A stretch of DNA of 64,000 bases from Streptomyces drozdowiczii (lineage in GTDB: Bacteria > Actinomycetota > Actinomycetes > Streptomycetales > Streptomycetaceae), in NCBI RefSeq assembly GCF_026167665.1, contig NZ_CP098740.1:7130001-7194000 (forward strand). The letters are read 5' to 3'. Of this stretch, positions 1 through 64,000 are shown in pieces. The notes under the pieces are model-generated. The model searched no databases and was not told the origin of the DNA. It saw only the letters and a program-made list of their open reading frames with translations. Each line of letters opens with the position of its first letter. Position 1 is the stretch's first letter. Both the position numbers and the translations under genes were made by a program.

Positions 1-206
1 GGCGGCGCGTCCTGCTCGTCGCGCACGACGCGGCGGTCGTCGCCGTCCGCTTCGCCCTGGCGGGCCTCGGCGCGGCGACCCCCGAGGCCGTACCGCCGGT
101 GCCCAACGCCTCGCTCTCCCACTGGCAGGGCGACGGCCACCGCCTGAACCTGCGGCTCTGGGGCGGGACCGCGCACCTCGCTCGGGAAGGGGACGCGACC
201 GCGTGA
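1..206 (+). CDS. Histidine phosphatase family protein, C-terminal fragment
   Basis: The gene is cut by the left edge; only about 67 C-terminal residues are present, read in frame 3 to a TGA at 204-206. The stretch VLLVAHDAAVVAVRFAL followed by VPNASLSHW resembles the C-terminal part of the phosphoglycerate-mutase/histidine phosphatase fold, where the second catalytic His sits in a (V/I)xHxxxxR context. The family removes phosphate from small metabolites or proteins through a phospho-His intermediate; the substrate cannot be told. The stop codon overlaps the GTG start of the next gene by four bases, so the two are probably translationally coupled. The family call rests on a short fragment. Confidence 0.6.
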   Translation, partial: RRVLLVAHDAAVVAVRFALAGLGAATPEAVPPVPNASLSHWQGDGHRLNLRLWGGTAHLAREGDATA

Positions 207-694
207 CGGGCGACGACGTGCTGGAGGTCCTGGACCTGCTGCGGGAGGCCGGTGCGGAGGTCTGGGTCGGCGGGGGCTGGGGCATCGACGCGCTGGTGGG
301 GCGGCAGACGCGGGAGCACCGGGATCTGGACCTGATGCACCGCCTGGAGCAGGAACCGGCGGTCGTCGCCGCTCTTGCCGCGGCCGGGTTCGCAGAAACG
401 CTCGACTGGCGGCCTGTGCGGTTCGTCGTCTCGGATGGGGCGGGGCGTCAGATCGACCTGCATCCGCTCGTGTTCGGCCCGGACGGGGGCGCCCTCCAGG
501 AGTCGTTGGAGCCCGGGAAGCCGTTCGCCTATCCGGCGGACTGCTTCGTCACGGGCAGCGTCGGGGGCCGTACCGTGCCCTGCCTGTCCGCCGCGCAGCA
601 GGTCTTCTTCCACCAGGGTTACGAGCCCAGGGACCGGGATCTGCACGACATGGCCCGGCTCCGCGAGACGTTCGGGATCAGCACGCACTTCTGA
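203..694 (+). CDS. Aminoglycoside adenylyltransferase-like nucleotidyltransferase
   Basis: This is a 163-residue protein with GGGWGIDAL near residue 24 and REHRDLDL near residue 37. This is the G-G-W-(x)-D...H-R-D-x-D pattern of small nucleotidyltransferases related to aminoglycoside 2''-adenylyltransferases and lincosamide nucleotidyltransferases; the acidic pair would bind Mg-NTP. A later IDLHPLVF motif is also typical of the family. Most chromosomal actinobacterial members have no proven drug substrate, so resistance should not be assumed. The GTG start overlaps the upstream stop (GTGA). Confidence 0.75.
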   Translation: MTGDDVLEVLDLLREAGAEVWVGGGWGIDALVGRQTREHRDLDLMHRLEQEPAVVAALAAAGFAETLDWRPVRFVVSDGAGRQIDLHPLVFGPDGGALQESLEPGKPFAYPADCFVTGSVGGRTVPCLSAAQQVFFHQGYEPRDRDLHDMARLRETFGISTHF

Positions 695-869
695 TCCTGG
701 AGTCGAGTAGGACGGGCAACCCAACCGCGTACGAGAAGCGCTTGAAGGCGACTTGAGGCTCGCTCGCGAAGTTCCCCGGCGAGCTGCGTGAAACACATCC
801 GTGCGCGGGACCGGATGCTTGAATGGCCGCGATCAATACGGTAGTCGACCCAGGGGGGCGAACTCCGCC

Positions 870-1337
870 ATGCGGAAGTCATTTCACGCAGCACACGTCT
901 ACATGATCGTCGGAGTGATCTCAGGGCTCTTCTACCGGGAGTTCACGAAGATCAAGGACTTCCACGGCGATACCCAGCTGGCGCTCATGCACACGCACCT
1001 GCTGGCGCTGGGCATGCTCGTCTTCCTGATCGTCCTCGCGCTGGACAAGGTCTTCGGACTGTCCGGCTCGAAGCTGTTCACCGCGTTCTTCTGGTTCTAC
1101 AACATCGGCATCGCCATCTCGACGGCGATGATGGGCGTCCACGGCATCCTGACGGTGCTCGGCCGCGACGAGGACCACATCGCGGAGGCCGTGCCGCTGA
1201 CGGCCGGACTCGGCCACATCCTGCTGACCGTGGGACTGATCCTGCTCTTCATCCTGCTCGGCAAGCGCGTCAACGAGCACGTCAAGCCGGCTTCCACTCC
1301 GAACGAGCCGACTGCGGAGACGGCGAGCGCCGTGTGA
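870..1337 (+). CDS. DUF2871 family four-helix membrane protein
   Basis: This 155-residue hydrophobic protein begins at ATG 870, preceded by a G-rich ribosome binding site (GGGGGG about 8 bases upstream); a longer in-frame start at 801 lacks one. Four transmembrane helices are visible, with conserved His residues in HAAHVYMIVG and HTHLLALG, a layout typical of the DUF2871 family found in actinobacteria and firmicutes. Its function is unknown; the paired His residues hint at metal or heme contact, which is inference. It is monocistronic and ends at a strong hairpin. Confidence 0.8.
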   Translation: MRKSFHAAHVYMIVGVISGLFYREFTKIKDFHGDTQLALMHTHLLALGMLVFLIVLALDKVFGLSGSKLFTAFFWFYNIGIAISTAMMGVHGILTVLGRDEDHIAEAVPLTAGLGHILLTVGLILLFILLGKRVNEHVKPASTPNEPTAETASAV

Positions 1338-1347
1338 GTTCGCACCT

Positions 1348-1386
1348 GGGGGCCTCGATTATTACGCCGTAATAATCGAGGCCCCC
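1348..1386. terminator. Perfect bidirectional hairpin terminator
   Basis: Two exactly complementary 17-base arms (1348-1364 and 1370-1386) surround a 5-base loop. It lies between the stop codons of the convergent genes ending at 1337 (+) and 1406 (-) and so can serve both. Streptomyces terminators of this kind usually lack a U-tract. Confidence 0.9.
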
Positions 1387-1405
1387 GCGTCGCGCAACTT
1401 GCGCG

Positions 1406-2601
1406 CTACCGCCCGGGCGCCTGGAACGTCACCTCGGGATTCCTCGGAGTCGGACCGGCGAGCAGACGCTGGGGTACGCCCTTGAGGTGGAGGTCGAAGA
1501 AGGCGGCGACGTAGTCGCGGGTGATGTCGCCGGACCGGTCGGCGGGCAACGGCGCCGCGGGGTCGGCGATGCCCAACTGCGCCGCGAGCAGCGGCAGGTC
1601 GGTGAAGGTGAAGTGGCCGGCCCCGGCCACCGTGAGCCACCTCTTCCAGCCGTCGAGGCGCGCCCAGTCGCGGTCCCAGGTGGTGTCGAAGGTGCCGCCG
1701 GACGCGTGGTCCACCTCGGTGCCGAGCATCATGAACGGCCGGCCCCTGAGCCCTGCGGCGGGGACCGGGTCGTAGAAGGTCCCGTCCATGTTCACGCCCG
1801 CGCGCACGCGTCGGTCGGCGGCCATCGTGGACGCGGCGGAGTCGCCACCGATGGAGTGACCGGCCATGCCGATGCGCCGCCGGTCGATCATCGAGGCGTA
1901 TCGCCAGGCCGGCTGATCAGCCGTCAGCCGGTCCAGCAGGAACGAGACGTCCTCGGCCCGGCCCGCGCGACCTCCCCGAGCCCCGCGTCACCGACCCGCT
2001 CCACGTACTCGCAGGCGGCGCACGGCAGGACGCGCCCGCCCGGGAAGACGGTGGCGACGGACTCGTGGGCGTGGTCCACCGCCGCGACGACGTACCCCCG
2101 GGACGCCAGGTCCGTCGCGAGGGCCGTGAGCGTGAAGCGGCTCTGCCCGAACCCGGGCGACAGCACGACGAGCGGAAACCGCCCGGGCGCGGGCGCCGCA
2201 CCGGTACGCGCGTACGTCTCGGTGGCCCCGACCACCCCGGGCGCGACGACACCGCCCAACCCCCGCGACTCCAGCAGCAGTTCCGCCTCCTTCGCGCTCA
2301 TGTACGGGGCACGCACCCCGCTCCCGCCCCGCGCCGGATAGAACACGGACACCAGCAGCTCGCGCGCCCCCGCCTCCGGCACGTACGGGTCGGCGCGCCC
2401 GGCGTCCCGGAGGTGCAGGGTGCTCTCGCCGACGGCGTACGGCCCGGACGGCGCGGGGAGCCGCAACCGCGGGGCGGGAGCGCCGGACACGGACGCGCCG
2501 GAGGCGGGCTGCGGGGCGGCGGCGACGGCCGGGGTGACGGACGTGGCGCCCAGGGCGAGGACGAGGAGCGAGGCGGCCAGGGCACGGTGACGGGTTCTCA
2601 T
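1406..2601 (-). pseudogene. Secreted alpha/beta hydrolase (PAF-acetylhydrolase/dienelactone-like), frame-broken
   Basis: The N-terminal part starts at ATG 2601 with a signal peptide (MRTRHRALAASLLVLALGA..., cleavage near AVAAAP) and carries the oxyanion-side motif VVLSPGFGQSRF. The nucleophile elbow GHSIGG and the C-terminal His region (AGAGHFTFTD) lie in another frame starting near 1970. At about 1955-1963, adding one base to a G/C run joins them into a 398-residue protein of normal family length with no other defect. So the gene is either recently inactivated or carries a sequencing deletion. The intact protein would be an exported esterase or lipase-like enzyme of the alpha/beta hydrolase superfamily. 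Confidence 0.75.
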
Positions 2602-2696
2602 GACCCGAACGCTAGGTGCGGGGCCGAGGCGCCGACGTCCGCCCACGGGCCGCGATGTGGTGGGCCCGAGGTCGCACGCGCGGTGCGCGTGTCGTA

Positions 2697-3577
2697 CTAG
2701 GGGCCCACCCGGGCCGCGTAATACGCATGCAACGCGGCCTCGCTGCCCGAGCCGAAGGCGGTCATGATGCGCTGGTAGCGCGCCGAGCGGAGGTCGCCCG
2801 CGACGAGGACACGGGGGTGTTGGTCGGCGGGCGCGCAGTACCCGTCCGCGCCCCGGACCAGGTCGCCGGGCGGGGCGGTCGGGGCGCTGCCGAGGCTGAG
2901 GAAGACGGCGTCCGCGGCCGGCGTCCGCCGGAGGTCGTCCGGGGCTGTCACCTCCGCCGCCCCGAGAGCGTCAGGTGGTCGACGGGGACCAGCGTGACGC
3001 GGGGGTCGTCGCGGATCTCGTCCGTCTTGTACGCGTCCGCCGGCGGGTACGCCACGATCAGGCGGGTGCCGGTGTCCGGGTGGGCGCGCAGGAAGGTCCC
3101 GATCGGGCGGTCACCGCCGAGCACGAGGAGGGTCCGCCCCTCCTCCGCTTCCGCCTGCCACAGGGGCGGCAGGGTGAGTCCGTCCGGTGCGGTGATCCAG
3201 GGGACGTCGCGTGGCTGGAGCGGCCCCACGCCGGTGGCGACGACGGCGTACGGGGCGGTGAGGCGGGCTCCGGTGTCGAGTGTGACGGTCACGCGCTCGT
3301 CGGCGGCGCGCAACTCGGCTGCGTAACGCCCGAGTTCGAGCCGGCACAGCTCCGTGCCCATGACCTCCGCCGTGATGGCTTCGGCGAGGGCGCGGCCGCT
3401 GGTGTGGCCGCCGAGCACGTTGTCGAGGGCGGGGATGCGAAAGAGGTTCCGGCACAGCCGTTCCGGCTCGACCAGCACCGTACGCAGCCCCACCCCGGCG
3501 GCCATCCGGACGGCGGCACAGCCGGCGGGGCCGCCGCCGATGACGAGCAGGTCGGTGTCGTGGAGCGTGTCGGCCAT
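2697..3577 (-). pseudogene. Thioredoxin-reductase-like FAD oxidoreductase, frame-broken
   Basis: From ATG 3577 the first 209 residues have the FAD dinucleotide motif GGGPAGCAAVRMA, VVATGVGP and a second Rossmann segment (LLVLGGDRPIG). Translation then stops at 2948. The expected C-terminal part (DAVFLSLGSAPT ... VLVAGDLRS) continues in another frame from a GTG at 2951. One extra base in the C-run at 2960-2963 restores a 293-residue protein typical of the family. No CxxC redox pair is visible, so it would be a thioredoxin-reductase-like flavoprotein rather than a true thioredoxin reductase. The GTGA overlap also allows a genuinely split, translationally coupled pair, but this is less likely. 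Confidence 0.72.
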
Positions 3578-3686
3578 GGAGCCATTCCAGCACCGAGCGC
3601 CCGGGTTCGGCGCCCGGTTGACGGCCTTTCGGCCTGCTGGGCCATCAGTAGGACCACGGAGGCCCGCATCGCCTACGCTGCCCCGC

Positions 3687-4526
3687 ATGCCCGAAATCAC
3701 CGCACCCGCGCCCCGCGACGACACCCCCGACGACTCCCTGCGGGAGCGGCTGCGGCAGACGTTCGACGAGGACGCGGAGCTGTACGACCGGGCCAGGCCC
3801 GGGTATCCGGCGGAGCTGTACGACGACCTCGCGGAACTCGCCGGGGCGCGGCCCGGCAGCCGGGTGCTGGAGGTGGGCTGCGGGACCGGGCAGGCCACGG
3901 TCCCGCTGGCCCGGCGGGGGTGCCGGATCACGGCCGTCGAGGCGGGGGCGAGCATGGCCGCGGTCGCCCGGCGCAATCTGGCCGGGGCGGCGGACGTGGA
4001 GGTGGTGACGGCCGCGTTCGAGAGCTGGCCGCTGCCCGCGGAGCCGTACGACACCGTGCTCGTCGTCACCGCGTTCCACTGGATCGACCCGGCGGTGCGC
4101 GTCCCCAAGGCGGCCGACGCGCTGCGGGCGGGCGGCGCGCTCGCCGTGGTGCGCACCCAGCATGTGCGGGGCGGCACCGAGGAGTTCTTCGTGGAGGTCC
4201 AGCGCTGCTACGAGCGCTTCGACCCGGCGACGAAGCCCGGGACGCGGCCTCCCACCGCCGCCGAGGTCGGCAACGCGGACCACGCGGAGGAGGTGGCGCG
4301 CAGCGGCCGCTTCGGCCCGTCGGTCTTCCGGCGTTACGAGCACGACGTCACGTACACCACGGCCCAGTACCTGGACGTGCTGCGGACGTACTCCGGGCAC
4401 CGCGCGCTTCCCGAGGCCGCCCGGCACGGGCTGCTGGACTCCATCGCCGAGTTGATCGACGGGCGGTACGGGGGCCGGGTGACGAAGCGCTACCTGATCG
4501 AGCTGGGGGTCTCGCGCAGGCGCTGA
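3687..4526 (+). CDS. Class I SAM-dependent methyltransferase
   Basis: A 279-residue protein has the SAM-binding motif VLEVGCGTGQATVPLARRG at residues 52-70, followed by ITAVEAGASM and a motif-IV-like YDTVLVVTAFHWID. The N-terminal FDEDAELYDRARPGYP segment is typical of the Methyltransf_11/25 small-molecule methyltransferases common in Streptomyces. The substrate is unknown. It stands alone, divergent from the broken flavoprotein gene at 3577 and convergent with the gene at 4531-5136, leaving only 4 bases between the stops. Confidence 0.85.
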   Translation: MPEITAPAPRDDTPDDSLRERLRQTFDEDAELYDRARPGYPAELYDDLAELAGARPGSRVLEVGCGTGQATVPLARRGCRITAVEAGASMAAVARRNLAGAADVEVVTAAFESWPLPAEPYDTVLVVTAFHWIDPAVRVPKAADALRAGGALAVVRTQHVRGGTEEFFVEVQRCYERFDPATKPGTRPPTAAEVGNADHAEEVARSGRFGPSVFRRYEHDVTYTTAQYLDVLRTYSGHRALPEAARHGLLDSIAELIDGRYGGRVTKRYLIELGVSRRR

Positions 4527-4530
4527 CCGC

Positions 4531-5136
4531 TCACTCGCTCACGCCCGCGATCCCCCAGCCCCGGCGGGCGGCCTCGGCCAGGACCTCGCCCCAGTCGGTC
4601 AGGAGGCGCACGAAGGCGTCGAAGCCCCTGTACTGGGACGCTTCGGAGCGCTCCTCGTAGGGCGCGCGAAGCTCTTCGAGCCGGGGCCGTACGCGCTCCC
4701 AGGTCGCGAGCAGTTCCCGTACGCCCTCCGGGGACTGCGCGACCAGCAGGCCGTAGCCCCCGGAGAAGAAGGCGTGGCCCTCGCCGGGCTCCTCGTCATC
4801 GAAGTCCGGACCGTTCCAGATCAGCCCGCCGAGCAGCGCGTCCAGGTCCGCCCGCACGTCCGCGTCGACGTGGTCGCGGGCCTTCTCCCACGCCTCGCCC
4901 GCCCAGAAGTGCGGCTTGTACGAGCCGAGGGTGCCCGGGAATTCGTACACGCCGAAGAGCGCGCTGTGCGGCCCGCGCGGCCACTCCCACCCGCCGTCGG
5001 TCCCGTTCCCGTCGTAGTCCCACAGCCCGGTCTCGTCGTCGTACCAGGCGTTCCGCAGCCGCTCCAGCCGCTGTGGGGGCGGGGCCTCGGCCAGCCAGGA
5101 CCAGTCGGCGATCAGTGTGGTGAGGTCGACGCCCAT
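4531..5136 (-). CDS. Hypothetical protein, acidic and Trp-rich
   Basis: This is a 201-residue soluble protein (start ATG 5136) with many Trp, Asp and Glu residues and no signal peptide or membrane segment. I do not recognise a family. It follows the SMR exporter gene by 9 bases on the same strand, so it may be the third gene of the azoreductase-SMR transcript. Codon use and absence of in-frame stops support it as a real gene. Confidence 0.6.
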   Translation of the reverse strand: MGVDLTTLIADWSWLAEAPPPQRLERLRNAWYDDETGLWDYDGNGTDGGWEWPRGPHSALFGVYEFPGTLGSYKPHFWAGEAWEKARDHVDADVRADLDALLGGLIWNGPDFDDEEPGEGHAFFSGGYGLLVAQSPEGVRELLATWERVRPRLEELRAPYEERSEASQYRGFDAFVRLLTDWGEVLAEAARRGWGIAGVSE

Positions 5137-5145
5137 GGCATGACC

Positions 5146-5472
5146 CTACGCACCCTCCTGAGAGGTCACCCGGGCCAGGGCCACGCCCCCGACGATGAGG
5201 GCGAGTGCGGCGATACGGCCCATCGACACCGGGTCCTTGTGGACGACGATGCCCAGGGTGATCGCCCCGAGCGCGCCGATCCCGGTGAAGACCGCGTACG
5301 CCGTGCCGACCGGCAGGTTCCGCATCGCCAGGGACAGCAGATAGACGGCGCCGGCGGCGAGCACGAAGCAGACCAGGGTCGGCAGCGGGCGGGTGAAGCC
5401 GGCCGTGGGCTTGATGCTCTGCGACCAGGCGACCTCCACCAGCCCCGCCGCGAGGAGCAGCAGCCAGCTCAC
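5146..5472 (-). CDS. SMR-family (SugE/QacE-type) efflux protein
   Basis: This 108-residue protein has four hydrophobic segments and the membrane-embedded acidic residue of the SMR family in LLAAGLVEVAW (Glu13), plus PVGTAYAVFTGIGALG, the hallmark SMR loop. The family forms antiparallel dimers and exports cations or guanidinium-type compounds using the proton gradient. The GTG start at 5472 overlaps the stop of the upstream azoreductase gene by four bases (GTGA). It is probably controlled by the divergent TetR repressor at 6254. Confidence 0.85.
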   Translation of the reverse strand: MSWLLLLAAGLVEVAWSQSIKPTAGFTRPLPTLVCFVLAAGAVYLLSLAMRNLPVGTAYAVFTGIGALGAITLGIVVHKDPVSMGRIAALALIVGGVALARVTSQEGA

Positions 5473-6128
5473 AGCGCTCCGCCGGTCTTCCGGGCCGCCG
5501 CCAACGCGGCCTCGCGGGACGCGTCGTGGGCGGTACGGCGGGCGGCCAGGGCGGGATCGACGCGGGCGTTCACCAGCTCGGTGCCGAGGAAGTCCATCGC
5601 CTCGTCGGGGATCGCGAAGTGCCCGGCGAAGAAGTCGCGCAGATAGCGCTCCTGGTGGTCGTACGGGTGGCGCGGCGTGCCCGGCCCGTACGCCCCGCCG
5701 CGTGCGTACGCCACGACGAAGCGGCGTCCGGCCAGGGACATCCTGGGGAAGGTCACCTGGTCGATCCACGCCTTGAGCGAGGCGGGGACCGAGAAGTTGT
5801 ACATGGGCGTGGCGATGAGGACGGTGTCGGCGGCGAGGAGTTCGGCGAGCAGCGGCTCGACGACCGCCCAGGCGGCGGCCTGTTCGGGGGTGCGGACCGC
5901 TTCGCGGTAGCGGGTGGGGTCGGTGATCCCGTGCTCCAGGATGTGGTCGCACAGCTCGGTCCACGCCTCGGTTATCTGCGGGACCGGGGTGAGTGCGAGG
6001 TCGCGGTGGAGGTACGTGGCGCCGGGGTGGGCGGTACGCCAGGCACCGGCGACGGCGTCGCCCAGCTCGCGGCTGAAGGAGCGGCGGCGGGCGCTGGCGT
6101 CGAGGTGGAGGAGGGTCGGGGATGTCAT
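5469..6128 (-). CDS. FMN-dependent NADH-azoreductase / NAD(P)H quinone reductase family
   Basis: The 219-residue flavodoxin-fold protein starts at ATG 6128. The early LHLDASARRRSFSREL binds the FMN phosphate, and TPMYNFSVPASLKAWIDQVTF is the AzoR/NQO active-site signature. Members reduce quinones, azo dyes or nitroaromatics with two electrons, often as a stress response. Downstream is a coupled SMR exporter, and a TetR gene lies upstream on the other strand with palindromic sites between them, suggesting a substrate-inducible detoxification operon. Confidence 0.85.
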   Translation of the reverse strand: MTSPTLLHLDASARRRSFSRELGDAVAGAWRTAHPGATYLHRDLALTPVPQITEAWTELCDHILEHGITDPTRYREAVRTPEQAAAWAVVEPLLAELLAADTVLIATPMYNFSVPASLKAWIDQVTFPRMSLAGRRFVVAYARGGAYGPGTPRHPYDHQERYLRDFFAGHFAIPDEAMDFLGTELVNARVDPALAARRTAHDASREAALAAARKTGGAL

Positions 6129-6157
6129 GGAGGCGTTCTCCCTCTGGGGCAGGTTTA

Positions 6158-6177
6158 ACCGGACAGCGTGTCCACTT
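6158..6177. promoter_or_regulatory. Second (imperfect) TetR operator copy
   Basis: The 20 bases accggacagcgtgtccactt match the perfect palindrome at 6205-6225 at 16 of 20 aligned positions and keep the GGACA...TGTCC core. The site is 30-49 bases upstream of the azoreductase start. It is probably the operator that represses the azoreductase-SMR operon. Confidence 0.65.
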
Positions 6178-6204
6178 ACAACGACGATCGCGACCCTACC
6201 AACG

Positions 6205-6225
6205 AAGCGGACACGGTGTCCGCTT
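6205..6225. promoter_or_regulatory. TetR operator, perfect palindrome
   Basis: Arms aagcggacac and gtgtccgctt are exact complements around a single central base. The site lies 29-49 bases upstream of the GTG start of the divergent tetR gene, where it would overlap the promoter and give autorepression. Confidence 0.75.
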
Positions 6226-6253
6226 ATTTCGAGGACTGCCGTAGGCTGAGGCC

Positions 6254-6892
6254 GTGGTGGAGACGAGGGAACGCGCGGACGCGGCACGCAACCGCGCCAA
6301 GGTGCTCGCGGCGGCGGCCCGGCTGTTCGAGACCGGGGACCCGCTGACCGTCACGATGGAGGACATCGCGCGCACGGCCGGCGTCGGCCGGGGCACGCTC
6401 TACCGCCGCTACCCGGACGTGACGTCCATCGCGGCGGCGCTGCTCGACGAGCACGAACGGCTCCTCCAGGAGAAGCTGCTGCGGGGCGCCCCGCCCCTGG
6501 GCCCCGGCGCCCCGCCCCACGAACGGCTCGCCGCGTTCTTCTCGGCCATGGTCGACCTGCTGGACCGGCACAGCCACCTGGTCCTGGGCGCGGAGTCCGG
6601 CGCGAAGCGCCTCACGGTGGGCGCGTACGGCTTCTGGCGCGCCCACGTCCTGACCCTCCTCCGCCAGGCCGGCACCCCGGACCCGGAAGCATTGGCGGAC
6701 AGCCTGCTCGCGCCGCTGGCCCCCGAGGTGTTCCTGCACCAGCGGGAGCGGGGGGTCACGCCGGACCGGATCAAGGCGGGGCTGGGGCGGCTGGCGGAGG
6801 TGGCGGCGGGGGCGGGCAATCCCGGCCAAGTCGCCCTCAGTGCTCCGCCGATCGCCGGGGCCGGAGGATCACTTCGCTGCCGATCGGAGTGA
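6254..6892 (+). CDS. TetR/AcrR family transcriptional repressor
   Basis: A 212-residue protein with the N-terminal helix-turn-helix (AAARLFETG ... TMEDIARTAGVGRGTLYRRYPD, residues 15-55) typical of TetR regulators, followed by an alpha-helical ligand-binding domain. It is divergent from the azoreductase-SMR operon, and two related palindromes lie between them, so it most likely represses that operon and itself. The last 56 bases overlap the 3' end of the convergent GNAT gene, and the C-terminal tail (SAPPIAGAGGSLRCRSE) looks like non-conserved read-through. Confidence 0.85.
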   Translation: MVETRERADAARNRAKVLAAAARLFETGDPLTVTMEDIARTAGVGRGTLYRRYPDVTSIAAALLDEHERLLQEKLLRGAPPLGPGAPPHERLAAFFSAMVDLLDRHSHLVLGAESGAKRLTVGAYGFWRAHVLTLLRQAGTPDPEALADSLLAPLAPEVFLHQRERGVTPDRIKAGLGRLAEVAAGAGNPGQVALSAPPIAGAGGSLRCRSE

Positions 6893-7487
6893 ATCCGCAG
6901 GCCAGGAAGGCGCGGAGTGAGCGGGCGTTGCCCGGGGAGACTGCGGCGAAGAGGGGTTCGCCCTCTGGAACGAGCGTCAGGGCGTCCGCGAGGAGGCCGC
7001 GTCCGTGCCCTTGGCTGTCGTGCTGGGGGGCATGCAGTTCGATGCTCAGTTCGCGCCGTCCGGCAAGGCCGTCCGCGAGAGTGATCAGCCCCCTCTCGTC
7101 GCCGTAGACCTTTATGTCGGTCCTCAGTTCGCGGGCGTGCAGGACGCGTGGGTGGTCGTGTGCCTCGTTCCCCAGTTCGGCCAGTCGTGGCGTTCCGCCG
7201 GTGCCACGGGCGGTCAGGGTCGCGTCGATGACGCCGATCGTCCCCTCCGGGCCCGCGAGGTGGCGCAGGAAGTCGGGCGCCAGGGAGGCACCGTAACCGT
7301 CAGGTCCCAGGGCGAGCACTTCCGTGCCGTCCAGGGCGGTGGCGATCACCCCGTGTCCGGTGAAGGCGACGGATGCCTCCAGGCCGCCGGGCAGCGGGGG
7401 CAGCACCGACACGCCGCCGTCGCAGGGCGGGAATCGGCCGTCGGCCGCGGCCGTGAAGTGGGCCAGGAGCGGATGCGGCTCAGTCAC
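6837..7487 (-). CDS. GNAT-family N-acetyltransferase-like protein
   Basis: The 216-residue product carries a C-terminal GNAT segment: QHDSQGHGRGLLADAL (acetyl-CoA pyrophosphate loop) followed by VSPGNARSLRAFLACGF. The N-terminal half (about 110 residues) is not recognisably GNAT and may be a substrate domain. The GTG start at 7487 lies inside the end of the upstream hydrolase gene (8-base overlap), so both are probably co-translated. Substrate unknown. Confidence 0.65.
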   Translation of the reverse strand: MTEPHPLLAHFTAAADGRFPPCDGGVSVLPPLPGGLEASVAFTGHGVIATALDGTEVLALGPDGYGASLAPDFLRHLAGPEGTIGVIDATLTARGTGGTPRLAELGNEAHDHPRVLHARELRTDIKVYGDERGLITLADGLAGRRELSIELHAPQHDSQGHGRGLLADALTLVPEGEPLFAAVSPGNARSLRAFLACGFTPIGSEVILRPRRSAEH

Positions 7488-8295
7488 GCGGGGCCACCCG
7501 CGTGGCGAGGAAGTCCAGCAGAGCGGCGTTGAAGTGCCCGGGCTGCTCGGCCCCCGGCAAGTGGCCGGCCTTCTCGACGACGGCCAGGGTCGCGTGGGGA
7601 ACGAGGCCGCGGATCGCCTCGGCGTCCGCGACCGGCGTGTAGACGTCGTCCGCGCCGACCACGACCAGCACCGGCTTCCGGACCGCCGCCAACGTGTCCC
7701 GGTAGTCGGGCCGTTCGGCCCGCCCGCGCAGGGCCGCCGCCGCGCCGTGGGGGTCCGTGGCACGCATCATGCCCAGGACGCGCCCGGCGACCTCCGGCAT
7801 CGCCGCGACGTTGTACGCGGCGAGCATCTTGTCGATCACCTCGTTCGCGTAACCGTCCATGCCCTCGGCGAGCAGCCGGTCGGCCAAGCGGTTGCGGAAC
7901 GCCTTGCCCTCCTCGGTCTCTGCGGGGGCCGAGGTGTCGGACAGGACCAGGGCGCGCACCCGCTGCGGGTGCAGGCGCTGGAACTCCATGGCGATCTGAC
8001 CGCCCATCGAAACACCGCCGACCACGGCCCCCTCGATACCCAGGTGGTCGAGGAGCGCGGCGAGATCATCGGCGAAGTCGGAGAGGAACACCTTCCCCCG
8101 AGTGACGCCGCTCTGCCCGTAACCCCGCAGATCAGGGGTGACGACCCGATACCCCGCCTCGGCCAGCGCCTCGCTCTGGGGCGCCCACAGAGTGCGGTTG
8201 AACGGATGCCCGTGAACCAACAGGACCGGCAGCCCCGCGGAGGGCCCGAGGTCGTCGTAGTGGATCGTGGCACCGCGCAGCGCTATGGCGTTCAT
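7480..8295 (-). CDS. Alpha/beta hydrolase
   Basis: This is a 271-residue cytosolic alpha/beta hydrolase with LLVHGHPFNRTLW (oxyanion hole), nucleophile elbow GGVSMGG (Ser near residue 98), acid in VVGADDVYTP and catalytic His in EKAGHLPG. The order and spacing are normal for haloperoxidase/3-oxoadipate-enol-lactonase-like members, but the substrate is not predictable. It is coupled to the downstream GNAT gene. The LysR gene upstream on the same strand ends 10 bases before its ATG. Confidence 0.85.
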   Translation of the reverse strand: MNAIALRGATIHYDDLGPSAGLPVLLVHGHPFNRTLWAPQSEALAEAGYRVVTPDLRGYGQSGVTRGKVFLSDFADDLAALLDHLGIEGAVVGGVSMGGQIAMEFQRLHPQRVRALVLSDTSAPAETEEGKAFRNRLADRLLAEGMDGYANEVIDKMLAAYNVAAMPEVAGRVLGMMRATDPHGAAAALRGRAERPDYRDTLAAVRKPVLVVVGADDVYTPVADAEAIRGLVPHATLAVVEKAGHLPGAEQPGHFNAALLDFLATRVAPRD

Positions 8296-8305
8296 GCCGG
8301 GCACC

Positions 8306-9430
8306 TTAGCCGGGTGATCGAGGGGGACGCGGAGGCGTCTCGCCTGCCGGCGGTGACCCCTCTCCGGCACGGAGGGGCCACCGTTCCCGGGTCCGGATCG
8401 GCGATTCAGCTGCTGAGGTCAGCGGCTGAGGCGACGGGTTTTCAGCCTGACTTCGAGTCAGCACCGATGCCGTTCGCGTGCGACGGATCGCCTCTCGTTC
8501 ACTGCCCCGCCACCCACCCCGGCACCCAGCTCCCCGCCGCCCCCCACTCCCCCGCCGCCCCGCGTACGACCGGAGCGTGGCCAGGTCCGGGTGCGGGTTG
8601 TCGCGGTGCCAGAGGAGGGAGTGGGGGTAGACCGGGGTCGGGGTGGTGATCGGGATGCGGCGGAGGGCGTGGGTGTCGGGCCAGATGAGGCGGGAGTGTT
8701 CGCCCATGAACGTGGCCAGGGACGGGGTGTCCGCGATGGTGTCGAGCAGGACGTCCGAGCCGAAGTTCGGGCCCGTCGCCTCGATCGTGAGGGCGAACTC
8801 CGCCACCAGGTCGTCGTAGTAGGCGCCCCACTCCGTACCGGGGGCGATGCCCGGCATCCAGATGCGGTGGCCCACCAGGTCGGTGAGGGTCACCGAGGAG
8901 GCGTCGGCCAGGGCGTGGGCGGGGCCGGTGAGGAGTTGGAGGGGTTCGTCCAGGACGCGGGCCGACGCGATGTCGTCGGGGAGGGGGCGGCCGGGGGCGG
9001 CCACCGCGCGAAAGGTCGCGTCGAGTTCGCCGGTGCGGAGCGCGGCCACGGCCGTGTCCATGCTGACCAGCATCATCACGTCGAGGGCGATGGCGGGGTG
9101 GGCCCGGTGGAAGGCGCGCATGAGGCCCGACTGCGCGGTGCGGGACGCGATCACGTCGACGCGGAGCGGGCGGTGCCCGGGGCGTACGGACGCGCTGGCG
9201 CGCTCGGCCGCGCGCAGTAGTTCGTGTGCGTGGGGCAGGAACGCCCGGCCGTCGATGGTCAGCTCGGCGCCGCGCGGGGCGCGGGTGAAGAGGCGTACGC
9301 CGAGGGCCGCCTCCAGCGCGGCGATGCGCTTGGAGACGGCCTGCTGGGTGACCGCGAGGTCCGCCGCGGCCTTCTGGAAGCCGCCCGCCTCCGTGACGGC
9401 GACGAACGTGCGCACTGCTTGGAGGTCCAT
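8306..9430 (-). CDS. LysR-family regulator with abnormal C-terminal tail (possible frame error)
   Basis: From ATG 9430 the first 60 residues form a LysR winged helix (LQAVRTFVAVTEAGGFQKAAADLAVTQQAVSKRIAALE), and the effector domain runs to about residue 290. Beyond LATLRSYAG the frame continues as about 85 Arg/Pro/Ser-rich residues with no LysR character. Adding one base near 8563-8570 would instead end the protein at 8499 with 310 residues, the normal family length. I therefore suspect a one-base deletion, and the true 3' end may be 8499. It could regulate the downstream hydrolase-GNAT pair or the divergent MFS gene. Confidence 0.75.
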   Translation of the reverse strand: MDLQAVRTFVAVTEAGGFQKAAADLAVTQQAVSKRIAALEAALGVRLFTRAPRGAELTIDGRAFLPHAHELLRAAERASASVRPGHRPLRVDVIASRTAQSGLMRAFHRAHPAIALDVMMLVSMDTAVAALRTGELDATFRAVAAPGRPLPDDIASARVLDEPLQLLTGPAHALADASSVTLTDLVGHRIWMPGIAPGTEWGAYYDDLVAEFALTIEATGPNFGSDVLLDTIADTPSLATFMGEHSRLIWPDTHALRRIPITTPTPVYPHSLLWHRDNPHPDLATLRSYAGRRGSGGRRGAGCRGGWRGSEREAIRRTRTASVLTRSQAENPSPQPLTSAAESPIRTRERWPLRAGEGSPPAGETPPRPPRSPG

Positions 9431-9551
9431 GGCGAGCAGCCTAGTGAACAACCCATGGTTGTGCTTCGGCCCGTCGATGGTTGTTTGACCTGCGGTTCCG
9501 CCGAGCGGTTAGCTCTCACCCGGCTATTTCGGGTTGTACGGGTGAGGCGGC

Positions 9552-10787
9552 ATGGGCAGAAGAGCGTTGGGGCGGCCGTTCGGCTGGTTGTGGGCCGCCT
9601 ACGCCGTGAGCGCGTACGGGTCGGGGCTCGGGTTCGGCGCCCTGCCGCTGCTCGCCGTGCTCGTGCTGGACGCCGGGCCCGCCCAGGTCTCCGCGTTGTC
9701 GGCGGTCGGGCCCGCCGTGGGGGCGCTGATCGCGGTGCCGCTCGCGCCGTGGGTGGAGTTCCGGCGCAAGCGGCCCGTCATGATCGGGATGGACCTGGTC
9801 CGGTTCGCGGCCATGGCGTCGATCCCGGTCGCGTACGCCTTCGGGCTGCTCGGGTTCGTCCAGCTGCTGGTGGTGTCGGCCGTGGTCGCCGCGGCGAAGA
9901 TCGCGTTCGGCGCGGCGAGCGGCGCGTATCTGAAGGCGCTCGTCCGCCAGGAGGACCTGCTCGTCGCCAACGCGCGGTTCGAGTCCACGAACTGGAGCTC
10001 CATCGCGGTCGGCCCGCCCCTCGGCGGCGCGGCGATCGGGGTCTTCGGGCCGGTCACCACCGTGGTGGCCGACGCGCTCAGCTATCTGCTCTCCGCGCTC
10101 GGCATCACCGCGATCCGGGGCCGGGAGGAGGCACCACGGCCCAAGGAGGAGAGCCCGCTGCGGGCGGGCGCGCTGCTCGCCGGGTGGCGGCACATCCTGG
10201 GGCACCCCGTGCTGCGGGCGCTCTACCTCAACCAGGTGCTCGTCGGCGGCCTGATCATGGCCACCGAACCGCTGCTGGCGGTCCTCCTGCTGCGCCGACT
10301 CGGGTTTCCGCCCTGGCAGTACGGTCTCGCCTTCGCCGCTCCGTGTCTCGGCGGGCTCATCGGCTCGCGGCTGGCCCGCCGGGTCGTCGCCCGCTACGGC
10401 CGCGACCGGGTCTTCCGGACCGTGGGCACCCTGCGCGCGGTCTGGCTGATCGGGCTGGTGTTCGTACGGCCGGGTGTCGTCGGGCTCGTCACCGTGATGG
10501 CCGTCGAGCTGGCCATCATCGTCAACATGAGCCTGTACGGGCCGGTGCTCTCCACGTACCGGCTGGAGCACACGCCCAAGCATCTCGTCGCCCGCATGCT
10601 CACCGCGTGGTCGATCGGGCAGCAGGCGTCCATCGCCGTGCTCACCGCGCTCGCCGGGCTGCTCGCGGACGTCACCGGGCCGCGTCCGGCCCTCGCGGTG
10701 GCGGGGGTGCTCATCCTGGGCACCCCGTTCCTGCTCCCCCGGCGGGGGCGGGCACCCCGGACGGCCCTCGACCTCAACCGAGCGTGA
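9552..10787 (+). CDS. MFS transporter
   Basis: The 411-residue, strongly hydrophobic protein has about 12 predicted membrane helices, an EFRRKRPVMIG loop between helices 2 and 3, and a central charged loop (GREEAPRPKEESPLR) separating the two halves. The layout matches the MFS_3 / enterobactin-exporter-like group common in actinobacteria. Substrate unknown. The LysR gene starts divergently at 9430, so the 121-base gap probably holds both promoters. Confidence 0.85.
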   Translation: MGRRALGRPFGWLWAAYAVSAYGSGLGFGALPLLAVLVLDAGPAQVSALSAVGPAVGALIAVPLAPWVEFRRKRPVMIGMDLVRFAAMASIPVAYAFGLLGFVQLLVVSAVVAAAKIAFGAASGAYLKALVRQEDLLVANARFESTNWSSIAVGPPLGGAAIGVFGPVTTVVADALSYLLSALGITAIRGREEAPRPKEESPLRAGALLAGWRHILGHPVLRALYLNQVLVGGLIMATEPLLAVLLLRRLGFPPWQYGLAFAAPCLGGLIGSRLARRVVARYGRDRVFRTVGTLRAVWLIGLVFVRPGVVGLVTVMAVELAIIVNMSLYGPVLSTYRLEHTPKHLVARMLTAWSIGQQASIAVLTALAGLLADVTGPRPALAVAGVLILGTPFLLPRRGRAPRTALDLNRA

Positions 10788-10837
10788 TCTCAACCGGGCT
10801 TGATCTCAAGCGGACTTGAGGTTGCAGGATTCCCGGC

Positions 10838-11242
10838 ATGGATACCGACACACGCACCCACGCCGCCGACCTCGAAGCGATCCGCGCGGTCGTCGCCACC
10901 GTCGAGCGCTCCCAGCAGCGCAAGGACCCCGACGAGTTCCTGACCCTCTTCCACCCCGACGCGGTCTGGACGACCGCCCACGGCAAGGTCCTCATCGGCA
11001 TCGAGGCGATCTCCGCGTTCACCCGGACCGTGCTGCCCGCCGCCGACTGGGCCGGGCAGGTCACCTATGAGGTGGCGCACGTCCTCTTCATCCGCCCGGA
11101 CGTCGCGGCGGTCAAGGTCCGGCAGCGCTATCCGGCACCGGAGGAGGAGAGCGAGGGCGCTCCGCTGTACGTGATGAGCCGGGGCGACGACGGACGGTGG
11201 CTGCTGACCGCCGGTCAGAACACGCAGGTCGTGGCGGGCTGA
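10838..11242 (+). CDS. SgcJ/EcaC-type NTF2-fold (SnoaL-like) protein
   Basis: This 134-residue single-domain protein has the NTF2-like pattern ADLEAIRAVVATVERSQQRKDPDEFLTLFHPDAVW followed by G-rich strands, as in SgcJ/EcaC and DUF4440 proteins. These small conical barrels act as isomerases, cyclases or dehydratases, or have no known activity. It lies outside the apparent biosynthetic cluster, so a link to polyketide cyclisation is not supported. Confidence 0.8.
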   Translation: MDTDTRTHAADLEAIRAVVATVERSQQRKDPDEFLTLFHPDAVWTTAHGKVLIGIEAISAFTRTVLPAADWAGQVTYEVAHVLFIRPDVAAVKVRQRYPAPEEESEGAPLYVMSRGDDGRWLLTAGQNTQVVAG

Positions 11243-11258
11243 CGGGCCCCGACGCCGG

Positions 11259-11789
11259 TCAGCCCGCGAGGGCCTTCTCGAGGAGCGTGAACGACTTCGG
11301 CGTGCCGCCCGGCTGCGGTTTGCCCTCCTTGCGGCCGACCACCCGGTAGCCGACGCCGAGGTAGTACGCGGTCAGGGGCTCGTTGCCCGCCAGGCAGTCC
11401 AGGCGCACCAGCGTCCGGCCCGCCTCGGCCACGCGGTGCTCGGCGGCCCGCAGGAGCCGCCGTCCCGTGCCGGGCGGGACGGCGGTGCGGTCCACCATCA
11501 GCCGGTGCACGTAACCGGCGGTCGCGGGCTGCGGGCCCCAGGCGTCCTCGTCCTCCCACCACAGCTCCCAGGCGCCGACCACGCGTCCGGCGGCCTCGGC
11601 GAGCCACACCTCACCCGTCGCCATGATCCGGCGGAAGTGGTCCTCGCCCAGTTCGCTGGGCTGCCACTGGCCGGTGACGCCCCGGGCGAGCATCCAGCGC
11701 GCCGCGTCGTCGCGCAGCCGTACGAGGGAGGCGAGGTCGGGGTCACCGGCGGGACGGAAACGCAGGTCGGTCGGGCTCTGGTCCTTCAC
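11259..11789 (-). CDS. GNAT-family N-acetyltransferase
   Basis: A 176-residue protein spans the full GNAT fold: an N-terminal strand with LRFRPAGDPDL, WLAEAAGRVVGAWEL in the central sheet, the acetyl-CoA motif VDRTAVPPGTGRRLLRAAE and RLDCLAGNEPLTAYYLGVGYRVVG at the C terminus. The substrate is unknown. It is convergent with the gene ending at 11242. Confidence 0.85.
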   Translation of the reverse strand: MKDQSPTDLRFRPAGDPDLASLVRLRDDAARWMLARGVTGQWQPSELGEDHFRRIMATGEVWLAEAAGRVVGAWELWWEDEDAWGPQPATAGYVHRLMVDRTAVPPGTGRRLLRAAEHRVAEAGRTLVRLDCLAGNEPLTAYYLGVGYRVVGRKEGKPQPGGTPKSFTLLEKALAG

Positions 11790-11871
11790 GCCACGATCTT
11801 CGCACGCGTGTACGCATACGGCGTCGGGCGCGAGGAGTTGGCGTCCTCCCCGCGCCCCAGCGGGCCGGACG

Positions 11872-12666
11872 CTACGACGCCTTCGGCGCGATGACCGAGA
11901 ACGCCCCGCCCTGCGGGTCGGCCAGGACCGCCATGCGGCCGGCGACCATGTCGAAGGCGGGGGCCAGGACCGTGGCGCCGGCGCGGACGGCGGCGGCCTG
12001 GATGTCGTCCACGCTGTCCACCGCGAAGTACGGCTGCCAGTGCGGCGTGACGTTCGGCGGCACCTTGCTCATGTCCATCATGCCGCCCACCGCCCGCCCG
12101 TCGACCTGGAACTCGACGTAGCCGTCGGCGCCCTCCATCTCGGAGGGGGTCGCCGTCACCGGCAGGGCGGCGGAGTAGAACGCGGACGCCGCGTCCGGGT
12201 CGGGAGTGGTCAGCTCGCTCCAGACCAGCGCCCCGTGCTCGTTGACGATGGCCGCGCCGCCGAAGGTGCCGGGCTGCCACAGGCCGAAGACCGCGCCCGC
12301 CGGGTCGGCGATCACGGCCATGCGGCCGAGGTCCATGACGTCCATCGGGGGGACGACGACCGTGCCGCCGGCCTCGGTGACGGACCTGAGCGTGGCGTCG
12401 ATCGCGTCGGTCGACAGATACGTCGTCCACGCCGTCGGCGGCATCGGGTCCGGCACCGTGCCGTCCTGGTTCATCGCCTTCATGATCCCGGCGACGGGCT
12501 TGCCCTTGAGCGTGCAGACGGAGTAGCCGCCCTGCTCCGGCGGGCCCACCTCGCCCTGCCAGCCGAAGAGGTCGCAGTAGAAGTCGATGGCCGCCTGCTG
12601 GTCGGGGACCATCAGGTCGATCCAGCACGGGGTGCCGGGCCGGTAGGGATCGTTCATTTCGGGCAC
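11872..12666 (-). CDS. VOC-family (glyoxalase/bleomycin-resistance fold) two-domain protein
   Basis: This 264-residue protein has two tandem VOC modules (residues about 10-125 and 140-262), each with the W/F-x-D-L...A-x-x-FY pattern. It resembles actinobacterial proteins such as mycobacterial Cfp30B. The GTG start at 12666 is chosen because GGAGG lies 5 bases upstream; an in-frame ATG at 12657 is too far from it. The fold serves as metal-dependent lyase, dioxygenase or drug-binding protein; no specific role can be assigned. Confidence 0.85.
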   Translation of the reverse strand: MPEMNDPYRPGTPCWIDLMVPDQQAAIDFYCDLFGWQGEVGPPEQGGYSVCTLKGKPVAGIMKAMNQDGTVPDPMPPTAWTTYLSTDAIDATLRSVTEAGGTVVVPPMDVMDLGRMAVIADPAGAVFGLWQPGTFGGAAIVNEHGALVWSELTTPDPDAASAFYSAALPVTATPSEMEGADGYVEFQVDGRAVGGMMDMSKVPPNVTPHWQPYFAVDSVDDIQAAAVRAGATVLAPAFDMVAGRMAVLADPQGGAFSVIAPKAS

Positions 12667-12757
12667 GGGTGCCTCCGGGAGGCTGCTCGGGGGTGGACGG
12701 GCCCTCCTTACCCGGCCCCCGCGCGAGCGGAATCGGCCCGTACGGGTGACAGCCCGC

Positions 12758-13810
12758 TCAGTACCAGGGCCGCTCGTCCGGCGTGGGCAGCGGGCGCAGG
12801 GCCGGCCAGTGTTCCAGCAGGCGGGTGGCCAGGGCGGAGGCGAGGCGGCCGAGCGCGTGGAGGCGGTCGTGGTCGCGGGTCAGGTCCGCGACGACGCCCA
12901 GACGGTGGACGAGGCGTTCGCGGGCGGAGACGTACCCCCACTCGAAGTCCTCGGCGGCCACCCGGGCGAGTTGGTCGGCCGTCCCCCGCTGCGCCCGCTC
13001 GACCAGCGCGTCGCCCTGGATCAGCCAGCCCGCGCACGCGTCGGCGAGGTCGCCGGGCACGTCGCGGCCCGTGAGGTCGCGCCAGGTGGACCGGTAGACG
13101 GCCTCCACCTCGGCGAGCGGGGCCGCCGTGACCGACATCGCGCACCAGCAGGTGGGGAAGCCGATGCGGAAGTACGCCAGCTCGACGAGGCCGTTGCCGA
13201 GCGCGGCCCGCTCGAAGTCCACGAAGCGGACGCCGTCCGGGGTGCGCAGGTCGTTGCCGGGGCAGGGGTCGCCGTGGAGCAGCGCGTGGTGCCCGGTGGG
13301 GTCGAGCCGTTCCAGGAGCCCGGCGAGTTCGTCCGGGACGGCGGCCGGTACGGGCACGTCGAGCGCCCGGGCGAGGGCGAGGAAGGACTCCGCGTCGGCG
13401 GCCGTGGGGCCCGACCAGGCCGGGAGCGCGCCCGCGTCGGCGGGCCCGGTCAGGGCGTGCAGCCGGGCGAGCGCGTCGGCGTACCCCGGCATCCAGTCGT
13501 CGGTCCGGCCGAGGTCGTCCACGTACTCGAGGAGCATGACCCGCGCGGCCGGGTCCGTGGCGAGCAGCGCGGGGGCCACGGAGCCGCGCCCCGCGAGCCG
13601 CAGCCCGGCGGCCTCCCGCGCGAACCGGGCGTCCGCGTCGGCGCCGGTGTCCCCGTCGTCGGTGATCTGCTTGACGATCACGGGCCGCCCGTCCCCCGCC
13701 CGCACCCGCCACACCCGCGACCGGGGGCTGCTGTCCAGGGGCTCGGCCTGCGCGGGGATGCCGCCCATGACGGTGAGCAGGGGGGCGGTCAGTGGAAGGG
13801 AATGAGGCAT
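12758..13810 (-). CDS. Aminoglycoside-phosphotransferase-fold kinase
   Basis: A 350-residue protein with the APH/choline-kinase fold: ATP-lysine region RPVIVKQITD, Brenner motif HALLHGDPCPGNDLR (catalytic Asp) and metal-binding FVDFERA. Members phosphorylate antibiotics, sugars or small alcohols. No antibiotic substrate can be inferred from sequence. ATG 13810 is the first good start; the gene is followed closely by the VOC gene on the same strand. Confidence 0.8.
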   Translation of the reverse strand: MPHSLPLTAPLLTVMGGIPAQAEPLDSSPRSRVWRVRAGDGRPVIVKQITDDGDTGADADARFAREAAGLRLAGRGSVAPALLATDPAARVMLLEYVDDLGRTDDWMPGYADALARLHALTGPADAGALPAWSGPTAADAESFLALARALDVPVPAAVPDELAGLLERLDPTGHHALLHGDPCPGNDLRTPDGVRFVDFERAALGNGLVELAYFRIGFPTCWCAMSVTAAPLAEVEAVYRSTWRDLTGRDVPGDLADACAGWLIQGDALVERAQRGTADQLARVAAEDFEWGYVSARERLVHRLGVVADLTRDHDRLHALGRLASALATRLLEHWPALRPLPTPDERPWY

Positions 13811-13833
13811 GGGGAGGAGCGTAGCCGCAGGCT

Positions 13834-14286
13834 TCACCGAAGCCCGCGCCCTTTTCGCAGGTAGAACAGCTCCGGATCGCCCTCGTCCAGACCGTGGAGG
13901 AGGCCGGCCGGGGTCCAGCCGGCGCGTTGGAGCAGGCGCTGCATCGGCTGGTTGGAGACGTTGGTCGAGGTGAACAGCTTCGGGGTGGTGCAGGTGGCCG
14001 CCGCGGCTTCCAGCAGCCGGTGCCCCACGCCCCGGCGCCGGGCCTCCGGGGCCACCATCAGGAGGGTGACGAAGCCCTGCTCGAAGAACGTGTACTCCAG
14101 CACGCAGTACCCGAGCGGCGGCCCGGACGCCGTGTCCCGTGCCACGTACGCCACGCCCTGACGGCACCACTTCTCGATGCTCGTACGCCGTCCGGCGTCG
14201 ATCCCCGCCAGCGCGGCGGCCTCCGCCGGGACGGCCGGGCGCACGACGACAACATCGTTCTTCTCCGTGTCCATGTCCATGTCCAT
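13834..14286 (-). CDS. GNAT-family N-acetyltransferase
   Basis: This 150-residue GNAT protein has LLMVAPEARRRGVGHRLLEAA (acetyl-CoA loop) and STNVSNQPMQRLLQRAGW at the C terminus. The N terminus is a tandem Met-Asp repeat: ATGGAC occurs three times from 14286, so the real start could be the first, second or third ATG. The phosphotransferase gene begins 23 bases downstream. Substrate unknown. Confidence 0.8.
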   Translation of the reverse strand: MDMDMDTEKNDVVVVRPAVPAEAAALAGIDAGRRTSIEKWCRQGVAYVARDTASGPPLGYCVLEYTFFEQGFVTLLMVAPEARRRGVGHRLLEAAAATCTTPKLFTSTNVSNQPMQRLLQRAGWTPAGLLHGLDEGDPELFYLRKGRGLR

Positions 14287-14402
14287 GGGGCCATGCTGGA
14301 CTGTTCCGGGGAGCGACGGGCCGCGAGCGGCCGCGCGTGCGGGCGGGGGCCGTGGTCGCCGCGCAGACTGGGGGTTTCCAGGACCGGGACGAAGGCGGAG
14401 TC

Positions 14403-14939
14403 ATGACGAACGAACCCGTGGCGGAGCTCCACCCCGACTACAGCAGTGCCGGTGCCACGGCGACCCCGTGGGCCGAGGTGGTGGCCGTCCTCGAACGGGC
14501 CGAGGTGTTCTGGCTCTCGACGGTCCGGCCCGACGGGCGGCCGCATGTGACGCCGCTGCCGGCGGTGTGGCTCGACGGGGCGCTGCACTTCTCGACGGGG
14601 CTGGAGGAGCAGAAGGGCCGTAACCTCACCCGGAACCCGAACTGCGCCCTGACGACGGGCAACAACGCGTACGGGCACGGGCTCGACGTCGTCGTCGAGG
14701 GGCCTGCGGTACGGGTCGCCGAGCACCCGACCCTGGAGCGGCTCGCGGAGCTGTGGATGGCGAAGATCGGGTGGCCGTACGACGCGGTCGAGGGCGGTTT
14801 CCGGCACCGGCCGGAGGGGCCCGCGCCGGAGACCTCCGGGGTGCCGGGCGCGGTCGTCCCGGTGTTCGCGGTCCGGCCGACGAAGGTCCTCGCGTTCGGC
14901 CGGGGCGAGGGGTTCAGCCAGACCCGCTTCCGGCCGTGA
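14403..14939 (+). CDS. Pyridoxamine 5'-phosphate oxidase-like (split-barrel) flavoprotein
   Basis: A 178-residue PPOX-fold protein: FWLSTVRPDGRPHVTPLPAVW (residues 38-58), LHFSTGLEEQKGRNLTRNPNCAL (flavin phosphate side) and a C-terminal KVLAFGRGEGFSQTRF motif typical of F420- or FMN-dependent members in actinobacteria. It may reduce an unsaturated or nitro substrate, or be a general oxidase; the cofactor is not determinable here. It sits just left of the first cluster-type regulatory repeat. Confidence 0.85.
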   Translation: MTNEPVAELHPDYSSAGATATPWAEVVAVLERAEVFWLSTVRPDGRPHVTPLPAVWLDGALHFSTGLEEQKGRNLTRNPNCALTTGNNAYGHGLDVVVEGPAVRVAEHPTLERLAELWMAKIGWPYDAVEGGFRHRPEGPAPETSGVPGAVVPVFAVRPTKVLAFGRGEGFSQTRFRP

Positions 14940-15026
14940 CGGCCTGAGCCACCCGCGCAGGCTGCCGCGATTACGCCCCGCCGCCGCGGTCACCCCCGTA
15001 CGCTGGACCCCGGCACTTGACCTTCC

Positions 15027-15044
15027 TGTTGCATTCCCTTTGCG
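15027..15044 (+). promoter_or_regulatory. Cluster direct repeat TGTTGC-N7-TTGCG, probable SARP site
   Basis: TGTTGCATTCCCTTTGCG contains two TTGC elements 11 bases apart, the phasing expected for SARP activators. It lies 60-77 bases upstream of the DUF1772 start at 15104. The hexamer TTGACT begins 10 bases downstream, where a -10 element would sit. The same pattern occurs at 18103, 31019, 34381 and 34415. Confidence 0.65.
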
Positions 15045-15103
15045 CAGAGGAGAGTTGACTTGCGCAGGCACCGCCGCACCGGCAGAAGCTGAAGGGTCAG
15101 GCA

Positions 15104-15598
15104 ATGGAGATCGCACAAACGCTCGCGCTCATCGCGGCCACCGTGACGACGGGGCTGATCAGCGGGCTGTTCTACGGCTTCGCCATCTCCGTGATGCCGG
15201 CGCTGCGCGGTACGGGGGACCGTACGTTCATCGATGTGATGCAGCGGGTCAACGTGGCCATCCTCAACGGGTGGTTCGTGCTCGGCTACATCGGGGCCCT
15301 CGTCTTCACGGGGCTCGCGGTCGGGCTCCAGTTCGGCGGCGGGGACCGGGACGCGGTGGTGCCGACCGTCGCGGCGCTCGTCTGCTACATCGCGTCGATG
15401 GGGGTCACCAGCCGCCTCAACATCCCGCTGAACAACGCGCTGGAGGCGGCGGGTCCGGTGGACGGGATCGCGCGGCCCGAGGCGGTGCGGGCGGCCTTCG
15501 AGGGGGCCTGGGCGCGGGGGAACGTGCTGCGGACGCTGCTGTGCATCGCCGCCACCGGGCTGCTGTGCTGGGCCCTCGTCCTGAACGGCGGCAGCTGA
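15104..15598 (+). CDS. DUF1772 / anthrone-oxygenase family membrane protein
   Basis: A 164-residue protein with four membrane helices and the family signatures GLFYGFAISVMPALRGTGDRTFIDVMQRVN and IPLNNAL. DUF1772 includes fungal anthrone oxygenases such as HypC, and actinobacterial members occur in aromatic polyketide clusters; a cofactor-free oxygenation of an anthrone to an anthraquinone is a reasonable but unproven role. A SARP-type repeat lies in its promoter, so it probably belongs to the polyketide cluster. It is the first of three paralogues in the window. Confidence 0.8.
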   Translation: MEIAQTLALIAATVTTGLISGLFYGFAISVMPALRGTGDRTFIDVMQRVNVAILNGWFVLGYIGALVFTGLAVGLQFGGGDRDAVVPTVAALVCYIASMGVTSRLNIPLNNALEAAGPVDGIARPEAVRAAFEGAWARGNVLRTLLCIAATGLLCWALVLNGGS

Positions 15599-15604
15599 AC
15601 GCGC

Positions 15605-15645
15605 GGGAGGGCCGGTACGGGGCTCGTGCCCGTACCGGCCCTCCC
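15605..15645. terminator. Bidirectional hairpin terminator
   Basis: Complementary 17-base arms (15605-15621, 15629-15645) enclose a 7-base loop between the convergent DUF1772 genes ending at 15598 (+) and 15659 (-). Confidence 0.85.
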
Positions 15646-15658
15646 GGAGGGCGTCGGC

Positions 15659-16285
15659 TCAGCGGCCGACGGACAGCAGCGCCTCCGCGCGGCCGTGCAG
15701 CTTGGCGGCGTACGCCGCGCAGCCCAGGGCCGCCGTGTTGAGGAGCGTACGGAAGATGTTGACGGTCTCCCAGGTCCCCTTGAACTTGTCGACCAGGGAG
15801 AAGTCGTGGATCTTGGCCGGGTTGCCGAGGTCGGCGAGCTGGTTGTTGAGCGGGATCTCGACGCCCATCGTGAGCATCAGGACGACGAGGTAGAGGACGG
15901 CGGCGAGACCGGCCCACAGGGCGATCGTCTTCCGTCCCCGGCGGAACTCCAGGAACGCGGCGAGGCCCGCGGCGACGATGGCCCCCATGAAGATGAGCGC
16001 GAACAGGCCGTTGCCGTCGATCTCCGCGTTGAACTGCTGCATCGAGGTGACGTAGGTGCGGTCGTCGGTGTTGGCGAGGCCGGGCATCACCGAGACGTCG
16101 TAGGCGAAGAACAGGCCGGCCATGAGCCCGAGCGTGATCACCGAGATCATGTGCAGCCAGCCGGCGGCCTTGTTCGGGCGGTCCTCCCGCGGCGGCACGG
16201 GCGCGGCGGGCCGGCCCCACGGCTGCTGGTACGGCGCCTGCGCGCCGGCGGGGCCCTGCTGCTGCGGGTACGGGTTGGGTGTCAT
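15659..16285 (-). CDS. DUF1772 / anthrone-oxygenase family membrane protein with Pro/Gln-rich N terminus
   Basis: This 208-residue protein begins with about 40 Pro/Gln/Gly-rich residues (YPQQQGPAGAQAPYQQ), followed by four membrane helices with GLFFAYDVSVMPGLANTDDRTYVTSMQQFN and EIPLNNQLA, the DUF1772 signatures. Paralogues lie at 15104 and 39937. The N-terminal extension is cytosolic-looking low-complexity sequence of the type often found on Streptomyces membrane proteins. The upstream region contains four 11-base-phased repeats (16399-16438), pointing toward this gene. Confidence 0.8.
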   Translation of the reverse strand: MTPNPYPQQQGPAGAQAPYQQPWGRPAAPVPPREDRPNKAAGWLHMISVITLGLMAGLFFAYDVSVMPGLANTDDRTYVTSMQQFNAEIDGNGLFALIFMGAIVAAGLAAFLEFRRGRKTIALWAGLAAVLYLVVLMLTMGVEIPLNNQLADLGNPAKIHDFSLVDKFKGTWETVNIFRTLLNTAALGCAAYAAKLHGRAEALLSVGR

Positions 16286-16398
16286 CGGTACGTCCTCGCT
16301 CTTGTCCGGTTCGTAAGTGGGGTGCCGAGGCGCGCTGTTGACGAGGATAGAGGTGCTTTTACTCCCGCCGCGGGCGCGGAGGCCGCCCTGGACAGGAT

Positions 16399-16438
16399 CA
16401 CGAGCGTTCCTCCAGCGAACGTCGAGCGAGACTCGAAC
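16399..16438 (-). promoter_or_regulatory. Four 11-base-phased heptamer repeats
   Basis: On the minus strand the heptamers GTTCGAG, GCTCGAC, GCTGGAG and GCTCGTG start at exact 11-base intervals (plus-strand positions 16432-16438, 16421-16427, 16410-16416, 16399-16405). This is the helical phasing used by SARP proteins. The array lies 114-153 bases upstream of the DUF1772 start at 16285; no clear -10 hexamer follows at the usual distance, so it may bind a different regulator. Confidence 0.5.
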
Positions 16439-16460
16439 GGGCGTGCCCGGGTGCGATGGA

Positions 16461-17933
16461 TCAGCGGATGCGCATCCGCGCCATCATGCCCATCGCGGAG
16501 TGGTCGAGCAGGTGGCAGTGGTAGACGTAGGTGCCCCGGTACGAGTCGAAGGTGGCCTGGAGTTTGACGGTCTCGCCGGGCAGCAGGCACACGGTGTCCT
16601 TGAGGCCCGCCTCGGCGCCGGTCGGCGACTTCCCGTTGCGCTCCAGGACGCGGAACTGCACCAGGTGCATGTGGAAGTTGTGCGGCACGTCGGTGTTGGT
16701 GTTGGTGACGGTCCAGACCTCGCTGGCGCCGTACGGGATGTCGGTGTCGATGCGCGCGGGATCGTAGACGCGGCCGTTGATGGTGCCCTGCGGTTCACCG
16801 CCGACGACGGCGACGTTCAGGTCGAAGGAGCGCCGCCCGGTCACCGGCGGCAGCGGCGGCAGTGTACGCAGTACGGACGGCACCCGGCTCGGGTCGGGCG
16901 CCTTGCGCACCACGTCGAAGCGCATGACCTTGCCCGTCCGGTCCGGGTCGCCGGGGCCGAGGGTGTTCTCCAGGACGAGCCGCGTGCCGACCGGGTAGCG
17001 GGAGAAGTCGATGACGACGTCCGCGCGCTCGGCCGGTGACAGGAGCAGCGCGTCGGTGGTGAAGGGGCGCGGCAGCAGGCCGCCGTCGGAGCCGATCTGG
17101 GTGAAGGGCGAGCCGTCGGCCAGGCGCAGCGCGAAGAACCGCAGGTTGGAGGAGTTCAGCAACCGGAAGCGGTACTTGCGGGCGGCGACCTGGAGGTACG
17201 GGTACGGCTTGCCGTTCGCGAGGATCGTGGAGCGGCCCGCCGCGTCGTCCAGGATGTACAGCAGCTGCCCGTCGTCGTCGAAGTGGGCGTCGCGCAGCGC
17301 CACGGTGACGTCGTAGCGCCCGGCCGGCAGCGGCAGCGCCTCCTCCACGTCGTCGGTGAGCAGATAGCTGCCCGACAGGCCCCGGTAGCAGTTCTCGGAC
17401 TCCGAGTGGTGGGCGTGGTCGTGGTACCAGAGCGAGGCGTGCGGCTGCTGGTTCGGGTACGTGTAGGTGCGGCTCGTCCCGGAGGCGAAGGTGTTCATCG
17501 GGTCGCCGTCGCTGGTGACGGGCACCGAGGCGCCGTGGAGGTGCACCGAGGTGTCCACGCCCAGCTGGTTGTGCTGGCGCATCACCACGGGGCGCCCGGA
17601 GCGGGCCCGGACGATGCCGCCGGGGAAGTGCCCGTCGTAGGTGAGGACGTCGGTGCTCAGGCCCGGCAGGATCTCGGCGCCGGTCCGGCGCATGGTGATG
17701 TCGTAGACGTCGGCGCCGCCGCGCGTCGCGCCGGGGGTCAGCACCGGCAGCAGGGGCAGCGGCACCTGGAACGGCTGGACGGCGGGGCCCACGGGCACGG
17801 CCGCCCCGCCGGTCGCGGCGGCGTCCTCGCGCGGGGCGGCGCCCGCCGTCATCAGCGGGGTGAAGGCCGCGCCGGTGAACAGCCCGGCGCCGGTGACGCT
17901 CAGGGCGGTCATCAGAGTGCGTCTGGTCACCAT
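16461..17933 (-). CDS. Tat-exported multicopper oxidase
   Basis: A 490-residue laccase/bilirubin-oxidase-like protein with a Tat signal (VTRRTLMTALSVTGAGLFTGAAF). All four copper-site clusters are visible: HLHG near residue 130, WYHDHAHH, HNFHMHLVQF and the C-terminal HCHLLDHSAMGMMARM with the Cys-His pair of type 1 and type 3 copper. It would oxidise phenols or metals outside the membrane, and phenoxazinone-synthase-like members couple aromatic metabolites. ATG 17933 is preferred (AGGAG 7 bases upstream). It is divergent from a SARP-type promoter, so an oxidative role on the cluster product is possible but unproven. Confidence 0.9.
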   Translation of the reverse strand: MVTRRTLMTALSVTGAGLFTGAAFTPLMTAGAAPREDAAATGGAAVPVGPAVQPFQVPLPLLPVLTPGATRGGADVYDITMRRTGAEILPGLSTDVLTYDGHFPGGIVRARSGRPVVMRQHNQLGVDTSVHLHGASVPVTSDGDPMNTFASGTSRTYTYPNQQPHASLWYHDHAHHSESENCYRGLSGSYLLTDDVEEALPLPAGRYDVTVALRDAHFDDDGQLLYILDDAAGRSTILANGKPYPYLQVAARKYRFRLLNSSNLRFFALRLADGSPFTQIGSDGGLLPRPFTTDALLLSPAERADVVIDFSRYPVGTRLVLENTLGPGDPDRTGKVMRFDVVRKAPDPSRVPSVLRTLPPLPPVTGRRSFDLNVAVVGGEPQGTINGRVYDPARIDTDIPYGASEVWTVTNTNTDVPHNFHMHLVQFRVLERNGKSPTGAEAGLKDTVCLLPGETVKLQATFDSYRGTYVYHCHLLDHSAMGMMARMRIR

Positions 17934-17952
17934 CACGGAACTCCTGCTGCTG

Positions 17953-17974
17953 GATTCGGCGGACGCGCCGAATC
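17953..17974. promoter_or_regulatory. Inverted repeat upstream of the multicopper oxidase gene
   Basis: Arms gattcggcg and cgccgaatc pair exactly around 4 bases, 20-41 bases upstream of the oxidase start. It could be an operator for a dimeric repressor or a small 5'-leader hairpin. Confidence 0.45.
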
Positions 17975-18102
17975 AAGCAAGGACGGCTCGCACGCATCTC
18001 GGACGCTGCTAGGGCGGGCGCCCGGAAGGCCGATACATGGCGAATGACCCGTTTTCGCGCTTGAGAACGGGTCCAGGCCGCAGCCAGATCCGCCAGGGAA
18101 CC

Positions 18103-18120
18103 GGTTGCGGTCGGCTTGCG
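18103..18120 (+). promoter_or_regulatory. Cluster direct repeat GGTTGC-N7-TTGCG, probable SARP site with -10
   Basis: GGTTGCGGTCGGCTTGCG repeats TTGC with 11-base phasing, and a good -10 hexamer, TATACC, starts 10 bases downstream (18131). The site is 52-69 bases upstream of the decarboxylase start. It is the clearest promoter of this class in the window. Confidence 0.7.
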
Positions 18121-18171
18121 CTCCGCTCCGTATACCTGAGCCGTCCGCTGCCCCCCACCGAAAGGCCGAGC

Positions 18172-19596
18172 GTGGATCTTCGTTACTGGCTGCCGCGTGC
18201 CGTAGACGTGGCCGAACACTGGGGAGAGCGCTTCGGCCCGTACCGGGAGCATCCCTCGCACCTGGTCGGGGACGAGGAGTTCGCATCCGCGTTCGCCGCG
18301 TTCTCCAAGCGGCTGGACGACAACTATCCGTTCTTCCATCCGCGCTACGCGGGGCAGATGGTCAAGCCGCCCCATCCGGCGGCGGTCGTCGGGTACGTCA
18401 CGGCGATGCTGTTCAACCCGAACAACCACGCCGCCGAGGGCGGCCCGGCCACCACCGAGATGGAACGCGAGTGCGTGGACCTGCTCGCCGGCATGTTCGG
18501 CTTCCGGGGTTCGCACCTGGGCCATCTGACGACGAGCGGGACCATGGCGAACCTGGAGGCGCTGTACGTGGCGCGCCAGACGCATCCCGGACGCGGCATC
18601 GCGTACAGCGCCGAGTGCCACTACACGCACGCCCGCATGTGCGGGGTGCTCGGCATCGAGGGCCACCGGGTGCCCGCCGACGGCCTGGGCCGCATCGATC
18701 TGGACGCCCTGGAGAAGCTGCTCGCGGCCGGCCGGGTCGGCACGGTGGTGGTGACCACGGGGACGACGGGGCTGGGGGCGGTCGACCCGGTGCACGAGGT
18801 GGTGCCGCTGGCCCGGCGGTACGGCGTACGGGTCCATGTGGACGCCGCCTACGGCGGGTTCTACGCGCTCCTCGGGCGCTCGGACCGGCCCGAGGGCATC
18901 GACGTACGCCCGTGGCGGGCCATCGCGGACTGCGACTCGGTCGTCGTGGACCCGCACAAGCACGGCCTCCAGCCCTACGGGTGCGGGGCGGTGCTGTTCA
19001 ACGACGACGCCGCCCGCAACCACCTGGCGCACGACTCGCCGTACACCTACTTCACCGAGGCCGCACTGCACCTGGGCGAGATCAGCCTGGAGTGCTCGCG
19101 GGCCGGGGCGGCGGCCGCCGCGCTCTGGCTGACGCTGCAACTGCTGCCGCTGACCCGGGACGGCTTCGGCGAGGTCCTGGCCGGCAGCCGCCGCGCGGCC
19201 GTCGGATGGGCGGAGCGCATCGAGGCGTCCGAGGAGCTGGAGACGTACCAGGCACCGCAGCTGGACATCGTCAGCTACTTCCCCGCGACCCGGCCGCTGA
19301 CGCTGTCCGCCGTCGACGCCGCGTCCGGCCGGCTGCTCACGGACGGCATGCACGCGGAGCGGGACCCCGTGTTCCTGAGCGTGCTGCGGACCGACGCGGC
19401 GGACTTCGCCCGGCGCCGGCCCGACGTGGCGGCCGACGCCGACACGGCCCGGGTGATGCGCAGCGTCCTGATCAAACCCGAAGCCGAACTGCACCTCGAC
19501 CAGCTGCACACCCGGGTGGAGCAGCTGGCGGCGACCGGGCGCGTCCGACCGCCGCGCCCGGCACACCCCTCATCGAACGGGAGGAGAACTTCGTGA
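18172..19596 (+). CDS. PLP-dependent (group II) decarboxylase family protein
   Basis: A 474-residue fold-type-I PLP enzyme related to glutamate/aromatic amino acid decarboxylases. HLTTSGTMANLEAL (about 118-131) binds cofactor phosphate, HVDAAYGGF has the PLP-ring aspartate (Asp224) and VVDPHKHGLQPYGCG carries the Schiff-base lysine (Lys263). GTG 18172 is chosen because AAAGG lies 7 bases upstream and conservation starts there. It is the first gene of a three-gene coupled operon under a SARP-type promoter, so it probably prepares an amine or amino-acid-derived unit for the cluster. The amino acid substrate is unknown. Confidence 0.85.
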   Translation: MDLRYWLPRAVDVAEHWGERFGPYREHPSHLVGDEEFASAFAAFSKRLDDNYPFFHPRYAGQMVKPPHPAAVVGYVTAMLFNPNNHAAEGGPATTEMERECVDLLAGMFGFRGSHLGHLTTSGTMANLEALYVARQTHPGRGIAYSAECHYTHARMCGVLGIEGHRVPADGLGRIDLDALEKLLAAGRVGTVVVTTGTTGLGAVDPVHEVVPLARRYGVRVHVDAAYGGFYALLGRSDRPEGIDVRPWRAIADCDSVVVDPHKHGLQPYGCGAVLFNDDAARNHLAHDSPYTYFTEAALHLGEISLECSRAGAAAAALWLTLQLLPLTRDGFGEVLAGSRRAAVGWAERIEASEELETYQAPQLDIVSYFPATRPLTLSAVDAASGRLLTDGMHAERDPVFLSVLRTDAADFARRRPDVAADADTARVMRSVLIKPEAELHLDQLHTRVEQLAATGRVRPPRPAHPSSNGRRTS

Positions 19597-20234
19597 CCCA
19601 CCTGTCCACGTTCCCGCCGCCCTCGCCGACCGCACCCCGGCCGGTTCTGCGGCGCGCCCGACGGGCCGAAGCCGGCGCCCTCGCGGCGCTGCTGGCGGAC
19701 GCGTTCCACGACGACCCGCTCACCCGCTGGATCACCCCGGACCCGGAACGCAGGGCGCGGGTGCTGCCCGGTCTGTTCGGGGTGTTCCTCGACATGTCGT
19801 TCGCGTACGACGCGGTGACCTGCACCCCGGACCTGGACGCCGTGCTGCTGTGGACGCCGCCGGACGCCCAGGCCGAGCTGGAGGCGCGGGGCGAGGAGTT
19901 CGCCGGGCGCTTCGAGGACGTCCTCGGTGTCCGCGAGGCCGCCTCGCTGGCGCTGATCGCCGAGCTCCAGGCGTCCCGGCACCCGGTCGCTCCGCACTAC
20001 TACGCGTCGTTCGGCGCGGTGCGCGGCGGTGCGCGCGGCCGGGGGCTGCTCGGCGCGCTCGTCGCCGAGGTGCTGCGGGAGGCCGACGCGGCGGGCTGCG
20101 GGGCGTACGCGGAGGCCAGCTCGCCCGGCGGCGAGGCGTCGGCGCGCGGCCAGGGCTTCGTCCGGCTGGGCGAGGACATCGTGCTGCCGGACGGCGGGCC
20201 ACGCCTCCGGCCGATGTGGCGGGAGCCGCGATGA
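19593..20234 (+). CDS. GNAT-family N-acetyltransferase
   Basis: The 213-residue protein has a GNAT N-terminal motif (LRRARRAEAGALAALLADAFHDDPLTRW) and the acetyl-CoA loop VRGGARGRGLLGALVAEVLREAD, followed by AYAEASSPGGEASARGQGF. The GTG start overlaps the decarboxylase stop (GTGA), and AGGAG lies 7 bases upstream. Coupling to a decarboxylase suggests it may acylate the amine that enzyme makes; this is inference. Confidence 0.8.
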   Translation: MTHLSTFPPPSPTAPRPVLRRARRAEAGALAALLADAFHDDPLTRWITPDPERRARVLPGLFGVFLDMSFAYDAVTCTPDLDAVLLWTPPDAQAELEARGEEFAGRFEDVLGVREAASLALIAELQASRHPVAPHYYASFGAVRGGARGRGLLGALVAEVLREADAAGCGAYAEASSPGGEASARGQGFVRLGEDIVLPDGGPRLRPMWREPR

Positions 20235-20866
20235 GGGGCGACAGCCGGCTCCAGATCTACACGCCGGGTCAGGTGGACCGGGGCCTCGTCCCGGCCGGAC
20301 AGCTCGGGCCGCTGCGCGAGGTGCTGGAGTGGAGCCGGACCTTCCTGGTGTCGAGCCATCCCGAGCTGGGCCGAAGCGGTCCCGTCTGCCCGTACACCCA
20401 GCCGTCGCTGCGCGCCGGCCGGTTCCTGCTCGCCGTGCCGGCGCAGAGCACCCCGGCCGCGCTGCCGGGTGCCGTGGAGGCGCTGCGTACCTGGTACGAA
20501 CGGCTGGCGGCGGAGCTGGCGGAGGACGAGCGGGAACTCCTCACCGTACTGATGGTGCTTCCGGAGCTCGACCACGCGGACCCGGCGGACCTGGACCTGT
20601 TGCAGGCGGACGCGAAGGACGACTTCGTGGCCCAGGGGCTGATGATCGGCCAGTTCCATCCGCTGTGCGCCGAACCGGGGCTGTGGAACGAGGACTTCGC
20701 GCCGCTGCGCTCACCCGTGCCGCTGCTCGCGGTGCGCCGGCTGCTGGTGTTCGACCTGCCGTTCCTGGTCGGCGCCGACCGGCACATCGACCACTATCTG
20801 CGCCGGTTCGCCCCGGACATCCCGGCGCGGGTGCGCGACCAGCTGGTCAACCGCGTCGTGTCCTGA
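20231..20866 (+). CDS. Uncharacterised protein with PVCPYTQPSL motif (possibly DUF6875-like)
   Basis: A 211-residue soluble protein with a conserved-looking centre, GPVCPYTQPSLRAGRFLLAV (residues 50-69), and QFHPLCAEPGLWN. I believe similar proteins are grouped as DUF6875 in actinobacteria and often sit in biosynthetic clusters, but I am not certain. No catalytic motif is recognised; the Cys and His in CPY and FHPLC might bind a metal. It is the last gene of the operon, with an ATGA overlap to the GNAT gene. Confidence 0.55.
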   Translation: MRGDSRLQIYTPGQVDRGLVPAGQLGPLREVLEWSRTFLVSSHPELGRSGPVCPYTQPSLRAGRFLLAVPAQSTPAALPGAVEALRTWYERLAAELAEDERELLTVLMVLPELDHADPADLDLLQADAKDDFVAQGLMIGQFHPLCAEPGLWNEDFAPLRSPVPLLAVRRLLVFDLPFLVGADRHIDHYLRRFAPDIPARVRDQLVNRVVS

Positions 20867-20876
20867 GGACGTGACA

Positions 20877-20914
20877 CGCGAAGGGGGCTCCGTGGCCGCG
20901 GAGCCCCCTTCGCG
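20877..20914. terminator. Bidirectional hairpin terminator
   Basis: Perfect 16-base arms (20877-20892, 20899-20914) with a 6-base loop lie between convergent operons ending at 20866 (+) and 20927 (-). It terminates the 11-gene core operon. Confidence 0.9.
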
Positions 20915-20926
20915 CGGTGCGGACAC

Positions 20927-21643
20927 TCACGACGGATGGAGGGCCGACCGCACGGTCTGCCGACTGCTCTCCAGCGTACGCAGCCACTCGCCGGGGTCGC
21001 CGCTGCGCAGCAGGGCGGTGCCGACGAGGAGGCCCTTGTAGCCGGCGTCCAGCAGCCGGGCCGCCGTCTGCGGGCTGTCGATGGCGCTGGCGCTCACCGG
21101 GCAGGGGGTGCCGCTCGCGATCAGGGCGGGCAGCAGCTCGAAGCTGCGGTCCAGGTCGCCCCGGTCGCGTTCCCGGGTCTTGATGTCCTTGTTGTTGACG
21201 GCGATGACGCACTCGTCGGCGTGCGGCACGGACGCGATCTCGGCCTCGGTGGTGGCCTCGACGAACGGGGTCAGGCCCGCACTGAGCGCCGCGATGGTGA
21301 GCCCGCGCAGCGCGGAGGCGGAGAGCAGTCCCGCGGTGAGCAGGACGGCCGACGCGCCCAGCTCCCGGGCGGTCTCCAGCTGGTCCTTGCGGGTGATGAA
21401 GTCCTTCTGGAGCAGCGGGAGTTCGGTCAGCCGGGCGACATCGCGGAGCAGTTCGCGGGTGCCGCCGAACCAGCGTCCCGTGACGACCGAGATGCAGGGT
21501 GCCCCGGCTTTCTCGTACGCGGTGACGATCTCTGCGGGGGTGTGTCCCGAGATGAGGTCGAAGCCGAACGCGTCGCGCCGCTTGACCTCCATCACCAGGG
21601 GCTGCGGGGCCGACAGCAGGGACTCGATGAAGGGAAGGCTCAT
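20927..21643 (-). CDS. trpC: Indole-3-glycerol-phosphate-synthase-like enzyme (TrpC family) with altered active site
   Basis: A 238-residue TIM barrel of the IGPS family. MEVKRRDAFGFDL supplies the Glu19/Lys21 pair, LLQKDFI the general-acid lysine (Lys80), PFVEATTEAEI the Glu129 and IAVNNKDIKTRERD the substrate Asn. Two features differ from biosynthetic TrpC: the SPS phosphate-side segment after EVKR is replaced by RDAFG, and the usual VSESGI reads VSASAI, so the catalytic Glu is Ala185. True TrpC decarboxylates and closes carboxyphenylamino-deoxyribulose phosphate; here a related ring closure on another ribosylated amine is likely. It is the last gene of the core operon, coupled to trpF. The symbol denotes family, not proven function. 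Confidence 0.85.
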   Translation of the reverse strand: MSLPFIESLLSAPQPLVMEVKRRDAFGFDLISGHTPAEIVTAYEKAGAPCISVVTGRWFGGTRELLRDVARLTELPLLQKDFITRKDQLETARELGASAVLLTAGLLSASALRGLTIAALSAGLTPFVEATTEAEIASVPHADECVIAVNNKDIKTRERDRGDLDRSFELLPALIASGTPCPVSASAIDSPQTAARLLDAGYKGLLVGTALLRSGDPGEWLRTLESSRQTVRSALHPS

Positions 21644-22395
21644 GGCTGCTCCGTAGGCCGTGTGGTCGGGGTGTCCGTGGCGGAAGGAGTGCGGGGGGTG
21701 GGGTGGCCCGGCCCGGCGTCCCAGGCGTGGGCCAGTGCGGCCACCTCGGGTGCGCCGAAGCGGCCGTCGCCGCCGCGGGCCGCGGTGTCGACGTCGATGC
21801 CGCGCAGCCGGGGGTGGCGCAGGACCCGTTCGTACGCGGACCGGTTGGTCCGGTCGAGTCCGCCGGCGAGCCAGAACGGCAGGGTGAACCGTTCGGCCAG
21901 GCGGAGGACGGTCTCCTCGTCCAGACGCTGCCCCGTGGAGCCGACGCGGCCGTCGGCGGTGGTGGCGTCGATGAGGAAGAGGTCGGTGCCGGCCCGCTCG
22001 TACGCCCCGATCAGGGGGCGTTCCGGGCAGGTGCCGTCCGCGACGTGCAGCACCTTGACGATGACGGCGTCGGGCAGTGCCGTGCGCAGGGCGCGGACGG
22101 TGGCGGGCGGCTGGTAGGCGTGGAGCTGGACGGTGCGGATGCCGGTGCGGCGCAGGACGCCGGCCACCGCGTCCGGGTCACCGAGGAAGGTGACCAGGAC
22201 GGGGTGCAGGGTGGCGGTGGCACGGACGGCCGCCGCGAGGGCGGCCACCTCGTGCTCGGGCAGGTCCGCGGGGCCGCCGGGGACGCCGTGCCAGAGGCCG
22301 ACGAGTCCGGCGCCGGCGCCGGCCAGCACCTCGATGTCGCGGGTGCTGGTGGCGCCGCAGACCTTGAGGGTGCGCGGTGGGGACAGGGTGGTCAT
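21640..22395 (-). CDS. trpF: Phosphoribosylanthranilate-isomerase-like enzyme (TrpF family)
   Basis: This 251-residue TIM barrel keeps the Amadori-isomerase signature: general-base Cys13 in LKVCGATSTRD, VQLHAY, general-acid Asp143 in LIDATTADGRVGSTG, and LAGGLDRTN. It would convert an N-phosphoribosyl amine into the 1-deoxyribulose (Amadori) product. The C-terminal 25 residues are Thr/Pro-rich and look like a tail. Streptomyces normally uses the dual-function PriA (HisA/TrpF) for tryptophan, so a separate TrpF inside a polyketide cluster suggests a dedicated secondary role. Both ends overlap neighbours by four bases. Confidence 0.85.
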   Translation of the reverse strand: MTTLSPPRTLKVCGATSTRDIEVLAGAGAGLVGLWHGVPGGPADLPEHEVAALAAAVRATATLHPVLVTFLGDPDAVAGVLRRTGIRTVQLHAYQPPATVRALRTALPDAVIVKVLHVADGTCPERPLIGAYERAGTDLFLIDATTADGRVGSTGQRLDEETVLRLAERFTLPFWLAGGLDRTNRSAYERVLRHPRLRGIDVDTAARGGDGRFGAPEVAALAHAWDAGPGHPTPRTPSATDTPTTRPTEQP

Positions 22396-23537
22396 CGGCC
22401 CAGGCCCAGCTTGGACGCGATGCGGTTGTACTGGATCTCGTTGCTGCCCGAGTAGATCGTGCCGCCCACGGCGTTGCGGACGTCGATCTCCAGTCCGTAC
22501 TCGCTCATGTAGCCGTGGCCGCCGAAGACCTGGACGGCGGTGAGCGAGCCGGCGAGGTTGGCTTCGCTGGTGATCAGCTTGGCGATGGCCAGGTCCTCGG
22601 TGACGTCCTCGCCCTCCTCAAGGCGTTCGGCGGTGTCGTAGAGCCACTTCCTGGCCGACTCCAGGCCGATCTTGGCGTCCACGATCTTGTTGGCGATGGA
22701 CTGGTAGGAGCCGATCGTCTTACCGAACGAGCGGCGGGTGCGGGCGTACTCGACGCAGCGGTCGAACCGGTGCTGCATCTCCCCCACGTTCACGATGAAC
22801 GAGAGGAGGATCTCCCGCTTCATCACGTAGTCGAGGACGATGAAGCCGCCGCCCACTCGGCCGAGGACCCGGTCGCGCGGGATGCGGCAGTCGTCGAAGT
22901 ACAGCTCGCTGAGCGGGGAGGTGCGCAGGCCCATCTTCTTGACGGGCCTGCCGACGGTCAGGCCCGGGGTGTTCCGGTCCACGAGGAACGCGGTCACGCC
23001 GAGGGCGCCGCCGTCGGGGTGGGTGCGGGCGTACACGACGAACACGTCGGCGACGGGGCCGTTGCTGACGAAGCACTTGCTTCCGTTCAGCACGAAGTCG
23101 TCGCCGTCGCGTTCCGCGCGCGTGGCCATGGCCATCGCGTCGCTCCCGGACTCCGACTCGGTGATCGCGTGGGCGCCGATCGCCTCGCCGGAGCTGATCC
23201 GGGGAAGGTACTCCGCCTGCTGCGCGGGCGTGCCGAAGCGCATGAGGGGGACGCCCGTGCTGGCGAGCGTGGTGGTGACGCAGAAGTTCAGACCCGCGTC
23301 ACGGCAGTGCTCGCCGAGCCCTTCCAGGACGTACATGGTGGTGAGGAGGGACTGGCCCAGGCCGCCGTGCTCCTCGGCGAAGGGCAGGGCGAGGATGCCG
23401 GCCCGGCGCACCAGTTTCCACTTCTCCCAGGAGAACTCCGCTCGTTCGTCCTGGGCGATGTGGTCGGCGCTGAGTGCCTCGCCCCACCGGGCCAGGCCGG
23501 CCCGGAGGTCGGCCTGGTCGGTGTTCCAGCGGATCAC
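22392..23537 (-). CDS. Acyl-CoA dehydrogenase-type flavoprotein lacking the usual C-terminal catalytic Glu
   Basis: A 381-residue protein of normal ACAD length with AHAITESESGSDAMAMATRAERDGDDFVLNG (FAD/substrate loop), VKKMGLRTSPLSELYFDD and the C-terminal VFGGHGYMSEYGLEIDVRN. In many ACADs the catalytic base is the Glu of YEGTNEIQ; here the segment reads IYSGSNEIQ, with Ser at that position. Either the base lies elsewhere, as in isovaleryl-CoA and long-chain types, or the chemistry is changed. Beside a discrete adenylation enzyme and carrier protein, it may desaturate a carrier-bound aminoacyl group, as prolyl-carrier oxidases (PltE, RedW) do. It is coupled to trpF; 35 bases separate it from the EctC-like gene. 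Confidence 0.85.
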   Translation of the reverse strand: MIRWNTDQADLRAGLARWGEALSADHIAQDERAEFSWEKWKLVRRAGILALPFAEEHGGLGQSLLTTMYVLEGLGEHCRDAGLNFCVTTTLASTGVPLMRFGTPAQQAEYLPRISSGEAIGAHAITESESGSDAMAMATRAERDGDDFVLNGSKCFVSNGPVADVFVVYARTHPDGGALGVTAFLVDRNTPGLTVGRPVKKMGLRTSPLSELYFDDCRIPRDRVLGRVGGGFIVLDYVMKREILLSFIVNVGEMQHRFDRCVEYARTRRSFGKTIGSYQSIANKIVDAKIGLESARKWLYDTAERLEEGEDVTEDLAIAKLITSEANLAGSLTAVQVFGGHGYMSEYGLEIDVRNAVGGTIYSGSNEIQYNRIASKLGLGR

Positions 23538-23572
23538 TGGGACCCCTTTCAGAGGTGCGGGTGCCGTGCGGA

Positions 23573-23947
23573 TCAGTAGGCGGAGGAGGTGTGCGCGTCG
23601 AGGCTGTGCACCTCGTCGCCCTGGAGCGCCGGGGTGAAGACGCAGACGAGTCTCAGGTCCTCGTGCGGGGAGGCGACGAGGTAGTGCGCGTCGTGCTGGT
23701 CGAGGGAGTACAGCCGGCCCGGCGTGATGGGGTGCACGGTGCCGTCGAGCTCGACCACCTCGCCGGAGCCCTCGATGCAGTAGCAGGACTCCAGGTGGTT
23801 GCGGTACTCCAGGCGGGACTTGGTGCCGGCTCGCACCGTGGTGTCGGTGATCGAGTAGCCGACGCCGTCGGACTCGGTGAGGAAACGACGGCTGAGCCCG
23901 TTGCCCCAGTCGACGCTCTTGACGGTCTCCAGGTCACGGATGATCAT
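23573..23947 (-). CDS. ectC: Ectoine-synthase-like cupin (EctC family), orphan
   Basis: A 124-residue cupin matching EctC almost end to end: MIIRDLETV, NHLESCYCIEGSGEV, GRLYSLDQHDAHYL and DLRLVCVFTPALQGDEVHSLD. The three metal ligands known for EctC are present (Glu53, Tyr80, His88). EctC closes N-gamma-acetyl-diaminobutyrate into the cyclic amidine ectoine, but no ectA, ectB or ectD is nearby. In this operon it most likely forms a cyclic amidine on another substrate. ATG 23947 is used (AAGGAG 6 bases upstream), two bases after the trpA-like stop. Confidence 0.9.
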   Translation of the reverse strand: MIIRDLETVKSVDWGNGLSRRFLTESDGVGYSITDTTVRAGTKSRLEYRNHLESCYCIEGSGEVVELDGTVHPITPGRLYSLDQHDAHYLVASPHEDLRLVCVFTPALQGDEVHSLDAHTSSAY

Positions 23948-23949
23948 GG

Positions 23950-24786
23950 TCAACTCCTTGTTCGGATAGGGGTATTGGCCGTACTTGTCTCGTCCGGTCC
24001 GGGCTGGAGCGACCGGACGAAGTCGCGCAGTGCCGTGGTGACGGAACCCTCCTCGTCGAGGGCCTGCTCCACGCGCGCCACGCCCGCGGAACCGACGATC
24101 GCTGCGTCGGCCCCGCTCGCGGCGACCGCCGCGACGTGGCTGCGCGTACTGACCCCGAAGCCGACGGCGATCGGGGAGTTCGTGTGGGCCCGCAGCCCGG
24201 CGACGACCGGGGCGAGCGCGGCGTGCCCGGCGGGCGGCGCGGTGCCGCTGCGGCCGTAGTGCGCCACCAGATAGACGTACGCGGAGGACTCGCGGGCGGC
24301 CCGGGCCCGGGTCTCCTCCGGGCTGGTCGGGTAGCAGGTGGTGACGACGGCGGTGCCGGCCGCCTCGGTGGCCTCGCGGTAGGCGTCCCGCAGCCGGGGC
24401 GGCAGGCCGTGCACCAGGAGGCCGTCGGCGCCGGACGCGGTGATGTCCTTGACGGCAGCGCCCAGGTCCCGGTGCTTGAGGGAGTGGCTCCAGTCGGCGA
24501 GCAGCGCGATCCGCAGCCGCCGCAGCCCCGGCCGGACGCGGGCGACGAAGCCGAGGACGTCGTCCAGGCCGGTGCCCCGGTCCAGGGCGCGCCGGGCGGA
24601 GCGGCGTACGACCGGCCCGTCGGTGAAGGAGTCCGGGAAGGGCACCGCCAGTTCGAGGCAGTCGACGCCCTCCTCGTCGAGCATGTGGACGACGTCGGCC
24701 AGCTCGTCCAGCGGCGGGTCGCCCGCGTTGAGGAACAGCGTGAGCCCGGGTCGGCCGGGTCCGCTCCCGGTGAAGAAGTCAGCCAT
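23950..24786 (-). CDS. trpA: Tryptophan-synthase-alpha-like lyase (TrpA family) without TrpB
   Basis: This is a 278-residue TIM barrel. LELAVPFPDSFTDGP aligns with the LELGVPFSDPxADGP signature and keeps both catalytic acids with correct spacing (Glu45 and Asp56; Glu49 and Asp60 in E. coli). VGFGVSTRSHV and GADAAIVGSAGV form the phosphate site. TrpA performs the retro-aldol release of glyceraldehyde 3-phosphate from indole-glycerol phosphate. No trpB is present, so, as in stand-alone indole-glycerol-phosphate lyases (plant BX1), it may release a free heterocycle. It overlaps trpD by 8 bases. Confidence 0.88.
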   Translation of the reverse strand: MADFFTGSGPGRPGLTLFLNAGDPPLDELADVVHMLDEEGVDCLELAVPFPDSFTDGPVVRRSARRALDRGTGLDDVLGFVARVRPGLRRLRIALLADWSHSLKHRDLGAAVKDITASGADGLLVHGLPPRLRDAYREATEAAGTAVVTTCYPTSPEETRARAARESSAYVYLVAHYGRSGTAPPAGHAALAPVVAGLRAHTNSPIAVGFGVSTRSHVAAVAASGADAAIVGSAGVARVEQALDEEGSVTTALRDFVRSLQPGPDETSTANTPIRTRS

Positions 24787-25819
24787 GGCGGACCGCCCCC
24801 GCCGTCGCCGCGGTCCGCCGGGAGCGCAGCCGCTCGACCAGGGCCGCGGCGGCCCCGCTGGTGACGGCGTCGTCCGTGGCGTCGAGCGCGTCGCGCCAGG
24901 TGGTGTGGTGGCCGGCCGCGAGGGCGAGGGCGGCGGCGTTGAGGCGGACGGTGTGGGTGGCCGCCGGATGGGCGCGCCCGGCGAGCACGGCCAGGAAGTG
25001 GTCGACGGCCGCGTCCTTGGGCGCGGGGGCCAGCGCCTCGAAGCCGCCGTCCGCCGGGATCAGCGCGCCGGGCTCCAGGACCTGGTCCTCGCCCCGCGCG
25101 ATGTGCACGGTGTTGCGGGCGAAGCCGAGGAGTTCGTCGGCGCCCCGGTCGTTGCTGGTCAGCCACACCGTACGGCCGGTGACCGTGGCGGCGAGGCGGC
25201 GCAGGTCGTCCAGGGGCATGGTGTGCGAGACCCCGGTGACCTGGGCGGTGACCGGCAGGTCGGCGAGGAGGGGGCCGAGCGCGTTGAGGAAGCGCCCGAA
25301 CGGCTTCATGCTCACCGGTGCGATCAGGCGGGCGAGCCGGGCGAGTTCGACCGGGTAGACGAACGGCCCGGTGAAGGCGATCCCGTCCCGCTCCAGGTGC
25401 TCCTCGGTCTGCTCGTACGAGGAGGTGAGGCGTACCCCGAGGCGTTCGAGGAGGTCCACGGAGCCGAGGCTTGAGGTGTAGGCCCGGGAGCCGGACTTGA
25501 CGACGCGCACACCGGCGGCGGCCGCGACGAAGGCCGCCGCGGTGGAGACATTGAAGGTGGCGGGCCCGCCTCCGGTGCCCACGACGTTGACCGTCGCGGG
25601 CCAGGCGGGCCCGGGGCGCGCGGGGCGCCGTTCCAGGAGGGTGCCGTGCAGGGCGGCCAGCGTCGGGGGGTCGGGGAGCCGGGTGGTCAGCGAGGCCAGC
25701 AGGGCGACGGCCTGCTCCCGGGGGAGCGTGCCGTCGCCGAGCCGGTCCCACAGAGACCGCCAGGTCTCGTGCTCGGCCACCGTGCGCCGCGCCAGCAGGC
25801 CGGTGAGCGCGTCGTGCAT
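24779..25819 (-). CDS. trpD: Anthranilate-phosphoribosyltransferase-like enzyme (TrpD family), altered substrate side
   Basis: A 346-residue class-III-type phosphoribosyltransferase. VVGTGGGPATFNVSTAAAFVAAAAG is the PRPP-binding GTGGD...NIST region and SSLGSVDLLERLG follows as usual. Differences from biosynthetic TrpD are visible: GTGGD reads GTGGG, the anthranilate-side KHGNR reads KSGSR, and the metal-binding GxDE segment reads GEDQ. It probably transfers phosphoribose from PRPP to an amine other than anthranilate. It is the first committed step of a TrpD-TrpF-TrpC-TrpA-like series within one operon. Confidence 0.85.
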   Translation of the reverse strand: MHDALTGLLARRTVAEHETWRSLWDRLGDGTLPREQAVALLASLTTRLPDPPTLAALHGTLLERRPARPGPAWPATVNVVGTGGGPATFNVSTAAAFVAAAAGVRVVKSGSRAYTSSLGSVDLLERLGVRLTSSYEQTEEHLERDGIAFTGPFVYPVELARLARLIAPVSMKPFGRFLNALGPLLADLPVTAQVTGVSHTMPLDDLRRLAATVTGRTVWLTSNDRGADELLGFARNTVHIARGEDQVLEPGALIPADGGFEALAPAPKDAAVDHFLAVLAGRAHPAATHTVRLNAAALALAAGHHTTWRDALDATDDAVTSGAAAALVERLRSRRTAATAGAVRHG

Positions 25820-25821
25820 GG

Positions 25822-26079
25822 CTAGCCGTTCACCTCCTGGCGGGCGCCGGCGACGAAGGTGTCGATGGCGGTGACGCTGCGGAAGTTGTTGGGGTCGAGG
25901 TCCGTGTCGTCCACGGCGAGGCCGAAGCGGTCCTCCACCCAGGCGATCAGCTTGAGCAGGCCGAGCGAGTCGATGGCTCCGCTCGACAGGAGGTCCTGGT
26001 CGTCGGCGAGTTCGTCCTGCGTGAGGTCCGGCAGGAACTCCTCGATCAGGAACTGCTTGATGGTGGCCGTGTTGCTCAT
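25822..26079 (-). CDS. Discrete acyl/peptidyl carrier protein
   Basis: An 85-residue carrier protein with the phosphopantetheine attachment site GAIDSLGLLKLI (Ser38). The C-terminal half (NNFRSVTAIDTFV) resembles the stand-alone PCPs of pyrrole pathways (PltL, RedO) more than type II PKS ACPs. The start overlaps the end of the adenylation gene by four bases, indicating that this ligase loads this carrier. Activation would need the Sfp-type transferase at 52657-53487. Confidence 0.9.
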   Translation of the reverse strand: MSNTATIKQFLIEEFLPDLTQDELADDQDLLSSGAIDSLGLLKLIAWVEDRFGLAVDDTDLDPNNFRSVTAIDTFVAGARQEVNG

Positions 26080-27605
26080 GACGTCCTTCCTTCTACGGTG
26101 GTCAGCCGGCGGGAGTGGTCCGGTGCCGGGGACGGTCCGCGCAGCCGGTCGAGCGCGGTGCGGTCGACCTTTCCGGTGGCGGTCTTGGGCAGCGGTTCAT
26201 CGGTGATCCGCAGAACACCGGGAACGGCGGCCCGTGGCAGGGCGCGGGCGCAGTGTTCCTTCAGGAGCAGGCTGTTGAGCCCGCTGCCGGGTGCGCGCCG
26301 CACCCCGGCGACGAGCCGTTTGCCGGTGAGCGGGTCGGGCTGCGCGGCGACCCCGGCCTCCAGGACGGCGGGGTGGCTGAGCAGCACCTGCTCGATCTCG
26401 GCGGTGTTGACGGCGACGCCGCGCACCTTGACCTGGAAGTCGCTGCGTCCGGTCAGATACAGCAGCCCGTCGGCGTCGCGCCGTACGAGGTCGCCGGTGC
26501 GGAACCAGGTGCCGTCGTCGTGGCCGAGCGGGTGGCCGGTGAACCGGTCCCGGCTGCGGGCCGGGTCGAGGTAGCCGGCGGTCTGGAAGGGCGTCCTGAC
26601 GTGCAGCTCGCCGGCGCCGGGCCCGGTGACCTCCTGGCCGTCGGCGTCCAGGACGAGGACGGAGACCCCGGGGAGCGGGGTGCCGATGGGCAGCGGGCCG
26701 AAGACGGTGGCCGTGGTGTCGACGTCGTACGTGAAGCTGTCGTTGGTCTCCGTGCAGCCGTAGATGTTGGTGAGGCGGGCGGCGGGCAGGACGTCGCGCA
26801 GCTCGGCCAGGGTGCGTTCGGGCAGGACGTCGCCGGTGAAGGCGGCCCGGCGCACCGACGGCAGCAGCACACCGGCCCGGCGGGCGGCGTCCAGCACGAG
26901 CCGGTAGAACATCGGCACGGCCTGGACGATCTCGACGTCGTGCCGGAGCAGCAGGTCGAGCAGATGGCGTCCGTCGACGGCCTTGTCCGGGTCCACGAGG
27001 ACGACCCGGCCGCCGTGCGCGAGGGTCGTCCACACGTCGAGGAAGCACAGGTCGAAGTTGAGCGGCGCGTAGTTGAGGACGGTGGTGCCCGGCGCGACGG
27101 CGAAGGCCGGCCCGGCCCAGGCCACGAACCGGTCCACGGCCCCCTCGTCCAGCGGGACGGTCTTGGGCAGCCCGGTGGAGCCGGACGTGGTGAGCATGAA
27201 GGCGGTACGGGGAGGCACCGGGTACGCCGCCGACCGGGCCGGGACCGGCACACTCCTCGGTTCACCGCCCGGGGCCAGTACGTGCCGGCAGCCGGCCTGC
27301 GCGAACAGCTGGGTCAGCAGTTGCTCGCCGAGGTGCGGGGAGGGCAGCAGGAACGGGCGGTGGGCGAGCAGGCAGCCGAGGACGAGCGCGAGGGCGTCGG
27401 GCGACTTCTCGGCGAGGATGCCGACGGGTTCGCCGGCCGGCAGCCCGAGCAGGGCCAGGCGCTCGCGTTCGCGGCCGGCGCTCTCGTACAGCTCGCGGTA
27501 GCTGGTCTCCTCGCCGTGCCAGACGAGGGCGGGCGCGTCGGGGCGCTCGCGGACCTGGGTGAGGAAGCCGGGGAGCAGTCCGGCGGCGCCGCCCCGGCCG
27601 GTCAT
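26076..27605 (-). CDS. Discrete NRPS-type adenylation enzyme (amino acid:carrier ligase)
   Basis: A 509-residue adenylation enzyme with core motifs in order: TTSGSTGLPKTVPL (A3), NFDLCFLDVW (A4), IYGCTETNDSF (A5), TGDLVRRDADGLLYLTGRSDFQVKVRGVAVNTAEIE (A7-A8) and PKTATGKVDR (A10 lysine). The Asp of the A4 FD pair, which binds an alpha-amino group, is present, favouring an amino acid such as proline over an aryl acid. With the adjacent carrier and ACAD it resembles the PltF/PltL/PltE pyrrole-loading trio. Substrate unproven. Confidence 0.88.
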   Translation of the reverse strand: MTGRGGAAGLLPGFLTQVRERPDAPALVWHGEETSYRELYESAGRERERLALLGLPAGEPVGILAEKSPDALALVLGCLLAHRPFLLPSPHLGEQLLTQLFAQAGCRHVLAPGGEPRSVPVPARSAAYPVPPRTAFMLTTSGSTGLPKTVPLDEGAVDRFVAWAGPAFAVAPGTTVLNYAPLNFDLCFLDVWTTLAHGGRVVLVDPDKAVDGRHLLDLLLRHDVEIVQAVPMFYRLVLDAARRAGVLLPSVRRAAFTGDVLPERTLAELRDVLPAARLTNIYGCTETNDSFTYDVDTTATVFGPLPIGTPLPGVSVLVLDADGQEVTGPGAGELHVRTPFQTAGYLDPARSRDRFTGHPLGHDDGTWFRTGDLVRRDADGLLYLTGRSDFQVKVRGVAVNTAEIEQVLLSHPAVLEAGVAAQPDPLTGKRLVAGVRRAPGSGLNSLLLKEHCARALPRAAVPGVLRITDEPLPKTATGKVDRTALDRLRGPSPAPDHSRRLTTVEGRTS

Positions 27606-28435
27606 GGCCGCCGTCCCGCCAGCCGGGCCCAGCCGCTCTTCACGGCGATGCCCGACGGGGTGCGGCAGGTGAAGCGGACCAGGGTGCGGTCGGCGTCCGG
27701 GGCCAGTTCGATCCGGAGCGGCACGTCCGGGACCACCGGGGCGGAGAACCGCCCGCTGACGGCGAGGACGCGGGTGGCGTCGCCGTCCGCGTACCGGTCG
27801 GCGATCTCCTCGACGGCGAGGGCGAGCACGCTCATCCCGTGCGCGATGACGCTGGGGAAGCCGGCGTCCTTGGCGGCCCGGTCGTCCAGGTGGATCGGGT
27901 TGAGGTCGCCGGAGGCGTGCGCGTAGCCGCGGATCCAGGCGGGGGTGAGCCGGTGCTCGGCGACGGCCGGCTCACCGGCTCCGCCGGAGGGTGCGGGCGC
28001 GGCCGGTGACGGGATCCCGCCGAAGGGCTCGATGGCGGCGGCGCCCATCAGCAGGGCGCTGGTGAGGAGTTCGGCGCGCGGGGTGCCGTCGGCTGCGGTG
28101 AGGCGGGCCCGGACGGCGACGCGGGTGCCCCTCGGTTCGCGGCGGGCGCCGACCACGTCGAGGGCGACGGTGATCTGCTCGCCGGGCAGCAGCGGCTGCT
28201 CGATCAGGATGTCCTGGCCGAGGTGGACGACGGAGACGGGCTCGGGCTCGGCCGCCGCCAGGTCGCGTACGGTCGCGTCGGCGAGGGTGTGCGCGAGGAC
28301 GAAGGCGTGCACCGGGGAGGCGCCGGGTGCCTCGGCCGCGGGCAGGTCCGCGCGGACGGCGGCCCGGAAGGCGGCCACCTCGTCGGCGGTGAGGGTGCGG
28401 ATCGCGGTGCGGGGCCGGGCGGTGGTGGTCGTCAT
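27602..28435 (-). CDS. MaoC-like double-hotdog dehydratase
   Basis: A 277-residue protein with two hotdog halves; the C-terminal one carries the R-hydratase signature YAHASGDLNPIHLDDRAAKDAGFPSVIAHGM (about 170-200), with the catalytic Asp/His pair. The N-terminal half is the degenerate partner, as in eukaryotic-type and FAS1-type hydratases. It would dehydrate a 3-hydroxyacyl thioester or hydrate an enoyl one. It lies between the KS and adenylation genes with 4-base overlaps on both sides, so it belongs to the same pathway. Confidence 0.85.
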   Translation of the reverse strand: MTTTTARPRTAIRTLTADEVAAFRAAVRADLPAAEAPGASPVHAFVLAHTLADATVRDLAAAEPEPVSVVHLGQDILIEQPLLPGEQITVALDVVGARREPRGTRVAVRARLTAADGTPRAELLTSALLMGAAAIEPFGGIPSPAAPAPSGGAGEPAVAEHRLTPAWIRGYAHASGDLNPIHLDDRAAKDAGFPSVIAHGMSVLALAVEEIADRYADGDATRVLAVSGRFSAPVVPDVPLRIELAPDADRTLVRFTCRTPSGIAVKSGWARLAGRRP

Positions 28436-29682
28436 ACCGGCGCCACCACCATGCTCGCGTTGTGGCCGCCGAAGCCGAAGGAGTTCGACAGCGCGGGCCC
28501 CAGGGCGACGGGCCGTGGACTGGTGTGCACCACGTCGATCTCCATTCCTGGCTCCAGGTGTTCGTGGTTGGCGGTGGGCGGCACCTCTCGGGCGCGCATG
28601 GCCTGGACGGCGGCGATGATCTCGACGGCGCCGGCCGCTCCGATGAGGTGGCCGATGACGCCCTTGGAGGCGGTGACCGGCGGCCCGTCGGAGCCGAAGA
28701 CCTTGGCGAGGGCCGTGGCCTCGGCGCGGTCGTTGTGCGGGGTCGAGGTGCCGTGCGCGTTGATGTGCGTGATCTCGTCGGGGGCGAGCCCGGCGGCGGT
28801 GAGCGCGCCGGTCATCGCGGAGACCGCGCCTGCCCCGTCGGCCAGCGGCATCGACAGGTGGTAGGCGTCCGAGGTGGCCGCGTACCCGGCGATCCGGGCG
28901 TAGGTGCGGGCGCCCCGGGCCAGCGCGTCGTCCAGGCGTTCCAGGACGACGAAGCCGGCCCCCTCCCCCATGACGAACCCGTCGCGGTCCCGGTCGAACG
29001 GGCGGGAGGCGCGCGCCGGGTCCTCGTTGCGCCCGGAGACCGCGTTCAGGTTGCCGAAGGCGGCGAGGGTGACCGGGGTCAGGGTGGACTCGCAGCCGCC
29101 CGCGATCGCCACGTCGGCCCGGCCCGACTCCAGGAGCGCGGTGGCGTGCCCGATGGCGTCGACGCCGCTGGCGCAGGTGGTCGCGATGGTGGTCGCGGGA
29201 CCGGTCCAGCCCAGGCGCATGGCGATCTGGGCGGCCGCCGCGTTCGGCATGGTGAGCAGCGGCATCAGCGGGTTGACCCGGTGCGGGCCCACCTCGCTGT
29301 AGTGCGCGGACTCGCGGTCACTGGTGGCGCGGCCGCCCACCGCGTTGCCGACGACGATCGCGGTGCGCCCGGGCTCGGGCACCGGGGCGCCTGCGTCGCG
29401 GTGCGCGGCGAGCGCGGCCGTGGTGCCGTACAGCGCGAAGGGGTCCATGCGCCGGGCGTCCTTGGCGGACACGAGGGCGTCGGGGCCCTGGGTGTCGAGT
29501 CCGCTGACCCGGCAGCCGATCCGGACCCGGTGGCGGGAGAGGTCCAGGTGGTCGAGCGGGGCTGCGGTGGAACGGCCGGCGCGGAGCGCGGCCCACAGGG
29601 CCTCGGGGGTGCACCCCGCCGGGGTGACCACACCGATCCCGGTGATCACCACCGGGGTGCGGTGGGAGGCTGCGGCTGTCAT
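28432..29682 (-). CDS. FabF-like beta-ketoacyl-ACP synthase (KAS II type)
   Basis: A 416-residue elongating ketosynthase with an intact triad: nucleophile Cys170 in ATTCASGVDAIGHA, His in INAHGTSTPHND and His in ASKGVIGHLIGAAGAVE. It is closer to FabF/RedX-type enzymes than to the KS-alpha of the type II PKS at the right end, and no CLF partner is adjacent. Beside an oxoamine synthase and a carrier protein it may condense the carrier-bound starter with malonyl-ACP, as RedX does in prodiginine biosynthesis. The 47-base gap to the upstream gene suggests the same transcript. Confidence 0.9.
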   Translation of the reverse strand: MTAAASHRTPVVITGIGVVTPAGCTPEALWAALRAGRSTAAPLDHLDLSRHRVRIGCRVSGLDTQGPDALVSAKDARRMDPFALYGTTAALAAHRDAGAPVPEPGRTAIVVGNAVGGRATSDRESAHYSEVGPHRVNPLMPLLTMPNAAAAQIAMRLGWTGPATTIATTCASGVDAIGHATALLESGRADVAIAGGCESTLTPVTLAAFGNLNAVSGRNEDPARASRPFDRDRDGFVMGEGAGFVVLERLDDALARGARTYARIAGYAATSDAYHLSMPLADGAGAVSAMTGALTAAGLAPDEITHINAHGTSTPHNDRAEATALAKVFGSDGPPVTASKGVIGHLIGAAGAVEIIAAVQAMRAREVPPTANHEHLEPGMEIDVVHTSPRPVALGPALSNSFGFGGHNASMVVAPV

Positions 29683-29728
29683 CTTCGGTCTCGTCTCCGT
29701 CCGGTGTCCCGGGGCGTGGACCGGCCGG

Positions 29729-30946
29729 TCAGGCCGGGATGATGCCGCACTCGCGGGCGGACTTGATGAAGGCGTCGGCGGCGAAGTCGATGTCCTCGGG
29801 CGTGTGCCGCGCGGTCACCGCGATCCGCAGCCTGGCCAGGTCGTTGGGGACGGCCGGGGTGACCACGGGGATGCCGATGACGCCGTTGCGGCGGCAGGTG
29901 GTGGCCAGGTCGTACGCCTTCTCGTCGGAGCCGGCGATCAGCGGCAGCACCGCGGTCACGCTGTCCTGCGTACGCAGTCCCTGGGCGTTGACCAGGGCGC
30001 GCAGGCGGGCGGACTCGCGCTGGATGTGGGTGACCCGCTCCGGTTCGCGTTGCAGGATGCGCAGGCTCTCCAGGGCGGCCGCGGCCTGGGCCGGGGCGAG
30101 GGCGGCGGAGAAGAGGAACGGCCGGGCGGCGTAGCGCAGGTGGCCGATCAGCTCGGCGGGTCCGGTGACCCAGCCGCCCATGGACGGGATGCCCTTGGAC
30201 AGGGTGCCGAGCTTGATGTCGGCCTTCACCCGGTGGTCGAAGTGCTCCTCGATGCCGCGCCCGGTGGCGCCGATGACGCCGAGCGCGTGGGCCTCGTCCA
30301 CCATGAGCAGCGCGTTGTGCTCGTCGCACACCTTGCGCAGCTCGGGCAGCGGGGCGATGTCGCCGTCCATGGAGTAGACGCTGTCGACGATGACGAGCCG
30401 CACCCCGTCGGGCGAGGCGGCGGCCAGGCGGCGGTCGAGGTGGTCGACGTCGTTGTGCCGGAAGCGGGTGACGGTGGCGCCGGAGAGCCGGCAGCCGTCC
30501 ACGATGGAGGCGTGGTCGTACTTGTCGATGAAGACGGTGTCGCCGGCGCCGACGAGACCGCCCACGGTGCCCACGTTGGCCGCGTAGCCCGAGCTGAAGA
30601 CCATGGACGCCTCGCGGTCCGCGAAGCTCGCGACCTCGGCCTCCAGCTCCTCGTGCAGCGGGATCGTCCCGGCCAGGGCGCGCACGCCGTGGTTGCCGCT
30701 GCCGTAGAGGTCGAGCGCGGCCTTGGCGGCGGCGACGACGCGTTCGTCGCCGCCCAGACCCAGATAGCTGTAGCCGGACATCATCAGCAGCCGTTGTCCG
30801 TCGAGATCGGCGTAGGCGCTGTCCCGCTCGACCGTGTAGGAGACGAAACTGTTGCGGCGCTCCGGCTCGGACTCCAGTGCCGCCACACGCCTGTTCGTGA
30901 CGGCCAGCTTCGGCGCCAGCCGTTCCCAACCTCCGGTTGCGTTCAC
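29729..30946 (-). CDS. Alpha-oxoamine synthase (8-amino-7-oxononanoate synthase/KBL family)
   Basis: A 405-residue fold-type-I PLP enzyme. GSGNHGVRALAGTIPLHEEL, VDEAHALGVIGATGRG (cofactor Asp) and KLGTLSKGIPSMGG (Schiff-base Lys251) are all present. The family condenses an amino acid with an acyl thioester with loss of CO2, giving an alpha-aminoketone. It could act with the KS and carrier of the same operon, as the oxoamine synthase domain does in prodiginine pathways. It is the first gene of the 11-gene core operon, with a SARP-type repeat 73-90 bases upstream. Confidence 0.92.
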   Translation of the reverse strand: MNATGGWERLAPKLAVTNRRVAALESEPERRNSFVSYTVERDSAYADLDGQRLLMMSGYSYLGLGGDERVVAAAKAALDLYGSGNHGVRALAGTIPLHEELEAEVASFADREASMVFSSGYAANVGTVGGLVGAGDTVFIDKYDHASIVDGCRLSGATVTRFRHNDVDHLDRRLAAASPDGVRLVIVDSVYSMDGDIAPLPELRKVCDEHNALLMVDEAHALGVIGATGRGIEEHFDHRVKADIKLGTLSKGIPSMGGWVTGPAELIGHLRYAARPFLFSAALAPAQAAAALESLRILQREPERVTHIQRESARLRALVNAQGLRTQDSVTAVLPLIAGSDEKAYDLATTCRRNGVIGIPVVTPAVPNDLARLRIAVTARHTPEDIDFAADAFIKSARECGIIPA

Positions 30947-31018
30947 AGTGGGTCTCCTCAGGCTGATTCAGTCGGCCGGCGAACGGCCTATTCATGAAAG
31001 GTTTTCTACGCCGCGCTC

Positions 31019-31036
31019 CGCAACGCGGCCGCAACA
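31019..31036 (-). promoter_or_regulatory. Cluster direct repeat TGTTGC-N7-TTGCG before the core operon
   Basis: On the minus strand the sequence is TGTTGCGGCCGCGTTGCG, 73-90 bases upstream of the oxoamine synthase start. TAGAAA begins 10 bases downstream and could be the -10 element. Two TTGC units are 11 bases apart. Confidence 0.7.
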
Positions 31037-31052
31037 AGGGAGCCGGAGCCCT

Positions 31053-31091
31053 TCTCGAATAACGCTCGAAGCCGCTCGGGATTCGCTAGAA
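31053..31091 (+). promoter_or_regulatory. Phased GCTCGA-type heptamer repeats before the SARP gene
   Basis: Plus-strand heptamers TCTCGAA (31053), GCTCGAA (31064), GCTCGGG (31074) and GCTAGAA (31085) are spaced 11, 10 and 11 bases. They resemble the arrays at 16399 and 60600. A likely role is control of the SARP gene itself or of the small ORF downstream. Confidence 0.5.
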
Positions 31092-31125
31092 ATCCCCTGG
31101 TGAATGCATGGAGAAGGGAAGGGAC

Positions 31126-31203
31126 ATGGGCCCGCGATTCAGCGGAACTTGGGCTTCCACTCATTCCCCCGGTATGTTCCCGGGCTCAATTGACACGGCC
31201 TGA
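31126..31203 (+). CDS. Possible 25-residue leader peptide
   Basis: An ATG at 31126 follows a strong purine-rich site (GGGAAGGGA ending 1-2 bases upstream, with GAAGG at better spacing) and opens 25 codons ending in TGA at 31201-31203. It lies between phased repeats and the SARP start, on the same strand. It may be an upstream ORF affecting SARP translation, or chance. No homology can be judged at this length. Confidence 0.25.
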   Translation: MGPRFSGTWASTHSPGMFPGSIDTA

Positions 31204-31324
31204 ACGCCCCTGCGAGGGTCACGTCGACATCACGGGGAATGGCGAGAACTGAACGGCGCAACGCGAAAGCAAGGGCGCCGTGTTCCCCGCTCGGTTCCTG
31301 ATCCGCCGCAGGGGGAGTGTCGAC

Positions 31325-32182
31325 GTGTTGATCCGGCTCGTAGGACTTGTCAGCATCGAGCACGAGGCGGAACCGCCCCGGCACCTGTCGAGCGCGCAGG
31401 CTCAGATCGCCTTCGCCCGACTCGTCCTGGAGCGCTCCGCAGGCACCAGCCGCGACCAGCTCGCGGACACGCTGTGGCCGCAGGGGCTGCCCGACACCTG
31501 GGCGTCCGCGCTGCGCAGTGTCGTCAGCCGGGTGCGGTCCTTCGTCACCAGCGCACACCAGAAGCCGGGCGAGACGCCGCTGGTCGCCCAGAGCGGGCGT
31601 TACCTGCTGCATCTGCCGGGCGAGGCGCTGACCGATGTGGAGATGGCCGAGGCGTCGGTCTCCGAGGCCCGGCAGGCGTGCCGGGAGGGCGCGCACGCGG
31701 TGGCCCTGCAACTGGCCTCCGGCGCGGTCGCCAATCTGCGCGGCGCCTTCCTGCCCGCCCACGAGGGCGAGTGGGTGAACACCACCCGCGAGCGCATCGA
31801 GGCGGTACGGCTGAGCGCCCTGGAGCTGTCCAGCGCCTCGGCCGCCGCCCTCGGCAACAGCCACCACGCCCTGCGGTACGCCGACGAGGCGGTGCGCAGG
31901 GCGCCGTTCCGGGAGAGCGCGCACCGCTGCCGGATGACGGCGCACGCCGCCGCCGGCAACCGGGCGGACGCGCTGCGCGTCTACCAGCAGCTGCGCGAGC
32001 TCCTGTCGGACGAGCTCGGCATCGAGCCCGCCCCGTCCACCCAGACGCTCTATCTGGGCCTGCTCCGCGAGCCCGACCCGGCCCGCGAGGCGCCCCGTCC
32101 GATGGCCCCGTACGGCGGCCCGGCCGGCATCGACCCGCTCCTGATGAGCGCGTACGAGCCCCTGCTCCCGCCGGCCGCGTAG
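31325..32182 (+). CDS. SARP-family pathway activator
   Basis: A 285-residue SARP with an OmpR-type winged helix (about 15-95; LSSAQAQIAFARLVLERSAGTSRDQLADTLWPQGLP...) and a bacterial transcriptional activation domain (about 105-250; ending ALRVYQQLRELLSDELGIEPAPSTQTL). There is no NB-ARC extension, as in ActII-ORF4 and RedD. Such proteins bind 11-base-phased direct repeats at -35 and recruit RNA polymerase. GTG 31325 is preferred for its RBS; GTG 31280 is an alternative. It is the only pathway-specific regulator in the window's cluster part and probably drives the operons with TTGC repeats. Confidence 0.88.
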   Translation: MLIRLVGLVSIEHEAEPPRHLSSAQAQIAFARLVLERSAGTSRDQLADTLWPQGLPDTWASALRSVVSRVRSFVTSAHQKPGETPLVAQSGRYLLHLPGEALTDVEMAEASVSEARQACREGAHAVALQLASGAVANLRGAFLPAHEGEWVNTTRERIEAVRLSALELSSASAAALGNSHHALRYADEAVRRAPFRESAHRCRMTAHAAAGNRADALRVYQQLRELLSDELGIEPAPSTQTLYLGLLREPDPAREAPRPMAPYGGPAGIDPLLMSAYEPLLPPAA

Positions 32183-32199
32183 GCCCTGGCCCGGGCAGG

Positions 32200-32259
32200 G
32201 AAACGTCCGCGGAATGCTCCTGCGAAATCCGGTTCGCAGGAGCATTCCGCGGACGTTTC
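32200..32259. terminator. Very long (27-bp stem) hairpin terminator
   Basis: Arms 32200-32226 and 32233-32259 are exactly complementary over 27 bases with a 6-base loop. It starts 18 bases after the SARP stop. Such a long perfect stem is at the upper end for Streptomyces terminators. Confidence 0.85.
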
Positions 32260-32274
32260 ATGCGGAATTCGTTT

Positions 32275-32310
32275 CCCCGGGCGGGCTTTCCGGGGAAAGC
32301 CCGCCCGGGG
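32275..32310. terminator. Second GC-rich hairpin, terminator for the FabG side
   Basis: A 17-base stem (32275-32291 with 32294-32310, the innermost pairs open) lies 6 bases beyond the FabG stop at 32317. Together with the hairpin at 32200 it separates the convergent SARP and FabG transcripts. Confidence 0.8.
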
Positions 32311-32316
32311 CGGATA

Positions 32317-33072
32317 TCAGGTGATGGTGACGCCGCTGTCGATGCTGATGACCTGGCCGGTCATACAGTCCTGGTCGAGGAAGAGGGCGGAACTGCGCGC
32401 GACTTCTTCCACGGTCACGAAGCGGGGCACCGGTGCCTTCTTCTCCATCGACTCCACCACATGGTCGGGGAGGGTCTGCGTCATTCCCGTGATCATGAAT
32501 CCGGGCGAGAGCGCGTTGACCGTGACGCCCCGCCGCCCGCACTCGGCGGCCAGGGTCCGGGTGAAGCCGATCAGGCCGGCCTTGGACGCGGAGTACGCCG
32601 TCTGCCCGGCCGTGGCGATCAGACCCGACGGCGAGACCACGTTGATCACCCGGCCCCACCGCTTGCGCAGCATGTGCGGGACGCACACCCGGGCCGTGTG
32701 GAAGGAGCCGATGAGGTTGGTCTGGATCACCGCCGCCCAGTCCTCGGGCTTCTGCATCGCCATGACCTGGTCGCGGCGGATCGCGCCGTTGTTGACGAGG
32801 ACGTCGACCGGGCCCAGTCGCTCGGCGATCTGCGCGTGCATCGCCGTGACGGCCTCGTACGAGCCGACGTCGCCGGTCACCAGGACGGAGTCGTTGGTGA
32901 GCTTCTCCTGCACCGCGAGGGCGGCGTCCTTCGCGCTGTTGTAGTGGACGGCCACCTTGCAGCCGAGCGCGTCCAGTTCGATCGCCAGCGCCTGGCCGAG
33001 CCCGCCGGAGGCGCCCGTCACCAGGGCGACGGGATGCTCGGGCCGGGTGCCGGCGGGCTTCTGCGTACTCAT
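32317..33072 (-). CDS. FabG-like 3-oxoacyl-ACP reductase (SDR)
   Basis: A 251-residue short-chain dehydrogenase with the NADP motif TGASGGLGQA (20-29), VLVNNGA, catalytic Ser in NVVSPSG and the Y-x-x-x-K pair (Tyr160, Lys164 in YSASK). It would reduce 3-oxoacyl-ACP to 3-hydroxyacyl-ACP. It is coupled by overlap to a FabH gene and a private ACP, indicating a small fatty-acid-type module that makes a starter or side-chain acyl group. Confidence 0.88.
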   Translation of the reverse strand: MSTQKPAGTRPEHPVALVTGASGGLGQALAIELDALGCKVAVHYNSAKDAALAVQEKLTNDSVLVTGDVGSYEAVTAMHAQIAERLGPVDVLVNNGAIRRDQVMAMQKPEDWAAVIQTNLIGSFHTARVCVPHMLRKRWGRVINVVSPSGLIATAGQTAYSASKAGLIGFTRTLAAECGRRGVTVNALSPGFMITGMTQTLPDHVVESMEKKAPVPRFVTVEEVARSSALFLDQDCMTGQVISIDSGVTIT

Positions 33073-34055
33073 CGTGTCCCTCCGCGCCATTCGAGGAGCA
33101 TGGAGCCCCAGGTCATGCCTGCGCCGAAGCCGGCCAACAGGACCAGGTCGCCGTTCTCGATGCGGCCCTCGTCCAGCGCCTCGGCCAGGGCGATCGGGAT
33201 GGAGGCGGACGCCGTGTTCCCGTACTTCTGGAGATTGGCGACCAGGGCCTCGGGCCGCAGCCCGGTGTGGCCGAGGATCGAGTTGATGATGCGGATGTTC
33301 GCCTGGTGCGGGATGACGTGGCGTACGTCGGCCGCCTCGACCTTGGCGTTCTTCAGCGTCTCCCGGACCGTACGGACGGTGTACCGCACGGCGTTCAGAT
33401 AGATCTCGTTCCCGTTGATCTGCGCGTAGTGCAGACCCTGGCGCACCGTCTCCTCGGTGGTGGGCATACGGCTGCCACCCGCGAGGACCTTGAGGCTGCC
33501 GGTGCAGCTGCCGTCCGCGCCCAGGTTCCAGGCGAGGACGTTGCTGTCGGCCGCGGGGACGAGCACGACGGCTCCCGCGCCGTCCCCGACCAGGATCGAC
33601 AGGTCCCGGTCGGCGGGGTTCGCGGTCAGCGTGTGGGTGTCGGAGCCGATGAGCAGGATCGGCCTGGGGTCGATCGCGATGAGGGCCATCGCGGAGACGA
33701 GCCCGTAGACGAAGCCCGCGCACTCGGAGTTGACGTCGTGCGCGCTGCCGGCGATGCCCAGTTCGTGGTGGACGAACGCGGACGTCGCCGGCGAGGGCTG
33801 CTCGGGCGTGGCGGTGGCGACGATCAGATGAGCGATGTCGCCGCCGCTCAGGCCCGCCTTGGCGAGGGCGCGCCGGCCGGCCTCGACGGCCAGCGAGGCT
33901 GTCGTCTGGCCGGGCCCGACGGCGCGCCGTTCACTGATCCCGCACCGGCTGGTGATCCAGTGCTCGTCGACGCCGAAGCGCTCGGCGAGCTCCGCACTGG
34001 TGACCACCTTTTCGGGGACGGATATGCCCCATCCGGTGATGTCGAAGCCGTTCAT
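33069..34055 (-). CDS. FabH-like beta-ketoacyl-ACP synthase III
   Basis: A 328-residue KAS III with complete triad: Cys112 in VNSECAGFVYGL, His in VIPHQANIRI and Asn in YGNTASASIPIA. The SAM/CoA-side pattern (HWITSRCGISERR) is normal. KAS III enzymes begin chains from acyl-CoA, transfer acyl groups or make starters for aromatic PKSs. With a coupled FabG and its own ACP it likely prepares a non-acetate starter or acyl side chain. Substrate unproven. Confidence 0.9.
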   Translation of the reverse strand: MNGFDITGWGISVPEKVVTSAELAERFGVDEHWITSRCGISERRAVGPGQTTASLAVEAGRRALAKAGLSGGDIAHLIVATATPEQPSPATSAFVHHELGIAGSAHDVNSECAGFVYGLVSAMALIAIDPRPILLIGSDTHTLTANPADRDLSILVGDGAGAVVLVPAADSNVLAWNLGADGSCTGSLKVLAGGSRMPTTEETVRQGLHYAQINGNEIYLNAVRYTVRTVRETLKNAKVEAADVRHVIPHQANIRIINSILGHTGLRPEALVANLQKYGNTASASIPIALAEALDEGRIENGDLVLLAGFGAGMTWGSMLLEWRGGTR

Positions 34056-34065
34056 GCGCGCCCGC

Positions 34066-34320
34066 TCAGGCCTGCGCCGGCACGAGCGCCAGGATGCGGT
34101 CGTAGACGTGGCGCAGGGTCGTGGTGTCGTCCAGGTCGGCGAAGAGCGACTCGTCGGCCGGGATGTCCGGGTAGCTGTTCTGGAACCCGTACAGCCACTC
34201 CATGAGGTCCAGCGAGTCCACGTCCGGGATGTGCTGGAGCGGGTGGTCCGGGTCGACCTTCTGGGCGCCGGACACGGCCTCGAGCTGGCTCGCCAGTTCT
34301 TCGATGGTGGGCAGAGACAT
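34066..34320 (-). CDS. Acyl carrier protein of the FabH-FabG set
   Basis: An 84-residue ACP with phosphopantetheine site PDVDSLDLMEWL (Ser36). The Trp/Tyr-rich helix II (EWLYGFQNSYPDI) differs from fatty acid AcpP and from the other two carriers in the window. It is the first gene of the ACP-FabH-FabG operon, 10 bases before FabH, under a SARP-type repeat at 34381-34398. Confidence 0.88.
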   Translation of the reverse strand: MSLPTIEELASQLEAVSGAQKVDPDHPLQHIPDVDSLDLMEWLYGFQNSYPDIPADESLFADLDDTTTLRHVYDRILALVPAQA

Positions 34321-34380
34321 GGGGTGAGGTCCTTCCTCCGCAGGGCTTGGCCTTTTCGAAACGCATGGAACCCGTACGCA

Positions 34381-34398
34381 CGCAACCGGCGCGCAACA
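34381..34398 (-). promoter_or_regulatory. Cluster direct repeat TGTTGC-N7-TTGCG facing the ACP-FabH-FabG operon
   Basis: Minus strand: TGTTGCGCGCCGGTTGCG, 61-78 bases upstream of the ACP start. TTCCAT begins 10 bases downstream as a possible -10. It mirrors the site at 34415-34432. Confidence 0.7.
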
Positions 34399-34414
34399 GC
34401 CGGCGCCCCCGTCG

Positions 34415-34432
34415 TGTTGCACGTCTCTTGCG
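34415..34432 (+). promoter_or_regulatory. Cluster direct repeat TGTTGC-N7-TTGCG facing the tailoring operon
   Basis: Plus strand: TGTTGCACGTCTCTTGCG, 81-98 bases upstream of the methyltransferase start. With 34381-34398 it forms a symmetrical, outward-facing pair separated by 16 bases, as expected for one activator firing two divergent promoters. Confidence 0.7.
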
Positions 34433-34512
34433 ATGCGGGGGTTTTCTCGTCTCGCGATGACATCGCAGGCACCACGCCATGAGCATGAGCCGGACGGGAG
34501 TTGAGGACGAAG

Positions 34513-35391
34513 ATGACCACGGTCGCAAACCAGTCGGTCCCCGAGGTCGACGCGATCAGGCACCACTACGAGGTGAGCAACGACTTCTACCGCCTCCTGC
34601 TGGGCCCGACGATGATGTACTCCGGCGGTTACTGGGAGGAGGGCGAGGGTCTCACCGAGGCCCTCGACGAGGCCCAGGAGCGCAAGCTGGACAAGTTCGT
34701 CGAGCTGGCGGGAGCGGCCGGCGTCCGCCGCGTCCTGGACGTGGGCTGCGGGTGGGGCACCATGCTCAACCGCGTCACCACGGTGCACGGCGTCGAGCAG
34801 GCGGTCGGGCTGACCCTCAGCCGCACGCAGGAGCAGTTCATCGCCGGCCTGGACAACCCGCGGATCACCACGCGGGTGGAGTCCTGGGAGGACCACACCA
34901 CCGACGACCCGTACGACGCGGCGTTCTGCATCAACGCCCTGGAGCACTTCGTCTCCTCGACGCTGCCGCCGCGCGAGCGCACCAAGAAGTACCGGGTGTT
35001 CTTCCAGAAGGTCGGCGCCGCCCTGAAGCCGGGCGCCCACTTCGTGCTGCACACCATGACGGCCGAGGCGCTGCCCATGAACCGGCAGCTGCTCGACGAC
35101 CTGAAGTTCCTTCAGCGCTCGGAGTTCGAGAACTGCCACATCCCGCACCTGCACGAGCTGACGCAGGCCGCCGAGGGACTGTTCGACGTGGTCGAGATCG
35201 TCAACGAGCGCGAGTCGTTCGCGGTGGCCTGCCGGGCCTGGCTGAAGCTGCTCGCCGAGCGCCGCGACGAGGCCGTCGCCATGGAGGGCGAGGAGGTCGT
35301 GGCCCGCTTCGAGCGCTACCTCGACATCTTCGCGTACACGCTCGAGGACAAGTTCTTCAACAACTTCCGCGTCACCATCGCGCGCCGCTAG
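34513..35391 (+). CDS. SAM-dependent methyltransferase, cyclopropane-fatty-acid-synthase-like
   Basis: A 292-residue methyltransferase with an N-terminal HHYEVSNDFYRLLLGPTMMYSGGYW segment, typical of the mycolic-acid/CFA synthase group, and SAM motif VLDVGCGWGTML. In secondary metabolism, such enzymes perform C-, O- or N-methylation of aromatic or amine substrates. ATG 34513 is chosen (GAGG 6 bases upstream); TTG 34501 is possible. It leads a five-gene tailoring operon and is one likely consumer of the SAM cycle encoded at 42-50 kb. Confidence 0.85.
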   Translation: MTTVANQSVPEVDAIRHHYEVSNDFYRLLLGPTMMYSGGYWEEGEGLTEALDEAQERKLDKFVELAGAAGVRRVLDVGCGWGTMLNRVTTVHGVEQAVGLTLSRTQEQFIAGLDNPRITTRVESWEDHTTDDPYDAAFCINALEHFVSSTLPPRERTKKYRVFFQKVGAALKPGAHFVLHTMTAEALPMNRQLLDDLKFLQRSEFENCHIPHLHELTQAAEGLFDVVEIVNERESFAVACRAWLKLLAERRDEAVAMEGEEVVARFERYLDIFAYTLEDKFFNNFRVTIARR

Positions 35392-35400
35392 GAGGCTGAC

Positions 35401-36957
35401 GTGACGAGCACTCTTGAGCCGCCGCGCAGCGACGAGGACAGCCGCCCGGCCGGCGGCGGCGGACCGCAGCGGCATCTGCGCGTCGCCGTCATCGGCAGCG
35501 GGTTCTCCGGCCTCGGCATGGCGATCCGGCTGCTGCAGAAGGGCGTGGACGACTTCCTCGTCTTCGAACGCGCCGACGAGGTGGGCGGCACCTGGCGGGA
35601 CAACTCCTACCCGGGTGCGGCCTGCGACGTGATGTCCCACCTGTACTCGTTCTCGTTCGCGCAGAACCCGGAGTGGAAGTCCACGTTCGGCAAGCGCGAC
35701 GAGCTGTACGCGTACCTGCGGGACACCGCCGACCGGTTCGGGGTGCGTCCGCACATCCGCTTCGGCCACGAACTGCTCGGGGCCCGCTGGGACGAGACGA
35801 CCCGGCGCTGGCACATCGAGACCTCGCAGGGCGACTACACCGCGCAGGTCCTGGTGAGCGGCACCGGCTACCTCAGTGAGGCGGCGGTCCCCGACATCCC
35901 GGGCCTGGCCGACTTCCAGGGCACCGTCTTCCACTCCTCCCGCTGGCGCCACGACCACGACCTGAGCGGGCGCGACGTCGCCGTCATCGGCACCGGCGCC
36001 TCCGCCATCCAGTTCGTGCCGAAGATCCAGCCCGAGGTGGGGCGCCTCGACCTCTACCAGCGCACCCCGCCGTGGATCGGCCCGAAGAACGACAAGGCGA
36101 CGAGCCCGCTCCAGTCCAAGCTGCTGCGCGGGGTCCCCGGCTACCAGAACTTCCGGCGCAACTTCAACATGTGGGGCCGGGAGATCCTGGCGTTCGTGAT
36201 GAAGCGGCCCAAGGTCGCCGGGAAGATGCAGAAGATGGCCAGCGACCATCTGAAGAAGTCGGTCGCCGACGAGACGCTGCGCGCGAAGCTGACGCCGGAT
36301 TACGTGATGGCGTGCAAGCGGCTGCTGTTCTCCAACACCTGGTACCCGGCGATCCAGCAGCCCAACGTGGACCTGGTCACCGACGGCATCGCGAAGGTCA
36401 CCGCCCACTCGATCGTCACCTCCGACGGGGCGGAACGGGAGGTCGACACGATCATCCTGGGCACCGGCTTCAAGGCCACGGACCGTCCGGTCGCCGGGCG
36501 GATCACCGGCCGCGAGGGCAGGTCGCTGCGCGAGGTGTGGCAGGAGCACGGCATGGCCGCGCACCGCGGCACCACCGTCGCCGGCTTCCCGAACCTGTTC
36601 CTGCTGCTCGGCCCGAACACCACCCTGGGGCACTCCTCGCAGGTCGTGATGATCGAGGCGCAGATCGGCTATGTGCTGGACGCGCTGAAGGTCATGGACC
36701 AGAAGGGCCTGGCCTCGGTGGAGGTTCGAAAGACGGTCCAGGACGACTGGAACGAGCGGCTGCAGGCCCGCCTCGATGGCACCGTGTGGAACGCAGGCAA
36801 CTGCAAGAGCTGGTACCTCGACGCACACGGGCGCAACCCGTCGATCTGGCCGACGTACACCTGGCGCTTCCGCCGCCAGACCAAGCGCTTCACCCCTTCC
36901 GAGTACCAGCTCGCCACCCTCGCGGGCGCCGGCCTGCCGGCCCTGAACCACACGTAA
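35401..36957 (+). CDS. Baeyer-Villiger-type flavin monooxygenase
   Basis: A 518-residue class B flavoprotein with an FAD motif (AVIGSGFSGLGMA, residues 30-42), the BVMO fingerprint FQGTVFHSSRWRHD (FxGxxxHxxxW) and the NADPH motif AVIGTGASAIQF. The group inserts oxygen next to a ketone or N-oxygenates amines. A 20-residue charged N-terminal extension precedes the FAD fold. It starts 9 bases after the methyltransferase and belongs to the same operon; ring opening or rearrangement of the polyketide is a plausible role. Confidence 0.9.
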   Translation: MTSTLEPPRSDEDSRPAGGGGPQRHLRVAVIGSGFSGLGMAIRLLQKGVDDFLVFERADEVGGTWRDNSYPGAACDVMSHLYSFSFAQNPEWKSTFGKRDELYAYLRDTADRFGVRPHIRFGHELLGARWDETTRRWHIETSQGDYTAQVLVSGTGYLSEAAVPDIPGLADFQGTVFHSSRWRHDHDLSGRDVAVIGTGASAIQFVPKIQPEVGRLDLYQRTPPWIGPKNDKATSPLQSKLLRGVPGYQNFRRNFNMWGREILAFVMKRPKVAGKMQKMASDHLKKSVADETLRAKLTPDYVMACKRLLFSNTWYPAIQQPNVDLVTDGIAKVTAHSIVTSDGAEREVDTIILGTGFKATDRPVAGRITGREGRSLREVWQEHGMAAHRGTTVAGFPNLFLLLGPNTTLGHSSQVVMIEAQIGYVLDALKVMDQKGLASVEVRKTVQDDWNERLQARLDGTVWNAGNCKSWYLDAHGRNPSIWPTYTWRFRRQTKRFTPSEYQLATLAGAGLPALNHT

Positions 36958-36976
36958 TGGACGGGAGACAGACCGA

Positions 36977-38470
36977 ATGAGAAGCAGCAGCACCCCCATC
37001 ACGCGGCGCAGCATCCTCGGGGGCATGGCGGCCGCCACGGTCATCGGCTGGAGCACTTCGCACCAGGCGTGGGCGCGTGAATCGGACTCCTTCGCCCATA
37101 CGGCGGCGAGCCTGCCGGCGCTCGACGGCACGCTGGAGACCTCGGCGGGTGTCACCTCCACGTTCAACCACGACTTCGGCCACATGGTGACCGGCGCGTG
37201 CTGGGCGGTGCTGCGTCCCGGCTCGGTGCAAGACATCGTCAAGATGGTCAACTACGCCCGGGCCAACCGGCTGAAGATCGCGATGAACGGCCGCGGCGGG
37301 CAGAACGGCGACGAGGAGTCGCACTCCTGCTATGGGCAGGCGCAGGTGCCGCAGGGCGGCATCGCGATCGACGCGCGCGGTCTGACGAAGATCGTACGCA
37401 TCGGCTCCTCGTCCGCCGTCGTGGAGGCCGGGGTCACCTGGGCCCAGCTCACCGACGCGGCCCTCGCCCGCGGCCTGACCCCGCCGGCGCTCACCGACTA
37501 CCTGCACCTGTCGATAGGCGGCACGCTCAGCGTCGGCGGCATCGGCTCCACCGTGGCGCGGTACGGGCTCCAGATCGACACCGTGAAGTCGATCGACATC
37601 GTCACCGGCAACGGCGACCTGATCACGGCCAGCCCCAGCTGCCACGCCGACCTGTTCAACACGGCGCTCGGCGGTGGCGGCCAGGTCGGCATCATCGTGC
37701 GGGCCGAGGTCGCCCTGATCCCGGCACCGCCGAAGATGACCGTCTTCACCCTCTACTACAACGACGTGACCGCGTTCCTCGCCGACTCCGAGAAGCTCAT
37801 GGCGGAGAAGCGGTTCGAGGGCCAGGTCGGCGAGATCGCCCGCACCCCGGACAACTCCGGCTGGTGGTACAAGCTGGAGGGCCAGGCGTACTGGAAGGGC
37901 AACACCGCGCCCAACCGCACCGCGCTGCTCACCGGCCTGCACGACGAGCGGGCGTCCGCGACGATCGAGGACCTGTCCTTCCGCGAGGCCGTGTTCCGTA
38001 CCGACGGCGACGAGGCGTGGCTCAAGGAGAACGACTTCTGGGGCCAGCCCAAGCCGTGGCTGAGCCTGTTCGTCCCGGCCTCGAAGGCGAAGGCCATGGC
38101 GGACCTGCTGACCGCCGAGCTGAACGGCGACGACCTGGGCGCGGGCTTCCTGCTCTACTACCCGTACCCGACGTCGAAGCTGACCCGCCCGCTGTCGGTG
38201 CAGCCCTCCGAGCCGACCGCATACCTGTGCGACGTGCTCCGCTTCCCCGCCCCGGGCGCGGACATCGCGCGGATGCTGGACCAGAACCGCCGCCTGTACG
38301 ACAAGGCGGTCGCGCTGGGCGCCAAGCGGTATCTGGTGGGCGCGATCCCGAACATGACCTCGGCGGACTGGCGGACCCACTTCGGCGCCCGCTGGAAGGT
38401 GCTCGTCGCGGCGAAGCGGCGTTACGACCCGGCGGGCATCCTCACCCCAGGTCAGGGCTTCTTCGGCTGA
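36977..38470 (+). CDS. Tat-exported FAD oxidase, cytokinin-dehydrogenase-like
   Basis: A 497-residue VAO/PCMH-fold flavoprotein with an apparent Tat signal (TPITRRSILGGMAAATVIGW). LTDYLHLSIGGTLSVGGIGSTVARYG and NTALGGGGQVGIIVRAEVALIP closely follow plant cytokinin dehydrogenases, as does the C-terminal DPAGILTPGQGFF. The usual histidine of the FAD-linkage G-R-G-H-S motif is not at that position here: the sequence reads NGRGGQN, so covalent flavin attachment is doubtful. It probably oxidises a C-N or C-OH bond of a late intermediate, perhaps outside the membrane. Confidence 0.85.
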   Translation: MRSSSTPITRRSILGGMAAATVIGWSTSHQAWARESDSFAHTAASLPALDGTLETSAGVTSTFNHDFGHMVTGACWAVLRPGSVQDIVKMVNYARANRLKIAMNGRGGQNGDEESHSCYGQAQVPQGGIAIDARGLTKIVRIGSSSAVVEAGVTWAQLTDAALARGLTPPALTDYLHLSIGGTLSVGGIGSTVARYGLQIDTVKSIDIVTGNGDLITASPSCHADLFNTALGGGGQVGIIVRAEVALIPAPPKMTVFTLYYNDVTAFLADSEKLMAEKRFEGQVGEIARTPDNSGWWYKLEGQAYWKGNTAPNRTALLTGLHDERASATIEDLSFREAVFRTDGDEAWLKENDFWGQPKPWLSLFVPASKAKAMADLLTAELNGDDLGAGFLLYYPYPTSKLTRPLSVQPSEPTAYLCDVLRFPAPGADIARMLDQNRRLYDKAVALGAKRYLVGAIPNMTSADWRTHFGARWKVLVAAKRRYDPAGILTPGQGFFG

Positions 38471-38498
38471 TCCGGAACACCCCGACAGGAGAATCGGC

Positions 38499-39029
38499 AT
38501 GACAGTTTACGACTTGATCGACGAGGCGATCGTGGACGCGCCGCCGGAGGCGGTGTGGGAGGCGCTGATCGCCGAGTTCCGCGGCGCCGGCCGCTGGTGG
38601 GTGCCGGCCAACACCTTCGCCACCGTGTCCGGTTCGCCGGACGAGGTGGGCGGCGAGGTCGCGGTCACGGTGCACACCAAGGGCGTCGACAAGGGCGGTC
38701 CGAAGCTGCGGTTCACCGCGCGCACCCGGGCCGTCGAGCCCCGACGGCTGCTGTCGGTCGATTACGTGGCCGGGGTGTTCCGGGGCACCAGCGACTTCTA
38801 CGTCGAACCTCTCGACGGGGGCCGCACCAAGGTCGGCATGCACTTCGTGGGCCGGCCGAACGGCTTCCTGAAGCTCCTCGCGAAGGTCGCCGACATCGGC
38901 GCCGAGCACTCCACCGCCACCCGCGAGGCGTTCGTCCGACTCGGCGAGATCCTCGCGGCGGAGCGCGCCGCGGACGTACGGAGCGGTGAGGCGGCACAGG
39001 CCCGGAAGCTGGAGGGCAGTACCCGATGA
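38499..39029 (+). CDS. SRPBCC-fold protein
   Basis: A 176-residue single START/Bet v1-like domain (VYDLIDEAIVDAPPEAVWEALIAEF ... GEILAAE). The fold includes polyketide aromatase/cyclases and ligand carriers, but this one is closer to general CoxG/SRPBCC proteins than to TcmN-type cyclases. It could bind or cyclise an intermediate. It is within the tailoring operon; its last four bases overlap the hydrolase start (ATGA). Confidence 0.8.
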   Translation: MTVYDLIDEAIVDAPPEAVWEALIAEFRGAGRWWVPANTFATVSGSPDEVGGEVAVTVHTKGVDKGGPKLRFTARTRAVEPRRLLSVDYVAGVFRGTSDFYVEPLDGGRTKVGMHFVGRPNGFLKLLAKVADIGAEHSTATREAFVRLGEILAAERAADVRSGEAAQARKLEGSTR

Positions 39030-39874
39030 CGACGGTGGCCGCCGCCCCGGCGACCGAGACGCAGGTGCGCACCGACGACGGGGCACGCCTCGCGGTGTCC
39101 GTCCTGCCGCCGCTCACGCCCCCGACCGGCGTGACCGTGGTGCTGGTCCACGGCTGGGGCGCTTCGCGCCGGGTGTGGAGCACGGTGGCCGACCGGCTGA
39201 TCCGCCTCGGCCACCGCGTCGTCTCCTACGATCTGCGGGGCCACGGCGCCTCCTCGCAGGGCGCCGAGCCCTTCGGGATCGCCCGGCTCGGGGCGGACCT
39301 GGCCGCGGTCCTGGCCCATGTGGAGGCGCCGGACGCGGTCGTCGTCGGGCACTCCGGGGGCGGGTTCGCCGCCCTGTCGTACGCCGCGTCGGAGGACCGG
39401 AACGCCGGCGCGCTGAGCGGCCTGGTGCTGCTGGCCACGGCGGCGCACGACCAGGACACGCCGGACAGCGAGGTCCGCATGATGGGCAGCGCGCTGTTCC
39501 AGCGGGCCGTCTCGCGGCCGGCCCTGGGCCGCAAGCTCCTCGGCCAGAACATGCTCGGCCCGAAGGCGGACCGGCGGCTGAGCGAGGTGAACCGCCAGAT
39601 GTTCGCGGCGGCCGGGCCCGCGGTGCGTGCCGAGGCGTTCCGTTCCTCGCGGGGCATGGATCTGCGCGGGGCCCTGGTGTCGGTGACCGTGCCGGCGGTG
39701 GTCCTCGCGGGCACCGCCGACAAGGTGATCGCGCCGAAGCTCGGCCGGGTCGTCGCGGAGGCGATGCCCCGGGCACGCTTCGAGGAGGTCCCGGGCGCGG
39801 GGCACATGCTGCCCCTGGAGGCGCCGCAGACGGTGGTGGGCGCGGTCAGCGAGCTGACGCGGGACCACGGATAG
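39026..39874 (+). CDS. Alpha/beta hydrolase of the tailoring operon
   Basis: A 282-residue hydrolase with VVLVHGWGASRRVW, nucleophile elbow VVGHSGGGFAAL (Ser near residue 112), acid in AGTADKVIAP and His in PGAGHMLPLEAP. The order and spacing are those of a complete triad. It might hydrolyse an ester or lactone formed by the Baeyer-Villiger enzyme in the same operon, which is inference from context. It is the last gene before a strong terminator. Confidence 0.85.
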   Translation: MTTVAAAPATETQVRTDDGARLAVSVLPPLTPPTGVTVVLVHGWGASRRVWSTVADRLIRLGHRVVSYDLRGHGASSQGAEPFGIARLGADLAAVLAHVEAPDAVVVGHSGGGFAALSYAASEDRNAGALSGLVLLATAAHDQDTPDSEVRMMGSALFQRAVSRPALGRKLLGQNMLGPKADRRLSEVNRQMFAAAGPAVRAEAFRSSRGMDLRGALVSVTVPAVVLAGTADKVIAPKLGRVVAEAMPRARFEEVPGAGHMLPLEAPQTVVGAVSELTRDHG

Positions 39875-39883
39875 CGCGGCGCG

Positions 39884-39930
39884 CGCGGAAGGGCGGCCGG
39901 TCCCGGGCGGGGGCCGGCCGCCCTTCCGCG
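39884..39930. terminator. Bidirectional hairpin terminator
   Basis: Complementary 17-base arms (39884-39900, 39914-39930) with a 13-base loop lie between the hydrolase stop (39874, +) and the DUF1772 stop (39937, -). Confidence 0.88.
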
Positions 39931-39936
39931 TATGGG

Positions 39937-40464
39937 TCAGGCCCGGGCCCGCAGCGTGAGCGCCCGGCCCAGGCAGGCCAAGGCAGCCGTGCAGGCCAGG
40001 GTGCGGGCGGCGTTGGCCGGGGTCCAGCTGCCCCGGAAGCGCTCGCGGAGCAGGGCGAGTTCGGGGCCCGACGCCTCCGCGGTCAGCCGGGCGAGCCGGC
40101 GGTTGAGGGGAATGTTGACCTTCATCGTGACGGCGACGGCGGCCGTGTACAGGGCGAGCGCGGCCCAGGTCCAGCGGGCGGCGCGGGTGTGGCCGAGGCG
40201 GCGCAGGGAGACGCCCGAGACGCCGGTGGCCAGGAACGCCCCGAAGAAGACGAGCCCGAAGAAGCCGTTCTCGATGGCGTCGTTGATGTGGCCCATGGCG
40301 CTCGCGAAGGCCGCGTCGTCGGTGCGGTCGAGCCCCGGCATGACGGACACGTCGAACGCGAAGTACAGCCCCGCGCTCAGCCCCATCGCGATGGTGGCCG
40401 CGTACAACGAGGCTTCGGTGCGTCCGCCCGGCCGGGCCGGGAGGGAGGTGGTCGGCGCGGTCAT
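39937..40464 (-). CDS. DUF1772 / anthrone-oxygenase family membrane protein
   Basis: A 175-residue paralogue of the genes at 15104 and 15659, with four membrane helices and the same signatures (GLYFAFDVSVMPGLDRTDDAAFASAMGHIN and VNIPLNRRLA). The stop-start overlap with the upstream hemerythrin-like gene is four bases. Inside an aromatic polyketide cluster it could contribute to quinone formation, but no DUF1772 enzyme of this subgroup is known to me with proven function. Confidence 0.8.
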   Translation of the reverse strand: MTAPTTSLPARPGGRTEASLYAATIAMGLSAGLYFAFDVSVMPGLDRTDDAAFASAMGHINDAIENGFFGLVFFGAFLATGVSGVSLRRLGHTRAARWTWAALALYTAAVAVTMKVNIPLNRRLARLTAEASGPELALLRERFRGSWTPANAARTLACTAALACLGRALTLRARA

Positions 40465-41162
40465 GGCTTCTCCTGGGGGCGCGAAACGGGGCGCGAAACG
40501 GGGCGCGATGCGGGGCGCAGTACGGGGGCGAGCAGCCGTTCGTAGCGGCGGCGCAGCACCGTCCGGCCGAGCAGCCGTACCGGTGGCGGGATGGTGGCGG
40601 TGACGTGGGCGACGGAGGCCGGGTCGGCTCCGTCGAACATCCAGGGCTGGAGGCGGCCGAGCACGCCGGGCGGCGCGGTCCGCAGCAACCGCCGTTCCAC
40701 GGACGCGTAGCGCGTGGCGCCGAGCGCGGTGAAGGCGGGGAAGGCGATGCGCTCCTCGGCGGCGAGGTGGTCGCGCAGGACGGCGGCGAAGGCGTCGGCC
40801 GCGGGGGGCAGCGCCCCGGGGTCGGCGCCCGGGCGGAGCGCGGCGCCGACGGCGTCCATCGCCGCGTCGAGGCGTCGGTGGTCGCCGTCGATGGCGTCGG
40901 CGGCCCGGTCGAAGCCGGGGACGGCGCGCCGGAGTTCGGGCCAGAGGACGGCGTCCTCGCTGTGGTGGTGCCAGTCGATCACCTCGCGCAGGCTGTGCCA
41001 CCAGGTGACCGTCCCGCCGGTGCGGGCGCCGGGCCCGGAGCGTGCGACGGCCACGAGGCGGGCGGCGTCGCGGCGCATCGCGATGTGCATCAGCGCGAAT
41101 CCGTGGAAGTGCCCGGGCAGCGACGGGAGGTGTTCGCTCGTCATCGGTTCGGTTCCGGTCAT
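40461..41162 (-). CDS. Hemerythrin-HHE-like di-iron protein with repeat tail
   Basis: A 233-residue helical protein with hemerythrin-type ligands: FHGFALMHIAMRRD, DWHHHSEDAVLWPEL, DGDHRRLDAAMD and RDHLAAEERIAFP. A central AMP-like helix bundle would bind two irons for oxygen or NO sensing or chemistry. The C terminus is a short tandem repeat (RPASRPVSRPVSRP), encoded by three near-identical 12-base units, and may vary in copy number. It is coupled to the DUF1772 gene, suggesting an oxygen-related pair. Confidence 0.8.
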   Translation of the reverse strand: MTGTEPMTSEHLPSLPGHFHGFALMHIAMRRDAARLVAVARSGPGARTGGTVTWWHSLREVIDWHHHSEDAVLWPELRRAVPGFDRAADAIDGDHRRLDAAMDAVGAALRPGADPGALPPAADAFAAVLRDHLAAEERIAFPAFTALGATRYASVERRLLRTAPPGVLGRLQPWMFDGADPASVAHVTATIPPPVRLLGRTVLRRRYERLLAPVLRPASRPVSRPVSRPQEKP

Positions 41163-41194
41163 GGTGCCTCCTCACGCGAGGGGGTACGGGGACA

Positions 41195-41229
41195 GGGACG
41201 GGCGGCCGCGGTGTGCGGCCGCCCGTCCC
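41195..41229. terminator. Hairpin terminator after the NmrA-like gene
   Basis: Perfect 15-base arms (41195-41209, 41215-41229) with a 5-base loop lie 18 bases past the stop at 41247 and before the hemerythrin start at 41162, so the two genes are probably transcribed separately. Confidence 0.88.
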
Positions 41230-41246
41230 ACGGGTCCCGGTGTCGG

Positions 41247-42056
41247 TCAGGCGTTCCAGACACCGCTGGCGGCGGCGTCCCGGGCGAAGTCGGCGAAGTC
41301 CTTCGGCTTGCGGCCGGTGGCCTCCTCGACGCCGTGCACGAGGTGGGCGTTGCGGCCGTCGAGGATCAGCCCGAACAGGTCGGCGAACTCGACGGGCAGC
41401 CCGTTCTCCTCCAGGGCCTGGCGGTACTCGTCCACGCTGACGGGGATGTACGTGATGGTGCGGCCGGTCGCCTTGCCCAGCTCCTGGGCGATGTCGCCGA
41501 AGCTGAGCAGCCGCGGGCCGGACAGCTCGTACGTCTTGCCGATGTGCTTGTCGTCGGTGAGCGCGGCGACGGCGACGTCGGCGATGTCGTCGGCGTCCAC
41601 GAAGGGCTCCACCGCGTCCCCGGTCGGCAGGACGATCTCGCCGGCCATGACCAGGTCGTGGAAGAAGCTCTCGCTGAAGTTCTGGTTGAACCAGCTGGCG
41701 CGGACGACGGTCCAGTCCGCGCCCGACTCCTTCACCTTGTCCTCGCTGATGACCGCGCCCTCCTCGCCGCGCCCGGACAGCAGCACCAGGCGGCGCGCCC
41801 CCTTGGCGACGGCCGCCTTCGCGAACGCGCCGACGGTCTCGGCGGCTCCCGGGAAGGCGAGGTCGGGGTAGTAGGTGATGTAGACGGCGCTCACCCCGTC
41901 GAGGGCGGCATCCCAGGTCGCGGGGTCCTCCCAGACGAAGGGGGGCGTGCCGGAGCGCGATCCGATGCGTACGGGGAGCCCTTTGGCGGACAGCCGATCG
42001 GCGACCCGCCGCCCGGTCTTGCCCGTGCCGCCGATCACAAGGGTCGTGTTCGTCAT
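41247..42056 (-). CDS. NmrA-type NAD(P)-binding oxidoreductase
   Basis: A 269-residue atypical SDR with Rossmann motif VIGGTGKTGRRVADRL (6-21), VVRASWFNQNFSESF (in place of the YxxxK catalytic pair) and PFVDADDIADVAVAAL. The group contains redox sensors, quinone reductases and some tailoring reductases. It is monocistronic and no SARP-type repeat was seen in its 166-base upstream gap, so membership of the cluster is uncertain. Confidence 0.82.
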   Translation of the reverse strand: MTNTTLVIGGTGKTGRRVADRLSAKGLPVRIGSRSGTPPFVWEDPATWDAALDGVSAVYITYYPDLAFPGAAETVGAFAKAAVAKGARRLVLLSGRGEEGAVISEDKVKESGADWTVVRASWFNQNFSESFFHDLVMAGEIVLPTGDAVEPFVDADDIADVAVAALTDDKHIGKTYELSGPRLLSFGDIAQELGKATGRTITYIPVSVDEYRQALEENGLPVEFADLFGLILDGRNAHLVHGVEEATGRKPKDFADFARDAAASGVWNA

Positions 42057-42222
42057 GTTCGTCCCGTCTGTCGTGGCCTGCGTGGTGGTGTGGTGCTCTG
42101 CTCGTCGTTGCCGTCGTCAGGGAGCGTAGGCAGCCCTTCGCCGCCCGAGCCACGGAACCGGGTCCCGTCTCTAGCGGTTCTCCAGGGCGTCTCTGGACGA
42201 TCACCTCGTACGGCTGTGGGAG

Positions 42223-43663
<1,441 letters not shown>

Positions 43664-43674
<11 letters not shown>

Positions 43675-44539
43675 GGAGGCTCCTAGTGCTCATGACGTTG
43701 CGGTGGATGTCGAGGGTCGCCGTCGACTTGTTCAGCGTGATGTAGTGCAGCCCGGGCGCGCCTTCGGCGAGCAGCCGGTCGGCCATCAGGGTCGCGTGGG
43801 CCACGCCGATCTCGTACGCGATGTCCGGCCGGTGCTGCGCGGCTTCCAGGCGGTGGGCCAGGTCCTCGGGGAACGCGGCGTCGGAGAGTTCCGCGAAGCG
43901 GCGGATCTGCCGGACGTCGGTGGCCGGCATGATCTCCGGGATGATCGGGGTGGTGCAGCCGACCGCCGCCACCCGGTCCCGCAGCCGCAGGTAGTCCTCC
44001 ACGTCGAAGAACATCTGCGTGATGGCGTAGTCGGCGCCGGCGCGGCACTTGGCGACGAAGTGCCGGATGTCGCTGTCCCAGTCGGGCGAGCGCGGGTGCC
44101 GCTCGGGGAAGGCGGCGACACCGATGGTGAAGTCCCCCAGCGAGCGGACCAGTTCGACCAGCTGGTAGGCGTGGTGGAAGCCGTCCGGATGCGCGGTCCA
44201 CTCCCCCTTGGGGTCGCCGGGCGGGTCGCCCCGCAGCACCAGGACGTCCCGCACCCCGGCGTCCGCGTACTGGCCGATGATGTGCCGCAGCTCGGCCACC
44301 GAGTGACCGACGGCGGTCAGGTGGGCGACGGGCCGCAGGGTCGTCTCGGTCACCAGGCGCTTCGTGACCTCGATGGTGCGGTCCCTGGACGATCCGCCCG
44401 CGCCGTAGGTGACGGACACGAAGTCGGGGCCCAGCGGCTCCAGGCGGCGGATGGCCTGCCACAGAGTCCGTTCGCCCTGTGCGGTGCGGGGCGGGAAGAA
44501 CTCGAAGGAGAACGTCGGACGGTCCATGACCGGGCCCAT
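43664..44539 (-). CDS. metF: 5,10-methylenetetrahydrofolate reductase
   Basis: A 291-residue FAD TIM barrel with [44 protein letters not shown] and [12 protein letters not shown], the standard MetF blocks. It supplies 5-methyltetrahydrofolate to MetH. The start at ATG 44539 overlaps the metH stop by one base (TGATG); ATG 44527 is a shorter alternative. This copy belongs to the SAM-cycle operon. Confidence 0.95.
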
Positions 44540-47500
44540 CACCGGCCACCCCCGGCCCGCCCCGCGTTGAAGTACGACGCCTCGGGGTGGTGGACGACGA
44601 TCGCGTCGGTGGACTGCTCCGGGTGGAGCTGGAACTCCTCGGACAGGTGCACCCCGATCCGCTCCGGCCGCAGCAGGTCCGCGATCTTGGCGCGGTCCTC
44701 CAGGTCCGGGCAGGCCGGGTAGCCCAGCGAGTAGCGGCAGCCCTGGTACTCGGTGCGCAGCATGCCGTCCAGGCCGTCGGGTTCGCGGCCGGCGATCCCC
44801 AGTCCGGCGCGGACGCGCGCGTGCCAGTACTCGGCCAGCGCCTCCGCCAGCTGCACGGAGAGCCCGTGGAGTTCGAGGTAGTCGCGGTACGAGCCGGAGG
44901 CGAACAGCTCCGCGGTGGCCTCGCCGATCTTCGAGCCGACGGTCACGATCTGGAGCCCGACCACGTCCGTCTCGCCGGACTCCTCGGGCCGGAAGAAGTC
45001 CGCCAGGCACAGGCGGCGGCCGCGCGACTGGCGGGGGAAGGTGAACCGGGTCCGCTCGTGCCCGTTCTCGTCCAGGACGATCAGGTCGTCGCCCTTGGAC
45101 ACGCACGGGAAGTAGCCGTGCACGACGGCCGCTTCGAGCAGGTTCTCCGTACGCAGCCGGTCCAGCCACATCCGCAGCCTCGGCCGGCCCTCCGCCTCGA
45201 TCGTGTCGCCCTTCAGCCCCCACTGCCCCTTGAACAGGGCGGCCTCGTCCAGCCAGGAGGTGTACTCCTTGTGCGGGATGCCCTTGACGACCCGGCTGCC
45301 CCAGAACGGCGGGGCGGGGACGGGGTTGTCGACGGCGACGTCCGACCGGCCCACGTCCGCCGGCTCCTCGAACTTCGGCTCCCTCAGCGGTACGCGGCGC
45401 TGCTTGAGCGGGGGCAGGGTGGCACCCGGCACTCCGCGCTTCACGGCGATGAGCGCGTCCATCAGGCGCAGGCCCTCGAAGGCGTCGCGCGCGTAGCGCA
45501 CCTCGCCCTCGTAGATCTCGTGCAGGTCCTGCTCCACGTAGGCGCGGGTGAGCGCGGCACCACCGAGGATCACCGGGTAGTCGGCGGCCAGCTTGCGCTG
45601 GTTCAGCTCCTCCAGGTTCTCCTTCATGATCACCGTGGACTTGACGAGGAGCCCCGACATCCCGATGACGTCCGCCTTGTGCTCCACGGCCGCGTCGAGG
45701 ATGGCCGAAACGGGCTGCTTGATGCCCAGGTTGACCACGTTGTAGCCGTTGTTGGAGAGGATGATGTCGACGAGGTTCTTGCCGATGTCGTGGACGTCGC
45801 CGCGGACGGTGGCCAGCACGATGGTGCCCTTGCCCTCCTCGCCCTCGGCCCGCTCCATGTGCGGTTCGAGGAACGCCACCGCGGCCTTCATGACCTCGGC
45901 GGACTGGAGGACGAACGGCAGCTGCATCTGCCCGGAGCCGAACAGCTCGCCCACGACCTTCATGCCGTCCAGCAGCGTGTCGTTGACGATGTCCAGGGCC
46001 TTGCGGCTGGTCAGCGCCTCGGTGAGGTCGTCGTCCAGGCCGTTCTTCTCGCCGTCGATGATCCGCCGCTTGAGCCGTTCGTCCAGCGGCAGGGCGGCCA
46101 GCTCCTCGGCCTTGCCCTCCTTGAGCGACTTCATGTTGACGCCCTCGAACAGCTCCATGAGCCTCTGGAGGGGGTCGTAGCCCTCGGCGCGCCGGTCGTA
46201 GATCAGGTCCAGCGCGACCTTGACCTGCTCCTCTTCGAGCCGGGCGATCGGCAGGATCTTCGACGCGTGCACGATGGCCGAATCCAGGCCCGCCTTCACG
46301 CACTCGTCCAGGAAGACCGAGTTGAGCACGACGCGGGCGGCCGGGTTCAGGCCGAAGGAGATGTTCGACAGGCCCAGGGTCGTCTGCACGTCCGGGTGGA
46401 GCCGCTTCAGCTCGCGGATCGCCCCGATGGTGGCGATGCCGTCCTTGCGGGACTCCTCCTGACCGGTGCAGATGGTGAAGGTCAGGGTGTCGATGAGGAT
46501 GTCCGACTCGCGGATGCCCCAGGTGCCGGTCAGATCGGAGATCAGGCGCTCGGCGATGGCGACCTTGTGCTCGACCGTGCGGGCCTGGCCCTCCTCGTCG
46601 ATGGTCAGCGCGATCAGCGCCGCGCCGTGCTCGGCAGCCAGTTGGGTGACCTTGGCGAAGCGGGACTCGGGCCCGTCCCCGTCCTCGTAGTTGACCGAGT
46701 TGACGACGGCCCGGCCGCCCAGCCGTTCCAGGCCGGTGCGCAACACGTCCACCTCGGTGGAGTCCAGCACGATGGGCAGCGTCGACGCGGTCCCGAGACG
46801 CCCCGCGAGCTCGTCCATGTCGGCGGCCCCGTCGCGGCCCACGTAGTCGACGCACAGGTCGAGCATGTGCGCGCCCTCGCGGACCTGCTCCCGGGCCATC
46901 TCCACGCAGTCGTCCCAGCGGCCTTCGAGCATGGCCTCGCGGAACTTCTTGGACCCGTTGGCGTTCGTACGCTCACCGATCGCCAGGTACGCGGTGTCCT
47001 GGCGGAACGGCACCGTCTGGTAGAGCGACGCCGCGCCCGGCTCCGGCTGCGGGGTGCGGTCCGGCGGCACGGTGCCGCGCACCCGCTCCACCACCGCCCG
47101 CAGGTGGTCCGGCGTCGTGCCGCAGCAGCCGCCGACCAGCGCCAGCGCGTAGTCCCGTACGAACGCCTGCTGCGCGTCCGCGAGGCCGTCGGGCCCGAGC
47201 GGGAAGTAGGCGCCGTCCGCGCCCAGCACCGGCAGACCGGCGTTGGGCATGCACATCAGCGGGGTCGCGGAGTGGCGGGCCAGGTGGCGCAGGTGCTCGG
47301 TCATCTCGGCGGGGCCGGTCGAGCAGTTCAGCCCGATCAGGTCGATGCCCAGCGGTTCCAGGACCGTGAGCGCCGCGCCGATGTCCGAGCCGAGGAGCAT
47401 GGTCCCGGTCGTCTCGAAGGCGAGCGAGCAGATCAGCGGGACCCGGACCCCCGTCGCGTCCATCGCGCGGCGCGCGCCGACCAGACCGGCCTTCGTCTGG

Positions 47501-48009
47501 AGGAGGTCCTGCGTCGTCTCCACGATCAGCGCGTCGGCGCCCCCGGCGAGCAGCCCCTCGGCGTTCGCCTGGAAGCCGTCCCGGATCGTGGCGTACCGGA
47601 TGTGGCCGAGCGAGGGCAGCTTGGTGCCCGGGCCCATGGAGCCGAGGACCCAGCGCTGCTCGCCGGTGGACGCGGTGAACGCGTCGGCGGCCTCGCGGGC
47701 GATGCGCGCACCGGCTTCGGACAGCTCGTGGACCCGCTCGGGGATGTCGTACTCGCCGAGCGCCGCGTGGTTGGCGCCGAAGGTGTTCGTCTCGACGCAG
47801 TCCACGCCGACGGCGAAGTACGCGTCGTGGACCGAGCGCACGATGTCGGGGCGGGTCACGTTGAGGACCTCGTTGCACCCTTCCAGCTGCTGGAAGTCCT
47901 CAAGGGTGGGGTCCTGGGCCTGGAGCATGGTGCCCATCGCGCCGTCGGCCACCACCACCCGGCCGGCGAGCGCGGCCCGGAGCGCGGCCACCCGCTCCCC
48001 GGCGGTCAT
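44539..48009 (-). CDS. metH: Cobalamin-dependent methionine synthase
   Basis: A 1156-residue four-module enzyme. The homocysteine domain (about 1-320) has the zinc Cys residues in GLNCSTGP and GGCCGTTP; the pterin domain (about 330-620) has [18 protein letters not shown]; the B12 domain (about 640-860) has [21 protein letters not shown] with the cobalt-ligand His; the C-terminal reactivation domain ends with [10 protein letters not shown]. It remethylates homocysteine to methionine. Start ATG 48009 overlaps the adoK stop (ATGA). Linkage to a polyketide cluster implies extra methyl supply. Confidence 0.97.
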
Positions 48010-48989
48010 GACGCACCGCCCAGTACGGGGGCGAGCGCGGCCGCCGCCTCGGAGCCGTACTGCCGCCGCAGGATATCCAGCAGCCGCCCGGCCTCCGGCT
48101 CGTACGCCTGGGACCCCACCGCGGCCAGGGCCAGCGAGGCGACCGCGCAGCCGAGGCGCGCCGCCTGCTCCGGGGTGGCGCCCCGGACGGTGGCGGCGAG
48201 GAAGCCCGAGCGGAAGGCGTCGCCCACCCCGGTCGGGTCGGCGGTCTCGACGCCCGCGATGCCCGGCACGGTCAGGGCGGGGGCGCCGGCGCTCTCGATG
48301 CGGACGCCCCGCGCGCCGAGCGTGGTGACCCAGCTGCCGACGCGGCCCAGCACGTCGTCGCGGTCCCAGGAGGCGCGTTCCAGCAGGAGGGCCGCCTCGT
48401 ACTCGTTGGTGAACAGCCACCGGGCGCCGTCGACCAGCTCGCGCACCTCGTCGCGGTCGAGGCGGGCGAGCTGCTGGGAGGGGTCGGCGGCGAAGGGGAC
48501 GCCGAGGGTCCGGCAGGCCGCGGTGTGCCGCAGCATGGCGGCCGGGTCGTCGGGGGCGACGAGGACGAAGCCGACGCCGCCGGCCCGGTCCGCCTCAGCG
48601 GTCAGGTCGATCTCCCGGGCCTCCGCCATGGCGCCCGCGTAGAACGCCGCGATCTGGTTGTCGTCCTGGTCGGTGATGCACGAGAAACGGGCGGTCTGCC
48701 GCTCGTCGCTCACGCGCACCGCACCGGTGTCGACGCCGTGCTCCTTCAGCCACACCTCGTACGTGGCGAAGTCGCTGCCGACCGCGCCGACGAGCAGCGG
48801 ATCCAGTCCGAGTGAGCCGAGCCCGAAGGCGATGTTGGCCGCCACACCGCCGCGTCGCACCTCCAGGTCGTCCACGAGGAACGAGAGCGACACATGGGCG
48901 AGCTGGTCGGCGATGAGCTGGTCCGCGAACCGGCCCGGGAAGACCATCAGGTGGTCGGTGGCTATGGAGCCTGTCACCGCGATACGCAT
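48006..48989 (-). CDS. adoK: Adenosine kinase (PfkB family)
   Basis: A 327-residue kinase closely following mycobacterial AdoK as I recall it: RIAVTGSIATDHLMVFPGRF, HVSLSFLVDDLEVRRGGVAANIAFGLG, FAADPSQQLARL and the PfkB signature ADPTGVGDAFRSGFL with the catalytic Asp. It would trap adenosine released by AhcY as AMP, pulling SAH hydrolysis forward. It sits between metK (40 bases) and metH (4-base overlap), which fits this role better than a sugar kinase. Confidence 0.9.
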   Translation of the reverse strand: MRIAVTGSIATDHLMVFPGRFADQLIADQLAHVSLSFLVDDLEVRRGGVAANIAFGLGSLGLDPLLVGAVGSDFATYEVWLKEHGVDTGAVRVSDERQTARFSCITDQDDNQIAAFYAGAMAEAREIDLTAEADRAGGVGFVLVAPDDPAAMLRHTAACRTLGVPFAADPSQQLARLDRDEVRELVDGARWLFTNEYEAALLLERASWDRDDVLGRVGSWVTTLGARGVRIESAGAPALTVPGIAGVETADPTGVGDAFRSGFLAATVRGATPEQAARLGCAVASLALAAVGSQAYEPEAGRLLDILRRQYGSEAAAALAPVLGGAS

Positions 48990-49029
48990 ACGAATCCCTG
49001 TCCCTCTCGACTGGGCCGGTGGACGCCGG

Positions 49030-50241
49030 TCAGAGACCGGCGGCGGCCTTGAGCTGCTCGACGCGGTCGGTGCGCTCCCAGGTGAAGTCGGGCAGTTCGC
49101 GGCCGAAGTGCCCGTAGGCGGCGGTCTGCCGGTAGATGGGGCGCAGCAGTTCCAGGTCGCGGATGACGGCGGCCGGGCGCAGGTCGAAGACCTCGCGGAT
49201 GGCGCTCTCGATCCGGGCCTGCGCGACCTTCGCGGTGCCGAAGGTCTCCACGAAGAGACCGACCGGCTCGGCCTTGCCGATCGCGTACGCGACCTGGACC
49301 TCGCAGCGGGTGGCGAGGCCGGCGGCGACGACGTTCTTGGCGACCCAGCGGGTCGCGTACGCCGCCGAGCGGTCCACCTTCGACGGGTCCTTGCCGGAGA
49401 AGGCGCCGCCGCCGTGCCGGGCGTAGCCCCCGTACGTGTCGATGATGATCTTGCGGCCGGTGAGGCCGGCGTCGCCCATCGGGCCGCCGATCTCGAAGCG
49501 GCCGGTCGGGTTGACCAGGAGCCGGTAGTCGTCGGTCTCCAGCTTGATGCCCTCGTCGGCGAGTTCGTTCAGGACGTGCTCCACGACGTGCTCGCGGATG
49601 TCGGGGGTCAGCAGGCCGTCGAGGTCGATGTCCGCGGCGTGCTGGCTGGAGACGACGACCGTGTCCAGGCGCACCGGGCGGCTGCCCAGGTAGCCGATCG
49701 TCACCTGGGTCTTGCCGTCGGGGCGCAGATAGGGGACGGTGCCGTTCTTGCGGACCTCGGTGAGGCGGCGCGAGAGCCGGTGCGCCAGGTCGATCGGGAG
49801 CGGCATCAGGCTCGGCGTCTCGTCGCACGCGTAGCCGAACATGAGCCCCTGGTCGCCGGCGCCCTGCTGGTCGAGCGCGTCGTCGCCGGAGCCGTCGACG
49901 CGCTTCTCGTAGGCCGTGTCGACGCCCTGCGCGATGTCCGGCGACTGCGCGCCGATGGAGACGGAGACCCCGCAGGAGGTGCCGTCGAAGCCCTTGGCGG
50001 AGGAGTCGTAGCCGATGTCGAGGATGGTCTTGCGCACGATGCCGGGTACGTCCGCGTACGCCGACGTCGTGACCTCGCCCGCGATGTGGACCTGCCCGGT
50101 CGTGATCAGGGTCTCCACCGCGACGCGGGAGCCGGGGTCCTGCGCGAGGAGCGCGTCCAGGATCGCGTCGCTGATCTGGTCGGCGATCTTGTCGGGGTGT
50201 CCCTCGGTCACGGACTCCGAGGTGAACAGACGTGTCGTCAT
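49030..50241 (-). CDS. metK: S-adenosylmethionine synthetase
   Basis: A 403-residue MetK with [28 protein letters not shown], the P-loop-like [19 protein letters not shown] and KPIYR-type ending ([16 protein letters not shown]). It makes SAM from methionine and ATP. ATG 50241 has AGGAG 6-8 bases upstream. It follows the condensation-like gene by 47 bases, too short for a riboswitch, and is probably on the same transcript. A second, housekeeping metK presumably exists elsewhere in the genome. Confidence 0.96.
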
Positions 50242-50288
50242 GACTCTCCTGAGGTGTGAGGTGGGGCGGTTGACGGTGACCGCGGCGG

Positions 50289-52377
50289 TCACCGGATGCG
50301 GCGGACCACCGCTTCGAGGGTGTGGGCGAAGGTCCCGGCCGGGGTCGCGGTGCCGGTGAGGACCACTCCGGGCGGCCGGGAACCGGCGGCGACGAGCTGC
50401 CCGGCGAGCGCGTGGGCACGCTCGCCGCCCCCGCAGAACGCGCCGAGCACGAGGGGCCCGCCGAGGTCGGTCAGCGCCGCCAAAACCGCGTCGGCGGCCG
50501 GGGCGGAGGCGTCCGCGTACGGCGGCGGCCGCAGCAGCACCACGGCCTCCGGGCCCCGGTAGGCGTACGCGACCCGGGTCAGCGCGGACAGCGGGGTCCC
50601 CGGCGCCCGGACCAGGCAGACGGTGCCGGTGCCGGGGCGCGCGGCGGGGCGCAGCTCCGTCAGCGCGGCAGCCGCGCGCCGGGGGCCCGGCCGTCCGCGC
50701 GGCGTCCGGTCCGGCGGTGCCGCGAGGAGCGCGAGCGCCCCGCCGACCGTCGTCGCGTGCGTTGCCGTGCGCGGCAGTTCGCGCAGGGCGTGCGCGGTCC
50801 TGGTGAGCAGGTCCTCGGCCTGGGCGAGGCCCGTGCCGAGGCAGGTGGCGGTGAGCACGAGGCCCCCTCGTCGTCCCGGTGGGCGACGAGCGTGAGCGGG
50901 AATCCGGTGCGCGCGCCCAGCGTCTCGGGGGTGCTGACGCGGACGCCGAGCGCGGCGAGCGCGGGTGCGAGGTCGCCGGGCGGGCGCGGCCGGTTCTCGA
51001 AGACGACGAGGCTGCCGGTGCGCGGGACGGCCGTCGGCGCGGGGGTGGAGCCGGACGCGGCGGGGCCGCCCGGGCGGGTCCAGGACCGGATGCGCCCCTG
51101 CGAGACCCACTCGTACCCGGACAGGTCCAGGGCCTGGTCGCGCAGGCGGGCCGGGAGTTCGGCGAGCGGGGCGTACGGGTTGACGCCGGCGGTCATCGGC
51201 AGCGGGTTGCGCAGGGCGGCGGGCAGCCGTTCGACGCCGTCGAGGAGGATGCACCGGCCGGAGACCGCCGCGCTGAAGCCGATGTCGGCCGCGCCCTCGT
51301 GGCCGCCGGCCCGGTAGAGGGCCAGCGCCCACACGGCGTGCAGGGCGCTGCTCTCCGGGCAGCCGAGGGCCCCCGCCCACGCGGCGAGCCGTTCGCTCTC
51401 CTCGGGCGTGATCCGGGTCCGGACCTGGCCGGTGCCGTCGCCGGGGGGCGGAAGGGTGGCCGGGCCGGGCGGGGCGTCGCGCCAGAACTCGCGGGCCGGG
51501 GCGGTGTCCTGGGCCGCGAGCCAGCGCGTGTAGTCGCCGAGGTCGGGGCGGCGGGCGCCGCCGGGCAGCTCACCGCCCGCCAGGTAGGCGCGGTAGAACT
51601 CGTGCAGCAGCAGCCGCACGCTCCAGTCGTCGAGGAGCGCGGGGTGGAAGCTCAGCAGGACGCGGGTGCTGCCGGCCGCGTCCGGGCCGCCGCCCAGGAA
51701 GGTGACGCGCAGCGGTCCCGGGCGGCGCGGGTCGAGTCCCCGGCGCCGGTCGGCCTCGACCAGTGCGTGCCAGTCCACGCTGCCGTGCGGGAAGCGCAGC
51801 ACTTCGGGCCCGGCGCCCTCGTGGCAGACGATCCACGGCTCGGGCCCCTCCTCGAAGGCGGCCCGCAGCACGCTCTCGCGTTCGGCGACGGACTGCCAGG
51901 CGGCGGCGAGCCGTTCCGGGTCGAGCGGCCCGTACCAGGTGACGGCGAGCTGTTCGCACCAGCCCTCGGTGCCGGGGTGGGCGTCCGCGTCCGCGAGGAG
52001 TTCCCGTTGCAGCGGGGTCGGCTCGATCCGGGGCGCGGGCGCGGGGCCGCTCTCCGCGACGGTCAGCAGGTCCGCGAACAGCCCGGCGGGGAAGGGCGCG
52101 GCGGCGTGTCCGGCCGACGGCCCGTCCGGGGTCAGGCGCAGGGTGTGGTGCCCGTCGTCGGCGGGTTCCAGGCTCGGCAGCCAGGAGGGGCGGGGCGCGT
52201 GCCGAGCCGGGCCAGGCGGTCGAGGGCGGCCTCGACGCGGTGCGGGTCCACGGGGCCGCGCAGCTCCAGGACGGGCGATGCGGCCGGGTCCTGGCCGGTG
52301 AGGTCGAGGACGACGGTCATCGGGCCGCCGGGGGTGGCCCGGGCCGAGGTGGTGTGCGAGGAGTGGTCGGTGGTCAT
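50289..52377 (-). pseudogene. NRPS condensation-domain-like protein with two frame breaks
   Basis: Read through three frames, the region encodes one continuous 696-residue protein. Residues 1-60 lie in the first frame; the body carries PTPLQRELLADADAHPGTEGWCEQLAVTWYGPLD (C1-like) and LSFHPALLDDWSVRLLLHEFYRAYL (C3); the C-terminal about 200 residues resume after 50863. One added base in each of two G/C runs (52187-52195, 50863-50867) restores it. The catalytic HHxxxDG reads HPALLDD, so the general-base His is lost and conventional amide formation is unlikely. A carrier-binding, cyclising or non-catalytic role is possible. It heads the SAM-cycle operon. Confidence 0.7.
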
Positions 52378-52391
52378 CGTCCTGCGGGGCA

Positions 52392-52436
52392 CGCATGCGG
52401 GAGCGCGGCGGACCGGCTGCGACGCGCATGCGGGAG
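52392..52436. repeat. Direct repeat of a 12-mer, 33 bases apart
   Basis: The 12-mer cgcatgcgggag occurs at 52392-52403 and 52425-52436, an interval of exactly three helical turns of 11 bases. It lies in the 5' leader of the condensation-like gene and may be an additional regulator site. Confidence 0.45.
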
Positions 52437-52491
52437 ACCCCCTCCCTCCCCTCTGTCGGCGAATGCGGAACGAGTATGCGAGGGCCCGCCC

Positions 52492-52520
52492 ACACGGGAC
52501 CGACACGGCACTGACACGGC
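52492..52520 (-). promoter_or_regulatory. Three 11-base-phased repeats before the condensation-SAM operon
   Basis: On the minus strand GCCGTGT, GCCGTGT and CCCGTGT start at exact 11-base steps (plus-strand ACACGG at 52492, 52503, 52514). TCGCAT begins about 10 bases downstream and could be a -10. The array is 115-143 bases upstream of the gene at 52377. The phasing fits a SARP-like activator though the heptamer differs from TTGC. Confidence 0.5.
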
Positions 52521-52656
52521 GGTGGTCCGGTGGTGGGGCGCCGTGGTCCCGCAGGATTCCGTCGGGGAGGCGACCGGTTCCGTACCGTACGGGCGCATGC
52601 GAAGGCCCCGCGTCTTCCTCCAGCGGGACTGGACGCGGGGCCGAGTGCGACACGAT

Positions 52657-53487
52657 TCAGAGCAGTTCGGTGACCGCCCCCGCGAACCCCGTGTCGAGCA
52701 TGGTGCGGACCGTCGTGTCGGCGGAGCCGGCCAGGCCGGTGTCGTGGCAGGCGACGCTGAGCATGTACCGCCCGCCCAGGACCCGGTGGGTGTCGAACGC
52801 CCACTCGCCGTCGGCGGCGGGCCGGCCGTCGGGCGCGAGCAGTTCGCCGCCGCCCTCGGCGAAGCCGAACTCGGTGAAGTCGAGCCGCAGCCCCTGCCCG
52901 AGCGCCTTGGTGTACGCCTCCTTGAGCGTCCACAGCCGCAGCAGCCGGGCCGCCCGCTCCGCCTCCGGCAGGTGTTCCAGCGCCGCGCGCTCGCCGGGTG
53001 TCAGTACGTGTCCCTGGAGCAGGTCGTACGACATGGGCCGGGTGGCGGGTTCGACGTCGACGCCGATCCGGCCGTTGCGGCTGATGCCGACGGCGATCAT
53101 GTCCTCGGTGTGGGTGAGGCTCACGTCGATCTGGTCGAGGCTGCGCAGATACGGGCGCCCGCCGATCCGGTACGCGAGGTCGAGTTCGGCCGGTCCGGTG
53201 CGCAGGGCGGCGGCCGCCGTGTACTTGGTGACGAGGCGGGAGGCGAGGAACCGGAAGCGGAGCGTCGGGTCCTGGGTGCGCCGGTAGCGCTGCCAGTCGC
53301 CGCCGAGCAGTTGGCGCAGCGCAGGCTGGGTGACGGCCGCCCCCAGCCACTCGCCCCAGGTGGTGTGGACGACGGCGTTGCCGTGGCGGTCCATGGCCTC
53401 GCGCACCAGATGCCAGGGCGCACCCGGTCCCGCGACATGGAGGGGTGCGCTGATCCGCCCGGCACCGGGCGCGGGGATGGTCGTCAT
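52657..53487 (-). CDS. Sfp-type 4'-phosphopantetheinyl transferase
   Basis: A 276-residue PPTase with DVSLTHTEDMIAVGISRNGRIGVDVEPATRP (metal-binding Asp/Glu) and LLRLWTLKEAYTKALGQGL, the two Sfp signatures. It attaches phosphopantetheine to the three carrier proteins of the cluster. The start overlaps the stop of the ACAD-like gene (ATGA). Confidence 0.92.
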   Translation of the reverse strand: MTTIPAPGAGRISAPLHVAGPGAPWHLVREAMDRHGNAVVHTTWGEWLGAAVTQPALRQLLGGDWQRYRRTQDPTLRFRFLASRLVTKYTAAAALRTGPAELDLAYRIGGRPYLRSLDQIDVSLTHTEDMIAVGISRNGRIGVDVEPATRPMSYDLLQGHVLTPGERAALEHLPEAERAARLLRLWTLKEAYTKALGQGLRLDFTEFGFAEGGGELLAPDGRPAADGEWAFDTHRVLGGRYMLSVACHDTGLAGSADTTVRTMLDTGFAGAVTELL

Positions 53488-55259
53488 GGCCTGCCTTCGT
53501 ACGGGAGCGCGTCGAGGTCGTAGCCCAGACCCTCGCCGTGCCTGCGGAGCAGTTCGGCGAGCACCTGGTCCTGGACGCCGTCGGGCAGGGCGGGCACGGG
53601 GATGCCGAGGCGCTGCCCGGCCCGGGTGAGGGCGAGCACGGCCCAGGCGGGGTCCGCGAGGAACGGGTCGGCGCCGTCCTGGCCCTCCCAGACGGCGAGC
53701 ACGGCCGCGGCGCCGACGATCCGGCTGTAGCGGTCGCTGAGCCGGACGACGGCCGGGTCGGCGAGGGCGGCGGGGCCGGGCGGGATGCGGCGGCACTGGG
53801 CGCGCAGCCCGCGCAGTTCGGTGGCGAACGCCTCGGCCAGCCCGGCCAGCGCGCCGGTGTGCCCGCCGGCGTCGCGGAGCGGGGCGAGCCGTTCGGCGGT
53901 CGCGGCGAGCGAGGCGGCCATGAAGTCGCCGCCGCCCGCGATGCCGAGGAGCCGGTAGTCCAGGGGGGGCAGCGCGGCGCCGGTGGTGAACAGCTCGGCG
54001 GGCGGCTCCGGTTCGGCGAACCAGGAGCGTTCGGCGAGGCCGCGCAGCTGGGGCACCAGGACCGACTGGCAGGAGGCGGATCCGGCGTGCCCGAGCCCGG
54101 CGACGGGGAGGTCGCGGCCGAGCTTGCCGAGCGCCCCGTACGCGGGGTTCGTGTGGTCGTAGCCTCGGGCGCCGAGGACCGTGGCCAGCTCTTCCAGGTT
54201 CTCCCGCAGCAGTTCGGGCACCACGTATTTGACGGCGGCGGCGAAGAGGTGGGCGCTCGCGGGCAGCAGGCTCAGGGCGCGCAGGACGGTGGTGGACATC
54301 GCGTCGCAGGCCAGGAGGTCGGCGAAGACCCCGGTGAGGGGCTTGTGCCAGCGCCTGGCGACCCCGTTCGCGCGGCCCTCCGTCGCGGCGCGCGCCGCGG
54401 AGTGCAGGACCGTTCCGGCGGCGGCGGTGACGAGCCCGCAGATCAGGCTCCGGTTGACCTGGAAGGCGCGCAGGGCGATGGCGGCCCCGTCCCCGGGGTG
54501 GCCGACGAGCGCGTCCTCGGGCACGGGCAGCTCGGCGAATTCGAGGCCGGAGAAGAGGGCCCCGCGCATTCCGGTGCTCTCGACCCGGGGCAGGTGGCGC
54601 AGGTGGGCCGGGTCCTGTCCGGCCGGGTCGAGCAGCAGGACGGAGTGGCCGCGCGGGCCGGGGGCCTCGTCGGTGCGGGCGTAGACGACGTGGAGGTCGG
54701 CGCGGGACGCGTTGAGGATGACGTCCTTGCGGCCGCTGATCCGGCGCCCGCCGGGGGCCGGGCGGGCGGTGAACTCGTGGCGCAGGATGGCGTTGGCGTG
54801 GGCGAGTTCGTGGTGCAGGATCGCGATCCGGCCGCCGTCCAGCAGCAGGCGGGCGGTCGCGCGGCGCTGCGGTTCGTCCCCGGCCGCCCACACGGCGCCC
54901 GCCGCGAACAGCGAGATGAGGCCGTGGCCCATGCCGAGCCCCAGGTCGCGCCGGAACACCGGCCGCACGGCCCGGGCCAGCAGATCGGCGCGGGTCAGCC
55001 TGCCGCCCAGCGCGACGGGCACGAACTCGGCGCCGATCCCCTCCTCGGTGAGCAGCGCCTCGGTCGCCTCGGGCGGGGTGCTGCGGGCGTCGGCGTCGAA
55101 CAGGGCGGCGAGCCCGTGCGGGTTGGCGGGGTCGTAGGGGTCGCCGAGCCGTGCTTCCAGGCGCCGCGCCCGGTCGAGGGCGTCCGCGTCCGCACGGTCG
55201 GGGGCAGGCGAGGAGGAGGTGGGGGCGGGGCGCCCGGGGATCTCTGCGAGGGTGGTCAT
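53484..55259 (-). CDS. Large acyl-CoA-dehydrogenase-like protein
   Basis: A 591-residue protein whose central part (about 90-430) follows the ACAD fold: FRRDLGLGMGHGLISLFAAG, ELAHANAILRHEF, GRKDVILNASRADLHVVYARTDE and ATVLGARGYDH. The N-terminal 85 and C-terminal about 150 residues are extra, as in the long ACAD-like proteins of some PKS clusters. The base position normally held by Glu is not obvious. It may desaturate or oxidise a carrier-bound or aromatic substrate. It is coupled to the PPTase gene; start ATG 55259. Confidence 0.72.
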   Translation of the reverse strand: MTTLAEIPGRPAPTSSSPAPDRADADALDRARRLEARLGDPYDPANPHGLAALFDADARSTPPEATEALLTEEGIGAEFVPVALGGRLTRADLLARAVRPVFRRDLGLGMGHGLISLFAAGAVWAAGDEPQRRATARLLLDGGRIAILHHELAHANAILRHEFTARPAPGGRRISGRKDVILNASRADLHVVYARTDEAPGPRGHSVLLLDPAGQDPAHLRHLPRVESTGMRGALFSGLEFAELPVPEDALVGHPGDGAAIALRAFQVNRSLICGLVTAAAGTVLHSAARAATEGRANGVARRWHKPLTGVFADLLACDAMSTTVLRALSLLPASAHLFAAAVKYVVPELLRENLEELATVLGARGYDHTNPAYGALGKLGRDLPVAGLGHAGSASCQSVLVPQLRGLAERSWFAEPEPPAELFTTGAALPPLDYRLLGIAGGGDFMAASLAATAERLAPLRDAGGHTGALAGLAEAFATELRGLRAQCRRIPPGPAALADPAVVRLSDRYSRIVGAAAVLAVWEGQDGADPFLADPAWAVLALTRAGQRLGIPVPALPDGVQDQVLAELLRRHGEGLGYDLDALPYEGRP

Positions 55260-55350
55260 GACGGCGGCGTCCGCCTCCTTCGTCGTACGTGCACGGGGTG
55301 CGGGGTGGGCGTGGCTCGACCCTGCGGGCGGCCGCTCGCGACGCGGTCGA

Positions 55351-55368
55351 GAACGGCTGGGGAACCGC
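55351..55368 (-). promoter_or_regulatory. Possible phased repeat upstream of the ACAD-like gene
   Basis: On the minus strand GCGGTTC and GCCGTTC start 11 bases apart (plus-strand 55362-55368 and 55351-55357), in the 142-base gap before the gene at 55259. Only two clear units and no convincing -10, so this is weak. Confidence 0.3.
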
Positions 55369-55401
55369 TCCACGGGCGCTCCGGACACGGCCCAGGGGGT
55401 C

Positions 55402-56358
55402 TCACAGCATCCGGACCGCGGTCTCCGCATGCCGCTTCGCCAGGTTGAGCGTGGCCGTGGAATTGCGGCCCAGCGCCTCGCGTACGTAACGCCGGGCCTG
55501 GGGCAGTCCGGCGCCCGCGCCCAGGACCTGTTCGACGGCGCTCTCGCGGAGGACGACGGTGTGCTGGGAGACCACGGTGACGCCGGTCGCGTCGGGCACC
55601 ACGGACCACTCGCCGGTGTGCGCCTCCATCAGAGCGGGGGTGGCGGTCTGCTTGTAGACGATGCGCCCGGCGTGCGGGAAGCAGATGCGGACGGACTCGG
55701 TGGTGTGCGTACTCCCGTCGGCGGTGACGGTGTCCATCGCCATGACCTGGACGCCGGGCGCCGGTTCGGTGAAGTCGAGGCGCGAGACGTGCGGGACCAG
55801 CTCGGGCCAGTCGCCGATGCGGTACAGGAAGTCGTACACCAGCTCGGCGGGGCCGTGGACGCGCACCGAGTCCTCGAAGGACAGCACGAGGTCGTCCAGG
55901 ACGGTCCAGCGCTCCGCGATCCCCTTCAGACTCGCCAACTCCGCCCGGGAGTTGGTGTCGGTCGCGGTCTCGACCCAGCGCACGTCCTCGAAACGGTCCC
56001 CGGCGACGGTGAAGTCGTGGAGCAGGACCAGCCGGGTCCCGCCGCCGGGGCGCTCCTCGACGATCCAGGTGCCCTCCATGGTCTCGACCGGGGCCTGCGG
56101 CCGGGTCTGCCGGAAGGTGATGCGGCGCGCCGCCGGGTCCTGGGCCCGCTCGGAGAGCCAGGACCGCACGTCGCCGTTGGCGGTCGCCCACATCCGCAGC
56201 CGCTCGTCGCGGCCGTCGAACTCCAGGCGCTCCACATGCACGTTGGGCGGGAAGAACAGCGGCCAGCGCTCGGCGTCCGCGATCAGCCCGTAGACGACGC
56301 CCGGCTGGGCGTCCACGTCGACACTGTGCCTCGTCCGGTGCACACGTACGTCCGACAC
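55402..56358 (-). CDS. Didomain aromatase/cyclase (ActVII-like)
   Basis: A 318-residue protein with two SRPBCC domains (about 1-150 and 160-305), e.g. VVYGLIADAERWPLFFPPNVHVERLEF and ELVYDFLYRIGDWPELVPHVSRLDF. Didomain ARO/CYCs act after C9 ketoreduction to close and aromatise the first ring of reduced octa- or decaketides. GTG 56358 is used (AGAGG 6 bases upstream). It follows the ActIII-like ketoreductase by 62 bases, the typical pairing for a C9-reduced polyketide. Confidence 0.92.
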   Translation of the reverse strand: MSDVRVHRTRHSVDVDAQPGVVYGLIADAERWPLFFPPNVHVERLEFDGRDERLRMWATANGDVRSWLSERAQDPAARRITFRQTRPQAPVETMEGTWIVEERPGGGTRLVLLHDFTVAGDRFEDVRWVETATDTNSRAELASLKGIAERWTVLDDLVLSFEDSVRVHGPAELVYDFLYRIGDWPELVPHVSRLDFTEPAPGVQVMAMDTVTADGSTHTTESVRICFPHAGRIVYKQTATPALMEAHTGEWSVVPDATGVTVVSQHTVVLRESAVEQVLGAGAGLPQARRYVREALGRNSTATLNLAKRHAETAVRML

Positions 56359-56420
56359 CACACACCTCTTTCTCGGTTGTTCGTGGACCCCGCCCGCGCG
56401 GCGCGGGCGGTCCGGGAGGG

Positions 56421-57215
56421 TCAGAAGTTGCCCAGGCCGCCGCAGACGTTGAGGGCCTGCGCGGTGATGGAGGCGGCGGGCCCGGACGCCAGATAGCCGA
56501 CCAGGGCCGCGACCTCCTCCGGGGTGGAGTAGCGCCCGAGCGGGATCTTCGCCTCGAAGCGGGCGAGGACGTCCTCGTCGGTGGTGTCCCAGGCGGCGGC
56601 GTACCCCGCGCGCACCCGCTCGGCCATCGCGGTCTCGACGTAGCCGGGGCAGACGGCGTTGACGGTGACCCCGGTCGGCGCCAGCTCGCGGCCGAGCGCC
56701 TTGGTGAAGCCGACGACACCGTGCTTGGACGCGCTGTACGGAGCGCCGAGCAGGACGCCCTGCTTGCCGGCGGTGGAGGCGATGTTGATGATCCGGCCCC
56801 GGGCGGCGGCGTCCTGGAGCCCGCCGTTCGCCAGCGCCTCGCGGGTCACCAGGAACACGCTGTTGAGGTTGGTGTCGATGACGTCGTACCAGAGCTCGTC
56901 GGTCAGCTCGGCGGTCACGCCGCCCCCGCTGCGCCCGGCGTTGTTGACGAGGACGGTGAGCGGCCCGTACGCGGTGACGGCGGCGCGCACCAGGGCGGCG
57001 ACGTCCTCGCGGGAGCGCACGTCGGCGGCCTGCCCGGAGACGTCCAGGCCCTCGTCGCGCAGGGCGTCGACGGTCTCCTTGACGGCCGCGTCGGTGCGGG
57101 CGCAGAGGAAGACGCGGTGGCCGGCGCGGCCGAGCGTACGGACCACCTCCAGGCCGATGCCGCTCGTGCCGCCGGTCACCAGGGCGACGGGACGGGTCTC
57201 GGGGGTGGCGGTCAT
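56421..57215 (-). CDS. ActIII-like polyketide C9 ketoreductase
   Basis: A 264-residue SDR with TGGTSGIGLE (14-23), VNNAGRSGGGVTAELTDELWYDVIDTNLNSVFLVTREAL and IASTAGKQGVLLGAPYSASKHGVVGFTKALG, matching ActIII nearly word for word; catalytic Ser147, Tyr160, Lys164. It reduces the C9 carbonyl of the nascent poly-beta-ketone with NADPH. The 5' end overlaps the FAD hydroxylase gene by four bases. Its presence predicts a C9-reduced scaffold. Confidence 0.95.
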   Translation of the reverse strand: MTATPETRPVALVTGGTSGIGLEVVRTLGRAGHRVFLCARTDAAVKETVDALRDEGLDVSGQAADVRSREDVAALVRAAVTAYGPLTVLVNNAGRSGGGVTAELTDELWYDVIDTNLNSVFLVTREALANGGLQDAAARGRIINIASTAGKQGVLLGAPYSASKHGVVGFTKALGRELAPTGVTVNAVCPGYVETAMAERVRAGYAAAWDTTDEDVLARFEAKIPLGRYSTPEEVAALVGYLASGPAASITAQALNVCGGLGNF

Positions 57216-58915
57216 GAGCGGTGCTCCTTCGTCGTGGCCGGGTGTACGGAAACGGCGCGCGGCTCCACACGGGCCGGCAGCGCGAGCGGGGCGGACGGCC
57301 CGACCGGTTCCAGCGCCCGGTCCAGCGCGGTCCGGCTGAGCACGGGTCCGCGCGCGGCGACGTACCCGTCGGGGCGCACCAGGAGCCAGGCGCCGGGGCG
57401 CAGGCCGAGCGCGGTGCGCAGCGCCGCGTCCGGGTCGGCGAGCGGCGCGGGCCCCTCGGAGCCGTCGGCGCGGCCGCCGAGGGTGCGCACGGAGAGCCAT
57501 TCCGCGTACTGGGCCGCCGCGGTGACGGCGACGCCCACGGGCACGTCGCCGGGTCCGGTGCCGCCCGCCCCGAGCAGCAGGCTCCACCGCACGTCCCGCA
57601 GTTCGCGCGCGAACGCCTCGCGCACGGTGGGCTCCAGGCCGTCCAGCGCGACGGCCCGGGCGCGGCCGCCCGGGGCTGGTCCGGTGGCGGCGGTCCCCGC
57701 GGTGGTGAGCGGCGAGTCGCCGTAACCGATGCGCAGCCCGGACATTCCGCCGAGGACCTTGCGCTGAATGGCGCGGCGCAGCGGGGTGACGTTGCGGACG
57801 ACGGTGAAGACGACGGGCAGCACGGCCGCGGCCAGCAGGTTCTTCAGCTGCACGAGGACGGTGGCCGTGCGGGTGGAGTCGAGCAGGGCGGCGCCGATGG
57901 GCACGCGCTCGGCGCCGTAGCTGTCGAGCAACCGGTCTGCCGCGTGGCCCTGCTCGACCTGGGCAAGCTTCCAGGCCAGGTTGTACGCCTCCTGGATGCC
58001 GGTGTTCATGCCCTGGCCGGAGGCGGGGCTGTGCACATGGGCGGCGTCGCCCGCGACGAAGACCCGGCCCTCGCGCATCCGGTCGACCCTGCGCTGCTGG
58101 AACGTGAAGACGGACGTCCACTCGCTGGGCCCGACGGTGACCTGGCGGCCGAGGCCCTTGGACAGCTTCGCGCTCAGGCGTTCCTCGACGCCCTCCGCGT
58201 CGCGGTCCGGCACGGTGTCGAGGAGGCGCCAGTGGCCCTCGCGCGCGTACGGCACCATCATGAGCGCCTGTCCGCCGGTGTGCGCCCAGTAGATGGTGTC
58301 GGGCGGCAGGTCCATCGTGACGGGCACGTCGGCGAGCATCCACGTCTCGCTGCTGGTGCCGGCGAGTTCCAGGCCGAGGAGTTTGCGGACGGTGCTGTGG
58401 CCGCCGTCGCACCCGACCAGCCAGGAGGCGTCCGCGGTGCTCCGGGCCCCGTCGGCGTCCTCCAGCGTCACGCGCACCCCGTCCGGGCGCTGGTCGAGGC
58501 CGGTGAGCCGGACGCCCCACTCGATGTCGACGCCGAGCCGGGCCACCGCCTCGCGCAGTACGGCCTCCGTGTCGGTCTGGCCGATGACCAGCGTGAAGGG
58601 GTACGCGGTCGGCATCGTCCCGTAGTCGGCCTGGAGGCGCACCAGGCGGCGGCCCTCGGCGTACATGGTGAAGGCGGCGTTGCGGCGGCCCCGGGCGAGC
58701 ATGGCGTCCACGACGCCCATCTGGTCGTACGTCTCCAGGGTGCGCGGGTGGGTGGCGACGGCGCGGCTGGTGCGCGCCGGGCCGGGGGCCGCGTCGATGA
58801 GGCGGACCCGCAGGCCGCGGCGGGCCAGTTCGTGGGCGGCGGTCAGGCCGACGGGCCCGGCGCCCGCGATCAGCACCTGCGGCGGGACGGCCGGCTCCGT
58901 GCCGGAGTTCACCAT
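57212..58915 (-). CDS. PHBH-type FAD aromatic hydroxylase
   Basis: A 567-residue class A flavoprotein: FAD motif LIAGAGPVGLTAAHELARRGLRVRLID (15-41), WLVGCDGGHSTVRKLLGL (DG motif) and VFVAGDAAHVHSPASGQGMNTGIQEAYNLAWKLA (GD motif), followed by a thioredoxin-like C-terminal domain. Such enzymes (PgaE, OxyS and similar) hydroxylate aromatic polyketides with NAD(P)H and oxygen. It is coupled to the ketoreductase gene. Confidence 0.92.
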   Translation of the reverse strand: MVNSGTEPAVPPQVLIAGAGPVGLTAAHELARRGLRVRLIDAAPGPARTSRAVATHPRTLETYDQMGVVDAMLARGRRNAAFTMYAEGRRLVRLQADYGTMPTAYPFTLVIGQTDTEAVLREAVARLGVDIEWGVRLTGLDQRPDGVRVTLEDADGARSTADASWLVGCDGGHSTVRKLLGLELAGTSSETWMLADVPVTMDLPPDTIYWAHTGGQALMMVPYAREGHWRLLDTVPDRDAEGVEERLSAKLSKGLGRQVTVGPSEWTSVFTFQQRRVDRMREGRVFVAGDAAHVHSPASGQGMNTGIQEAYNLAWKLAQVEQGHAADRLLDSYGAERVPIGAALLDSTRTATVLVQLKNLLAAAVLPVVFTVVRNVTPLRRAIQRKVLGGMSGLRIGYGDSPLTTAGTAATGPAPGGRARAVALDGLEPTVREAFARELRDVRWSLLLGAGGTGPGDVPVGVAVTAAAQYAEWLSVRTLGGRADGSEGPAPLADPDAALRTALGLRPGAWLLVRPDGYVAARGPVLSRTALDRALEPVGPSAPLALPARVEPRAVSVHPATTKEHRS

Positions 58916-58958
58916 GGTCGGTCTCCCGGGGTGGGTGGCGGAACAGAGGGTCGGACGG

Positions 58959-60533
58959 TCACAGCGCGGCGCTGGCGCGCAGCTTCTGCCGCACGGCGCG
59001 CCGTCGGGGCTTCCCGGTGGGCGTGCGCGGCACGGTGTCGATCGCCTCCGCGAAGCGGATCTGCTCGAAGCGGCCGAGGCGGTCGTTGGCGCGTTCGGTG
59101 ATGGCGTCGAGCACGTCGAGGACGCCGTGGCCGTAGGGGTCGCCGCCCGCCCCGGCGTCCTCGCGCAGCACGATCCCGGCCCAGACCAGGGCCCCGTGCT
59201 CGGGGTCGGGCCAGTCCGCGACCAGGCAGTCGGCGACCCGGGGGTCGTCTGCGAGTATCCGCTCGATGCGGCTGGGCGAGACGATCTCGTTGTCGTACTT
59301 GAAGACATCGGCGAGCCGGTCGACCAGGCTGAGGTTGCCCTCGTCGTCCAGGCGGCCGACGTCACCGGTCGCGAAGAAGCCGTCCGCGTCCACCCGGGCG
59401 GGGTGCGCCTCGTCCAGGTAACCGGCCATCAGCTGCGGCCCGCGCACCAGGACCTCACCGACCGACCAGGGGCCGAGCGGGCGCCGGGTCGTCAGGTCCA
59501 CGATGCGGCACTCGGTGCCCGCGACGACGGAACCGACGGTGCCGGGGCGGTAGCGGCCGGGCCGCTGGCTGTGCGTGAGCGGGGACAGCTCCGCCATGCC
59601 GTACCCCTGGATGACGGGCACCCCGAGCCGTTGCTCGAGGACCCCCGCCGCCTGCGGCCGCAGCGCCGATCCGCCGGACAGCACGGCGGTCAGCCGCAGC
59701 CCGTCCGGCGCACCGCCCGCCGCGAGGCGCTCGTCGGCGGCCAGGGCGTGCAGCCGGGCGGGCAGCCCGTAGTAGTGCGTGGCGCCCGCGTCGGCGGCGG
59801 CGCCGAGCGATGCGTAGGGGTCCGGGTCCTGGCAGAGGACCTGGCAGGCGCCCGCGTACAGGGCCGAGTTGAGGTGCATGACGTGGTAGAGCGGCAGGTG
59901 GTTGAGGGTCACCGAGGCGCCGGTCAGGCCGTGCGCGTCGGCGGTCTGCCAGGCGTTGGCGACCACGTTGCGATGGGTCAGCAGGACGCCCTTGGGGGCG
60001 CCGGTCGTCCCGGTGGTGAACTGCACGCACGCCACGTCGTCCGGCGATGCGGCGGGCCCGGCGTACGGCCGCGCCCCGGCGATCAGCTCGTGCAGGGGGG
60101 CGGTGCCGGCGGGGGCCTGCCCGTCCATGGCCACCACGGTGCGCAAGGCGGGCAACCCGGGCGCGATCCTCGTCAGGGTGGCGGCGGTGGTGGCGGGCGC
60201 GAGGACGATCCCGGCGCCCGACGTGGCGAGCACATGGCGCAGCCCGTCCGGCGGGAGCAGCGGGTTGACCAGGACGACCGCGGCCCCGGCCCGCACGACC
60301 CCGTGGTACGCGGCGGCGAACTCCGGGGTGAGGGTGTGGGTGACCGCGACCCGGGTGCCGCGGCCGGCGCCCGCCGAGGAGAGCCAACCGGCGATCCGGT
60401 CGGCGTAGGCGTCGAGTTCGGCGAAGCGCAGCACGCGGGTCGCGGTGCGCACGGCGGTGCCGTCGGGGTCGCGCCGCGTGGCGCGCCGCAGCAGTCCGTC
60501 CACCAGGAGTTCGCCGTACGGGGTGTCGCGCAC
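58959..60533 (-). CDS. Acyl-CoA/aryl-CoA ligase (AMP-forming)
   Basis: A 524-residue ANL enzyme with CVQFTTGTTGAPKGVLLTHRN (P-loop), QGYGMAELSPLTH, FFATGDVGRLDDEGNLSLVDRLADVFKYDNEIVSPSRIE and the C-terminal PRTPTGKPRRRAV lysine. The hinge region (usually GRxKDxI) reads DRLADVFKYDNE, somewhat divergent. It could activate a starter acid or a free intermediate as CoA ester. GTG 60533 starts the transcript that also carries the FAD hydroxylase, ketoreductase and cyclase. Substrate unknown. Confidence 0.85.
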   Translation of the reverse strand: MRDTPYGELLVDGLLRRATRRDPDGTAVRTATRVLRFAELDAYADRIAGWLSSAGAGRGTRVAVTHTLTPEFAAAYHGVVRAGAAVVLVNPLLPPDGLRHVLATSGAGIVLAPATTAATLTRIAPGLPALRTVVAMDGQAPAGTAPLHELIAGARPYAGPAASPDDVACVQFTTGTTGAPKGVLLTHRNVVANAWQTADAHGLTGASVTLNHLPLYHVMHLNSALYAGACQVLCQDPDPYASLGAAADAGATHYYGLPARLHALAADERLAAGGAPDGLRLTAVLSGGSALRPQAAGVLEQRLGVPVIQGYGMAELSPLTHSQRPGRYRPGTVGSVVAGTECRIVDLTTRRPLGPWSVGEVLVRGPQLMAGYLDEAHPARVDADGFFATGDVGRLDDEGNLSLVDRLADVFKYDNEIVSPSRIERILADDPRVADCLVADWPDPEHGALVWAGIVLREDAGAGGDPYGHGVLDVLDAITERANDRLGRFEQIRFAEAIDTVPRTPTGKPRRRAVRQKLRASAAL

Positions 60534-60599
60534 CGGGGTCCCCTTCCGTCGTCCACCGGCGGCCTTTACCTCCGGATTGCCTTCACCCTCCGCCGGTGC

Positions 60600-60628
60600 G
60601 CTTGAGGAATCTTCGAAGAGCGCTCGAT
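60600..60628 (+). promoter_or_regulatory. Three 11-base-phased repeats before the SnoaL-like gene
   Basis: GCTTGAG (60600), CTTCGAA (60611) and GCTCGAT (60622) start at exact 11-base steps on the plus strand, 62-90 bases upstream of the gene at 60690. They resemble the GCTCGA arrays at 16399 and 31053. Confidence 0.5.
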
Positions 60629-60689
60629 CAGCACCACGGAAGGTGACGGAGAACCGCCCGAAGACCCCTCGGAGGAAAAGGAAGACACG

Positions 60690-61178
60690 ATGACGGCCGA
60701 CACCACGCACCTCACCGGCCCGGCGCCGGACACCTCGGAATTCGGTTCGCTGTACGCCGAGGTGCAGCAGTTCTACGCCCATCAGATGCAGCTCTTCGAC
60801 CGGCACGAGGCCGAGCGCTGGGCCGCCACCTTCACCGAGGACGCCGTGTTCAGCGTGCCCACCCTGGACAGCCCGGTGCACGGGCGTGCGGAGCTGGCCG
60901 CCAACGTCCACCGCAACCGGGCCCGTCAGGAGCGCGAGGGCGGGCAGTTGCGCCACTGGATCGGCATGCTCGACGTGGACGCCCGCCCCGGCGGCGTCCT
61001 GCACACCCGGGCCTACGCGCTGGTCTTCGCGACGCCCCGGGGCGGTGTGCCGGTGGTGTCGCGGTTCTGTGTGATGGCGGACGAACTGGTGCGCTGCCGG
61101 GGCCGGCTGCGGGTACGGAGCCGCGTGGTGTCGCGGGACGACCTCACCGCCGGCTACCCGGCCCCGGTGCTCGTCTGA
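60690..61178 (+). CDS. SnoaL-like NTF2-fold protein
   Basis: A 162-residue protein of the SnoaL-like superfamily: LYAEVQQFYAHQMQLFDRHEAERWAATFTEDAVFSVP, then HRNRARQEREGGQLRHWIGMLDV. The same fold serves as aklanonic-ester cyclase (SnoaL), hydroxylase or dehydratase in aromatic polyketide pathways. It is the only plus-strand gene in the right arm, under its own phased-repeat promoter. A cyclisation role is plausible, unproven. Confidence 0.8.
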   Translation: MTADTTHLTGPAPDTSEFGSLYAEVQQFYAHQMQLFDRHEAERWAATFTEDAVFSVPTLDSPVHGRAELAANVHRNRARQEREGGQLRHWIGMLDVDARPGGVLHTRAYALVFATPRGGVPVVSRFCVMADELVRCRGRLRVRSRVVSRDDLTAGYPAPVLV

Positions 61179-61193
61179 GGATGCGCGGAGGCG

Positions 61194-62093
61194 TCAGGCG
61201 CGGCAGACCGGCAGACCGCCGTGGTACCGCGCCATCTCCCGGAACAGCGCCCCGATGTCGAGGGGCGCGCCCGGGAGGGCGCCGCGCTCCTCCGCGTACG
61301 CCCGGTGCAGATTGGGCACCAGGCGCTCGGCGTCCAGGAGCCCGGCGTACGGCCCGGGCCCCGCCTCCCGGGCGACGTCGTACGGGGTCAGGCCGGCGGC
61401 GACGCCCTCGCGGGCGAGCTCCTGGAGGCGGCGGAAGTAGCCCGCGTCGGCGTCGAGGAGTTCCGGGCCGCCGACGGGGCCGTGGCCGGGGACGACCGTG
61501 AGCGGTTCCAGGGCGCGCAACGCGGCGAGGGCGCGCAGGGAGCCGCTGACCGAGCCCATGGGGCAGAACGGGGTGACGCCGTTCATCACCACGTCACCGG
61601 CGAACAGGACGCGCTGGTCCGGCAGCCACACCACGGTGTCGCCGCAGGTGTGCGCGGGCCCCACATGCAGGAGTTCGGCCCGCAGCTCCCCCACGTACAG
61701 GGTCATCCGCTCCTCGAAGGTGACCTGCGGGACGACGACCTCAAGCTCCCCCCAGCGCACCTCGGGCCAGAGCCCCGTCAGGTGCAGCCCCGCCGCGGCG
61801 GCCTCGTCCCGGGCCCGCGCGTGGCCGACGACGACCGCCTCGGGGAAGACGCAGTTGCCGAAGGTGTGGTCGCCGTGGAAGTGCGTGTTGACCAGGTACC
61901 GGGGCGGCCGGTCCGCGACGGCCAGGACCCGGGCGCGCAGGGCGCGGGCCCGGCCCGCGGTGGCGACGGTGTCGACGAGCGCGCTCTCACCGCCGCCGGC
62001 GAGCAGCCCGGAGTTGTTCAGGCACCAGCCGCCGTCGCCCTGGACGTGGGCGTGGACGCCGTCGGCGATCTCGGTGAGCCGGCCGTCCGTCAT
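61194..62093 (-). CDS. Metallo-beta-lactamase-fold hydrolase, ActIV-like cyclase/thioesterase candidate
   Basis: A 299-residue MBL-fold protein with the zinc motif THFHGDHTFGN (His71, His73, Asp75, His76), GPAHTCGDTVVW, FAGDVVMNGV and VPGHGPVGG. In actinorhodin-type clusters an MBL-fold protein (ActIV) closes the second ring and releases the chain. Its position directly after the ACP (TGA-ATG adjacent) in the minimal-PKS operon supports that role. Generic MBL hydrolase is the alternative. Confidence 0.85.
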   Translation of the reverse strand: MTDGRLTEIADGVHAHVQGDGGWCLNNSGLLAGGGESALVDTVATAGRARALRARVLAVADRPPRYLVNTHFHGDHTFGNCVFPEAVVVGHARARDEAAAAGLHLTGLWPEVRWGELEVVVPQVTFEERMTLYVGELRAELLHVGPAHTCGDTVVWLPDQRVLFAGDVVMNGVTPFCPMGSVSGSLRALAALRALEPLTVVPGHGPVGGPELLDADAGYFRRLQELAREGVAAGLTPYDVAREAGPGPYAGLLDAERLVPNLHRAYAEERGALPGAPLDIGALFREMARYHGGLPVCRA

Positions 62094-62357
62094 TCAGGCC
62101 GCCGTCCGGGCGGCCAGCGCCCCGTTGACGAGGTCGAGGTACGCGCGCGGGGTCTGCGCCTCGTCCAGCGCCTCCTCGTCCAGCGCCACGTCGTGATCGC
62201 GCTCGATGACGCCGGTGACCTGGAGCAGGGCCAGCGAGTCGTAGCCGAGGTCGAGGAAGAGGGTGTCCTGGGCGGCCTCGTCCAGCGGCACGCCCTCGTC
62301 GCTGCCGGCGGCGTCGCGCAGCAGGGCGGCAAGGTCGGTCAGGTTCAGGCGGTCCAC
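62094..62357 (-). CDS. Type II PKS acyl carrier protein
   Basis: An 87-residue ACP with attachment site LGYDSLALLQV (Ser41), the D-S-L context of aromatic PKS carriers. GTG 62357 is chosen (AGGAG about 10 bases upstream). It follows the chain-length factor by 74 bases in the canonical KS-alpha/CLF/ACP order. Confidence 0.93.
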   Translation of the reverse strand: MDRLNLTDLAALLRDAAGSDEGVPLDEAAQDTLFLDLGYDSLALLQVTGVIERDHDVALDEEALDEAQTPRAYLDLVNGALAARTAA

Positions 62358-62431
62358 GGTGTTCCCCTCCTGGTACGGGTGTGCGTTCGGGTGGTGCATA
62401 GAGGTGTACGGCGCTCAGAGATGTACGGCGC

Positions 62432-63685
62432 TCACGCGCGGGGCGCGCGCACCACAGCCGCCGCGTTGAAGCCGCCCCGGCCCCGGGCGAGGACCAGCGC
62501 GTGCCGCAGCCGCGCCGGGCGTGGCGCACCGGTCACCAGGTCCACCGGGCAGTCGTCGGCGAGCCGCCCGACCGGTGCGCCCGGCGGGACGACCTGGTCA
62601 CGCAGGGCGAGCAGGGCCGCCGCCAGATCGAGGGCGGACCCGCCCGAACCGAGGCGCCCGAACAGCGACTTCGGGGCCGTCACCGGCACCCCGTACGGGC
62701 CGAAGAGCGCGGTGAGCGCGGCGGCCTCGGCGCGGTCGGCGTCCCGGTCCCCGGCGGCGTCCGCGAAGACCACGTCCACGTCCGCCGCGTCGACCCGGGC
62801 GTCGGCGAGGGCGAGGCGCGCGGCGTCGAGCAGGCGGGGCGCGCCGCGTCCGGGCGCCGGGTCGAAGGTGGCGGCGCAGCCCTCGACGGTGCCGAGGACG
62901 CGGGCCCCCCTGGCGTGCGCGGCGTCGCCGTCCTCCACGACGAGCAGGGCGCCGCCCTCCCCCACGACGTGCCCGGAGGCGTCGGCGGAGAACGGCAGAT
63001 AGGCGTCGGCCGGGTCGCGCCGGGTACTCAGGCCCCCGGCGGCCAGCTGGGCGGTGAGGCCCCACGGGCACACCGTCGCGTCGAAGCCTCCGGTGAGGAC
63101 GGCCCGGCCGCCCTTGCGCAGCTGGCGCCGGGCCTGGGCCATCGCGTCGAGGCCGCCCGCCTGCTCGGAGACGACGACACCGCTGGGGCCGCGCAGGCCG
63201 TGCCGGATGGAGATCTGCCCGGAGTTGGCGGCGTAGAACCAGGCGAAGGACTGGAAGGCGCCGACGTACCGGCTGCCCTTGCTCCACAGCTCCTGGAGCT
63301 CGCGCTGACCGAACTCGAAGCCGCCCGCGCCGTTGGCGGTCACGACGCCCATGCCGTACTCGGGCAGGGCCGACGGGTCGATGTCCGCGTCCGTGATGGC
63401 CTCGGCCGCCGCCGCGAGGGCGAGCCGCGTGACGCGGTCGGTCTGCGGCAGCAGCTTGGCCGGGACGTGCGCCGCGTCCTCGAAGCCGGTGACCTCGCCG
63501 GCGAGGACGGCCGGGTAGCCGGAGGCGTCGAACCGGGTGACGGGGCCGATCGCGCGGTGCCCGCGCAGGACCGCCGACCACCAGGTCTCGGTGCCGACGC
63601 CGCCGGGCGCGGCGATCCCGATGCCGGTGACGGCCGCGGTCGCGGTGCGGGCGGGGGCGTCTGTCTCCGGGGCGGTGACGGTCAT
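62432..63685 (-). CDS. Type II PKS chain-length factor (KS-beta)
   Basis: A 417-residue KS homologue in which the active-site Cys is Gln: [18 protein letters not shown] (Gln175), the diagnostic CLF substitution. It pairs with KS-alpha and sets polyketide length; chain length cannot be read reliably without gatekeeper alignment. The ATG at 63685 overlaps the KS-alpha stop by four bases, the usual translational coupling that gives a 1:1 heterodimer. Confidence 0.96.
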
Positions 63686-64000
63686 CGGTGCGCCTCCGTC
63701 CGGGGTGCGGTGAGCACCATCGCGCTCTGGAAGCCGCCGAATCCGCTGCCGACACTGAGGACGGTGTCGGTGCGCTGCTCGCGGGCGACGAGCGGCACGT
63801 AGTCGAGGTCGCAGCTCGGGTCGGGCTCGTGGAGGTTGGCGGTGGGCGGCACGGTGTCGTGCTCGATGGCCAGCGCGCACGCGGCGATCTCCAGGGAGCC
63901 GATCGCGCCGAGCGAGTGCCCGATCATCGACTTGATCGAGCTGACGGGCACCCGGTAGGCGTGCTCGCCCAGGCTGGCCTTGAAGGCGGCCGTCTCGTGC
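63682..64000 (-). CDS. Type II PKS ketosynthase KS-alpha, C-terminal part
   Basis: Only the last 105 or so residues are inside the window. [41 protein letters not shown] contains the second active-site His of KS-alpha (GHSLGA), and the end [14 protein letters not shown] is typical. The active-site Cys lies beyond the right edge. It is coupled to the CLF. Confidence 0.95.

Follow-up and report, generated by a model that had tools for sequence, protein, structure and literature searches.

What does a bacterium make with an operon that places four tryptophan-type enzymes and an ectoine-synthase-like cupin beside a discrete adenylation enzyme (A), a peptidyl carrier protein (PCP), a ketosynthase (KS) and an alpha-oxoamine synthase (AOS)? 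The question is raised by 11 ORFs at 20927-30946 of the window, by which we mean the whole 64-kb stretch of a Streptomyces-like genome analysed here; an ORF check confirmed their position and their minus-strand orientation. Seven of the ten junctions between these genes are overlaps of 4 or 8 bases, the remaining gaps measure 46, 35 and 2 bases, and the family names are backed by Pfam/NCBIfam, for the KS by NCBIfam only and for the PCP by Pfam only (Table 1). Positions, strand, overlaps and family matches thus bear out the 11 coupled genes of the preliminary description, and its operon extent is correct as well, although the operon proved to be just the core of a more extensive conserved cluster at about 15.1-43.7 kb. 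We consider it rather likely that the product of the eight genes from A to TrpC is an acyl unit with a pyrrolo[2,3-b]pyrrole (bicyclic amidine) ring system, bound to the carrier; KS, MaoC and AOS would extend it. At the level of sequence, this reading draws on the identity and order of the cassette, the separate trp and ect genes of the genome, near-invariant residues and the KS/MaoC/AOS clade.

Table 1. Features of the operon, of the conserved cluster around it and of the adjoining PKS region (window coordinates)
Feature	Position	Strand	Basis, occurrence or remark
DUF1772/anthrone-oxygenase-like protein	15104-15598	+	18/80 loci
DUF1772/anthrone-oxygenase-like protein	15659-16285	-	16/80 loci
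Multicopper oxidase	16461-17936	-	16/80 loci
PLP-dependent decarboxylase	18037-19596	+	17/80 loci
DUF6875 protein	19850-20866	+	18/80 loci; true start probably downstream
TrpC-like synthase	20927-21643	-	Pfam, NCBIfam
TrpF-like isomerase	21640-22395	-	Pfam
ACAD-type dehydrogenase, prolyl-PCP dehydrogenase group (RedW/PigA/AnaB-like)	22392-23537	-	NCBIfam, solved relatives
EctC-like cupin	23573-23953	-	Pfam, NCBIfam
TrpA-like lyase	23950-24786	-	Pfam, NCBIfam
TrpD-like phosphoribosyltransferase	24779-25819	-	Pfam, NCBIfam
PCP	25822-26079	-	Pfam; Ser in DSLG
Discrete A	26076-27605	-	Pfam, NCBIfam; pocket D-L-L-Q-x-T-x-D-S
MaoC/HadAB-like hydratase-dehydratase	27602-28435	-	Pfam, NCBIfam
FabF-like KS	28432-29682	-	NCBIfam; motifs TTCASG, NAHGTST, GHLIGAAG all found
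AOS	29729-30946	-	Pfam, NCBIfam; best solved relatives serine palmitoyltransferases
SARP/BTAD regulator, divergent from operon	31280-32182	+	33/80 loci
Protein without Pfam match	32321-32944	+	homologue in 3/80 loci and in extended cluster
KASIII (FabH-like) homologue	33069-34520	-	true start probably downstream
CMAS-type methyltransferase	34501-35391	+	3/80 loci
FMO-like flavoprotein monooxygenase	35401-36957	+	
FAD-linked oxidoreductase (cytokinin-dehydrogenase-like)	36977-38470	+	
SRPBCC cyclase-like protein	38499-39029	+	
Alpha/beta hydrolase	39026-39874	+	
Hemerythrin-like protein	40461-41162	-	
NmrA-like protein	41247-42056	-	
S-adenosylhomocysteine hydrolase	42223-43674	-	
Type II PKS cluster, left part	52657-63880	-	KS-alpha straddles right end of window

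The cassette is not private to this genome. A TrpF-anchored scan, from which 80 loci were fetched, recovered all eight core genes in 64/80 loci and the order A-PCP-TrpD-TrpA-EctC-ACAD-TrpF-TrpC in 62 of the 80, a recurrence far beyond chance. Homologues were counted per locus at 40% identity over half of the query, and since gene calls in the relatives were rough (GC3-based), family counts, e.g. that of UbiD in 8 loci, are lower bounds. The cassette occurs in many actinobacterial genera and in 15/295 genomes of the window's own genus, a spread that is not wholly new, given that the kosinostatin NRPS module has been found to be more widely distributed than the whole cluster (PMC13099267).

Among the 62 collinear loci is that of the kosinostatin producer Micromonospora okii TP-A0468 (L064), whose proteins are 52-67% identical to those of the window (A 53, PCP 54, TrpD 52, TrpA 60, EctC 67, ACAD 62, TrpF 52 and TrpC 58%). 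The kosinostatin logic proposed in the preliminary description is hence right at the level of homology, down to gene order, and KS and AOS, together with MaoC, are indeed extra relative to the kosinostatin module. EctC had been counted as a further addition, which is wrong: the M. okii cluster has its own EctC (and ACAD) in the same place of the cassette, and EctC is present in 72/80 loci. No kosinostatin is made when ksnC3, which encodes TrpF, is disrupted (PMC13099267), and this ties the module to the compound. In a concatenated tree of loci with at least five of seven proteins (72 tips including the window, without outgroup), the window falls into a 42-tip clade with support 1.0, and M. okii and S. 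spiroverticillatus into a 9-tip clade with support 0.993.

KS, MaoC and AOS are, judged from these sequences, what the window adds to the kosinostatin cassette, and they characterise a well-supported clade. AOS itself was found in 31/80 loci. Five KS/MaoC loci without it had suggested that AOS might be dispensable, an idea rejected for these five, as in each of their genomes an AOS homologue (66-67%) lies at a distance of 18-21 kb from the KS of the cassette. In three other genomes searched, one of Lentzea and two of the kosinostatin type, no AOS homologue exceeded 41%; as the AOS has no close match in the latter two, the product of the cluster would be a new compound. Within locus L028, inside the clade, SARP and MaoC were found and neither KS nor AOS lay beside the cassette. 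Stretches fetched from five Kibdelosporangium-type genomes yielded no CMAS-type methyltransferase. Other relatives depart from the core: seven of its genes are present in L062 (Actinokineospora auranticolor), in whose genome no cassette-type EctC was found, and TrpA gave no match at L073. Outside the AOS clade, relatives add UbiD (8/80 loci), UbiX (4/80) or a TrpB2-like enzyme (3/80; two Lentzea, one Actinocrispum).

Signature residues are near-invariant across cassette variants. In alignments of matches covering >80% of the query (rows including the window: 70 A, 71 TrpD, 71 TrpA, 73 EctC, 76 ACAD, 76 TrpC and 80 TrpF), the A pocket reads D, Q, D, S in 70/70 sequences, its first Asp aligning with the LgrA Asp at what we take to be the alpha-amine-binding position of amino-acid-activating enzymes. 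An aryl-acid (nicotinate) adenylation enzyme would presumably have no Asp there; cassette A has it in every row. TrpA retains Glu45 and Asp56 (71/71), and the very divergent TrpF (Pfam 35.8 bits) Cys13 and Asp143 (80/80), which we assume to be the catalytic positions of the two enzymes. ACAD has Glu242 in 76/76; its best NCBIfam models, RedW and PigA, score 357 and 347 bits, below their cut-offs of 650 and 500, and its top solved match (6cxt) is titled butyryl-CoA dehydrogenase, followed by three prolyl-ACP/PCP dehydrogenases. TrpD keeps the GTGG motif, has Thr/Ser for the His of KHGN (HGN being assigned to PRPP binding by one paper; PMC5537072) in 71/71, and has an Arg one position before the site of the anthranilate-binding Arg164, whose counterpart could not be placed, so that the acceptor proposed for TrpD below is tentative. 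E55/Y82/H90 of EctC (73/73) correspond to the iron ligands Glu57/Tyr84/His92 (PMC6344544), so that the iron triad is present, and the substrate-contacting Trp21 is replaced by Gly in all 73. TrpC, finally, has E19, K21, K80 and E129 in 76/76, counterparts of the essential K53, K110 and E159 in 76/76 and of N180 in 73/76, along with Ala at the Glu210 site (75/76) and Asp for Ser56 (67/76). Ala at this Glu abolishes the M. tuberculosis IGPS (Glu219Ala; PMC10591298), and ring closure by an IGPS is possible, if slow, when the carboxylate is absent (PMC7681013). Given these two substitutions, the TrpC reaction may differ from the one proposed below.

The chemical steps and the final product are what we infer. 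A would load an alpha-amino acid, most likely glutamine, onto the PCP, and EctC would join the side-chain amide to the alpha-amine, giving a cyclic amidine that the RedW-type ACAD could aromatise to a 5-aminopyrrole-2-carboxyl thioester as an anthranilate stand-in. TrpD might then attach phosphoribose to the amine, TrpF form the ketose, TrpC complete the second ring and split off nothing but water, and TrpA release glyceraldehyde 3-phosphate to leave pyrrolo[2,3-b]pyrrole-2-carboxyl-S-PCP (acyl C7H5N2O by our own arithmetic). In the window, KS, MaoC and AOS would lengthen this thioester and couple it with an amino acid that is decarboxylated, whereas in kosinostatin it would meet a type II polyketide instead. 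The order given in the preliminary description (N-phosphoribosylation, Amadori shift, ring closure, glyceraldehyde 3-phosphate loss) remains plausible, with amidine formation now placed at the start rather than at the end. A cassette that forms a heteroaromatic carboxylate and an indole-like ring would account for the UbiD, UbiX and TrpB2-like additions in relatives. Conversion of glutamine to the cyclic amidine ADPC is a weak side reaction of EctC, with the equilibrium towards glutamine (PMC5924519). Further points speak against this route, namely the missing Trp21 of EctC and the loci without EctC (L062), TrpA (L073) or local KS/AOS (L028), and a glutamine start contradicts the published nicotinate origin of the kosinostatin amidine. 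With one carrier only and no ketoreductase for MaoC in the operon, the final extension is the weak step, and the neighbouring type II PKS offers an alternative partner for the thioester.

These PKS genes, which span about 52.7-75 kb and thus run past the window end, were absent from the preliminary description. Their part within the window encodes a phosphopantetheinyl transferase, an ACAD-like protein, aromatase/cyclase, ketoreductase, aromatic hydroxylase, AMP-ligase, MBL-fold protein, ACP and chain-length factor. The whole region might be one kosinostatin-like hybrid cluster that makes a pyrrolopyrrole joined to a type II aromatic polyketide, without the octose, which we regard as somewhat unlikely. 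KS-alpha shares 69-76% and the chain-length factor 61-67% identity with their counterparts in M. okii and S. spiroverticillatus, the ketoreductase is 72% identical to that of M. okii and two SARPs 70-79% to those of S. spiroverticillatus, with which phosphopantetheinyl transferase, MBL-fold, thioesterase and ACAD-like genes are also shared (54-61%). Cassette and PKS adjoin in the same order in one further genome (G313) and lie about 62 kb apart on one contig in another (G312), and some clusters are described as partial, carrying two of the three kosinostatin modules (PMC13099267). On the other hand, two of 17 KS/MaoC-type genomes (G314, G316) gave no chain-length-factor match at E 1e-60, and in a Kibdelosporangium genome (G305) both matches are >1 Mb from the cassette, with the AOS/FMO/KASIII set still beside it. 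The AOS-type cassette hence does not need the PKS, and an obligate partnership was rejected on this search of 17 genomes. Three sugar-type genes of M. okii (nucleotidyltransferase, sugar dehydratase, glycosyltransferase-like) had no match at E 1e-5 in 7130001-7259999 of the contig; 33-36% matches lie 14-31 kb left of the window.

A start from nicotinic acid, in which nicotinyl-PCP would be turned into a pyrrole before the Trp-like enzymes add ribose-derived carbons, is distinctly unlikely, even though the window shares the kosinostatin cassette. This starter, adopted in the preliminary description, fits poorly with the A pocket, whose presumed amino-acid-binding Asp, like its Q/D/S set, is present in 70/70. 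Besides, nicotinate brings one nitrogen, while the kosinostatin bicyclic unit presumably has two. The published scheme appears to assign no role to EctC. Later papers do give nicotinic acid, along with ribose, as the building blocks of kosinostatin (PMC5321127, PMC8400222, PMC7918784), and the original producer yielded less once kstB7, to which deformylation of the nicotinate-derived ring is assigned, had been deleted (PMC7918784). However, a second kosinostatin-type cluster lacks KstB7 (PMC7918784), and the code begins with PLPA in an aryl-acid enzyme for which nicotinate is an assumed substrate (PMC8400222).

Proline as the loaded amino acid, converted by oxidation to pyrrole-2-carboxyl-PCP in the manner of prodiginine biosynthesis and with the second nitrogen from elsewhere, would agree with an ACAD near RedW/PigA and AnaB and with a prolyl-carrier ligase among the solved relatives of A. 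It is nevertheless very improbable, as TrpD would have no amine to act on, EctC would have no role, and the A-pocket Q and D, invariant in 70/70, presumably differ from proline adenylation codes. That the cassette consists of spare tryptophan or ectoine genes, to which the family names alone point, can practically be dismissed: canonical trpC, trpB and trpA with a chorismate-binding (trpE-like) gene lie at 5.269-5.275 Mb of the same genome, canonical trpD at 5.155 Mb and a separate ectoine synthase, flanked by aminotransferase and PhyH genes, at 5.458 Mb, while ORFs and Pfam reveal no trpE or trpB within 20927-30946, the operon EctC adjoins TrpA and ACAD rather than ectA/ectB, and the KHGN motif of TrpD and several IGPS residues are altered. 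Tryptophan supply had already been denied in the preliminary description, rightly so, and ectoine supply is rejected on the same grounds.

Going beyond the glutamine-based route for this window, we tentatively entertain, as possible rather than probable, a parallel indole-type pathway in which the EctC amidine from PCP-bound Gln, the ACAD aminopyrrole and re-tooled TrpD/F/C/A would give a non-benzenoid isostere of indole, pyrrolo[2,3-b]pyrrole. A single cassette common to all would then serve at least three fates, i.e. type II polyketides (kosinostatin), KS/MaoC/oxoamine-synthase alkaloids (window) and a pyrrolopyrrole tryptophan analogue made with UbiD/UbiX and the TrpB2-like enzyme (Lentzea, Actinocrispum). 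If true, the kosinostatin amidine would no longer derive from nicotinate, and bicyclic amidines and an indole isostere would be accessible by a new route, of use in genome mining and for making tryptophan analogues. Each gene of the nitrogen module of kosinostatin is given a proposed role, this module occurs in many actinobacterial genera in clusters for which we found no product, and one group of orphan ectoine synthases is offered a testable job. No paper among the matches listed from the open-licence PMC literature addressed the 11-gene set or the role of EctC in kosinostatin.

Compared with known systems, the cassette EctC belongs to the ectoine synthase family (143 bits against a cut-off of 128 in the NCBIfam ectoine-synthase model) and has its iron triad, but lacks adjoining ectAB and has Gly and Thr at the Trp21 and Asn38 positions. 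With the tryptophan pathway the cassette shares the four families TrpD-TrpF-TrpC-TrpA and most catalytic residues, yet it lacks TrpE and TrpB, the KHGN motif and the carboxylate-contact Arg are changed, and the substrate would be carrier-bound. The prodiginine MBC branch (RedM/RedO/RedW/RedX/RedN) likewise combines a discrete A, a PCP, a RedW-type dehydrogenase, a KS and an oxoamine synthase; the window differs in its PRPP-dependent Trp-like enzymes and EctC, in an AOS that stands alone, and in matching the RedW, PigA and PigJ models below cut-off. With the kosinostatin/quinocycline pyrrolopyrrole module (kstB/kstC; M. okii TP-A0468, S. albidoflavus ksn) the eight core genes, EctC and ACAD included, are collinear, whereas in the window this cassette is joined to KS, MaoC, AOS and a redox/methyl-cycle gene set at 15-44 kb.

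All eleven genes that the preliminary description had placed in one operon were recovered as described and closely coupled, namely a core cassette of eight (adenylation enzyme A, PCP, TrpD, TrpA, EctC, ACAD, TrpF and TrpC) joined by KS, MaoC and an alpha-oxoamine synthase (AOS). The window lies at 7.130-7.194 Mb, near one end of the single 7.39 Mb contig of its genome, and that genome has canonical counterparts at other places: trpC/B/A together with a chorismate-binding gene, a trpD, and an ectoine locus.

TrpF and EctC were searched for in the protein collection, and 30 TrpF proteins were aligned and then used to scan genome contigs, which yielded 82 encoded relatives, the best 80 of which were analysed. 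The window's nearest relatives among these 80 belong to unclassified Streptomyces (TrpF identity 93-96%). In a matrix of window genes, 64 of these 80 loci hold all eight core genes and 62 show the order A-PCP-TrpD-TrpA-EctC-ACAD-TrpF-TrpC; of the 16 incomplete loci, ten (L011, L013, L015, L024, L031, L034, L036, L053, L069 and L079) run up to the end of their contig or close to it. Besides, EctC comes after TrpA on the same contig in L036, the L051 genome carries PCP-TrpD-EctC at another place, TrpA gave no match at L073, and L017 is a second, partial cassette copy. No cassette-type EctC was detected in the genome of L062 (Actinokineospora auranticolor), though a cassette with UbiD is present, nor in those of L080 and L081 (Streptoalloteichus), where the TrpF-like gene adjoins a transglutaminase-like gene and no other core gene falls within the fetched DNA. 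In a MAG labelled Rhodospira (L036/L100), the cassette is rearranged and accompanied by UbiD, KS-like and amine-oxidase genes. The cluster of L016, from a record titled Rhodococcus rhodnii, matches Kibdelosporangium-type loci, and the label looks doubtful. Within the window's genus, cassette-type TrpF occurs in 15 of 295 genomes, the window's own counted (E 1e-25); three of these (G129, G198, G271) have two equally scoring copies on one contig, each close to a different end, which suggests terminal inverted repeats.

The locus of M. okii TP-A0468 (L064), described as the kosinostatin producer (PMC8698034), keeps all eight core genes in the window's order at 52-67% identity, with ketosynthase and NDP-sugar genes near the cassette. 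For a second kosinostatin-type cluster, the region is listed as 'T2PKS, ectoine, NRPS, T1PKS, other' in a source that assigns nicotinate loading to kstB and the joining of PRPP to kstC (PMC7918784). In S. albidoflavus, disrupting the TrpF gene ksnC3 is reported to abolish kosinostatin (PMC13099267), which ties the module, as a whole, genetically to this compound. Left of the window, at about 7100319, 7113296 and 7115790 of its genome (G000), lie glycosyltransferase-like, nucleotidyltransferase and sugar-dehydratase genes with 33-36% identity to kosinostatin-region genes.

When seven proteins were concatenated for a tree of 72 tips without an outgroup, the window fell into a 42-tip clade with support 1.0. 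KS and MaoC are present in the fetched DNA of 35 of the 41 other members, 30 of which also have AOS; five further members are truncated where their contigs end. L028 (Actinokineospora spheciospongiae) has SARP and MaoC beside the cassette, with neither KS nor AOS between. Outside this clade, AOS was matched at L017 only among the best 80 of 82 relatives, and no match above 41% was found in the two kosinostatin-type genomes (M. okii and S. spiroverticillatus) and one Lentzea genome. In the five KS/MaoC members without a local AOS, one of 66-67% identity sits 18-21 kb from the cassette KS, within a sub-cluster that has another KS of its own and genes homologous to those of the window for FMO, FAD-oxidase, cyclase, hydrolase, S-adenosylhomocysteine hydrolase (SahH) and multicopper oxidase, the last at 40-42% identity; KASIII was seen in four of the five, the fifth fetched stretch stopping short of its position. 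Because these homologues recur in the sub-clusters, the window's true cluster spans ~15.1-43.7 kb. SahH recurs in five Kibdelosporangium-type clusters, and MetK occurs in 4 of the best 80 loci. Among the remaining subtypes, some have UbiD, UbiX and a TrpB2-like enzyme (699 bits in L044 versus a cut-off of 366), others an NRPS, as scanned in L047, plus a gene of the glutamate-dehydrogenase family; in Lentzea, the TrpB2-like gene sits between a transglutaminase-like gene and TrpF. Cassettes combining the TrpB2-like enzyme with UbiX may possibly encode a tryptophan-analogue pathway.

Positions of features accompanying the cassette
Feature	Position	Strand	Remarks
TrpB2-like enzyme inside cassette	L044 8638-10011		also in L048 and L066; UbiX alongside (UbiD too in L048 and L066)
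Methyl-cycle set	window 42223-50292	minus	SahH, B12-dependent methionine synthase and SAM synthetase, mutually near
Type II PKS cluster	window 52657-63880 and G000 7194000-7205000, past the window's right end	minus	strand given for the window part; related to the kosinostatin PKS module
PKS genes	window, from 52.7 kb on		phosphopantetheinyl transferase, ACAD-like, aromatase/cyclase, ketoreductase, aromatic hydroxylase, AMP ligase
PKS genes, continued	from within the window to beyond its right end		MBL-fold, ACP, chain-length factor, KS-alpha, thioesterase, SARPs

Many genes of the PKS region are paralleled in the clusters of S. spiroverticillatus and M. okii, and the adjacency of this region to the cassette recurs in the same order in G313; in G312 the two share one contig, about 62 kb apart. 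Across 19 genomes (17 KS/MaoC-type and the two kosinostatin-type), the chain-length factor was matched in 17 at E 1e-60, with no match at that threshold in G314 and G316, and both matches in G305 lie >1 Mb from the cassette. In view of these three genomes, the PKS is either a partner in the window's lineage only or an independent neighbour.

Residue counts given here include the window's own row. With the FD of the A pocket aligned to LgrA, and positions that we take, by alignment, to follow the GrsA scheme, the pocket reads D, L/V, L/F, Q, variable, T/S, variable, D, S, the residues D, Q, D and S being invariant in 70/70. EctC keeps its iron triad in 73/73 and also the counterparts of R25, T40, Y52 and E57 (ligand roles after PMC6344544), while the Trp21 site is Gly in 73/73 and the Asn38 site Thr in 72/73. 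Since the canonical EctC of the window's genome already has His at the Asn38 site, only the Trp21 change is telling. TrpC retains counterparts of K53, K110, E159 and E51 in 76/76 and of N180 in 73/76, with R182 replaced by Lys (73/76), Ser56 by Asp (67/76) and Glu210 by Ala (75/76). Arg196 of P. aeruginosa IGPS, which we take as the R182 counterpart, is described as contacting, in some chains, the carboxylate of the substrate, although this enzyme also converts, slowly, a substrate that lacks it (PMC7681013); Ala at the Glu210 site is reported to kill M. tuberculosis IGPS (PMC10591298). In TrpD, the motifs GTGG, N-x-S-T and DE are largely conserved; KHGN has become K-T/S-G-S/A, and the next HP is YP in 70/71. 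KHGN is named as the anthranilate-binding motif, yet HGN is assigned to PRPP binding, in a source that also names one anthranilate-binding Arg as essential (PMC5537072); its counterpart in the cassette TrpD could not be placed with certainty by alignment. As the canonical TrpD of the window's genome already has Ser for the Asn of KHGN, only the His change is telling.

Read from its pocket, the A enzyme would take an amino acid, and by analogy EctC may close the side-chain amide to an amidine; a weak EctC side reaction from Gln to ADPC, with the equilibrium towards Gln, is known (PMC5924519). ACAD would then oxidise the carrier-bound five-membered ring, and a 5-aminopyrrole-2-carboxyl thioester would stand in for anthranilate. 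The neighbouring carbon of this thioester would be nucleophilic and free of a carboxylate, in keeping with the altered TrpC. Glutamine would supply both nitrogens of the pyrrolo[2,3-b]pyrrole, and the mass balance of the route closes arithmetically at C7H5N2O. For kosinostatin we presume the formula C33H32N2O10, which an ion of m/z 617.213 fits. This ion is reported for kosinostatin (PMC13099267). We infer the glutamine route as a whole, the order of its steps and the assignment of substrates as free or carrier-bound being tentative; the published origin from nicotinate contradicts this route and stands against it, and the proposed mechanism makes that origin directly testable.

In summary, the cassette of the window is a genuine variant of the kosinostatin pyrrolopyrrole module, ordinary in its parts and unusual in their assembly.
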